34,358 bases of DNA from Hymenobacter sp. (lineage in GTDB: Bacteria > Bacteroidota > Bacteroidia > Cytophagales > Hymenobacteraceae): assembly GCA_025353905.1 (NCBI GenBank), contig JANXNW010000185.1:1-34358 (forward strand), in the 5' to 3' direction. The notes beneath the pieces are model-generated. The model was not told where the DNA came from, did not search any database, and saw only the letters and a list, made by a program, of their open reading frames with translations. This document shows, one piece after another, positions 1-34,358 of this stretch. A program made the translations under genes and the position numbers. Position 1 is the stretch's first letter. Each line of letters begins with the position of its first letter.

Positions 1-500
1 GGGTGCCCCAATACGAAGCCGACAACTACCAGGTGATGCGCGGCCGGGAGCTGCACGACGACCGGCTGGAACAGAACAAGGACTACCTGCGCCGCCGCCT
101 GGGCGTGGTGGACAAGCAGCTCGACCAGTACCTGACCAACGGCCTGCTGCGCGGCCGGGTGGATGAGGTGCTGAAATTGGCCGATGGCAGCTGGGCACCC
201 CTGGACTACAAGTTTGCGGAGTGGAAAGACACGGTGTACGAAACCTACCGCACCCAGCTCTACTGCTACGCCTGGCTGATAGAGGACAACCTGGGCGGGG
301 AGGTAAAGCGGGGCTTCATCGTGTACACCCGCAGCCGCAACAAGGTAGTGGAAGTGCCGGTAGCCCGCGCCGACATAGCCGACGTGAAGCGCGTGGCAGC
401 GGCCGTGCTGGACATCATCGGCCGCAACGTGTACCCGAAAGCGACCCGCTATAAGAGCCGCTGCGTAACTTGCACGTACCGTAAAATCTGTACGCAGTAG
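1..500 (+). CDS. cas4: Cas4 family CRISPR-associated nuclease, 3' part
   Basis: The reading frame is open from the window edge and ends at a stop 207 bases before the first CRISPR repeat. About 165 residues are visible. They show the RecB/PD-(D/E)XK core of Cas4: GRVDEV (about residues 51-56), a LDYKF strand with the D and K of the catalytic motif, and a QLYCYAWL helix matching the QxxxY motif. The C-terminus carries CVTCTYRKIC, the cysteine group that with an N-terminal cysteine ligates the Fe-S cluster. The N-terminus with the first cysteine is not in the window, and the GTG at base 3 is probably an internal codon. Cas4 trims and orients prespacers together with Cas1-Cas2; neither cas1 nor cas2 is seen here, so they should lie to the left. 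Cas4 and the repeat ending ATTGAAAC fit a type I system (I-B, I-C or I-D), but the subtype cannot be decided from this window. Confidence 0.85.
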   Translation, partial: VPQYEADNYQVMRGRELHDDRLEQNKDYLRRRLGVVDKQLDQYLTNGLLRGRVDEVLKLADGSWAPLDYKFAEWKDTVYETYRTQLYCYAWLIEDNLGGEVKRGFIVYTRSRNKVVEVPVARADIADVKRVAAAVLDIIGRNVYPKATRYKSRCVTCTYRKICTQ

Positions 501-707
501 GCCTTTACGTGACCGTGTCCGGGTGACGGTTTATGCGGCAGCTTACTCTTTAGCCAAATAATCCGCTTATGAACAAGCTCTTAACTGCCCGGAAAGCAGC
601 GAAAATAATTGCTAATCAGCGCTCTTTGACTTATGGTAATAATGGTTTAGGCTTCGGCCCGTACAGTATCTATGCACTGTATTACAAGGCTTTACGCTTG
701 CGGGCGG
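501..707 (+). promoter_or_regulatory. CRISPR leader
   Basis: This AT-richer non-coding stretch lies between cas4 and the first repeat, on the side expected for a leader given that repeats end in GAAAC on this strand. A weak Bacteroidota-type promoter can be proposed: TTTG at 625-628 and TAGGCTTC at 648-655 (6 of 8 matches to TAnnTTTG) with a 19-base gap. The promoter is inference; the leader role follows from position. Confidence 0.6.
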
Positions 708-1849
708 CCTGGTGAGCTATTCCGACGATGAGACGGATTGAAACTGGACCTTACCCAATTCCGCGCCCTAGCTGATGCCCCTGGTGAGCTATTCCGACGA
801 TGAGACGGATTGAAACCCCACCGAAAGCTGCCGTTTCAGCACCACGGTTTTCACCCCTGGTGAGCTATTCCGACGATGAGACGGATTGAAACCACTCTAT
901 CAGAGAGCCGGCCAAGATCGTGAAAGGTTTCCTGGTGAGCTATTCCGACGATGAGACGGATTGAAACCAGCGCGAAGCTGCCGACTTGTGCCACGGTGCG
1001 GTCTCCTGGTGAGCTATTCCGACGATGAGACGGATTGAAACATAATGTGCAGGTGCGGTACAAACTCGCCGTAAACTTCCTGGTGAGCTATTCCGACGAT
1101 GAGACGGATTGAAACCTACTGCCCGTGCCACCTTGGTTCACCACCACCTGGCCTGGTGAGCTATTCCGACGATGAGACGGATTGAAACTTAGTGCCAAGG
1201 CCGGCGCGTCCCAACCCGTGGTTACCTGGTGAGCTATTCCGACGATGAGACGGATTGAAACGAAGTTAGTCGAATAGTGTACGGGTAGCGGCGGCGGCTT
1301 TTCCTGGTGAGCTATTCCGACGATGAGACGGATTGAAACAAGCCGCAAAACCGCTGTGCGTTGGCCAGCAGGTCCCTGGTGAGCTATTCCGACGATGAGA
1401 CGGATTGAAACTGAGTGGCCCGCCGCCGCCTCGCCCCGCAAGTGCAAGCCTGGTGAGCTATTCCGACGATGAGACGGATTGAAACTAGCCGGCCACGAAG
1501 CCCTTGCCGGCCTTTTCGCCCCTGGTGAGCTATTCCGACGATGAGACGGATTGAAACGGCACGGAGCCGGCCCCGGTAAAGCACTACGGTACACCTGGTG
1601 AGCTATTCCGACGATGAGACGGATTGAAACAGCTTGGCGACGAGCAATTCCTGCTCCGTGGGGGCCCTGGTGAGCTATTCCGACGATGAGACGGATTGAA
1701 ACCCCCAATGGAAGTAACCCGCCAGCTACTCACCGGGCCTGGTGAGCTATTCCGACGATGAGACGGATTGAAACACCTTCTGCTAACGGCCACAAAAATC
1801 CGCTGGGCATCCCCTGGTGAGCTATTCCGACGATGAGACGGATTGAAAC
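708..1849 (+). CRISPR. CRISPR array: 16 repeats of 37 nt, 15 complete spacers
   Basis: A 37-nt unit beginning CCTGGTGAGC and ending GGATTGAAAC starts at 708, 780, 856, 931, 1005, 1079, 1152, 1225, 1303, 1375, 1449, 1521, 1594, 1666, 1738 and 1813. All copies look identical by eye. Spacers are 35-41 nt long (most 35-38) and show no obvious duplicates. The ATTGAAAC 3' end gives transcription along the plus strand, with leader and newest spacers at the left. The repeat has no strong internal palindrome, as is usual for type I-B-like repeats. A further spacer-sized piece (1850-1888) and a partial repeat follow. Confidence 0.97.
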
Positions 1850-1898
1850 GCGAGGCCATGCCCGTAGTGTGGGCGCTCGGCCTTACGCCCTGGTCAGC
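1850..1898 (+). repeat. 16th spacer followed by truncated or decayed 17th CRISPR repeat
   Basis: After the last full repeat come 39 bases, within the spacer length range, and then CCTGGTCAGC at 1889-1898. This matches the first ten bases of the repeat (CCTGGTGAGC) at nine positions. The sequence after it no longer matches. The array therefore ends in a decayed terminal repeat or was cut there. From 1899 to the end of the integrase gene I see no gene. Confidence 0.7.
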
Positions 1899-2061
1899 GC
1901 TTTGTTTTGTCCAGCAACGTCAGTTCCATGCTTGAAAGTCGCGCGCAATCGAGTGGTTAAGCTCTGCCATAGCGGGCAGTGGCGGGGTAGCTGGTCAAGC
2001 GGCAGCAGGCTGGGCTTGCGGCAACATACCGGGTACCGTCCTCAGCAGTTAAAACAGAGAT

Positions 2062-3084
2062 TTACAACCCCAGCTTTTTACCCGCATTGTGCTGCCGCAC
2101 GTTATCCAGGCGGGTGTAGCGCCGAATCATGGCTGAGGTCTTATGCTTGGTCTGATTCATGATTTCCGAGTCGTCGGCCCCGTTGAGCTTGGCCACCGTC
2201 ACGAACGAAGCCCGCAGCGAGTGGGCCGTGTAGCCAGCACCTAAATAGTGCTGGGCAATCAGGTTGATGTGCTTGTCGGTGAGGCGGCGACTGGTGAGCT
2301 GGTTGTTTTTGCGCAGGGACACAAACACGGGTCCGGTCTGCCGGTCAGCGGCGCTCACCCGCAGCCAGGCTTGCAGCGAGCGGATGGGGCACGTAGCCAG
2401 CTCGGGCGAGTAGTAGATGGCTTTCTCGTCGGCCTGCCCGGTCTGGTTGGTTTTGCTCTGGTCGAAGGCGATGATGAGTCCCTCCTCGTCGAAAGTCAAA
2501 TCCTCCACATTGAGCGCGGCTAGCTCCGAGCGGCGAAAGGCCCCGGTGAAGCCCAGCAGCAGCAACGCGCGGTTGCGCAGGCCGGCGGGCGTGGCTACGT
2601 CTATGCTCTTGACCGTGCGCCGGAAGCTGGCCAGCGAGAAGGCCGCCGCCTGCTTGATGCGCGCGCGCTTCTCGCGGGCAATGCCCTTGAGCAGGACCTT
2701 GATTTGCTTGTCGGCCGTGGGCGAGTCCGCGCCCGCCAGCTCGTGGGCTTTGGCGATGGCTGCGGCGTGGCGCTGAATGGTGGCCACCTTCTTGCCGGCC
2801 TCGGCCAGCTCAGTGAGAAAGCCGGCCAGCGTAGCCACCGAAGCCGGCAACGGGGCCAACTCGTGGACCAGGCACCAAGCCGTGAAGCGCCGCCAGTCGC
2901 CGGCGTAGGCCCGAACCGTATTGGCCGCCCCACGCAAACCGGCCTCCACGTAGCGGCTGGCAGGAGCCGTGAGGTGGGCCGGTAAGCTAGTGGTTGAAGC
3001 AGCGGAGACGAGCGAGTCGGTCAAGGCGTTGTTAATCAGTAAAAATGCAGTGAGGGGATGACGAGCAGCACAGGCAAGGTACAA
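2062..3084 (-). CDS. Tyrosine recombinase / site-specific integrase
   Basis: The protein of up to 340 residues has the two-domain layout of phage-type integrases. An N-terminal SAM-like core-binding domain (about 45-130) contains NTVRAYAGDWRRFTAWC. The C-terminal catalytic domain has the first Arg in GAFRRSELAAL, the beta-hairpin Lys in SKTNQ, HSLRASF for the HxxR box, a KHKT segment for the second His position and RRYTR with the nucleophilic Tyr near the C-terminus. All catalytic residues appear present, so it may be active. The reading frame as given opens with TTG at 3084 inside a poor context; a second TTG at 3024 (before TDSLVSAAS) is an alternative, so the true start is uncertain. It lies between the broken end of the CRISPR array and a plasmid rep remnant, which fits an integrated plasmid or element. 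It could also act in plasmid dimer resolution. Confidence 0.85.
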   Translation of the reverse strand: MYLACAARHPLTAFLLINNALTDSLVSAASTTSLPAHLTAPASRYVEAGLRGAANTVRAYAGDWRRFTAWCLVHELAPLPASVATLAGFLTELAEAGKKVATIQRHAAAIAKAHELAGADSPTADKQIKVLLKGIAREKRARIKQAAAFSLASFRRTVKSIDVATPAGLRNRALLLLGFTGAFRRSELAALNVEDLTFDEEGLIIAFDQSKTNQTGQADEKAIYYSPELATCPIRSLQAWLRVSAADRQTGPVFVSLRKNNQLTSRRLTDKHINLIAQHYLGAGYTAHSLRASFVTVAKLNGADDSEIMNQTKHKTSAMIRRYTRLDNVRQHNAGKKLGL

Positions 3085-3125
3085 GCGGGCGGCTTTCCGA
3101 GAGATGCTTCAGAGGGTGCCCTTTA

Positions 3126-3479
3126 CTTATCGTAAACATCAACTACGAGCTGATTAAGAAGGGTCGCTCGTTTGAGGACATTCGCTTTCGCATCAAGCCC
3201 CAGGAACCGCATCAACTGCCGTTGCCCTTCGAGCAGGGTGTGGACGATGCCCGGCTGCCGGCGGCCCGGCAGCGCCTGGCGGAACTGGAAATCCGCAACC
3301 TACAGCTCTTGGAGCAGCTACTCGGTGAGGCGGGCAGGGTGGACGAGCTGTTCAAGTTTTGCTACAACCTTAAAACCGGTAAGACAAGAGCTGTCACTAA
3401 TCCCGGTGGGCTACCTCTGACGGTAGTAGGACTGCGCGAGGCGAAGGTCAAGCGGAAGGCAGCAGGCAAAAGTAGGTAA
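3126..3479 (+). pseudogene. C-terminal remnant of Rep_3-type plasmid replication initiator
   Basis: An open frame starts abruptly about 40 bases beyond the 5' end of the divergent integrase. It reads INYELIKKGRSFEDIRFRI, which resembles the end of the second winged-helix domain in RepB/Rep_3 initiators, where the order NYELIKKGR then a strand of the type IxFxI is typical. An acidic/Leu-rich tail follows (RLAELEIRNLQLLEQLLGE). Roughly the first two thirds of a normal initiator are missing and no convincing start codon lies upstream; the first ATG in frame (3222) comes after the recognisable part. I read it as a deletion remnant of a plasmid rep gene. A short functional protein from 3222 cannot be excluded. 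Confidence 0.6.
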
Positions 3480-3513
3480 CGTGGGGACCTGCGTCCGGTC
3501 GTGAGCCGCGTCT

Positions 3514-4980
3514 TCACCACGCCACTTCTTCCCGGCCCTCCTCGAAGGCGTTGCTGGCGCTGAGTTGCCCTTTTAGGTCGGCGTAAGAGGTGGCCTTTAG
3601 CGCCGCCGTAAATGCCTGGGCGCGGTCGAGCATGCGCAGGTAGAGGCCGGGGTCGCGCTGGCGGCTGAGGCGGCGCAGGGCGCGCAGGTAGTCCTGGCGG
3701 TAGTGGGTGGTGATAATGATGCGGCTCAGGCCCCCGCGCACCAGCTCGGCGTTCATCATGATGCGAGCCAGGCGGCCGTTGCCGTCGTCGAAGGGATGCA
3801 CTTCACTGACGATGAACAGCAGCATCATCGCGCGGGCCAGCGGATGCTCCAGGGCGTGGTACAGGTTAAATCCCTGGTGCAGGGTGCCGCGCACCAGCTC
3901 GGGTTCCACGAAGCTGGTATTGCCGGCCTGGTTGGCGCGCTCTTTCCACTGGCCGGGTCGCTTATCAGGCCGCTCGCCTAGGAGCGTGGCGTGACGGCGT
4001 TGCAGCAGGGCCAGCAACTCCGTGGCCGTGGCCGGTACCAAACTCATCTCAGCCGGGTTGCTGACCAGGTGGTAGGTACTGAGCACGTCGTGGGAGTCGG
4101 CGTGGCGGCCGGGCACGGGCTGGTTGCCGGTTACCATGGCGTGCGCCTCGTCCACCTCGAAGACGGTGCCCTCAATGAAGTTAGAGAAGTAAGCCTCAAA
4201 AAAAGCCAGGTTGTAATAGCCCGGTGGCTGGGGGGCCTGGTCGGGACGGTTGGGCCAGGTGGTGTGGCGTAAAGCCGTGAGCAGGGTGCCAAATAAGGCC
4301 ACTCGGTCGGGGTCGTAGGGTAAGCCCAGGGCGCGGGCTTGGGCCACGGGCGAGGTGAGCAGCTTGCTCGGGGCGGTGGCCAGCAGGGCGGCCACAAGCT
4401 GGTTAAGCCGGGCCAGCTCCGCCGCCCACCCCAGCGTGTCGGCCAGCGCCCTGGCTTTGTCGCGCAACTCGTTCAGCCCTTCTTCGCCGCGCACTCGTAG
4501 CACCCGTTCCAGAAATTCCTCCACCTCAGTCAAGAGCAGGGTTTTGCTGCTGCCGCTACGGGTGCGGGCGGGCTGTAGATTTTCGAGTACGGCCCGCGCT
4601 TCGGAGGCGAAGTAGAGGGGAATCTCCCCAAATGGCCGGTCGTCGGGCTGGGGGCCGGGGCCGGGCAGCAAATGCACGGTCAAACCCGGCAGGGCCACTT
4701 TTTTGCCGTACTTGTAGGTAAGAAAAATGTCGCCCGCCGACGTGGGCTGCGCGTCGAGGCCGGAACGGTGGCTGATGATAGCCTGGGGGTAAAGGTGGCC
4801 CAGCAGCTGGAACCAGTGTCGGCGTACCAGGTCGGCCGGGGGCGTGGTCAGGTCGGAGGTATGTACACGAGGTAGGAGCTCCCGCAACTGTCCCGCTTGG
4901 CGGGCCCGCTGAATTTGCCGGCTCACCCGTTGGTCAGCAGTGGCGAATACGAGCACAGGCCAGACACCATTTTTTTCCAT
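3514..4980 (-). CDS. Fic domain protein, class II (self-inhibited AMP transferase-like)
   Basis: This 488-residue protein carries the canonical Fic loop HPFDDGNGRLAR at residues 395-406, with the catalytic His and the phosphate-binding GNGR intact, so NMP (usually AMP) transfer to a hydroxyl side chain is expected. Upstream in the protein SNFIEG (266-271) fits the [S/T]xxxE[G/N] inhibitory helix, placing it in class II, where the inhibitor is part of the same chain; this agrees with the absence of a separate fic antitoxin gene. The first about 130 residues (with YPQAIISHRSGLD at 64-76) resemble the winged-helix/AbiEi-like N-terminal regions found in some toxin-antitoxin proteins, which is a weaker call. 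It is a single-gene unit starting at ATG 4980. The target protein cannot be inferred. Confidence 0.88.
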   Translation of the reverse strand: MEKNGVWPVLVFATADQRVSRQIQRARQAGQLRELLPRVHTSDLTTPPADLVRRHWFQLLGHLYPQAIISHRSGLDAQPTSAGDIFLTYKYGKKVALPGLTVHLLPGPGPQPDDRPFGEIPLYFASEARAVLENLQPARTRSGSSKTLLLTEVEEFLERVLRVRGEEGLNELRDKARALADTLGWAAELARLNQLVAALLATAPSKLLTSPVAQARALGLPYDPDRVALFGTLLTALRHTTWPNRPDQAPQPPGYYNLAFFEAYFSNFIEGTVFEVDEAHAMVTGNQPVPGRHADSHDVLSTYHLVSNPAEMSLVPATATELLALLQRRHATLLGERPDKRPGQWKERANQAGNTSFVEPELVRGTLHQGFNLYHALEHPLARAMMLLFIVSEVHPFDDGNGRLARIMMNAELVRGGLSRIIITTHYRQDYLRALRRLSRQRDPGLYLRMLDRAQAFTAALKATSYADLKGQLSASNAFEEGREEVAW

Positions 4981-5079
4981 TAGGGCGAAGGTAAGGCCCG
5001 TAATAGGCTAAAATTTTCCAATAAGGACGCGATAAGCGATAAAACTTTTGAATAATTTCGCATAACGTCCTGCCGTGCG

Positions 5080-5667
5080 CTAATGCGAACGACCTGGCCA
5101 GAGCCCGTCGAGCTGCCGGCGGGCGTTAAGCAGCAAGGTCAGTTCGCGGTTGCCGGTAAGCAGTAGCCGGGCGGCGGGTTGGTAGCCCCGCTCCCCGGTG
5201 ATGGGCAAAAAAGCATCTGCTGATGCCAGCGACGCTTTTAGGGCGTGGAAGAGGCTGGTGTATAGTGGGCTCCGGTTCGCTTCTTGGTGGGACCGGGCCA
5301 GCGGCAGCAAGAGCGGGTTTACCGTCAGCAGCTTGTGTTTCTTGAAGTAAGGCAGCGTTTGTTGCAGCAGTGCTCCCAGTTCCTGCATCAGGGCGTGGTT
5401 GACCGGCAGCTCGGGCTTCAGGTTTTTGCGTGAGGGGGTCGTGACGAACGGCGCGTGAACCAGAAAGTCCAAGGAAGTTTGGTGGGCTGTCTCAAAAAAA
5501 ACGAAGGCAAGACATTCTCGGCCGCCACCAACCGCACCGGGCCTTCCTGCTCGGCCAGCCGAAACGCGAGGGCTACGTACTGCGGGGGGCGCAGCCGATG
5601 GAAGTCGGGGTACTGCACCAGGTCCTGAAACACCAGATAGCGAAGCGGGGCCACTGGGTGGCCGTGG
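5080..5667 (-). pseudogene. Sacsin-like GHKL ATPase gene fragment A (frameshifted)
   Basis: This fragment encodes the piece after the ATPase domain of the same kind of protein as the copy at 7295-8328. It reads from HPVAPLRYLVFQDLVQYP through LDFLVHAPFVTTPSRKNLKPELPVNHALMQELG and continues about 75 residues beyond the point where the other copy stops, ending at 5080. One base is missing around 5508-5517 compared with the other copy (GGCAAGACATTC against GGCAAAATCACTC), which breaks the frame after LVAAE. The N-terminal ATPase domain is absent: homology stops at 5667, where a hipB-like remnant on the other strand begins. It cannot make a normal product. Confidence 0.8.
5324..5667. repeat. Direct repeat, left copy (about 95% identical to 7311-7655)
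   Basis: The 344 bases from GTCAGCAG to GTGGCCGTGG match 7311-7655 in the same orientation with roughly 17 differences and a one-base indel (counted by eye). Both copies are coding fragments of the GHKL ATPase gene. They bracket 5668-7310, which holds toxin-antitoxin genes. Confidence 0.9.
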
Positions 5668-5894
5668 TCAAACCGCACTGCTGCTTTCGTGCGGTACCGC
5701 CGCAAAGTCTTCAACCTGACTCAACCCGAGTTGGCCGCGAAAGCCGGAACAGGCTTGCGTTTCGTGCGCGAGCTGGAAGCCGTAAAGCCACCTTGCGACT
5801 CGCTAAAGTGAATCAAGCGCTGGCCTTGTTCGGATACGAGCTGGTGCCCGCGCCGCAGACTCGCCCGGCGGATGAGGAAGTCAGCACCCGATGA
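5668..5894 (+). pseudogene. HipB-like XRE antitoxin remnant (frameshifted)
   Basis: Two frames together give AAFVRYRRKVFNLTQPELAA and KAGTGLRFVRELEA, then after one missing base KATLRLAKVNQALALFGYEL. This is the helix-turn-helix fold of HipB-type antitoxins, which commonly read ..LTQPELAEKAGVGLRFVRELE.GK.TLRLDKVNQVL.LFGYEL. The frame breaks at about 5787-5790, where GAAGCCGTAAAG lacks a G relative to an expected GAAGCCGGTAAAG. The N-terminal start has been lost at the junction with the GHKL fragment. The stop overlaps the next ATG as ATGA, the spacing typical of hipB-hipA. Confidence 0.7.
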
Positions 5895-5947
5895 GATGCG
5901 CAGGAACCTGTACGTACGGACAACTGGCCAGGGAGCTACTCGGATAA
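5891..5947 (+). pseudogene. Possible start of a lost hipA gene
   Basis: The ATG at 5891 overlaps the hipB stop and opens an 18-codon frame ending CTYGQLARELLG followed by a stop. This resembles the first strand-turn of the HipA N-terminal domain (VYVNGQLAGEL). Nothing recognisable as HipA follows; 5948-6120 holds no gene that I can see. The similarity is short and the call is inference. Confidence 0.35.
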
Positions 5948-6122
5948 CCTCAGACTTCTCTGGACTTCGCCTAAATGTAAAACCCGCGCCTGGTAGGACC
6001 TTATTACTGTCTTATCGGGCGGGGCGTGGTGCGTTCGGACGACGCAGGGAACGGCTAGATTCGCTTAGCCTGGGGTAGTCTAAAATTGACGAGCCACATA
6101 GGTGAAGGAGTTTCTAGGAATC

Positions 6123-6157
6123 TTTGTTTCGTTTGTTTCGTTTGTAAGTTTGCAAAC
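6123..6157 (+). promoter_or_regulatory. Promoter and operator-like palindrome of the HTH-PIN module
   Basis: TTTG at 6123-6126 and TAAGTTTG at 6145-6152 (full match to the Bacteroidota TAnnTTTG box) are separated by 18 bases. A perfect 10-bp palindrome GTTTGCAAAC (6148-6157) overlaps the -7 box, and TTTGTTTCG occurs twice in tandem just before it. Such overlap suggests autoregulation by the antitoxin, which starts at 6174. Confidence 0.55.
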
Positions 6158-6173
6158 GATAATCAGCAAAACC

Positions 6174-6629
6174 ATGGAAGCCACTCTTGAGAAACCATCC
6201 CAGCAGGACCAGCAGGTCGCCAGGGCTTCGCTGGACAGCTTCGCCCGCGCGTTTACGAAAAATGGCCCCGCACGCAACGGGGTTAAAATTCGTCTTCAGG
6301 AAAGCGAGACCGACATCACCATTCCGCGCAAGGCGCTGGAATTGTTGCAGTTTATTTTGGTGAGCATGGCGCAGGGTAAAGCCATCTCGTTGATTCCCTC
6401 CGATTCGGAGGTAACCACCCAGCAAGGAGCCGATATGTTAAATGTTTCCCGGCCCCATCTGGTCAAGTTGCTGGAGCAGGGAGCACTGCCGTTCAAGAAA
6501 GTAGGCAGCCACCGCCGAATTATGCTGGAGGACTTGCTGGCTTACGAGGCAAAAAAATCGAAATTGCGGCAAGACCAACTGCAACTGCTCGCCGAGCAGG
6601 CGCAGGAGCTACAGCTGGGCTACGAATGA
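6174..6629 (+). CDS. Excisionase-type HTH antitoxin
   Basis: From the ATG at 6174 the protein has 151 residues. An in-frame start further upstream (6102) would place the promoter inside the gene, so 6174 is preferred. The C-terminal half reads VTTQQGADMLNVSRPHLVKL followed by LEQGALPFKKVGSHRRI and LEDLLAYE, the MerR/excisionase-type helix-turn-helix (HTH_17). The N-terminal half (IRLQESETDITIPRKALELL) resembles a small strand-helix dimerisation segment. The stop overlaps the ATG of the PIN gene in ATGA, so the two are translationally coupled. HTH-excisionase antitoxins next to PIN toxins are a known toxin-antitoxin arrangement. The protein is intact although its partner is not. Confidence 0.8.
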   Translation: MEATLEKPSQQDQQVARASLDSFARAFTKNGPARNGVKIRLQESETDITIPRKALELLQFILVSMAQGKAISLIPSDSEVTTQQGADMLNVSRPHLVKLLEQGALPFKKVGSHRRIMLEDLLAYEAKKSKLRQDQLQLLAEQAQELQLGYE

Positions 6630-7212
6630 TTCACTCGCCCCGGTTTATTGCCGTCCTCGATGCCTGCGTCCTTTATCCCGTTCCCATGCGGGACTTGCTG
6701 CTGAGCCTGGCGGCAGCCGGGTTATATAAGCCCAAATGGTCAGCCCTGATTCAGGACGAATGGACCCGCAATCTGCTGGCTAATCGTAGCGATATTACCG
6801 CAGAGCAGTTGCGGCGAACCACGACGATGATGAATACGGCGTTCGACGACGCGAACGTGGAAGGGTATGAGACCTTCATTCCAGCCTTGGCCTGCCCGAC
6901 CCCGACGACCGACACGTGCTGGCGGCCGCTTTGCGGTCCCAGGCCAATGTCATCGTGACCACGAACCTCAAGGATTTCCCCGCGCCATATATCCGCACCT
7001 TTGATATGGAGGTGCAGCACCCGGACGACTTTATTTGTAACCTGCTGGACCTGAATCCAGCTGAGGCACTAGATGCCTTTCGGCAACAAGTAGCCCGGCT
7101 GAAAAATCCACCCCTTGCAGCTGCTCAGGTGTTGGATGCTTTACGAAGGTCCAGCTTGCCCGCTTCGGCGGCCCGCTTAGAGGCGTTGATGCAGTTAGGA
7201 TTTACGGGGTAA
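6626..7212 (+). pseudogene. PIN-domain toxin (frameshifted)
   Basis: The first frame (6626-6958) has the PIN start FIAVLDACVLYP, with the first catalytic Asp, then SALIQDEWTRNL. Around 6886-6892 the frame changes: the correct continuation LPDPDDRHVLAAALRSQANV, with the paired acidic residues of the PIN active site, and then IVTTNLKDFP, lies in the next frame, which runs to 7212. One base appears to be missing, so the full-length RNase of about 195 residues is not made unless the ribosome shifts. I see no obvious slippery heptamer, so a decayed toxin is likelier than programmed shifting. The retained antitoxin fits loss of the toxin. Confidence 0.8.
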
Positions 7213-7245
7213 CTCACCAAACAGTAAATGATGGGCGTTGGTGAG
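7213..7245 (+). terminator. Hairpin after the PIN gene (weak terminator candidate)
   Basis: CTCACCAA (7213-7220) pairs with TTGGTGAG (7238-7245), starting right after the PIN stop. There is a 17-base loop and only a short T-containing tail (GTTTAG), so termination is uncertain. Confidence 0.35.
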
Positions 7246-7294
7246 GTTTAGTCGGATTTTGACCTTACAGCTACGCCAGTTCTTTGGTCAAACC

Positions 7295-8328
7295 TTAAAG
7301 ACGGCTTATGGTCAGCAGCGTGTGTTTCTTGAAGTAAGGCAGCGTTTGTTGCAGCAGTGCTCCCAGTTCCTGCACCAGGGCGTGGTTGACCGGCAGCTCG
7401 GGCTTCAGGTTTTTGCGTGAGGGGGTCGTGACGAACGGCGCGTGAACCAGAAAGTCCAGGGAAGTTTGGTGGGCTGTCTCGAAAAAAACGAAGGCAAAAT
7501 CACTCTCGGCCGCCACCAACCGCACCGGGCCTTCCTGCTCGGCCAGCCGAAACGCGAGGGCTACGTACTGCGGGGGGCGCAGCCGCCGGAATTCGGGGTG
7601 CTGCGCCGCAGCTTGAAACATCAGGTAGCGAAGCGGGGCCACTGGGTGGCCGTGGGTTTCCTCATTCAGTGTCTGAATGGTAGGGGCAGCACGGTCGTTA
7701 TTTGGCTGCGCGTGCTTAGTCAGCAGCCGCTGCTTGTTCTCCCCCTGCAACCGCAATTCCCGAAGGTTGCGCAGGAACAGCAGGTTAAACGCTTCCAAGG
7801 TTTGCAGTTTGGCTTCGATGGCCAAATAGGTGCTTTGCACAGCATCCGCGTCGCCCGTGAATGGAAGCGTGATGGTCGTTTCCTCGTAGGCCGCATTCAC
7901 GGCGAGCAGGACGGGCACGATATACGCTTCCATTTCAAAATCGAACGGGCCGGATTGGATGCGGGGCCGCTGGGTGACCTTGAACACGGACTTGGAGCCG
8001 ATGCCAAAGCGGCCAATCTTGTCCTGGTCCGCTTTCTTTTCGTTGTCGGTCTTGCTGATGCCCGCGATGGCATCCATGTCGTGCGGGGTGAACGCCCGGC
8101 CGTTGTGGCGAACGACCAGCTCCGTGGGCCGCAGGTGCAGTATCATCGAGGTAGCGTCGGCATCCTCAGCATTCTGAAGCAACTCGTAAATGAAGTGCGC
8201 CTTCTCGGCGTACAAATCCGCTAAGACGGTAGAAAGGTCTGATTGCCTCTTGCGCAGGGCATCGCGCAGCTCCTGGCAGTCAGCAACTAATTGGTCAAGA
8301 TTTACTTCCGGCAGAGGGAGGTTTTCTT
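7295..8328 (-). pseudogene. Sacsin-like GHKL ATPase, N-terminal part (truncated at both ends)
   Basis: The frame reads LDQLVADCQELRDALRKRQ, then DLYAEKAHFIYELLQNAEDA with the Bergerat N-box (E, N, D), AIAGISKTDNEKK for G1 and KIGRFGIGSKSVFKV for G2. This is the ATP-binding domain of sacsin/HATPase-like proteins, several of which belong to bacterial defence islands. Coding starts right after a TAA near 8329 with no ATG; the only start-like codon is a TTG at 8215, which would cut into the N-box helix. The protein ends at 7295 (ISRL) soon after the shared repeat, whereas members of this family are usually much longer. Both ends look lost, so I call it a pseudogene; expression of a short ATPase fragment is possible. 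Confidence 0.7.
7311..7655. repeat. Direct repeat, right copy (about 95% identical to 5324-5667)
   Basis: This is the partner of the left copy, in the same orientation. It lies inside the longer GHKL ATPase fragment and keeps the frame open. Homology starts at GTCAGCAG and ends at GTGGCCGTGG. Confidence 0.9.
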
Positions 8329-8406
8329 ACAAGCCGGTAAAGTAACCCCAGCCCAGCCGGAGCACCAGCGTGAGCCAGCCAGGTAGCTGCCGGACTTGCC
8401 CATCGC

Positions 8407-9393
8407 CTACGCCAGCGTGGCCAAGCGTTGCCCAATAGTTGCCAGGGTCTGCCCCACGGCTGTGGCAGCTGGTAAAGGGCCGTGTACCAACTGCCGGAAT
8501 AAGCCCTGGTAAGTGGGTGTCAGCCGCCGCCAGAGGTAGCTTCCATCGGTGAATAGCGCCGCTTCGCCCAGCGGCCGAGCTGCCCAGTCGCCTTGAAACT
8601 CTTGGTTGCGGGCATCGTCGGCGCGCGCTTCGGCCAGCAGTTCCGCGAAGCCCGCGCTGCCCAGGAAAGTCCGTAGCTCAGGCCGTTGCAGCAGTTGATG
8701 TAAGTCGTAAGTGTGGCGGATTTTGGCTTGCAGCTCGGCTAGCGGGTCGGGCGCGTAGCCGGCCCGCACCAGGGCCAGGATTTTCTCTATTATCGTGCGC
8801 TCCAGCGCCAGCGTTAGCACCTCGAACGCGGCTAGGCCGTACTCGGCCACGGCAGCGAGTTGGCTCCGCTCGGTGAGCACCTGGCCGATGTAGGACTGCA
8901 CCGACCGCAGGTGGCTGGGGTAGGGGCGGGCGAAGGCGTTGATTTCGAGCAACACGGCCCCGGCGCGGAGCTGGGGCAGCAGCGCGGCCGGGTCGTGGGC
9001 GGTAGGGAAGCGGTGAGCCGTTTTGCGAAAGTGGCTGCCGCGCACGGTGCCGACCGCGGCAGGGTCCGCGTCGAGGCCCTGCGTGATGCGGCGGGCGGCC
9101 TCGTCCATGAGCTTTTTAACCTGGTTGTTCGTCCAGCCTTCGGTGCCGGCGATGGCCAGGTCCACATCTTCGGAAAACCGCTCAATCAGGCCGTAGGCTT
9201 TGGAAAGCGCCGTGCCGCCCTTGAACACTACTCGGTCGCGGTAGGGCGAGTCGGCCAGCGCCCGCAGCACGTAGCACACCCAGTAGTCTTTCTCAACCAA
9301 CACGGCTGCCAGGCCCAGTTGCTGGGCGGTGACGGCCACCGCCGCGGCGAAGGTGGCCGGGTCTCCTAGGTGCAAAATCATTGGATGTTCCAT
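8407..9393 (-). CDS. abiEii: AbiEii/AbiGii-family nucleotidyltransferase toxin
   Basis: The 328-residue protein has the nucleotidyltransferase signature of AbiEii toxins: VEKDYWVCYVLRAL (33-46), FKGGTALSKAYGL (57-69) and RFSEDVDLAI (72-81), where the GG and DxD residues form the active site. C-terminal helices with the segment RTIIEKILALV fit the family. AbiE toxins halt growth of phage-infected cells by transferring nucleotides, shown for relatives to act on tRNA. The gene follows its antitoxin with overlap: the ATG at 9393 overlaps by 16 bases, while a second ATG at 9381 gives an ATGA overlap, and either start is plausible. The reading frame is intact. Confidence 0.88.
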   Translation of the reverse strand: MEHPMILHLGDPATFAAAVAVTAQQLGLAAVLVEKDYWVCYVLRALADSPYRDRVVFKGGTALSKAYGLIERFSEDVDLAIAGTEGWTNNQVKKLMDEAARRITQGLDADPAAVGTVRGSHFRKTAHRFPTAHDPAALLPQLRAGAVLLEINAFARPYPSHLRSVQSYIGQVLTERSQLAAVAEYGLAAFEVLTLALERTIIEKILALVRAGYAPDPLAELQAKIRHTYDLHQLLQRPELRTFLGSAGFAELLAEARADDARNQEFQGDWAARPLGEAALFTDGSYLWRRLTPTYQGLFRQLVHGPLPAATAVGQTLATIGQRLATLA

Positions 9394-10100
9394 GCGGCGC
9401 GGTTGGGCAGGGCCTCGGTGCTGAGGCCGAGGCGGTAGATAGTGAGCGGATTGAGCGTGGCGCGCAGCTGCGCCGCGCCGGCGGCATCGGGCAGGGGTTC
9501 GAGCAGCGCCCCCAGCAGGGCGCGGGCGCGGGGCGGTGCCTGGCGGGCGGCTAGCGCCGTAAGGCGGCGGCGGGCGGCGGCCGGCAGCCGCCGCAACTTC
9601 TCAGCAACGCGGGCCACTACCCGGTCGGGCGTGGTGTCGGGGATGCGGCGTACGTCGGCCAGCACGTCGAGCCATTGCAGCAGCGGCACGTCGCTGGCTT
9701 GCTCGGGCGCGGGGCGCACTACGGCCCGCAGCCGGGCCGGCAGCCGCCGGCGCGGGCGCGTGGTGGCCACGGTGAGGGTGGCCGGCACCTGCGTGGTCAG
9801 GCCGAGCGCGTTGTACACGGCCAGGCCGGTGAGGTAGGGGGCCGGCTGGCCGGGTGCCGCGCCCACGGCACTTACTACGGCAGCCTGAGTGGGCGGCACG
9901 GGCCCGAAGCGGCCCACGGCCGGGCGGTAGTAACGGCCCTTGGCCAGGCGCACCAGTTCGCCAGTCCGGCTTAACCGGCTCAACGCCGCGGCCACCGCCC
10001 CGAACTCGGCCGGCTCGCGCACGAAGTCAGCGTAGCCCACGGGCTGGCCCGGTGGCAGCTGTTCGAGCTTGGCGCGAATACGTTGGGCAGTGCTGGGCAC
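9378..10100 (-). CDS. abiEi: AbiEi-like antitoxin (DUF6088 family)
   Basis: The frame is open from 10154, but that start is a TTG inside an operator-like palindrome. The GTG at 10100 is preferred, giving 240 residues starting VPSTAQRIRAKLEQLPPGQP, which matches the usual N-terminus of this family. Residues 5-75 form a winged helix (YADFVREPAEFGAVAAALSR, then GELVRLAKGRYYRP). The C-terminal part is rich in Arg and Ala, with a core PYLTGLAVYNALGLTTQVP that is typical of AbiEi-like proteins. It should bind its own promoter and counteract the adjoining nucleotidyltransferase. Arg-rich, very high GC coding sequence sets it apart from the AT-rich bases just upstream. Confidence 0.85.
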   Translation of the reverse strand: MPSTAQRIRAKLEQLPPGQPVGYADFVREPAEFGAVAAALSRLSRTGELVRLAKGRYYRPAVGRFGPVPPTQAAVVSAVGAAPGQPAPYLTGLAVYNALGLTTQVPATLTVATTRPRRRLPARLRAVVRPAPEQASDVPLLQWLDVLADVRRIPDTTPDRVVARVAEKLRRLPAAARRRLTALAARQAPPRARALLGALLEPLPDAAGAAQLRATLNPLTIYRLGLSTEALPNRAAWNIQ

Positions 10101-10149
10101 GGGGAGTAGCAGTTTAGGGCAGCAAAGTAACAACCTAACGCGAAAAAAC

Positions 10150-10177
10150 GTCAAGTTTTTACCTGTAAAAACTTGAC
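10150..10177 (-). promoter_or_regulatory. Perfect 28-bp palindrome, operator of the abiE-like operon
   Basis: GTCAAGTTTTTAC (10150-10162) and GTAAAAACTTGAC (10165-10177) are perfect inverted repeats with a 2-base spacer. On the minus strand the TTG of the downstream arm lies 21 bases before TTACTTTG (7 of 8 matches to TAnnTTTG, 10132-10125), and that box lies about 25 bases before the GTG start. The palindrome thus covers the likely -33 box and is a strong candidate for antitoxin binding. Confidence 0.7.
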
Positions 10178-10510
10178 ACTTTTAGCCGGACAACAGGCCT
10201 TGGCTAGGCGGCTGGAAGCAGCTAGACTTGCTGCCTCGACCGGCGAAGAGCCGGACACAGACACTCCGGGCAGCGGCCTAATTCTGGAAAGGTAGGCTAT
10301 CGAGTGGATTAACTTGTAAGGTCCGATAAGTAAACCTTATCGGATGCTATAGGATAACTAGCTACCTATCCAGAACAGGTGGAGTAGTCTGTAAAAAGTA
10401 GAAGTAGTTGAGCACGGGTACAAGTAGATGAGTACCGGGTAGAAGTAGTTGAGCAGAAGCAGCATCTAATATACGTTATATTAGGCGACTAAACCGCTTC
10501 CATGGGTAAC
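10178..10510. other. Intergenic stretch with hairpins, no confident gene
   Basis: This stretch holds a 9-bp hairpin TCCGATAAG/CTTATCGGA (10322-10344, loop TAAAC) and a palindrome CTAATATA-CGT-TATATTAG (10466-10484). A short open frame ending at 10295 (..LARRLEAARLAASTGEE..) could be the tail of a lost gene, but I do not recognise it. Confidence 0.5.
10399..10459 (+). repeat. Three tandem 20-21 bp iteron-like repeats
   Basis: The units are TAGAAGTAGTTGAGCACGGG (10399-10418), a 21-base variant beginning TACAAGTAGATGAG (10419-10439) and TAGAAGTAGTTGAGCAGAAG (10440-10459). The spacing of about two helical turns and the AT-rich palindrome just after them resemble plasmid origin iterons. The nearest rep sequence is a remnant 7 kb away, so an origin role is only inference. 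Confidence 0.5.
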
Positions 10511-10638
10511 TGGGGTGGTCCAGTTAGGCAGGACAGAATTGAGCGGTACTTTTAAAGTGTTGAAGGTAAAAGGCTTGGGGAGTAGTATGAGGTGGTCGGG
10601 TAAATATGGACAGAATAGGGTCTTATCTTTCGAATGTC

Positions 10639-11010
10639 ATGAAAGACAGCCCCCCACCCACCAAACGTCGGCGTTATGACGCCCCTTTCCGCGCCGAAGC
10701 CCTGCGTCTGGCGGGCGAGAGCCGCTCGACCCAGGCCGCTGCCCGCGCCTTAAACATCAGCCCCAAACTGCTCTACAAATGGCAGAAAGAGGCCCTGACC
10801 CCCAGCGCGGCGGCTCGCGGGGCCGATTTGGACCCAGCCACGGCTGCGGAGTTGCGCCAGCTGCGGGCCTTGTCCCGGCGGCAGGCGCAGGAGTTGGCCA
10901 TTTTAAAAAAAGCCATTGCCATCTTCTCGGCGACCGACAACCTAGGAGCCGCTACCGCTTCATCGAGGCGCAGCGGAGCCAGTATCCGGTGCGCCTGCTC
11001 TGCCAGGTAA
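10639..11010 (+). CDS. IS3-family transposase OrfA
   Basis: From ATG 10639 the protein starts MKDSPPPTKRRRYDAPFRAE and carries an HTH of the IS3 OrfA type (EALRLAGESRSTQAAARALN then ISPKLLYKWQKEAL), followed by a Leu-zipper-like helix (AAELRQLRALSRRQAQELAIL). The slippery run A AAA AAA at 10905-10911 lies near the end of the real OrfA; residues after it (up to 11010) are the out-of-frame tail. An upstream ATG at 10606 is possible but adds unrelated residues. OrfA binds the inverted repeats. Confidence 0.85.
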   Translation: MKDSPPPTKRRRYDAPFRAEALRLAGESRSTQAAARALNISPKLLYKWQKEALTPSAAARGADLDPATAAELRQLRALSRRQAQELAILKKAIAIFSATDNLGAATASSRRSGASIRCACSAR

Positions 11011-11843
11011 TGGCCGTGCCGGCCAGCGGCTACTAGGCCTGGCACCACGCGCAACAGCCGGCCGTGGCCCAGCCAGAACCAGCGTGGGAAACGGCCCTGG
11101 TCAAGGTCTTTGGCGTGCACAAGCGTTGCTATGGCCCGCGCCGCCTCCAGGTGGCGCTGCACAAAAAGGGCCACCGGGTGGGCCGTCAGCGCCTGCGCAC
11201 GGCCATGCGCCGCCGGGGCCTGCACGCGCTGCAGCCCAAGGCCTTTACCCCGCGCACCACCGACTCGACCCACGGCCTGCGCTGCGCCCCCAACCGGCTG
11301 CTCGACCAGCCCAAGCCCACCCTGGCCAACCAGGTCTGGGTCTCCGATATCACCTACTTGCCCCTGGCCAACGGCAACTGGGCGTATGTGTGCGCCTTTC
11401 AGGACATGGCCAGCAAGCAAGTAGTGGGCTGGCAGGTCGGGGCCACCATGCCCGAAGAGCTGGTAACCCGTGCCTTACAACGCGCCTTTTGGTCGCAGCC
11501 GTCCACGCCGGGCCTGCTTATGCACTCCGACCGCGGCGGGCAGTACGGCGGCAATGCGTACCGACAGCTGCTGCACGACCACCAGGCCCTGCGCTCGCAG
11601 AGCCGCCGCGGCGACTGCTACGATAATGCACAGGCCGAAAGCCTGTGGTCACGTCTCGAAACCGAAGTGCTCGAAGTTCGCGAGCGGCCCGTTTTTGCCG
11701 ACCTGACCGATGCCCAGCGCAGCGTAGCCGACTATTTTGACTACTACAACCACGAGCGGCTGCACTCCAGTATCGACTACCAAACACCGTATCACGCTCA
11801 TCAACAACTTCTTCAATTTAGTGCCCTAAACTGTCCAGCGTAA
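10911..11843 (+). pseudogene. IS3-family transposase OrfB, interrupted by an amber stop
   Basis: After a -1 shift at 10905-10911 the frame continues RYRFIEAQRSQYPVRLLCQV and ends at ASGY followed by TAG (11034-11036), then goes on AWHHAQQ to 11843. The last 259 residues (from GTG 11064) hold the whole rve/DDE core: the first Asp in WVSDITYL, the second in MHSDRGGQYG and the Glu in DNAQAESLWSRLETE. The amber codon sits where relatives have an aromatic residue before AW, so it is probably a point nonsense mutation. Full-length OrfAB would need both frameshifting and read-through, so the element is probably not autonomous. Independent start at 11064 could still give a catalytic fragment. Confidence 0.75.
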
Positions 11844-11857
11844 CTGGACCACCTCAG

Positions 11858-12058
11858 CTTGTCGCCAACGACCAGTACTGCTGGAACGGCAAGCGGGCGC
11901 GGGCCGATTTCTGGACTGCACCGGACTACACCGATGGCCAGCGCTTCAAGACCTGCCTGCGGGTTTCCTCCCAGGCGGGCTTTGCCGCGCTACGACCCAG
12001 AGACCAGCCCCCGCGGGTAATGACGGAAGCTGAAATGCAGGCCCCGGCTCAGATTTAA
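11858..12058 (+). pseudogene. Unrecognised 3' gene fragment abutting the IS
   Basis: Immediately after the IS right end the frame LVANDQYCWNGKRARADFWT, then APDYTDGQRFKTCLRVSSQA, runs 66 codons to a TAA, with codon use like local genes. It has no start and is cut at the IS border, so it is probably the 3' end of a gene interrupted or replaced by the element. I do not recognise the protein, and no matching 5' half is found left of the IS. The 150 bases that follow (12059-12208) hold no gene that I see. Confidence 0.4.
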
Positions 12059-12208
12059 AATTAATTCCTCATCTGCTCGGCATCGACACTCAGGATTTTT
12101 TTTCGTGCTAATCGGCCGTGGTATCTAGCTGGATGACCTCACTGCTTAAGGCGATTAATCAAGCGTCGGAGTTATGCTCACAAACCCGTGTTGGTTACTA
12201 AGTTACTG

Positions 12209-14770
12209 TCAATAATGGAACGTAAGGCCTGCGCCCCAGCCGTACTGGTTGTCGTAATTGGTACTGAGCGAGGCGTATTTGCGGACCATGTAGCGAAAGC
12301 CGATGGTGAATTCCTTGTCGGTGTTGGCCCGAATGTCCATGAACACGTTGCTGCTCAGGGGCAGGTCGCGGCGCTCCAGCTGTGCCCGTACCTGGCCGGT
12401 GAGGTCGGTGCGCAGCTCGGCCCGGAACAGCAGAGGTAACAGGTAATAGACCCCGACTTCGGCTTGCCGGCGGAAGTTGATGTTGTTTTCCGGGGTTCGG
12501 CGGTTCCCTCCCTCGGTGTCCGACGCGGAGCGCAGCGTTTTATTGTCGCGGAAGTCGTAGCCGACGAAACCCGCCAGAAACTGCCGCTTATCGAGGTAGC
12601 GCAGCAGGTGGGTTTCGGTTTCGTAGTTGCCGACGTAATTGACCCGGCCTTCAAATTCCAGCGCATTTTTGTTGTTGGAAAGGTTGGCCTCCAGGTAAGT
12701 GGCCTGAGAATGCACCGCCAGGTCGAACCAGGGATAGAGTTGGTTGTCCTCCTTTTTGAGCTTTCTGTAATCGGTCTTGGCAAACTCATTCTGCGGGCTG
12801 CCTTCGTAGCTGATGACGCGGGCCATGCCCGACATCATGTGGTAGAGGGTGTGGCAGTGAAAAAACCAGTCCTGCTCATCGTTGGCATCGAATTCAATGG
12901 TCACAGTGCTCATCGAGGGGATGTCAAACGTGTGCTTCATGGGCGAGTAGGCCCCCTGGGAATTGATGAGCCGGAAGAAGTGCCCGTGCAGGTGCAGCGG
13001 GTGGCGCATCATGGTGGTGTTGGTGAAAATCATGCGCACGTTCTCGCCCTTGCGGATGGGAATGTTGTCGGACTCGGATAAGGTTTTGTTGTCGAACGAC
13101 CAGATGTAGCGCAGCATGTTGCCGGTCAGCGTGAGCTTGATTTCGCGCCATTGCTTAGTGGAATCCAGCGTGGTAGGGTGCAGGGCGCGCAGCATGTTGT
13201 AGGTGAAGTCGCCGCCTCCACTCATTCCTCCCATGCCGGACATGCCACCCATCCCGCTCATGCCCGCCATGCCGTCCTTGCCCTTATCCTGGAGGCTGCC
13301 CATGCCCATGTCGCCCTTCTCCTGCATATTCATCGGTCGGTCTGGCGGGGCTGGGGCGGTGGCGGCGGGCATGGTACCGTTTTGCATATTCATGCCCGGC
13401 ATGTCCTGGCCGCCCGGCGTAGCCTTTCCCTTGGCCGCCTGGCCATCTTTTTTGCCCTTGCCGGGCATGGGCTGGCCGCCCTTCTCATCCATTCCTTTCA
13501 TTTCCTGGCCGCCTTTCATGTCCATGCCCTTCATATCCTGACTGCCGGGCATACTCTGGCCACCGGGGCCATCCATTTTCATCTGGCCCGCGCCGCCCAT
13601 GCTCATGCCGGTCATGTTGCCCATGCTGCCCATCTCGCGCATCATCTGGAAGTAGTTGAGCTTGGGCAAGTCGGGGGCTTTCATGGGCTCGCCGCTGCCG
13701 AAAAAGCCGGAGGTGTAGCCGGTGATGTCGGAAGACGTGGCGCGCAGCTCGGCCGCGCCCATCTGGGGGACGGTAACGAGCACATCGTAGGTCTCAGCGG
13801 TGGCAATTTCAAGCTTGGTGACCGGAAAGGGCTGCACGTTGATGCCGTCGGCCGCAATCACCTGCATCGGGCCCCCGGCGTATTGCAGCTGGAAGTAGGA
13901 CGAGGCACCGCCGTTGATGATGCGTAGCCGCACTACTTCGCCGGGCTTCGCATCCTTGAAATAGTTCTTTTCCTGCCCGTTCATCAGGAACTTGTTGTAG
14001 AAGATGTCGGTGACATCCATCGCCGGCATCCGGCCCCATTCCTGCTTCACCTTGTCCTTGAAATAGCCGGCGGCGAGGGCCTCGCCGTAGCTTTGGGTGG
14101 CCCCTTTCTGCACCGCGTACCACTCGCCGGCTTTTTTGAGGTAGCGCAGCACCTGCCGGGGATTCTCGTCAATCCAGTCGGAGAGCACCAGCACGTACTC
14201 CTTCATCTCGTACTTGATTTCCCTGGGCTGGATGACAATGGAGCCGTAGAGGCCGGACTGCTCTTGCAGCATGGTATGCGAGTGGTACCAGTAGGTGCCG
14301 CTCTGCCGCAAGGGAAACGTGAAGGTGTGGGTGCCGCTGGCCTCGACCGGGGCCGTGGTCAGGTAAGGCACGCCGTCGTATTGGTTGGGCACCAGCAGCC
14401 CGTGCCAGTGGATGGAGGTTTCCATCTTCATCTGGTTGTGCACGTGAATGACGGCCGTATCCCCCTCAGTAAAGCGCAGCGTGGGGGCCGGAATCTGGCC
14501 GTTGATGCCGATGGCGTGGCGCGTTTTGCCGGTGTAATTAACGAGGCGGTCGTCCACGTAGAGGTCGTACACGACCTTCTTGCCCAAGTAGCCGCCGCGG
14601 GGGCTGACGGTGGTGCCCTGCACGGCTTTGGCATCCGGGGCCGACTGCGTTAGATAAGGCTCTTTCGGTTCCTTAGCTGCTTTATCCCCCGGCATACTCA
14701 TGCCGGACATGCTTTGCGCCGCCACCTGCCAGGTAGTCAGCAGGCAGGCTATTACTGGAAATAATCTCAT
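12209..14770 (-). CDS. Multicopper oxidase (CopA-like) with Met-rich insert and CopB-like C-terminus
   Basis: The 853-residue protein starts with a signal peptide (MRLFPVIACLLTTWQVAAQ). Cupredoxin copper ligands are complete: SIHWHG (119-124), YWYHSHT (160-166), HPLHLHG (590-596) and HCHTLYHMM (638-646), so trinuclear and type 1 copper sites should form. Between them residues about 376-521 are a Met/Gly/Lys-rich insert with repeats such as MKGMDM and MSGMGGM, expected to bind Cu(I). After the oxidase (about 665-853) comes a segment with alternating strands (ALEFEGRVNYVGNYETE, FLAGFVGYDFRDN, EFTIGFRYMVRK) ending in an aromatic residue (LTFHY), like the CopB outer-membrane barrel. The product would oxidise periplasmic Cu(I). 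It lies 22 bases downstream of the DUF2231 gene and is probably cotranscribed. Usual CopA proteins have about 600 residues, so the C-terminal addition is notable. Confidence 0.9.
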   Translation of the reverse strand: MRLFPVIACLLTTWQVAAQSMSGMSMPGDKAAKEPKEPYLTQSAPDAKAVQGTTVSPRGGYLGKKVVYDLYVDDRLVNYTGKTRHAIGINGQIPAPTLRFTEGDTAVIHVHNQMKMETSIHWHGLLVPNQYDGVPYLTTAPVEASGTHTFTFPLRQSGTYWYHSHTMLQEQSGLYGSIVIQPREIKYEMKEYVLVLSDWIDENPRQVLRYLKKAGEWYAVQKGATQSYGEALAAGYFKDKVKQEWGRMPAMDVTDIFYNKFLMNGQEKNYFKDAKPGEVVRLRIINGGASSYFQLQYAGGPMQVIAADGINVQPFPVTKLEIATAETYDVLVTVPQMGAAELRATSSDITGYTSGFFGSGEPMKAPDLPKLNYFQMMREMGSMGNMTGMSMGGAGQMKMDGPGGQSMPGSQDMKGMDMKGGQEMKGMDEKGGQPMPGKGKKDGQAAKGKATPGGQDMPGMNMQNGTMPAATAPAPPDRPMNMQEKGDMGMGSLQDKGKDGMAGMSGMGGMSGMGGMSGGGDFTYNMLRALHPTTLDSTKQWREIKLTLTGNMLRYIWSFDNKTLSESDNIPIRKGENVRMIFTNTTMMRHPLHLHGHFFRLINSQGAYSPMKHTFDIPSMSTVTIEFDANDEQDWFFHCHTLYHMMSGMARVISYEGSPQNEFAKTDYRKLKKEDNQLYPWFDLAVHSQATYLEANLSNNKNALEFEGRVNYVGNYETETHLLRYLDKRQFLAGFVGYDFRDNKTLRSASDTEGGNRRTPENNINFRRQAEVGVYYLLPLLFRAELRTDLTGQVRAQLERRDLPLSSNVFMDIRANTDKEFTIGFRYMVRKYASLSTNYDNQYGWGAGLTFHY

Positions 14771-14792
14771 TAATGCTTAGTTATCTGACTGC

Positions 14793-15950
14793 TTAATTAT
14801 CTTTCTTAGGGTTCTTGCGGGCCGGGTTGTTATCCTCGAAGCGGTATTTATCCAGGGGATTGGGCATGGCCTGGCCCTTTTCCATCCCGGGCATACCTTT
14901 CATAGCGCCCATGTCCGAGATGGCCGGTGGCTGGTCCTTGCCCGCGTCGTTCTTCATGCCGGGCATGTTGCCCATGCCTTCCATGCCGGACATGCCTTTC
15001 ATGGGGGGCTGCTTTTTGGCACCGGCCGGCTGCTTTCTCATCTCTTTGTTCATATCCATTCCCGGCATGGCCGGCATGTTCTGCTTATTGCGCTGGCCCG
15101 ACGGGGCTTTCATCTCCATGCCCTCCATCTTCCTGCCTTTCATGTCCATGCCTTTGGGCATTTGTTTCTTCGTTCTCATGCCCGGCATGTCGGCCATAGA
15201 GCTTTGGTCCTGAGCTGGCTTTTTGTTGCCTGGAGCAGGTTTCTCCGACATGTCCATGTTGCCCATCCCGGACATTGATTTGTCGCGCTGACTCTGGCCG
15301 TTAGCCGGTTGGGGGGCGGCGTTACCGCTCCTTTCCGTGCCTTCCATATCGTTCATTCCCGACGGGGATTCTCTGCCGGCCGCGCTATCAGCAGCCGGCA
15401 TTCTGCCTTCGTCTCCTGCTTTCTTATTGCCTTTCGAGGTGCCCATGTCCATGCCCGCCATTCCGGCCATACCCGCCTTTTCCTCCCGGGCTTCCTCCTC
15501 TTCGCTCATGACCATGTTGCCCTTCGGGCCGACACCTTCCACGTACACCAGCTGGGCCCCGTGGTGCCCGGCCCAGGAAACGGCCCCTGCTGCGGCCAGC
15601 GCCGGCAGGAGCACCAAGACCGCGTAGGAGCGCTGCCGAACTTGAAAGTATTCGCCCACGCCGGCCAGTAGTAGCGTGATGCCGGCCAGCCAAAGGGTGT
15701 AGCCCGCGTACTGCTCGTGAACAGCGAAGATGGCGGCTGCTTTGGGGGGCAGGCCCCGGGGCATGGCGTGAAAAGTAGTGCTGGCGGCTATTCCGCCCGC
15801 GAAGCCGCCGGCCATCGCCACTAAGGCAATCCAGCGCACTTGCTGCCAGTCCTTGACCACCAACACGGCCTGCAAGGCGGCGGCTACGAGCAGCAGCACG
15901 ACGGGGAAGTGCACGACCAGGGCGTGCAGATTGGGAAAATCCGAAAACAT
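14793..15950 (-). CDS. DUF2231-type membrane protein with long Met-rich tail
   Basis: Residues 1-145 match the DUF2231 layout: NLHALVVHFPVVLLLVAAAL at the start and four hydrophobic helices (about 10-30, 40-58, 85-100, 108-126), with GHHGAQLVYVEGVG after the last. Histidines H9, H14, H61, H78, H129 and H130 could bind heme or metal. Residues about 146-385 are low complexity, with around 39 Met in 240 positions (MAGMAGMDM, MSGMGNMDM, MPAMPGMDM, MKGMSGMEGM), a Cu(I)/Ag(I)-binding type of composition also seen in the insert of the adjoining multicopper oxidase. The pair is likely one operon and may pass copper between them, which is inference. DUF2231 has no established enzymatic role. Confidence 0.8.
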   Translation of the reverse strand: MFSDFPNLHALVVHFPVVLLLVAAALQAVLVVKDWQQVRWIALVAMAGGFAGGIAASTTFHAMPRGLPPKAAAIFAVHEQYAGYTLWLAGITLLLAGVGEYFQVRQRSYAVLVLLPALAAAGAVSWAGHHGAQLVYVEGVGPKGNMVMSEEEEAREEKAGMAGMAGMDMGTSKGNKKAGDEGRMPAADSAAGRESPSGMNDMEGTERSGNAAPQPANGQSQRDKSMSGMGNMDMSEKPAPGNKKPAQDQSSMADMPGMRTKKQMPKGMDMKGRKMEGMEMKAPSGQRNKQNMPAMPGMDMNKEMRKQPAGAKKQPPMKGMSGMEGMGNMPGMKNDAGKDQPPAISDMGAMKGMPGMEKGQAMPNPLDKYRFEDNNPARKNPKKDN

Positions 15951-16102
15951 AGAAGCAGCATCAGGGTAAAGGGCAATCAGCGCCGCGGGGCCGGGTACTT
16001 CCCGTGACGGGCCCTGGTGGGGAGGGGAGCCGTCCCTTGCCCGCTGCTCATTGCTTTACGTTGGGACACCCTGCCGCTGTTTGCCCTTATCCGGTGTGTG
16101 CA

Positions 16103-16112
16103 TTACATAATT
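16103..16112 (-). promoter_or_regulatory. TTACATAATT motif shared by two copper-gene upstream regions (copy 1)
   Basis: TTACATAATT occurs here, about 150 bases before the DUF2231 start, and again at 16546-16555, about 105 bases before the HMA gene start, in the same orientation. It may be a common regulator site or chance. Confidence 0.3.
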
Positions 16113-16181
16113 ACTGGCTTTCACTGGCCCACTTTTCAAGCCGCTGGCGGCGTAACCTTTATTCTAGCGGACTTAAACTAA

Positions 16182-16206
16182 AAACGCCCGGCACTGCCGG
16201 GCGTTT
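16182..16206 (-). terminator. Rho-independent terminator of the HMA gene
   Basis: AAACGCCCGGCA and TGCCGGGCGTTT form a perfect 12-bp stem with a one-base loop. On the minus strand the stem is followed by TTTTTAGTTT and lies 27 bases after the stop of the HMA gene. It separates that gene from the DUF2231-MCO unit. Confidence 0.85.
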
Positions 16207-16232
16207 GGTCGTGGAGTGAGAAGCAGGAACTC

Positions 16233-16442
16233 TTACGCGGCCTGAATCTCAAAACCGGCTTTTTGGACGGCGGCCATCACCTGTTCATTCGTGAGTTGGT
16301 CCGAGGTAACGGTCAGAATCTTATTGGGGTTGGCCGTGTCGACCTGCCAGTTGCCGGCCCCGGCTTCCTGGTTGAGGGTGGGCGTAACGGCCTTGATGCA
16401 GCCGCCGCAATTGATGTTGGTTTTGAACTGGAGGGTCTTCAT
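16233..16442 (-). CDS. HMA-domain metallochaperone (CopZ-like)
   Basis: From the ATG at 16442 the protein has 69 residues, which is the size of a single ferredoxin-like HMA domain. An in-frame extension to 16481 adds only unrelated residues. The metal loop reads NCGGC (11-15), the CxxC that binds Cu(I) or other soft metals, followed by the usual helix (IKAVTPTLN) and the strand-helix end (DQLTNEQVMAAVQKAGF). Cytosolic chaperones of this kind deliver copper to exporters. No CxxC-type copper P-ATPase is in the window, so the partner is unknown. It has its own terminator at 16182-16206. Confidence 0.92.
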   Translation of the reverse strand: MKTLQFKTNINCGGCIKAVTPTLNQEAGAGNWQVDTANPNKILTVTSDQLTNEQVMAAVQKAGFEIQAA

Positions 16443-16545
16443 GATGGGTGGATGGTTAGTGAAGCCGCGGGGGGCGGCCACACACTACTAACACGCGAAG
16501 CCGGGACCAAGTGCGGCAAACCCGGCACAGCATTGCGCCCAGAAC

Positions 16546-16555
16546 TTACATAATT
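16546..16555 (-). promoter_or_regulatory. TTACATAATT motif (copy 2)
   Basis: This is the second copy of the ten-base motif, upstream of the HMA gene. The rest of 16443-16637 shows no gene. Confidence 0.3.
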
Positions 16556-16637
16556 TCTCGTTGCCCGGCCTTCCGACAGCGAGTAAAAAATCTGGCCCTT
16601 TGTAACGCTAGGCCAGCTTTTCTGAAATTTATCGGGG

Positions 16638-16979
16638 TTAGGCAGCCATGCTCAGGCCCTGGCGGCAAGCAGCTTCGCAACGGCGGCAGGCTTCAGCGCA
16701 TTCGCGGCAGTGCTCCATGTGGGCGGCGTGCTTTTCGCACTCGTCGCCGCAGGCTTTGCAGATTTCGGCGCACTCCTTGAGCAAGTGCGCAGCGTGCTCG
16801 GAGCCACGAGCCACGAAACGGACCGTAATAGCGCAGATGTCGGCGCAGTCGCGGTCGAGCTGAATACAGCGGGCCATCATTTTTACGTCCTGCTCGCTGA
16901 GGCAGGCGGTGGCGCAATGCTCACACGAGGCGAGGCAGGCGTTGAGGGCATCGAGCAGTTGTTGGTTCTGGGCGTGCAT
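16638..16979 (-). CDS. Four-helix-bundle copper storage protein (Csp-like, DUF326)
   Basis: The 113-residue protein carries 16 cysteines, mostly spaced CxxC or CxxxC along helices: C15, C19, C22, C26, then C38, C45, C49, C70, C74, C77, C81 and C91, C94, C98, C101, C105. This is the pattern of Csp/YhjQ-type ferredoxin-like proteins, in which the cysteines line the inside of a four-helix bundle and store many Cu(I) ions. There is no signal peptide, so it should be cytosolic (Csp3-like). Placement just before the HMA chaperone gene (195-base gap) suggests a joint copper-handling role. Confidence 0.9.
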   Translation of the reverse strand: MHAQNQQLLDALNACLASCEHCATACLSEQDVKMMARCIQLDRDCADICAITVRFVARGSEHAAHLLKECAEICKACGDECEKHAAHMEHCRECAEACRRCEAACRQGLSMAA

Positions 16980-17026
16980 GGTGGTGGGGGATTAGGTGGG
17001 GTGAGTTACTGCGCTTTTACGCGTGG

Positions 17027-17063
17027 GCAAATGGGTAGTTTTGCACGATTAGCCACCATTTGC
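17027..17063 (-). promoter_or_regulatory. Inverted repeat upstream of the Csp-like gene
   Basis: GCAAATGG (17027-17034) and CCATTTGC (17056-17063) are perfect 8-bp arms 21 bases apart, 48-84 bases before the Csp start. The arms lie on one face of the helix and may bind a dimeric metal regulator. No consensus promoter box was found. Confidence 0.35.
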
Positions 17064-17167
17064 TGCATGATTAGCACAGAGTTTCCGGGGCGTTAGGGGG
17101 CAGCCGCCAGCGCCGTTCAATTGACGATTGTGCTCACCATATGGCTCCGGGCTTCGGGGGTGCCTTG

Positions 17168-17386
17168 CTAGGTTTCGTGCTGCACATAATAGTCGAGCAA
17201 GGTGCTGGGGGCGAAGGTGTCGGTATCGAGGTAGGGCGAGCGGGCGTTGACGGCCACGCGCTGCCAGGGGGCGGCCTCGCCGCCAACGCGGCGGAAGACG
17301 TGGGCGACTTCCAGCAGGTCTTTGGAGAAAGCCAGGTGGCGGCCCCCAGTGGGGGTCAGGGTCAAGTTTATTTTGGCGGGGTGCAT
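17168..17386 (-). CDS. Small hypothetical protein next to the ZIP transporter
   Basis: The 72-residue frame starts at ATG 17386, 18 bases after the ZIP gene stop, in the same direction. It reads MHPAKINLTLTPTGGRHLAF and ends LDYYVQHET. It has no signal peptide or membrane helix and no motif I know. The spacing supports it as the last gene of the P-ATPase-ZIP unit. I assign no function. Confidence 0.6.
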   Translation of the reverse strand: MHPAKINLTLTPTGGRHLAFSKDLLEVAHVFRRVGGEAAPWQRVAVNARSPYLDTDTFAPSTLLDYYVQHET

Positions 17387-17404
17387 GAGCGAGAAAGAAA
17401 TAAG

Positions 17405-18172
17405 CTAGGCGACCATGCCCAGCAGCAAGAACAAGAGAAAGCCGACGAAGAAAGCCAGGGTGAGCAGCGGGGTTTCAGTGTCCTCGTGGGCCTCGGTCAG
17501 CAGCTCTTCGGTAACGAGGAAGAGCAGGGCGGCCAGGCCGAAAGAGAGCACGATTTCGAGCAGGTTGCCGGTGGCCCCGCGCAAGACGGTGGTGCCGATG
17601 CCCGCTCCAAGTAGCAGCATGAGCGAGGTGCCGGCCACAATGGCGACGGCGCGGCCCTTGCCGTGGCCGCCCTGGCGCAGCTCGATGGCCGTAGCCAGGC
17701 CCAACGACAGCAGCTCGATGGTGAGGGCAATAGCCAGCAGGGTACCTTCCTTAGCCCCGGCGGCGAAGCCAATGCCCAGTAGCAGGCCGTCGATGAGAAT
17801 ATCAATGCCGATGGCGACGAGCAGGCCCCACGGCAGCGGGGCTACGCCCGCGTTGGGCGCGGCGGCAGTGGCCGGTGTAGCTTCCTGCTTCTCGAGGCGC
17901 TGGGTGAAATAGCGTAGGCCGAGCATGGCGGCCACGCCCAGGCCGAAGCCCAGCACCACTTCGTAGGGCGCGTGGTGCTGCACGATGTCGGGCAGCAGCT
18001 CGACGGCGACGACCGAGAAAATGACCCCGGCCGCGAAGTGCAAAATGGCGCTGCGTAGCTGCGGGTCGGGAGGCCGCCAGACGGCTAGCGCCGCGCCGGC
18101 AATCATCACGACGGCGGGCAGCACCGAGAAGCCGAGCAGGGTGGTCCAGGAAGGCGTGACGGCAGGTATCAT
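17405..18172 (-). CDS. ZIP-family metal transporter
   Basis: The 255-residue protein has about eight hydrophobic helices. HFAAGVIFSVVAVELLPDI (about 45-63) is the second-helix pattern of ZIP proteins. The metal-site helices IGIDILIDGLLLGIGFA (4) and LTIELLSLGLATAIEL (5) keep Asp and Glu but lack the usual HNxPEG and HEIPHE histidines, so metal choice may differ. A short His/Gly segment (RQGGHGKGR) lies in a loop. ZIP proteins normally import zinc or other divalent metals to the cytosol, which would be odd beside exporters, though some members export. The ATG overlaps the stop of the upstream unknown gene as ATGA, so the two are translationally coupled. Confidence 0.82.
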   Translation of the reverse strand: MIPAVTPSWTTLLGFSVLPAVVMIAGAALAVWRPPDPQLRSAILHFAAGVIFSVVAVELLPDIVQHHAPYEVVLGFGLGVAAMLGLRYFTQRLEKQEATPATAAAPNAGVAPLPWGLLVAIGIDILIDGLLLGIGFAAGAKEGTLLAIALTIELLSLGLATAIELRQGGHGKGRAVAIVAGTSLMLLLGAGIGTTVLRGATGNLLEIVLSFGLAALLFLVTEELLTEAHEDTETPLLTLAFFVGFLLFLLLGMVA

Positions 18173-19014
18173 TCGGCGCGGTCGGCTAACAAATTCAGTA
18201 GGAATACTTGGCTCTCGCCAAGTTTTTGCCGGATAATTTGGCTGATTCCTAATAGACCCATTAACATTCCGCTTACTTCATTTAAGTAAGCTAATGCCTC
18301 AAACCAATAGGCGCAATCCACCTCTTGGGGCCGTTGAATAAAGTCGCGGTTGGCCGCAGCGTAATGATGCTGCTGCGACAAATGCCGCTGCACGATATAG
18401 ATTCGAGCTAGGTGTTTCGTTTCGGGGTGGGCTTTGATTTGATTGAACATATCTTTCTCGGATAACGGGCGCGTGTGTCCTCCCTGGGCGTGGAAAAACG
18501 CCTGATTTTGGGCATCACGCAGCATTTCGGGGCTTTTCAATTGAGCACTACCGGCCGCGCGTAATAAGTGAGGAGCTTGACTATATAGCCGTGCCAACCG
18601 AATTTGTTCTTCTTGTGCAATATCAGCAGCATCAGCACCTGGCATTTCCAGCGCTGTATTTTCAAAAACTGTTTTGACGTATTTGAAATATTCTAAATCT
18701 AGCACCATTAATTCGTGCTGAAAAGCTTCAGCGTTGGTATCAAACGTAGCCAAGTACAATCCCGTTAGCGCATCAGTAAGCGCCGTGCGAAATGCCAGCG
18801 AAACGGGCAATTTCAACTCTACTACTTCGGGCCAGTGGTCTAAATGAATGACAATGCCAAGCAGGCTGCACCTGATGCGGCGCATTAAATCCAAGTAGGT
18901 GCGCTGAATTTGGGATGCGGGAATAATTGACTGCCCCGCAGCATCAATGGTTTCCGACAATGTCAGACAATAACGCCGCAGAATATCACTGTCTTTTTTA
19001 TCTCCTCGAATCAT
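18169..19014 (-). CDS. Unrecognised all-helical protein, AT-richer gene
   Basis: From ATG 19014 the protein has 281 residues; a TTG at 19032 would add six. It looks all-alpha and soluble, with RTYLDLMRRIRCSLLGIVIH, HLDHWPEVVELKLPVSLAFR and TALTDALTGLYLATFDTN near the start and KHLARIYIVQRHLSQQHHYA later. The R-T-A-L-x-D helix recalls DUF5677/HEPN-like proteins, but that is a weak impression. Base composition is clearly lower in GC than its neighbours. It sits 10-27 bases after the P-ATPase gene and overlaps the ZIP start by four bases, so it has been part of the operon for some time or landed neatly in it. Confidence 0.7.
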   Translation of the reverse strand: MIRGDKKDSDILRRYCLTLSETIDAAGQSIIPASQIQRTYLDLMRRIRCSLLGIVIHLDHWPEVVELKLPVSLAFRTALTDALTGLYLATFDTNAEAFQHELMVLDLEYFKYVKTVFENTALEMPGADAADIAQEEQIRLARLYSQAPHLLRAAGSAQLKSPEMLRDAQNQAFFHAQGGHTRPLSEKDMFNQIKAHPETKHLARIYIVQRHLSQQHHYAAANRDFIQRPQEVDCAYWFEALAYLNEVSGMLMGLLGISQIIRQKLGESQVFLLNLLADRAE

Positions 19015-19041
19015 GGGTTTTTTGAATACCAAAAGTTTTGT

Positions 19042-21138
19042 TTAAAACTTCATGCGTTGGATGCGCACGGCGTTGAGGATGGCCAACAGGGCCACGCCTA
19101 CGTCGGCAAACACGGCTTCCCACATGGTGGCCAGGCCGCCGGCACCCAGGGCCAGCACCACGGCTTTCACGGCGAAGGCCAGCCAGATATTTTGCCAGAC
19201 CACGCGGTGGGTGGCGCGGGCGATGCGGCGGGCGGTGGCAATTTTGCTGGGGTGGTCGGTTTGAATGACCACGTCGGCGGTTTCGATGGTGGCGTCGGAG
19301 CCAAGTCCGCCCATTGCAATGCCCACGTCGGCCAGGGCCACGACCGGGGCGTCGTTCACGCCGTCGCCGACAAAGGCGAGCTTGCGGCCTTCGCTCAGGT
19401 ACTGCTGCACGTAGCGGGCCTTGTCTTCGGGCAGCAGGCCGCCGTGGGCTTCGCTGATGCTCAGTTCCTGGGCTACGCGCTGCACGATGCTATCCTTATC
19501 GCCCGAGAGCATGACAAGCTTGGTGATGCCGTCGGCTTTCAGCTCCTGGATGGCGCGGGCGGCATCTTCTTTGGGGGCATCGGCTACGGTCAGGTAGCCG
19601 GCGTACTGGCCGTCGACGGCGGCCACCACGATGCTGTCGGCTACCTGATCTACCTCGGGGGGGTAGGCGACGCTGAATTTTTGCAGCAGCCGGGCGTTAC
19701 CAACCAGCACGTCGCGGCCGTTTACCTGCCCGCGCAGGCCGTGGCCGGCGATTTCCTCGACGTGCTCGACCAGCACGCCCGCGCTGGCCGCGCCGGTGTG
19801 CGCCACCACGGCTTTAGCAATGGGATGGGTGGATTTGGCTTCCAGTGCGCCGACCAGCCGCAGCAGCTGGGCCGCGTCGGTGCCGGGGGCGGGCTGCACC
19901 TGCCGCACGGCAAACACGCCCTGGGTGAGCGTGCCGGTCTTGTCCATTACTACAGTGTCGATTTCGCGCAGCACGTCGAGGAAGTTGGAGCCTTTGAAGA
20001 GGATGCCGGCCTTCGAGGCTGCGCCGATGCCACCGAAATAGCCCAGCGGAATGCTGATAACCAGCGCGCAGGGGCAGGAAATGACCAGAAACACCAGCGC
20101 CCGGTAGAGCCAGTCGCGGAACACGTAGTCGTGCACCACGAAGTAGGGCACCAGCACCAGCAGCACGGCCAGCGCCACCACGATGGGCGTGTACACCTTA
20201 GCGAATTTGGTAATGAACTGTTGGGTCTTGGCCTTGCGGCCCACCGCGTCCTGCACCATCGCCAGGATTTTGCTCAGCTTGGTGTCCTGAAAGGCGGCCG
20301 TAACGGTGACCTGGGCCAAGGTATCGAGGTTAATCATGCCGGCGAGCACCGCCTCGCCAGGCTGCTTGGTTTGGGGAGCCGACTCGCCGGTGAGGGCGGC
20401 CGTGTTGAAGCTGGCCGGGCGGGCGTTCAGCGTGCCGTCGAGGGCCACTTTTTCGCCGGGGCGGATTTCGAGTACGTCGCCGACCAGCACCACTTGGGGG
20501 TCGAGCACGAGGGGTTGGCCACCGCGCAGCACGGTAACTTCGGTGGCCTGGATTTCGAGCAGGGCGCGGATGCTATGCTTGGCCCGGTTCACGGCCGCGT
20601 CCTGAAACAGCTCGCCCACGGTGTAGAATAGCATCACGGCCACGCCCTCGGGGTATTCGCCGATGGCAAACGCGCCGATGGTGGCCAGGCTCATCAGCAG
20701 AAACTCGTTGAAGATGTTGCCGCTGGGAATGCTCAGGACGGCGGCTTTGACGACCTTCCAGCCGACGAGTACGAAGGCCAGCCCGTACCAAGCCAGGCGC
20801 ACGTAACCAGTGAAAAAACCCACTTTATAGTAATCCAGGGCAATGCCGGCGACGAGCAGCGCGAAGCTGAGGCCGGGCACCAGGTAGGGGTTGGTACCGG
20901 CCGGGCCGTGGTCGTGCTCGTCAGCTTCCTCCGATTCGCCGCTGCCGTGGTCGTGGCCGGCATGGTCGTTGGCGGCGGGCTTATCGTCGTGGTCGTGGCC
21001 GGGCACGTCGTGACCTTCGGCCTCGGCGGCGGCTTTGGGCGTGAGCTGCTCGCGGGTGAGGGCACCTACGTTTTCGAGCTGCACCTGCTTGGCGGTGTTC
21101 AGCTCTTCGTGGAGGTTATCAGATGAAGGGTCGGGCAT
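19042..21138 (-). CDS. Zn/Cd-type heavy-metal P-type ATPase with His-rich N-terminus
   Basis: From ATG 21138 the product has 698 residues; the open frame upstream to 21615 overlaps the MFS gene and is not coding. P-ATPase motifs are complete: TGES (250-253), CPC in SCPCALVIS (354-362), the phosphorylated Asp in DKTGT (399-403), THPIAKAV, and GDGVNDAPVVALADVGIAMG. The SCPC motif in this context fits the P1B-2 group (Zn, Cd, Pb, Co exporters). No N-terminal HMA/CxxC domain is present; instead residues 43-77 contain repeated HDHD/HDHG elements that can bind Zn. It follows the MFS gene by 17 bases and precedes the unknown-ZIP pair. It should pump divalent metal to the periplasm, where the RND system can take over. 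Confidence 0.92.
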   Translation of the reverse strand: MPDPSSDNLHEELNTAKQVQLENVGALTREQLTPKAAAEAEGHDVPGHDHDDKPAANDHAGHDHGSGESEEADEHDHGPAGTNPYLVPGLSFALLVAGIALDYYKVGFFTGYVRLAWYGLAFVLVGWKVVKAAVLSIPSGNIFNEFLLMSLATIGAFAIGEYPEGVAVMLFYTVGELFQDAAVNRAKHSIRALLEIQATEVTVLRGGQPLVLDPQVVLVGDVLEIRPGEKVALDGTLNARPASFNTAALTGESAPQTKQPGEAVLAGMINLDTLAQVTVTAAFQDTKLSKILAMVQDAVGRKAKTQQFITKFAKVYTPIVVALAVLLVLVPYFVVHDYVFRDWLYRALVFLVISCPCALVISIPLGYFGGIGAASKAGILFKGSNFLDVLREIDTVVMDKTGTLTQGVFAVRQVQPAPGTDAAQLLRLVGALEAKSTHPIAKAVVAHTGAASAGVLVEHVEEIAGHGLRGQVNGRDVLVGNARLLQKFSVAYPPEVDQVADSIVVAAVDGQYAGYLTVADAPKEDAARAIQELKADGITKLVMLSGDKDSIVQRVAQELSISEAHGGLLPEDKARYVQQYLSEGRKLAFVGDGVNDAPVVALADVGIAMGGLGSDATIETADVVIQTDHPSKIATARRIARATHRVVWQNIWLAFAVKAVVLALGAGGLATMWEAVFADVGVALLAILNAVRIQRMKF

Positions 21139-21155
21139 GAGTAACGGAAATAAAA

Positions 21156-22406
21156 TCAACGATTGGGAGGGGCCGCCTGAAGCGGTTCGGCGGGCACGGG
21201 CACGCGCCGGGCCAGCAGCCAGGTGCCGGCCAACAAGGCCAGCGCCACGCCGCCGCCGTACAGAAAGGAGCGGGTAGCGAAATGAAGGCCCAGGAAGCCC
21301 GCCAGCGGGTAGGCAAACGCCCACCACAGGTGGCTCCAGGCGAAGTGAGCCCCGTACACGCGGCCCTGGTGGGCCTCGTCGGTCTGCTCGGCAATGAGGG
21401 TTTGGGTGGCCAGATTCACGGCGTTCTGGCCCGCGCCGGCCAGCAGCCACAGCCCCATCAGCAGCCCGAGGCCGGCGTGGTTGGCGGGCAGCACGGCCAG
21501 GCTGGTGAGCACCGCCCCGAGGATGACGAACGTAGTTTGGGCCAGGCGCTTGGTGAGCGCGCCGGCCAGCAGCGCCGCGACGGTCGCGCCCACCCCAAAA
21601 GCCGCCATCACCCACCCGTACCGAGCTTCGGGCAAGTGCAGTTGGCCGCGCACCAAGCCCACGGTGTTCACCAGAATCAAGGCCCCGCTCACGGCAGCCA
21701 CCAGCTCCAGCAGCAGGGCGTAGCGCATGATGGCGTTGCGCCAGAGCAGGCGGGTGCCTTCCAGCACGGCGGCGACGGTTACGCGCTCGTCGGCACCCGC
21801 TGGGGCCTCTTCGTGGCGCAGCCGGGCGGGCAAAGTGAAAATTAGCACCCCCGACACCAGGAACGTGGCCGCGTCGATGAAAAAAATGTTGCGGGTGCCC
21901 AAGAACGCGGCCACGCCAGCAGCGATGCCCGGCCCGAGCACCCCGAGCAACTCATTGGTGGCGCTCGACAAGCTCAAGGCCGCGGGCAGCTCCTCGTCGG
22001 TGGTCACGGCGGGCAGCGTGGCCTGAAAAGTGGGCGTAAAAAACGCGGTAAAGGCATTAACGGTGAACATGAGCACGTACACCTGCCACACCTGCGTCAC
22101 GAACGGCAGTAGGCCAATGACGACCATCCGCACCACGTCGGCTGTCACCATAATGGTCTTGCGATTCAGCCGGTCGGCCAGCAGGCCGGCTAGGGGAGAG
22201 AGCAGCACGAAGGCCGTCACGCGCAGGGTCAGGGCGAAGGCCAGAATCTGGGCCGAGTGGCCGCCACCCAGCTCAAAAGCCAGCAGGGCCAGGCCCACCC
22301 ACGTCAGCGCATCGCCGAGCAGCGAGGTAGTTTGGGCCGCGTAGAGGCGGGCAAAAACGGGGTTGCGCAGGCTTTTGAAGGGCGCGAAAGCATCACTGAG
22401 GTTCAT
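21156..22406 (-). CDS. MFS transporter (EntS-like MFS_3 type)
   Basis: The 416-residue protein has the usual twelve hydrophobic helices. The loop between helices 2 and 3 reads LAGLLADRLNRKTIM (about 75-89), the MFS motif A. The start NLSDAFAPFKSLRNPVFARL, then YAAQTTSLLGDALTWVGLAL, is typical of the MFS_3/EntS group of drug or siderophore exporters. Its place between a CDF gene (15-base gap) and the P-ATPase (17 bases) indicates cotranscription with metal exporters. The substrate is not given by sequence; export of a metal complex or chelator is one option. Confidence 0.85.
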   Translation of the reverse strand: MNLSDAFAPFKSLRNPVFARLYAAQTTSLLGDALTWVGLALLAFELGGGHSAQILAFALTLRVTAFVLLSPLAGLLADRLNRKTIMVTADVVRMVVIGLLPFVTQVWQVYVLMFTVNAFTAFFTPTFQATLPAVTTDEELPAALSLSSATNELLGVLGPGIAAGVAAFLGTRNIFFIDAATFLVSGVLIFTLPARLRHEEAPAGADERVTVAAVLEGTRLLWRNAIMRYALLLELVAAVSGALILVNTVGLVRGQLHLPEARYGWVMAAFGVGATVAALLAGALTKRLAQTTFVILGAVLTSLAVLPANHAGLGLLMGLWLLAGAGQNAVNLATQTLIAEQTDEAHQGRVYGAHFAWSHLWWAFAYPLAGFLGLHFATRSFLYGGGVALALLAGTWLLARRVPVPAEPLQAAPPNR

Positions 22407-22421
22407 ACTGGCAGCAAATAA

Positions 22422-23378
22422 TTAGGCGTGCTGATGCACCGCCGCGGTAGCCGGGTCCGTGTGCACGAGGGCGTTGGTCAGGTACTGCACGTCCTGGCGC
22501 AGCTTGGCCACCACTTGGTTGCCCAGCTCGTGGGCCTGGCCCACGCTCAGCGTGTCGTCCACGGTCACGTCCACTTCGGCGTTGAGCTTGTGGCCCAGCC
22601 AGCGCAGGCGCACGTTGCTCACCCCGCGCACGCCGGGCACTCGCAGGGCACTGGCCCGCACGGCGTCGCCCACGGCGGGGTCCACACCGTCGAGCAGGCG
22701 GGTGAAGATGTCCTTGCCCGAGCGCCACACGATTTTCATAATCACGAAGCTGATGATGAGGCCGATGATGGGGTCGGCCAGCGGAAAGCCCAGCCAGATG
22801 CCGATGACGCCCAGCAGCACTGAGAGGCTGGCGATACCATCGGTACGGGCGTGGTAGCCGTCGGCCACCAGGGCAGCGCTGCCGATTTCCTTGCCCACCT
22901 TGATGCGGAAGATGGCCACCACCTCATTCCCGATAAAGCCGATGACCGAGGCTATGCCCACCGCCCACAGGTAGCGCACCGGCTCGGGATGGTAAAACCG
23001 CTGGATGCTCTCGTAGCCGGCGATGAGGCCGCTGGCCAGGATGATGAGCAGAATGGCCACCCCGGCCAGGTCCTCGATGCGGCCGTAGCCGTAGGTGAAG
23101 CGCTTGGTCGGGGCCCGGTTGGTGTAGCGGAAGGCAATCCAGAGCGGGATGGCGGTGGCCGCGTCCGCCACGTTGTGGATGGTATCGGCCAGCAGGGCCG
23201 TGCTGCCCGAATAAAAGAACACGATGACCTGCAACAGCGAGGTGATAGCCAGCCCGATGAAGGACCATTTCAGGGCCCAAATGCCCCGTTCGGAAGTGGT
23301 GGCCACGGCATCGAGGCCCTTCTTGGCCCCCACGGGGCCCTTGGCCAGAAAGTCTTGAAGAAATTGCGGTAACTGCAT
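22422..23378 (-). CDS. Cation diffusion facilitator (CDF) exporter
   Basis: The 318-residue protein has six hydrophobic helices and a cytosolic C-terminal domain. Metal-site residues are in ADTIHNVADAAT (helix 2, H and D) and LVADGYHARTDGIASL (helix 5, HxxxD), consistent with a Zn-type CDF. A GYGRIEDLAG segment follows helix 2. The C-terminal domain has VRLRWLGHKLNAEVDVTVD, the ferredoxin-like fold that senses metal. It would exchange cytosolic Zn, Co, Cd or Ni for protons. It begins 62 bases after the membrane-fusion gene in the same operon. Confidence 0.93.
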   Translation of the reverse strand: MQLPQFLQDFLAKGPVGAKKGLDAVATTSERGIWALKWSFIGLAITSLLQVIVFFYSGSTALLADTIHNVADAATAIPLWIAFRYTNRAPTKRFTYGYGRIEDLAGVAILLIILASGLIAGYESIQRFYHPEPVRYLWAVGIASVIGFIGNEVVAIFRIKVGKEIGSAALVADGYHARTDGIASLSVLLGVIGIWLGFPLADPIIGLIISFVIMKIVWRSGKDIFTRLLDGVDPAVGDAVRASALRVPGVRGVSNVRLRWLGHKLNAEVDVTVDDTLSVGQAHELGNQVVAKLRQDVQYLTNALVHTDPATAAVHQHA

Positions 23379-23440
23379 GGAAAAACCGGTGAAGGTGAAT
23401 AGAATGGCCAGGACGGCACACGACGGGGCAACCGTCGCGC

Positions 23441-24625
23441 TTACTCCTCGCTCGGATTTTTAAGCTTGCTTAGGAGGGAGTAGGCCCCTTCGGTCACGTA
23501 GCGCGCCGCGTTGTTGGCGGCCGCGTCCCCCGGAATGAAGACCTCGCTGTAGCCGCCGGCCTGCTGGCCGCGGCGCACCTCCACCAGCCGAAAAACGGGC
23601 TGGCCGCCGACCGCTTGCTCCTGCCGGAACACGACCTGCTTGCCCTCGTAGTCCAGCACGGCCTTGTCAGGCAGGGCCGGCACCTGGCGGGTGGTCGTTT
23701 CCACCACGGCGCGCACGAACATGCCCGGCAGCAGGGCCGGGTCGTTTTCGCGGGTCAGGTGGCCGTGCACGCGCACGGTGCGCTGCTGCGCGTCCACGGT
23801 GCGGCCGATGAGGTACACCGCGGCGGTGCGCTCGGCGGCGCTGTCGTTGGGCACGGTGAAGCGGATGCGCTGGCCTTTGCGCAGCCGCGGCACGTCCTTT
23901 TCAAACACGGTCAGCTCAACGTGCAGGTGGTCGGGGTCCACCAGCTCAAAGAGCGCGTCGGTGGGCGTCACGCTCTGGCCCACGGTTACGTTCACGGTTT
24001 TTACGAAGGCATTCTTTGGGGCGTAGAGCGTGGCCGTGCTCACGAAGGGCTGGCGACCCACCGGCAGGCCCGCCAGCCGGAGCCGGGCCACCTGCCCGGC
24101 GGCCTGCGCTTGTAGCGCCCCGTACTCGGCCCGCGCCCGTTGCAGGTTTTTGGCCGGGGCCACTTCCTCGCGCACTAGCTCGGCCTGCCGGTCCAGCTCG
24201 GCTCGCGCAAAGGTGAGCTGGCTTTGCGTTTCGAGGTAGTTCTGCTGGAGCTGGATAAAGTCGGGGTTGCGGATGACGGCCAGCACCTGTCCCCGGCGCA
24301 CCCGCGCCCCTTGCAGCAGGGCCGTGCGCTCCACAATGCCGCCCAGCGGGGCGCTGATGGACACGAGCTGGTCGGGCGGCACGTCCAGCACGCCGTTCAC
24401 TTTCAGGCCCCCGCCCAGAACGCGCTGTTCCAGAGGACCGGTTTTAATGCCGGCTAGTTGCTGCTCGTCGGCCGACAGGCTCACCCGGTCGGTGTGCGCG
24501 ACGGTGCTGTCGGCTTTGGCGGCAGCAGTTGGTGCCTCAACCTGCTCGGCGGGCTGGTCTTTAGAGTTGCATCCGGCGCTGAGCAACAAGCCCAGGACCA
24601 TGATTCTATAGAAAGAGGTTGGCAT
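23441..24625 (-). CDS. RND membrane-fusion (adaptor) lipoprotein, CzcB/CusB-like
   Basis: The 394-residue protein has a lipoprotein signal (MPTSFYRIMVLGLLLSAGC, lipid-linked Cys19). Next come a lipoyl/barrel-sandwich half (SISAPLGGIVERTALLQGA, then RVRRGQVLAVI), an alpha-hairpin (YLETQSQLTFARAELDRQAE with its partner helix to QARARAEYGAL-like residues), the second half (ATLYAPKNAFVKTVNVTVGQ) and a beta-barrel and membrane-proximal domain (VHGHLTRENDPALLPGMFV). This adaptor links the inner-membrane RND pump to the outer-membrane factor. It follows the pump gene by 45 bases. In this operon the factor is the C-terminal part of the pump gene itself. Confidence 0.92.
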   Translation of the reverse strand: MPTSFYRIMVLGLLLSAGCNSKDQPAEQVEAPTAAAKADSTVAHTDRVSLSADEQQLAGIKTGPLEQRVLGGGLKVNGVLDVPPDQLVSISAPLGGIVERTALLQGARVRRGQVLAVIRNPDFIQLQQNYLETQSQLTFARAELDRQAELVREEVAPAKNLQRARAEYGALQAQAAGQVARLRLAGLPVGRQPFVSTATLYAPKNAFVKTVNVTVGQSVTPTDALFELVDPDHLHVELTVFEKDVPRLRKGQRIRFTVPNDSAAERTAAVYLIGRTVDAQQRTVRVHGHLTRENDPALLPGMFVRAVVETTTRQVPALPDKAVLDYEGKQVVFRQEQAVGGQPVFRLVEVRRGQQAGGYSEVFIPGDAAANNAARYVTEGAYSLLSKLKNPSEE

Positions 24626-24663
24626 GAAGAATCAAATCAGAAGAAAGAAAAAGGACGTTGCGG

Positions 24664-24683
24664 CCCCGGCTTACTCGCCGGGG
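24664..24683 (-). terminator. GC-rich hairpin over the stop of the RND-OMF gene
   Basis: CCCCGGC (24664-24670) and GCCGGGG (24677-24683) form a 7-bp stem whose loop contains the stop codon. On the minus strand a T-rich stretch (CCTTTTTCTTTC) follows after about ten bases. It may cause partial termination or mRNA stabilisation between the pump and the adaptor. Confidence 0.35.
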
Positions 24684-27600
24684 CTCAGCAGGTAGTCCAG
24701 CTCGATGACGGTTTGGTTGTGTTGCAGCAGTGCGTCGAGGTAGTCGGTGCGCAGGCGCAGGGCGCGGTCCAGGCTGAGCAGGTACTCAGTGTAGCCGTTC
24801 TCGCCGGCCTGGAAGGCTTTGGTGGCCACGCGGGTGATGACGGCCGCTTGCGGCAGGCCGGTCTGCTCGTAAAACAGCAGGCGCTGCTGCTGCTCGGCGC
24901 GTTGCGTCAGCAGCTCGTCCACCCGGCCGGCCAGCTCGGCCTGGTAGCGCGTGAGGCCTGTTTGGGCCACTTTCTCCTGCAAGCGAGCGGCCTGCACTCG
25001 CGCCCGCTGCGGCCCTGGAATTAGGGGCACCGCCACCGTGGCCTGCACGCCTTGGAACCGGTCGGTGCCGGAGTAGACGCGGGTGATGCCGTCCACCACT
25101 TGCGGGCCGATTATTGACTGGTTGAAGTAGCCCACGTTCAGCCCCGGCTTGCCCTGCGCTTGGGTCACGTGGGTTTCGGCCCGCGCCACGGCCACCTGCT
25201 GCCGCAGCACCTGCGCGAGGAGGCTGCGCCCCAATAGCGCCGTATCCCCCGCCACTACGGTGGTCTTCGGCTCCAAAGGGACCAGCGTGCTATCGACCAC
25301 TGTTACCGGCTGCGCGGTTTGTAGCAGGGCTTGTAGCTGCCGCTCTGCTACCCGCTGCTCGGTGCGGGCCTGTGCCAGGCGCACGCGGATTTCGCCCTGC
25401 TGCACCAGCGCCGTGGCCACTTCCAGCCGGGCGGTTTCGCCGGTGCGGAAGCGCAGCTGCGCGGCCCGCACGAACGCCGTGTACAGACTGTCCTGCGCCC
25501 GCAGGGTGCGCAGGCGGTGCCGGGCGTGCACGGCAGCTTCGTACTGCAACCGAACCTGCCGGCGCACGTCGGCGCGGGCCAGGCCCAACTGCTGCGCCTT
25601 GGTGGCCACCTGCGCCTTGGCCAGGGCCGAGAGGGTTCTGTAGTAGCCTGGCCAGGCCAGCGGCTGCGTAACCGTAAACAAATTGTCCCGGTGAATGGAG
25701 TTGTACTGCCCGTAGCTGCCTTGCACGGTGGTGCGTCCGAAATCGCGGGCGGCCCGCACCGCAGCCTGCTGCGTTTCGAGCTGCTGCTGCGCCCCGAGCA
25801 CGGTGCCGCTTTGCGTCAGCGCGGCGCTGACGGCCTGGTCGGCCGTGAAGAACCCACCGCCCGGGGCATCTACTTTTTGGGCGCGGGCCACGCCGGGCAG
25901 CAGGGCCAGCCCCAGCCCGAGCAACAGCAGCCCAACCACCGGCAAGCCGGCCGCTGGCTTGCCGGCCGCCACGGCTTCGCCCTTTTTGGCGGCCCGCCGG
26001 GCCGTCCAGGTTTCTTCCAGGTAGTAGAGCACCGGCAGCACCAGCAGCGTGAGCAGCGTGGCCGTCACCAATCCGCCGATGACGACGGTGGCCAACGGCT
26101 TCTGTACCTCACCGCCGGCGGAGCCCGACAAGGCCATCGGCAAGAAGCCCAGCGAGGCCACGGTGGCCGTCATCAGCACCGGCCGCAGGCGGATGTGGGT
26201 GCCTTCCAGAATGCGGGCCCGTAAATCGGTCATCCCTTCATCCTTGAGTTGATTGAAGTAGCCGATGAGCACGATGCCGTTGAGCACGGCCACGCCGAAC
26301 AAGGCAATGAAGCCCACCCCGGCCGAGAGGCTGAACGGCATCCCGCGCAGCCACAGCGCCAGCACCCCGCCGATGGCCGAGAGCGGAATGGCCGTGAAAA
26401 TCATCACCGTCTGCGCAATGGAATTAAACGTGGCGTAGAGCAGCAAAAAGATGAGCAGCAAGGCCACGGGCACCGCAATCAATAGCCGGTCGCGGGCCGA
26501 TTGCAGGTTCTCGAACTGCCCGCCGTAGGTCACGTAGTAGCCCGGCGCGAACTTCAGCCGCCGCTCGATGCGCTGCTGCACTTCCTTCACCAGGCTTTCC
26601 ACGTCGCGCCCCCGCACGTTGAAGCCCACGATGATGCGCCGCTTGGCATCGTCGCGCTGAATTTGGCTCGGGCCGGAAATCAACGCCACCTTCGCCACTT
26701 GTTCCAGCGGCACCTGCCGGCCGTCAGGCGCGGCGATGAAGAGCTGGCGCAGGTTGCTGATGTCCTGGCGGTAGTCCGACTTGAGGCGCACCACCAAATC
26801 AAAGCGGCGCTCCTTTTCAAACACCTGGCCCGCCACCTGGCCGGCAAAAGCCGCTTGCACCGTGCGGTCCACGTCGTCCACCGACAGGCCGTATTGGGCC
26901 AGCTTTTCGCGGTCGAGCTGCGCCACAATCTGCGACTGCCCGGTGGCGCGCTCCACGTACAAATCTGTCGCGCCGGGCAGGCCCTTCACCAACTCGCCCA
27001 CCCGCCCAGCGTAGTCGTCGAGCTGGTCCAGATCTTCCCCGAAAATCTTAATCACCACGTCTTGCTTGGCCCCCGAAATCAGCTCGTTGAACCGCATTTG
27101 AATGGGCTGCTGAAAGCCAAACGTGACACCGGGGATGGTGCTCAGCCGCGCCGACATCTTGTCCACCAGCCCCTCCCGCGTGTCGGCCGATGTCCAGTCC
27201 TTCTTGTCTTTGAGCACGATAATCAGGTCGCAGGCTTCTGTGGGCATGGGGTCGGTGGGAATTTCGGAGGAGCCCACCTTGGCCACTACTTCCTTCACTT
27301 CGGGGAAGTGCTTGAGCAAGAGCCCGGCCGCCTGCTGCGCCTTTTCGGCGGTGTAGGTAATGGACGAGCCGGGCAGCACGCGGGTTTCCACAGCGAAGTC
27401 GCCTTCCTCCAGCGTCGGAATGAACTCGCCGCCCAGCGTGCGGAACAGCAGCACCGCCCCCACGAGTAGCCCCAGCGCCGCCCCGAGAATCAGGGTTTTC
27501 GCGCCCAGCGCCCAGGCCACTACGTTTTGATAGCGCCCGGCCAGCCGGCCAAGTAGCTTGTCCGAGAAGCCATACCGGGCGGTTTGCTTGCTCAACGCCA

Positions 27601-29119
27601 GCGCCGACATCATCGGCACGTAGGTCAAGGAAAGGATGAAGGCCCCCATGATGGCGAAGGCCACGGTTTGCGCCATCGGCCGGAACATCTTGCCTTCGAT
27701 GCCGCCCAGCGCCAGCAGCGGCAGGTACACAATCAGGATGATGATTTCGCCGAACGCGGCCGAGGAGCGGATTTTGCTCGATGCGTGGTACACCTCGTCG
27801 TCCATCTCCGACGTGTTCAACTCCAAATTTTCGGCCGGCCGCTGGAGCGTGGCCAGCCGGTGCACGATGGCTTCCACGATAATCACGGCCCCGTCCACAA
27901 TCAGCCCGAAGTCGATGGCCCCGAGCGAGAGCAAGTTGCCCGACACGCCAAACAGGCGCATCATGCCGATGGCAAAAAACATGGCCAGCGGTATCACCGA
28001 GGCCACCACCAGCCCGGCCCGCCAGTTGCCCAGAAACAGCACCAGCACGAAAATCACAATCAGCGCCCCTTCCGCCAGATTCTTGGTCACCGTGCCGATT
28101 GCCTGGTCCACGAGCTTGGTGCGGTCCAGGAACGGCTCGATGACCACGCCCTCCGGCAGGGTTTTCTGGATGGTGGCCATGCGCGTTTTCACGGCCTTGA
28201 TAACGGCCGACGAGTTGGCACCTTTGAGCATGAGCACCAGCGCGCCCACCACTTCGCCCTCCTGGTTGCGGGTCATCATGCCGTAGCGCACGGCGTGGCC
28301 GAAACGCACGTCGGCCACGTCGCGCACCAGCAGCGGCACGCCGGTGGCGCCGGTCGGGGCGCGCACCACCATGCGGCCCACGTCTTTGAGCGAGCCGGCC
28401 AGGCCCTCGGTGCGGATGAAGTAGGCCGCCGGGTTTTTGTCGATATAGGCCCCGCCGGTATTCTGGTTGTTGCGTTCCAGCGCGTTGTACACGTCGGCCA
28501 CCGTCACGTTGAAGCTGCGCAGGCGCTCGGGGTCCAGGCCCACCTCGTACTGCTTCACGAAGCCGCCGAAGCTGCTCACGTCGGCCACGCCGGGCGTGCC
28601 CAGCAGCTGCCGGCGCACCAGCCAGTCCTGCATCGTGCGCAAATCCGTGGGCGAATACTTCTTTTCGTACCCCTTTTTCGGGTGCAGCACATACTGGTAA
28701 ATCTCGCCCAGACCGGTCGTCACCGGGGCCAGCTCCGGCGTGCCGGTGCCCGGCGGAATCTGCCGCTCAGCGTCGCGCAGCCGCTCGCTGATTTGCTGGC
28801 GGGCCCAGTAGATGTCCGTCGCGTCGGGAAACACCACGGTGACCACCGAGAGGCCGAAGCGCGAGAACGAGCGCACTTCCTGCACGTCGGGAATGGTGGC
28901 AATGGCCTGCTCGATGGGGAAGGTCACCAACCGCTCCACGTCGGGCGCGCCGAGCGAGGGGGTTTGGGTGATGACCTGTACCTGGTTGTTGGTGATGTCG
29001 GGCACCGCGTCGATGGGCAGGTGGGCTACCGAGTAACCGCCCCAGGCAATGAGCGCCAGGGTGAGCAACCCCACCAGCAGCTTGTGGCCGATGGAGAAGC
29101 GAATAATGGAATCTAACAT
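24671..29119 (-). CDS. czcA: CzcA-type heavy-metal RND pump fused to TolC-like outer-membrane factor
   Basis: From ATG 29119 (MLDSIIRFSIGHKLLVGLLT) the product has 1482 residues; upstream codons to 29218 have no RND similarity. Residues 1 to about 1045 are a full HME-RND pump with large periplasmic loops; AIDFGLIVDGAVIIVE (401-416) is the helix-4 proton relay pattern of divalent-metal pumps (CzcA) rather than the GxMVDAA form of CusA. After the last helix (LVLPVLYYLEETW) comes a basic stretch, then LPVVGLLLLGLGLALLPGVARA, which looks like a signal peptide with a cleavage site before residue 1081. The last 402 residues are an outer-membrane factor of the TolC/CzcC kind, with paired Gln/Ala-rich coiled coils (TQSGTVLGAQQQLETQQAAV). 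Such pump-OMF fusions occur in Bacteroidota. With the downstream adaptor the operon encodes a complete tripartite exporter. Confidence 0.93.
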   Translation of the reverse strand: MLDSIIRFSIGHKLLVGLLTLALIAWGGYSVAHLPIDAVPDITNNQVQVITQTPSLGAPDVERLVTFPIEQAIATIPDVQEVRSFSRFGLSVVTVVFPDATDIYWARQQISERLRDAERQIPPGTGTPELAPVTTGLGEIYQYVLHPKKGYEKKYSPTDLRTMQDWLVRRQLLGTPGVADVSSFGGFVKQYEVGLDPERLRSFNVTVADVYNALERNNQNTGGAYIDKNPAAYFIRTEGLAGSLKDVGRMVVRAPTGATGVPLLVRDVADVRFGHAVRYGMMTRNQEGEVVGALVLMLKGANSSAVIKAVKTRMATIQKTLPEGVVIEPFLDRTKLVDQAIGTVTKNLAEGALIVIFVLVLFLGNWRAGLVVASVIPLAMFFAIGMMRLFGVSGNLLSLGAIDFGLIVDGAVIIVEAIVHRLATLQRPAENLELNTSEMDDEVYHASSKIRSSAAFGEIIILIVYLPLLALGGIEGKMFRPMAQTVAFAIMGAFILSLTYVPMMSALALSKQTARYGFSDKLLGRLAGRYQNVVAWALGAKTLILGAALGLLVGAVLLFRTLGGEFIPTLEEGDFAVETRVLPGSSITYTAEKAQQAAGLLLKHFPEVKEVVAKVGSSEIPTDPMPTEACDLIIVLKDKKDWTSADTREGLVDKMSARLSTIPGVTFGFQQPIQMRFNELISGAKQDVVIKIFGEDLDQLDDYAGRVGELVKGLPGATDLYVERATGQSQIVAQLDREKLAQYGLSVDDVDRTVQAAFAGQVAGQVFEKERRFDLVVRLKSDYRQDISNLRQLFIAAPDGRQVPLEQVAKVALISGPSQIQRDDAKRRIIVGFNVRGRDVESLVKEVQQRIERRLKFAPGYYVTYGGQFENLQSARDRLLIAVPVALLLIFLLLYATFNSIAQTVMIFTAIPLSAIGGVLALWLRGMPFSLSAGVGFIALFGVAVLNGIVLIGYFNQLKDEGMTDLRARILEGTHIRLRPVLMTATVASLGFLPMALSGSAGGEVQKPLATVVIGGLVTATLLTLLVLPVLYYLEETWTARRAAKKGEAVAAGKPAAGLPVVGLLLLGLGLALLPGVARAQKVDAPGGGFFTADQAVSAALTQSGTVLGAQQQLETQQAAVRAARDFGRTTVQGSYGQYNSIHRDNLFTVTQPLAWPGYYRTLSALAKAQVATKAQQLGLARADVRRQVRLQYEAAVHARHRLRTLRAQDSLYTAFVRAAQLRFRTGETARLEVATALVQQGEIRVRLAQARTEQRVAERQLQALLQTAQPVTVVDSTLVPLEPKTTVVAGDTALLGRSLLAQVLRQQVAVARAETHVTQAQGKPGLNVGYFNQSIIGPQVVDGITRVYSGTDRFQGVQATVAVPLIPGPQRARVQAARLQEKVAQTGLTRYQAELAGRVDELLTQRAEQQQRLLFYEQTGLPQAAVITRVATKAFQAGENGYTEYLLSLDRALRLRTDYLDALLQHNQTVIELDYLLSPGE

Positions 29120-29270
29120 GAAGCCGCAAAGGGTAAAGCCTAACCACAAGACAAGACTTTCCGGTCGCCCGCTTGGGGCGCAGCAGCGGGGCAACACAGC
29201 CGCACGCATGGGCATCACCTATCCGGGCGAATGCCGGGAGGGTCAGTAATAAAGCCGGAAAGGGAGGTGG

Positions 29271-29645
29271 TTAAGCCCGCGGCGGCTGCCAGCAGGTACG
29301 GGCCACGCCCTGGCGAGCGGGCAGGATGGCCGGCAGCTGAAGCATAGCTCGCTGCAAGGCCACGGTTACCGGTAATGGCCCCACCACGGGCGCGGGGAAA
29401 AAGCAGATAGCGCCAGCCGTGTGCTGGTGGGCATGGTGTCCGGGCAGCGACTGGTGTTCTGGGCTGTTGTGGTGGTCGCCCACGTAGTGGTCGAAGTAGA
29501 AATCCCAGAAGCCCGTGGCCGCGTGGTCCGCGTCGTGGTGGTGCCAAAGCGTGGCCGCGTCGACCAACCCGTGCGAGTCTGCTCCCGGCAGCAGGGCCAC
29601 CACGAACAGGTTCAAGCTAAGCAACAGGGCCATCAGGTGCTTCAT
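29271..29645 (-). CDS. Exported His-rich small protein
   Basis: From ATG 29645 the protein has 124 residues; upstream codons in frame to 29729 lie over the promoter and are not credible. It begins MKHLMALLLSLNLFVVALLP, a signal peptide ending at about GADS. The middle is rich in His: LWHHHDADHAATGFWDFYFD and HYVGDHHNSPEHQSLPGHHA, then HQHT. The C-terminal part is hydrophobic and basic (VTVALQRAMLQLPAILPARQ). It is probably a periplasmic metal-binding or buffering protein for the following RND pump (gap 151 bases). No named family was recognised. Confidence 0.75.
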   Translation of the reverse strand: MKHLMALLLSLNLFVVALLPGADSHGLVDAATLWHHHDADHAATGFWDFYFDHYVGDHHNSPEHQSLPGHHAHQHTAGAICFFPAPVVGPLPVTVALQRAMLQLPAILPARQGVARTCWQPPRA

Positions 29646-29651
29646 GTATCG

Positions 29652-29659
29652 CAAAGGTA
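29652..29659 (-). promoter_or_regulatory. Bacteroidota -7 promoter box before the His-rich protein and RND operon
   Basis: On the minus strand TACCTTTG (29659-29652) is a full match to TAnnTTTG. It lies six bases before the ATG at 29645, so the message would be nearly leaderless. No clear TTTG box is seen at -33, which would suit a promoter needing an activator such as the adjacent AraC protein. Confidence 0.45.
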
Positions 29660-29750
29660 CGAAAAGCGAAGGTGGGGGTTGGGTCCTGGCGATAATACAC
29701 GAGAAGCTTGCGCACTCAACCCAGTTCATCCGGTGTATAAAATGGGGAAA

Positions 29751-30398
29751 TCAGCCGGGTTCGTATTTGCTCAAACCATTCGTCGCGGCGGAGGTATTGG
29801 GTAGTGGCTCCCCCTGCGCTGGCCTAACTGTTAGCCCGGCGTCGGCTGAGGCCTCACGCCGGTAGCACGTGGGCGAGGTGCCCGTCGCCTGCTGGAACTG
29901 GCGCGAGAGGTGGCCCAGGTTGCTGAATCCCAACTTTCGGGCAATCTGGCCCACGGAAAGGGCGGTGGTGGCGAGCAGGTGTTGGACGGCCTCAATGCGC
30001 CGCCGGACCACGTACTGCTCCAGGCTCTGGCCTTCGGTGGCCGAAAACACGTCGCTCAGGTAGGTGAAGCGGCGTTGCAGCTGCTCGCTCAGCCGCCGCG
30101 AGAAGTGGCCGCTGCGCAGCGCCACCGGCTCGCGGCTCAGCAAGTCGGCCACTATCTCCTTGATTTGCGCAACCAGCCGCTGCGGCGGGGAGAGCCGGTC
30201 GAGCAGGGCGAAGCCTTCCGCCTCCAGGCACTGGTGCAGCCGGGGCCAGTCGATGCTTTCCGCCGCGCCCCGGATTTCCACTTCGCCCAGCTCTACGCGC
30301 AGCGGCACCAGACCCAGGGCCAGCAGCTGCTCGCGCACCACCAGGATGCACTTCGAGCACACCATATGCCGGATGTAGAGGAGCGTGGAGGTGGTCAT
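29751..30398 (-). CDS. AraC-family regulator with N-terminal HMA-like metal-sensing domain
   Basis: The 215-residue protein has a first domain of about 70 residues with HMVCSKCILVVREQLLALGL (Cys14 and Cys17) followed by strand-helix pattern VEIRGAAESIDWPRLHQCLE, like a ferredoxin-type HMA fold. Residues about 110-195 form the double helix-turn-helix of AraC regulators: FSRRLSEQLQRRFTYLSDVF for the first and LSVGQIARKLGFSNLGHLSR plus QFQQATGTSPTCYRR for the second. The CxxC suggests direct binding of a soft metal, with activation of the flanking RND operons. It begins 10 bases after the second RND pump gene, so it is the tail of that unit, and lies just before the promoter of the His-rich protein gene. 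Confidence 0.88.
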   Translation of the reverse strand: MTTSTLLYIRHMVCSKCILVVREQLLALGLVPLRVELGEVEIRGAAESIDWPRLHQCLEAEGFALLDRLSPPQRLVAQIKEIVADLLSREPVALRSGHFSRRLSEQLQRRFTYLSDVFSATEGQSLEQYVVRRRIEAVQHLLATTALSVGQIARKLGFSNLGHLSRQFQQATGTSPTCYRREASADAGLTVRPAQGEPLPNTSAATNGLSKYEPG

Positions 30399-30408
30399 GG
30401 CAGGCCGA

Positions 30409-33642
<3,234 letters not shown>

Positions 33643-33649
33643 GGGATAG

Positions 33650-34358
33650 TTAAGGAAGTGCGGGTAAGAGAAGGCGCAGCCCGGAGCCGGGCCGCAGGCT
33701 GTCGACATGCGCCACGAAAGGCTGCCGGTCGGGGCGCGCGTGCAGGTGCAGGCAGGGCGGATGCCGACGCTTGGTGGGCGGCAGCAGGAATCCCACCAGG
33801 TCCAGGTACTGCCGCGCAAAGCGGCCGTGCGCACCCAGGTCAGAACTCGCGGGGTCGGCAGGCAACATGGTGGGAAAGGCCGCCACGGTCCACCACGTCA
33901 CGGTGGGCTCCCCTTCCAGCCGAAAGGGCAGCAGGGCCCGCCGGCTGAGGCCAGCCCGCGCCGCGGCCTCCTGGACGAAGCGCGCCAGCTGCGCCGGGCT
34001 GGTCACCGTGTCCGGCACCGCCACGGGTGGCAGCCAGCGGGTCACCCGGCGCTGCAGCAGCCACACCGCCCGGCCCTGAAAGCCCACGGTGGTTTCTGTG
34101 GTGCCGTTCGCCCGGTGGCAGGTGGTGAGGGCATCGCCGCCGGCCACCAGAATTTCGCCGCCCCCTTCGGCCACCCCTACCGCGTAGAGGCTGGGCCGGG
34201 CCGTGAGCGTGTCCAGCACCACCGCGCTCCGGGGACTACCCGGCCGGGGTGAACGAAGGCGCGCGCCGGCTCGCTGCTGCTGGGCGGCCAGAGGGAGGGC
34301 CAGCCCAAGCAGCAGGAGCCCCAGGCCGGTTCCGCCGCGTTGCAGCGCGGGGAGGAAC
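33650..34358 (-). CDS. Secreted acetolactate-decarboxylase-like protein, 5' end outside window
   Basis: The frame is open to the window edge, reading LQRGGTGLGLLLLGLALPLAA (a signal peptide with cleavage near AAQQQ) and then the mature protein, so its start lies beyond 34358; the GTG at 34222 is internal. LDTLTARPSLYAVGVAEGGG and EILVAGGDALTTC fit the first strands of alpha-acetolactate decarboxylase, and PFRLEGEPTVTWWTV fits its IEG-region. Near the C-terminus CLHLHARPDRQPFVAHVDSL has H-x-H followed ten residues later by H-V, the spacing of the three zinc-binding histidines in that family (HFHFLSDDRQFGGHV type). The Arg expected just after the IEG-region looks replaced by Trp, so catalysis is uncertain. 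It lies 7 bases before the second RND pump gene, and its role there is unknown. Confidence 0.6.
   Translation of the reverse strand, partial: FLPALQRGGTGLGLLLLGLALPLAAQQQRAGARLRSPRPGSPRSAVVLDTLTARPSLYAVGVAEGGGEILVAGGDALTTCHRANGTTETTVGFQGRAVWLLQRRVTRWLPPVAVPDTVTSPAQLARFVQEAAARAGLSRRALLPFRLEGEPTVTWWTVAAFPTMLPADPASSDLGAHGRFARQYLDLVGFLLPPTKRRHPPCLHLHARPDRQPFVAHVDSLRPGSGLRLLLPALP

Follow-up and report, generated by a model that had tools for sequence, protein, structure and literature searches.

The closest described counterpart of the locus analysed here is the PcoA/PcoB (CopA/CopB) system, which likewise combines a multicopper oxidase (MCO), a 12-strand outer-membrane barrel, and a membrane protein, encoded in the same operon, that has a disordered Met/His region. 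In the accessible portion of a report on Caulobacter, the disordered His/Met N-terminal region of PcoB is described as needed both for PcoB function and for the stability of PcoA, which is encoded in the same operon (PMC12509749). At the present locus, in contrast, MCO and barrel form one chain, and the predicted disordered region is C-terminal, longer, based mainly on Met, and carried by a separate protein that appears to be a four-helix protein of the inner membrane; the Bacteroidota chain has its oxidase where PcoB, as described in that portion, has the disordered region. An MCO-barrel arrangement of this kind is on record for Bizionia argentinensis, whose MCO has a porin-like C-terminal region with some likeness to PcoB, but the available text of that report names no DUF2231 partner, and the string "DUF" is absent from it (PMC11213822). 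The PcoE/SilE sponges, so far as the accessible part of the source describes them, are also disordered, contain Met motifs, and belong to copper or silver operons (PMC5008109). They are, however, secreted, soluble periplasmic proteins with His/Met motifs, whereas the protein described here has a membrane domain that would tether its tail, has no His in the tail in the window, and is paired with an MCO. CutF of the Rhodobacter capsulatus CutO/CutF pair offers a further likeness, as a protein encoded beside an MCO with a Met-rich segment and required there for MCO activity; in the available text it differs in being small, with a Sec signal and a CXXXC motif and without a DUF2231 domain (PMC8456105). 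We found no functional paper on DUF2231 (PF09990) in the open-licence literature, none linking DUF2231 proteins with copper, in keeping with the first-pass annotation, which knew of no such description, and none that brought together Hymenobacter, multicopper oxidases and copper. The family turned up there in work on a cysteine database and on membrane protein graphs, and a search for PcoA/PcoB fusions brought mainly unrelated papers.

The window is the whole 34,358-nt stretch of DNA that was analysed, positions 1 to 34,358 of Hymenobacter sp. contig JANXNW010000185.1 (assembly GCA_025353905.1). The features on which the argument turns are as follows.

14793..15950, (-) strand: gene of the DUF2231-Met protein, an open reading frame (ORF) of 385 aa
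15516..15950, (-) strand: DUF2231 core, residues 1-145, with four predicted transmembrane helices (profile match and AlphaFold2)
14796..15515, (-) strand: Met-rich tail, residues 146-385, 38 Met, predicted disordered and periplasmic
14817..14852, (-) strand: conserved C-terminal motif DKYRFEDNNPAR, protein residues 367-378
14771..14792, (-) strand: intergenic gap of 22 nt between the DUF2231-Met gene and the MCO gene
12209..14770, (-) strand: MCO with a C-terminal PcoB-like barrel, 853 aa
13220..13642, (-) strand: Met-rich insert of the MCO, residues 377-517, 29 Met in 141
12212..12808, (-) strand: C-terminal 199 aa of the MCO, predicted to form a barrel of 12 strands; closest in structure to PcoB (7pge)
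16233..16481, (-) strand: small HMA-domain (CopZ-like) protein of the same cluster; Pfam HMA at 21.1 bits, under the cut-off of 24.8
16638..16979, (-) strand: DUF326 four-helix, Csp1-like copper storage protein of the same cluster

Our preferred reading, to which we assign a probability of roughly 0.55, is that the DUF2231-Met protein is anchored in the inner membrane, that its disordered tail forms a Cu(I)-binding arm in the periplasm, and that it is a dedicated partner of the neighbouring oxidase. Its core belongs to DUF2231 both by the curated Pfam profile, which aligns with residues 7-141 at 32.3 bits (cut-off 26.4; E 1.2e-7), and by having a four-helix core with conserved His. An AlphaFold2 model built on 60 aligned sequences places the helices at residues 8-32, 36-59, 69-101, and 107-136, mostly with pLDDT above 90, and His 9, 14, 61, 78, and 129 are invariant across 60 sequences. 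The tail is modelled as a short helix (150-162) followed by low-confidence chain with no secondary structure; mean pLDDT lies between 43 and 52 in ten-residue blocks from 171 to 360 and is about 60 over the last 25 residues, and we read the tail as disordered after residue 162. Comparisons of the core with known structures gave nothing usable: Foldseek returned no match under E 0.12 and the PDB no sequence relative (best E 1). VIA scores reached Z 12.3, mostly against four-helix bundles of many kinds, for which such scores are common, and a likeness to designed two-heme bundles among these matches was left unused. Other Pfam families matched weakly at best (DUF543, E 0.00044, in 5 of 21 members).

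The composition of the tail is highly unusual. With 38 Met in 240 residues (the first-pass annotation had put the figure at about 39) and 41 in the whole 385-aa protein, it stands against a background of 43 in 2687 (1.6%) in nine other ORFs of the window (binomial P about 6e-26). The spacing is equally distinctive: the window tail has 18 M-x-x-M motifs where shuffling predicts 5.8, a number reached in 0 of 1000 shuffles, and no MM where 5.8 are expected. Pooled over the 53 distinct tailed proteins obtained from the surveys described below, the figures become 918 observed against 282 expected for M-x-x-M and 1 against 286 for MM. Conservation was scored on the 435 of 1378 pairs that passed a filter (core identity 80-96%, well aligned), with the last 30 columns excluded; Met was kept at 86% of aligned tail positions, ahead of His (71%), Leu (70%), Gly (64%), Pro (63%), and the rest. 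His numbers 0 in the window tail and 1 to 12 in the others. The motif DNNP is present in 52 of the 53 distinct tails, in 38 of these in the fuller form D-K-[FY]-R-F-x-D-N-N-P-A-R, and the exception (L059) is a frameshifted copy with the motif in another frame.

These patterns bear on two explanations that involve no partner. Low-complexity drift without function would fit a tail that averages 56% identity where the core averages 85%, but a residue with only one codon, as Met is, ought to disappear early from a drifting sequence. Instead Met, its spacing, and the end motif have been selectively kept, and the reading frame is intact as far as DNNP in 52 of 53 proteins; drift was already disfavoured on these grounds and we consider it highly improbable. 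The tail could also be a methionine sulfoxide buffer that soaks up oxidants made by copper at the membrane, as its Met density and predicted disorder and periplasmic location would allow. Pure scavenging explains neither the M-x-x-M spacing nor the avoidance of MM, however, and the partner is a copper oxidase, so that we think this role very unlikely.

The neighbouring protein has three Cu-oxidase domains in Pfam and contains HWH, HSH, HPLHLHGH, and HCHTLYHMMSGM, which we take to be its copper-ligand motifs. Three cupredoxin domains with complete copper motifs are what characterises PcoA, although the score against the PcoA model TIGR01480 (406.4 bits) lies under the curated cut-off of 478.95. 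No Pfam family scores above cut-off in the last 199 residues, where Pfam searched up to E 1 does not report CopB and the best PDB sequence match, at E 0.19, is not meaningful. AlphaFold2 builds this part as 12 strands (mean pLDDT 81.9, pTM 0.74), the outer-membrane barrel architecture of PcoB, and PcoB 7pge is the best Foldseek match (E 2.5e-3, with none under 1e-3; probability 1.00, TM-score 0.48), superposing at Z 15.5 and rmsd 2.7 over 154 residues, with OMPLA next at Z 13.7. Outer-membrane barrels end in an aromatic residue, and the final residue of the MCO is aromatic in 28 of 28 aligned sequences. The match to PcoB and the aromatic end together suggest that the MCO unites PcoA-like and PcoB-like parts in one chain, which presumably has its anchor in the outer membrane.

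We surveyed the pairing of tail and oxidase in two overlapping collections. In a family sample of 200 genomes, 100 had a DUF2231 core match at E up to 0.001, and 45 of the genomes held 47 close places, which match almost the entire core at 63% identity or better, the window included; a decayed copy in G065, represented by two partial core pieces, was left out. A Met-rich tail and an adjoining MCO on the same strand were present at all 47 places. Apart from one fusion, tails measured 142 to 286 residues; the 142-residue one, on an H. qilianensis plasmid (L059), is frameshifted, and at L033, L046, and L050 the MCO ORF is short through a contig end or an interruption. The 30 more distant core matches within fetched stretches of this sample had no Met tail. 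The second collection gave 80 loci out of 188 relatives. All 31 with 53% identity or more had tail and MCO together, in Hymenobacter, Adhaeribacter, Lacibacter, Flavihumibacter, Sediminibacterium, and other genomes labelled Chitinophagaceae, Chitinophagales, or Sphingobacteriales, whereas the 49 under 46% identity had no tail, with at most 18 residues and at most one Met beyond the core. Absence of the tail in homologues at the same locus, which the first-pass annotation had named as the observation that would count against its proposal, was thus looked for, and the tail was there in 47 of 47 and 31 of 31 cases. Tails of the Chitinophagaceae type are shorter and denser (for example, 42 Met in 156 residues). 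In 51 of the 53 distinct loci of both sets the gap between the two genes is -4 to 43 nt; the remaining two are the fusion and, with 260 nt, the frameshifted copy. Plain Bacteroidota DUF2231 proteins have the same membrane core, including the five aligned His, and 22 of the 49 untailed loci have an MCO somewhere in the sequence fetched, which reached at most about 6 kb to either side, but they lack the Met tail and only 3 of 49 have an MCO within 150 nt.

Core profile matches occurred in 139 of 395 genomes of a phylum sample, and among 20 fetched places, many with open frames near 360 aa, no long Met tail was found: 14 had 191-230 extra residues of another kind with 1-9 Met, one was a 941-aa fusion, four had 5-54 residues with 0-1 Met, and the last was G458. 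G458 (L227, G458:C1; core 1504-1944, (-) strand) encodes a DUF2231 protein of 54% identity; its 30-residue tail has 5 Met and lacks DNNP, and the 1.5 kb fetched downstream showed no MCO. It is the one relative found at more than 50% identity without an MCO nearby and an exception to the rule that 53% identity or more goes with tail and MCO. Short tail and absent MCO coincide in it, and the stub may be what is left of a longer tail or the beginning of one. The additional 190-230 or so residues at L208-L221 of the phylum sample look like a separate domain with few Met, and at L089 and L226 the core is part of a long fusion protein (835 and 941 aa) that has C-x-x-C-H motifs and by eye resembles a cytochrome; L089 retains the core His with the exception of H61.

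The reverse search, with the MCO core against the 200-genome family sample at E up to 1e-60, found 50 places with at least 67% identity and 59 with no more than 56%. A tailed DUF2231 partner adjoined 47 of the 50 closest MCOs, while by coordinates none of the 59 distant ones directly followed a tailed DUF2231 gene, the one at G157:C22 lying one gene further. The partner is missing beside three close MCOs (G065, the second copy in G145, and G178), so the partner is not strictly required by the oxidase. Upstream of the MCOs of G145 and G178 lies a Met-rich protein of 117-125 residues with 28-29 Met, secreted by eye (L197 7829-8182 and L198 3487-3864, about 0.9-1.0 kb upstream of the MCO match), which possibly replaces the DUF2231 partner. 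In G065 a decayed DUF2231 fragment is joined to a truncated MCO barrel on another contig (L196 4858-5412). Related MCOs of other Hymenobacteraceae (L080, L082, L084) carry an N-terminal segment resembling a heavy-metal-binding domain (YTCPMHPEV...) and a long Pro/Lys linker, and the segment stands where the DUF2231 partner is absent.

The evolutionary evidence is consistent with inheritance as a unit. In a maximum-likelihood tree of 109 distinct cores, midpoint-rooted and with long branches near the join, the 47 tailed rows fall on one side of a branch with support 100/99, a grouping that 0 of 500 shuffles reproduced. The tailed proteins are one clade. Over 35 of the 53 loci, core distances correlate with those of the MCO N-terminal part at r 0.86, against 0.60 for the HMA and 0.67 for the Csp protein, both of which are short; for the MCO barrel the value (0.68) is no better than for Csp (0.67).

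The Met segments of tail and insert call for a more divided verdict. The first-pass annotation had noted nearly identical motifs in the two, which is borne out: both avoid MM altogether, both have an excess of M-x-x-M (in the insert 12 against 5.8 expected, reached in 1 of 1000 shuffles), and common words include MKGM, MSGM, MPGM, MAGM, and MGNM. Its further step, from matching segments to a shared relay, is not supported as it stands, on two counts. Inserts are equally Met-rich where no tail exists (mean 21.5% Met in 21 MCOs from untailed loci, including one near-duplicate pair, versus 22.7% at tailed loci), and within Hymenobacteraceae the Met density of the tail does not vary with that of the insert (r = -0.11, 41 loci). 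A covariation of r = 0.86-0.87 over 48 loci was set aside, as it stems from the contrast between Chitinophagaceae-type and Hymenobacteraceae loci. An origin of tail and insert from one DNA copy was likewise dropped: the local DNA alignment score of 29 exceeds a codon-shuffled mean of 18.7 (sd 2.6, maximum 26 in 100), but codon shuffling destroys the M-x-x-M order, and the score proves nothing about common origin. What stands of the earlier claim is that the tail belongs with the oxidase, through adjacency at 47 of 47 and 31 of 31 loci, a single clade, and one natural fusion.

That fusion was found in one strain, Hymenobacter sp. UV11, where DUF2231 and MCO share a single 1118-residue frame (L056 and L123 are the same contig, NZ_SRII01000011.1). 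Its order is DUF2231, Met tail with DNNP, MCO, barrel, and by eye the MCO signal peptide is absent. An alignment of the fusion with separate DUF2231 and MCO sequences, which set the DUF2231 rows against the MCO, was left unused. A single frame would put the tail on the same side as the oxidase, that is, in the periplasm. Charge points the same way: mean K+R is 2.06 in loop 1 and 2.85 in loop 3 versus 0.91 in loop 2, 0.19 at the N terminus, and 0.72 at the C terminus, so that by the positive-inside rule both termini of the DUF2231-Met protein should be periplasmic. On the model, the five invariant His would then lie at periplasmic helix ends, beside the start of the tail. The fusion and the conserved DNNP motif could also be expected of an arm that docks or stabilises, anchoring the oxidase near the inner membrane or assisting its secretion or assembly, with Met of little use for delivery. 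The Caulobacter precedent also fits such an arm, as the disordered region of PcoB is needed for PcoA stability while, in the accessible portion of that report, His or Met changes left the PcoA level unlowered (PMC12509749). A mere tether needs neither Met as the most conserved tail residue nor a strongly non-random spacing, and we judge this explanation rather unlikely.

The pair lies among copper and other metal genes. The HMA protein probably starts at the ATG at 16442, and the DUF326 protein scores 50 bits against the NCBIfam Csp1 model, whose cut-off is 100. The window cluster also encodes a ZIP protein, a P-type ATPase, a CDF protein, and two RND pumps; Cd and Zn models outscore the Cu model for the ATPase, and this mixture of transporters suggests that the island probably serves several metals. 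In PLSDB, 13 records have this DUF2231 core, all of them Hymenobacter plasmids of 81 to 306 kb, and three annotated plasmid regions hold a four-helix copper-binding protein, an HMA protein, DUF2231, MCO, and RND efflux genes together. A storage protein in the cluster, the high density of soft ligands, and the precedent of SilE in the available text (PMC5008109) would suit a standalone copper or silver sponge, a tail that stores Cu(I) as PcoE/SilE do and adjoins the oxidase merely through a common resistance operon. Adjacency to one MCO subfamily, co-inheritance, the fusion, and the end motif point to a specific partner instead, and a tail with no His in the window and 1 to 12 elsewhere also speaks against a sponge, which we regard as unlikely.

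Other observations concern the rest of the window. One 1515-aa ORF (24671-29218, (-) strand) holds ACR_tran (RND pump) and OEP domains and is an apparent CusA-CusC-type fusion. A CRISPR-like array at 683-1849 has 16 copies of a 37-nt repeat at 72-78 nt spacing, and inspection by eye of the five ORFs of at least 200 aa listed in 1-8300 recognised no cas gene. An AbiEii-type toxin gene (8407-10154, (-) strand) overlaps an upstream ORF that may be its partner, and a sacsin/HATPase ORF (7295-8215) and a Fic protein (3514-4980) are not far from it.

Collectively, the reading of the tail as the Cu(I) arm of the oxidase draws on the near-strict pairing with the MCO, the kept Met spacing and end motif, the four helices with a structureless tail, the PcoB-like barrel, the single clade, the UV11 fusion, the short tail without DNNP in G458 where no MCO is nearby, the charge pattern, the core-MCO distances (r 0.86), the copper-gene surroundings, and the precedent of the Caulobacter PcoB disordered region that stabilises PcoA. 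Against it stand the three of 50 MCOs without a partner, G458, the lack of Met covariation, inserts that are Met-rich without a partner, barrel distances no better than those of Csp, a fusion in a single strain, and an ATPase that favours Cd/Zn models. In the model we propose, Cu(I) arriving at the outer face of the inner membrane would be bound by the M-x-x-M motifs, and the DUF2231 core would have its His cluster on that face. The DNNP end motif would dock on the oxidase, and the arm would buffer Cu(I) or hand it to the Met-rich insert of the oxidase, which would turn Cu(I) to Cu(II) close to the outer-membrane barrel. Buffering and hand-over alike would fit a tail that serves the oxidase as a Cu(I) arm tethered to the membrane, which is how we think it is best read. 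A bolder version, possible but doubtful in our estimate, is that copper crosses the whole envelope without energy input through a conduit made up of the DUF2231-Met protein and the MCO-barrel protein, with capture of Cu(I) by the His cluster, passage along a flexible Met arm as far as the oxidase in the outer membrane, oxidation there, and release through the barrel of the oxidase itself; if so, UV11 would encode the whole path from inner to outer membrane as a single chain.

If the DUF2231-Met protein is the Cu(I) arm of its oxidase, part of the DUF2231 family would gain a function, and MCO-based copper systems would gain an inner-membrane partner of a kind absent from the open-licence literature searched. 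The single-chain fusion of UV11 makes the idea directly testable. The arrangement would also suggest how an oxidase anchored in the outer membrane meets the Cu(I) that leaves the inner membrane.
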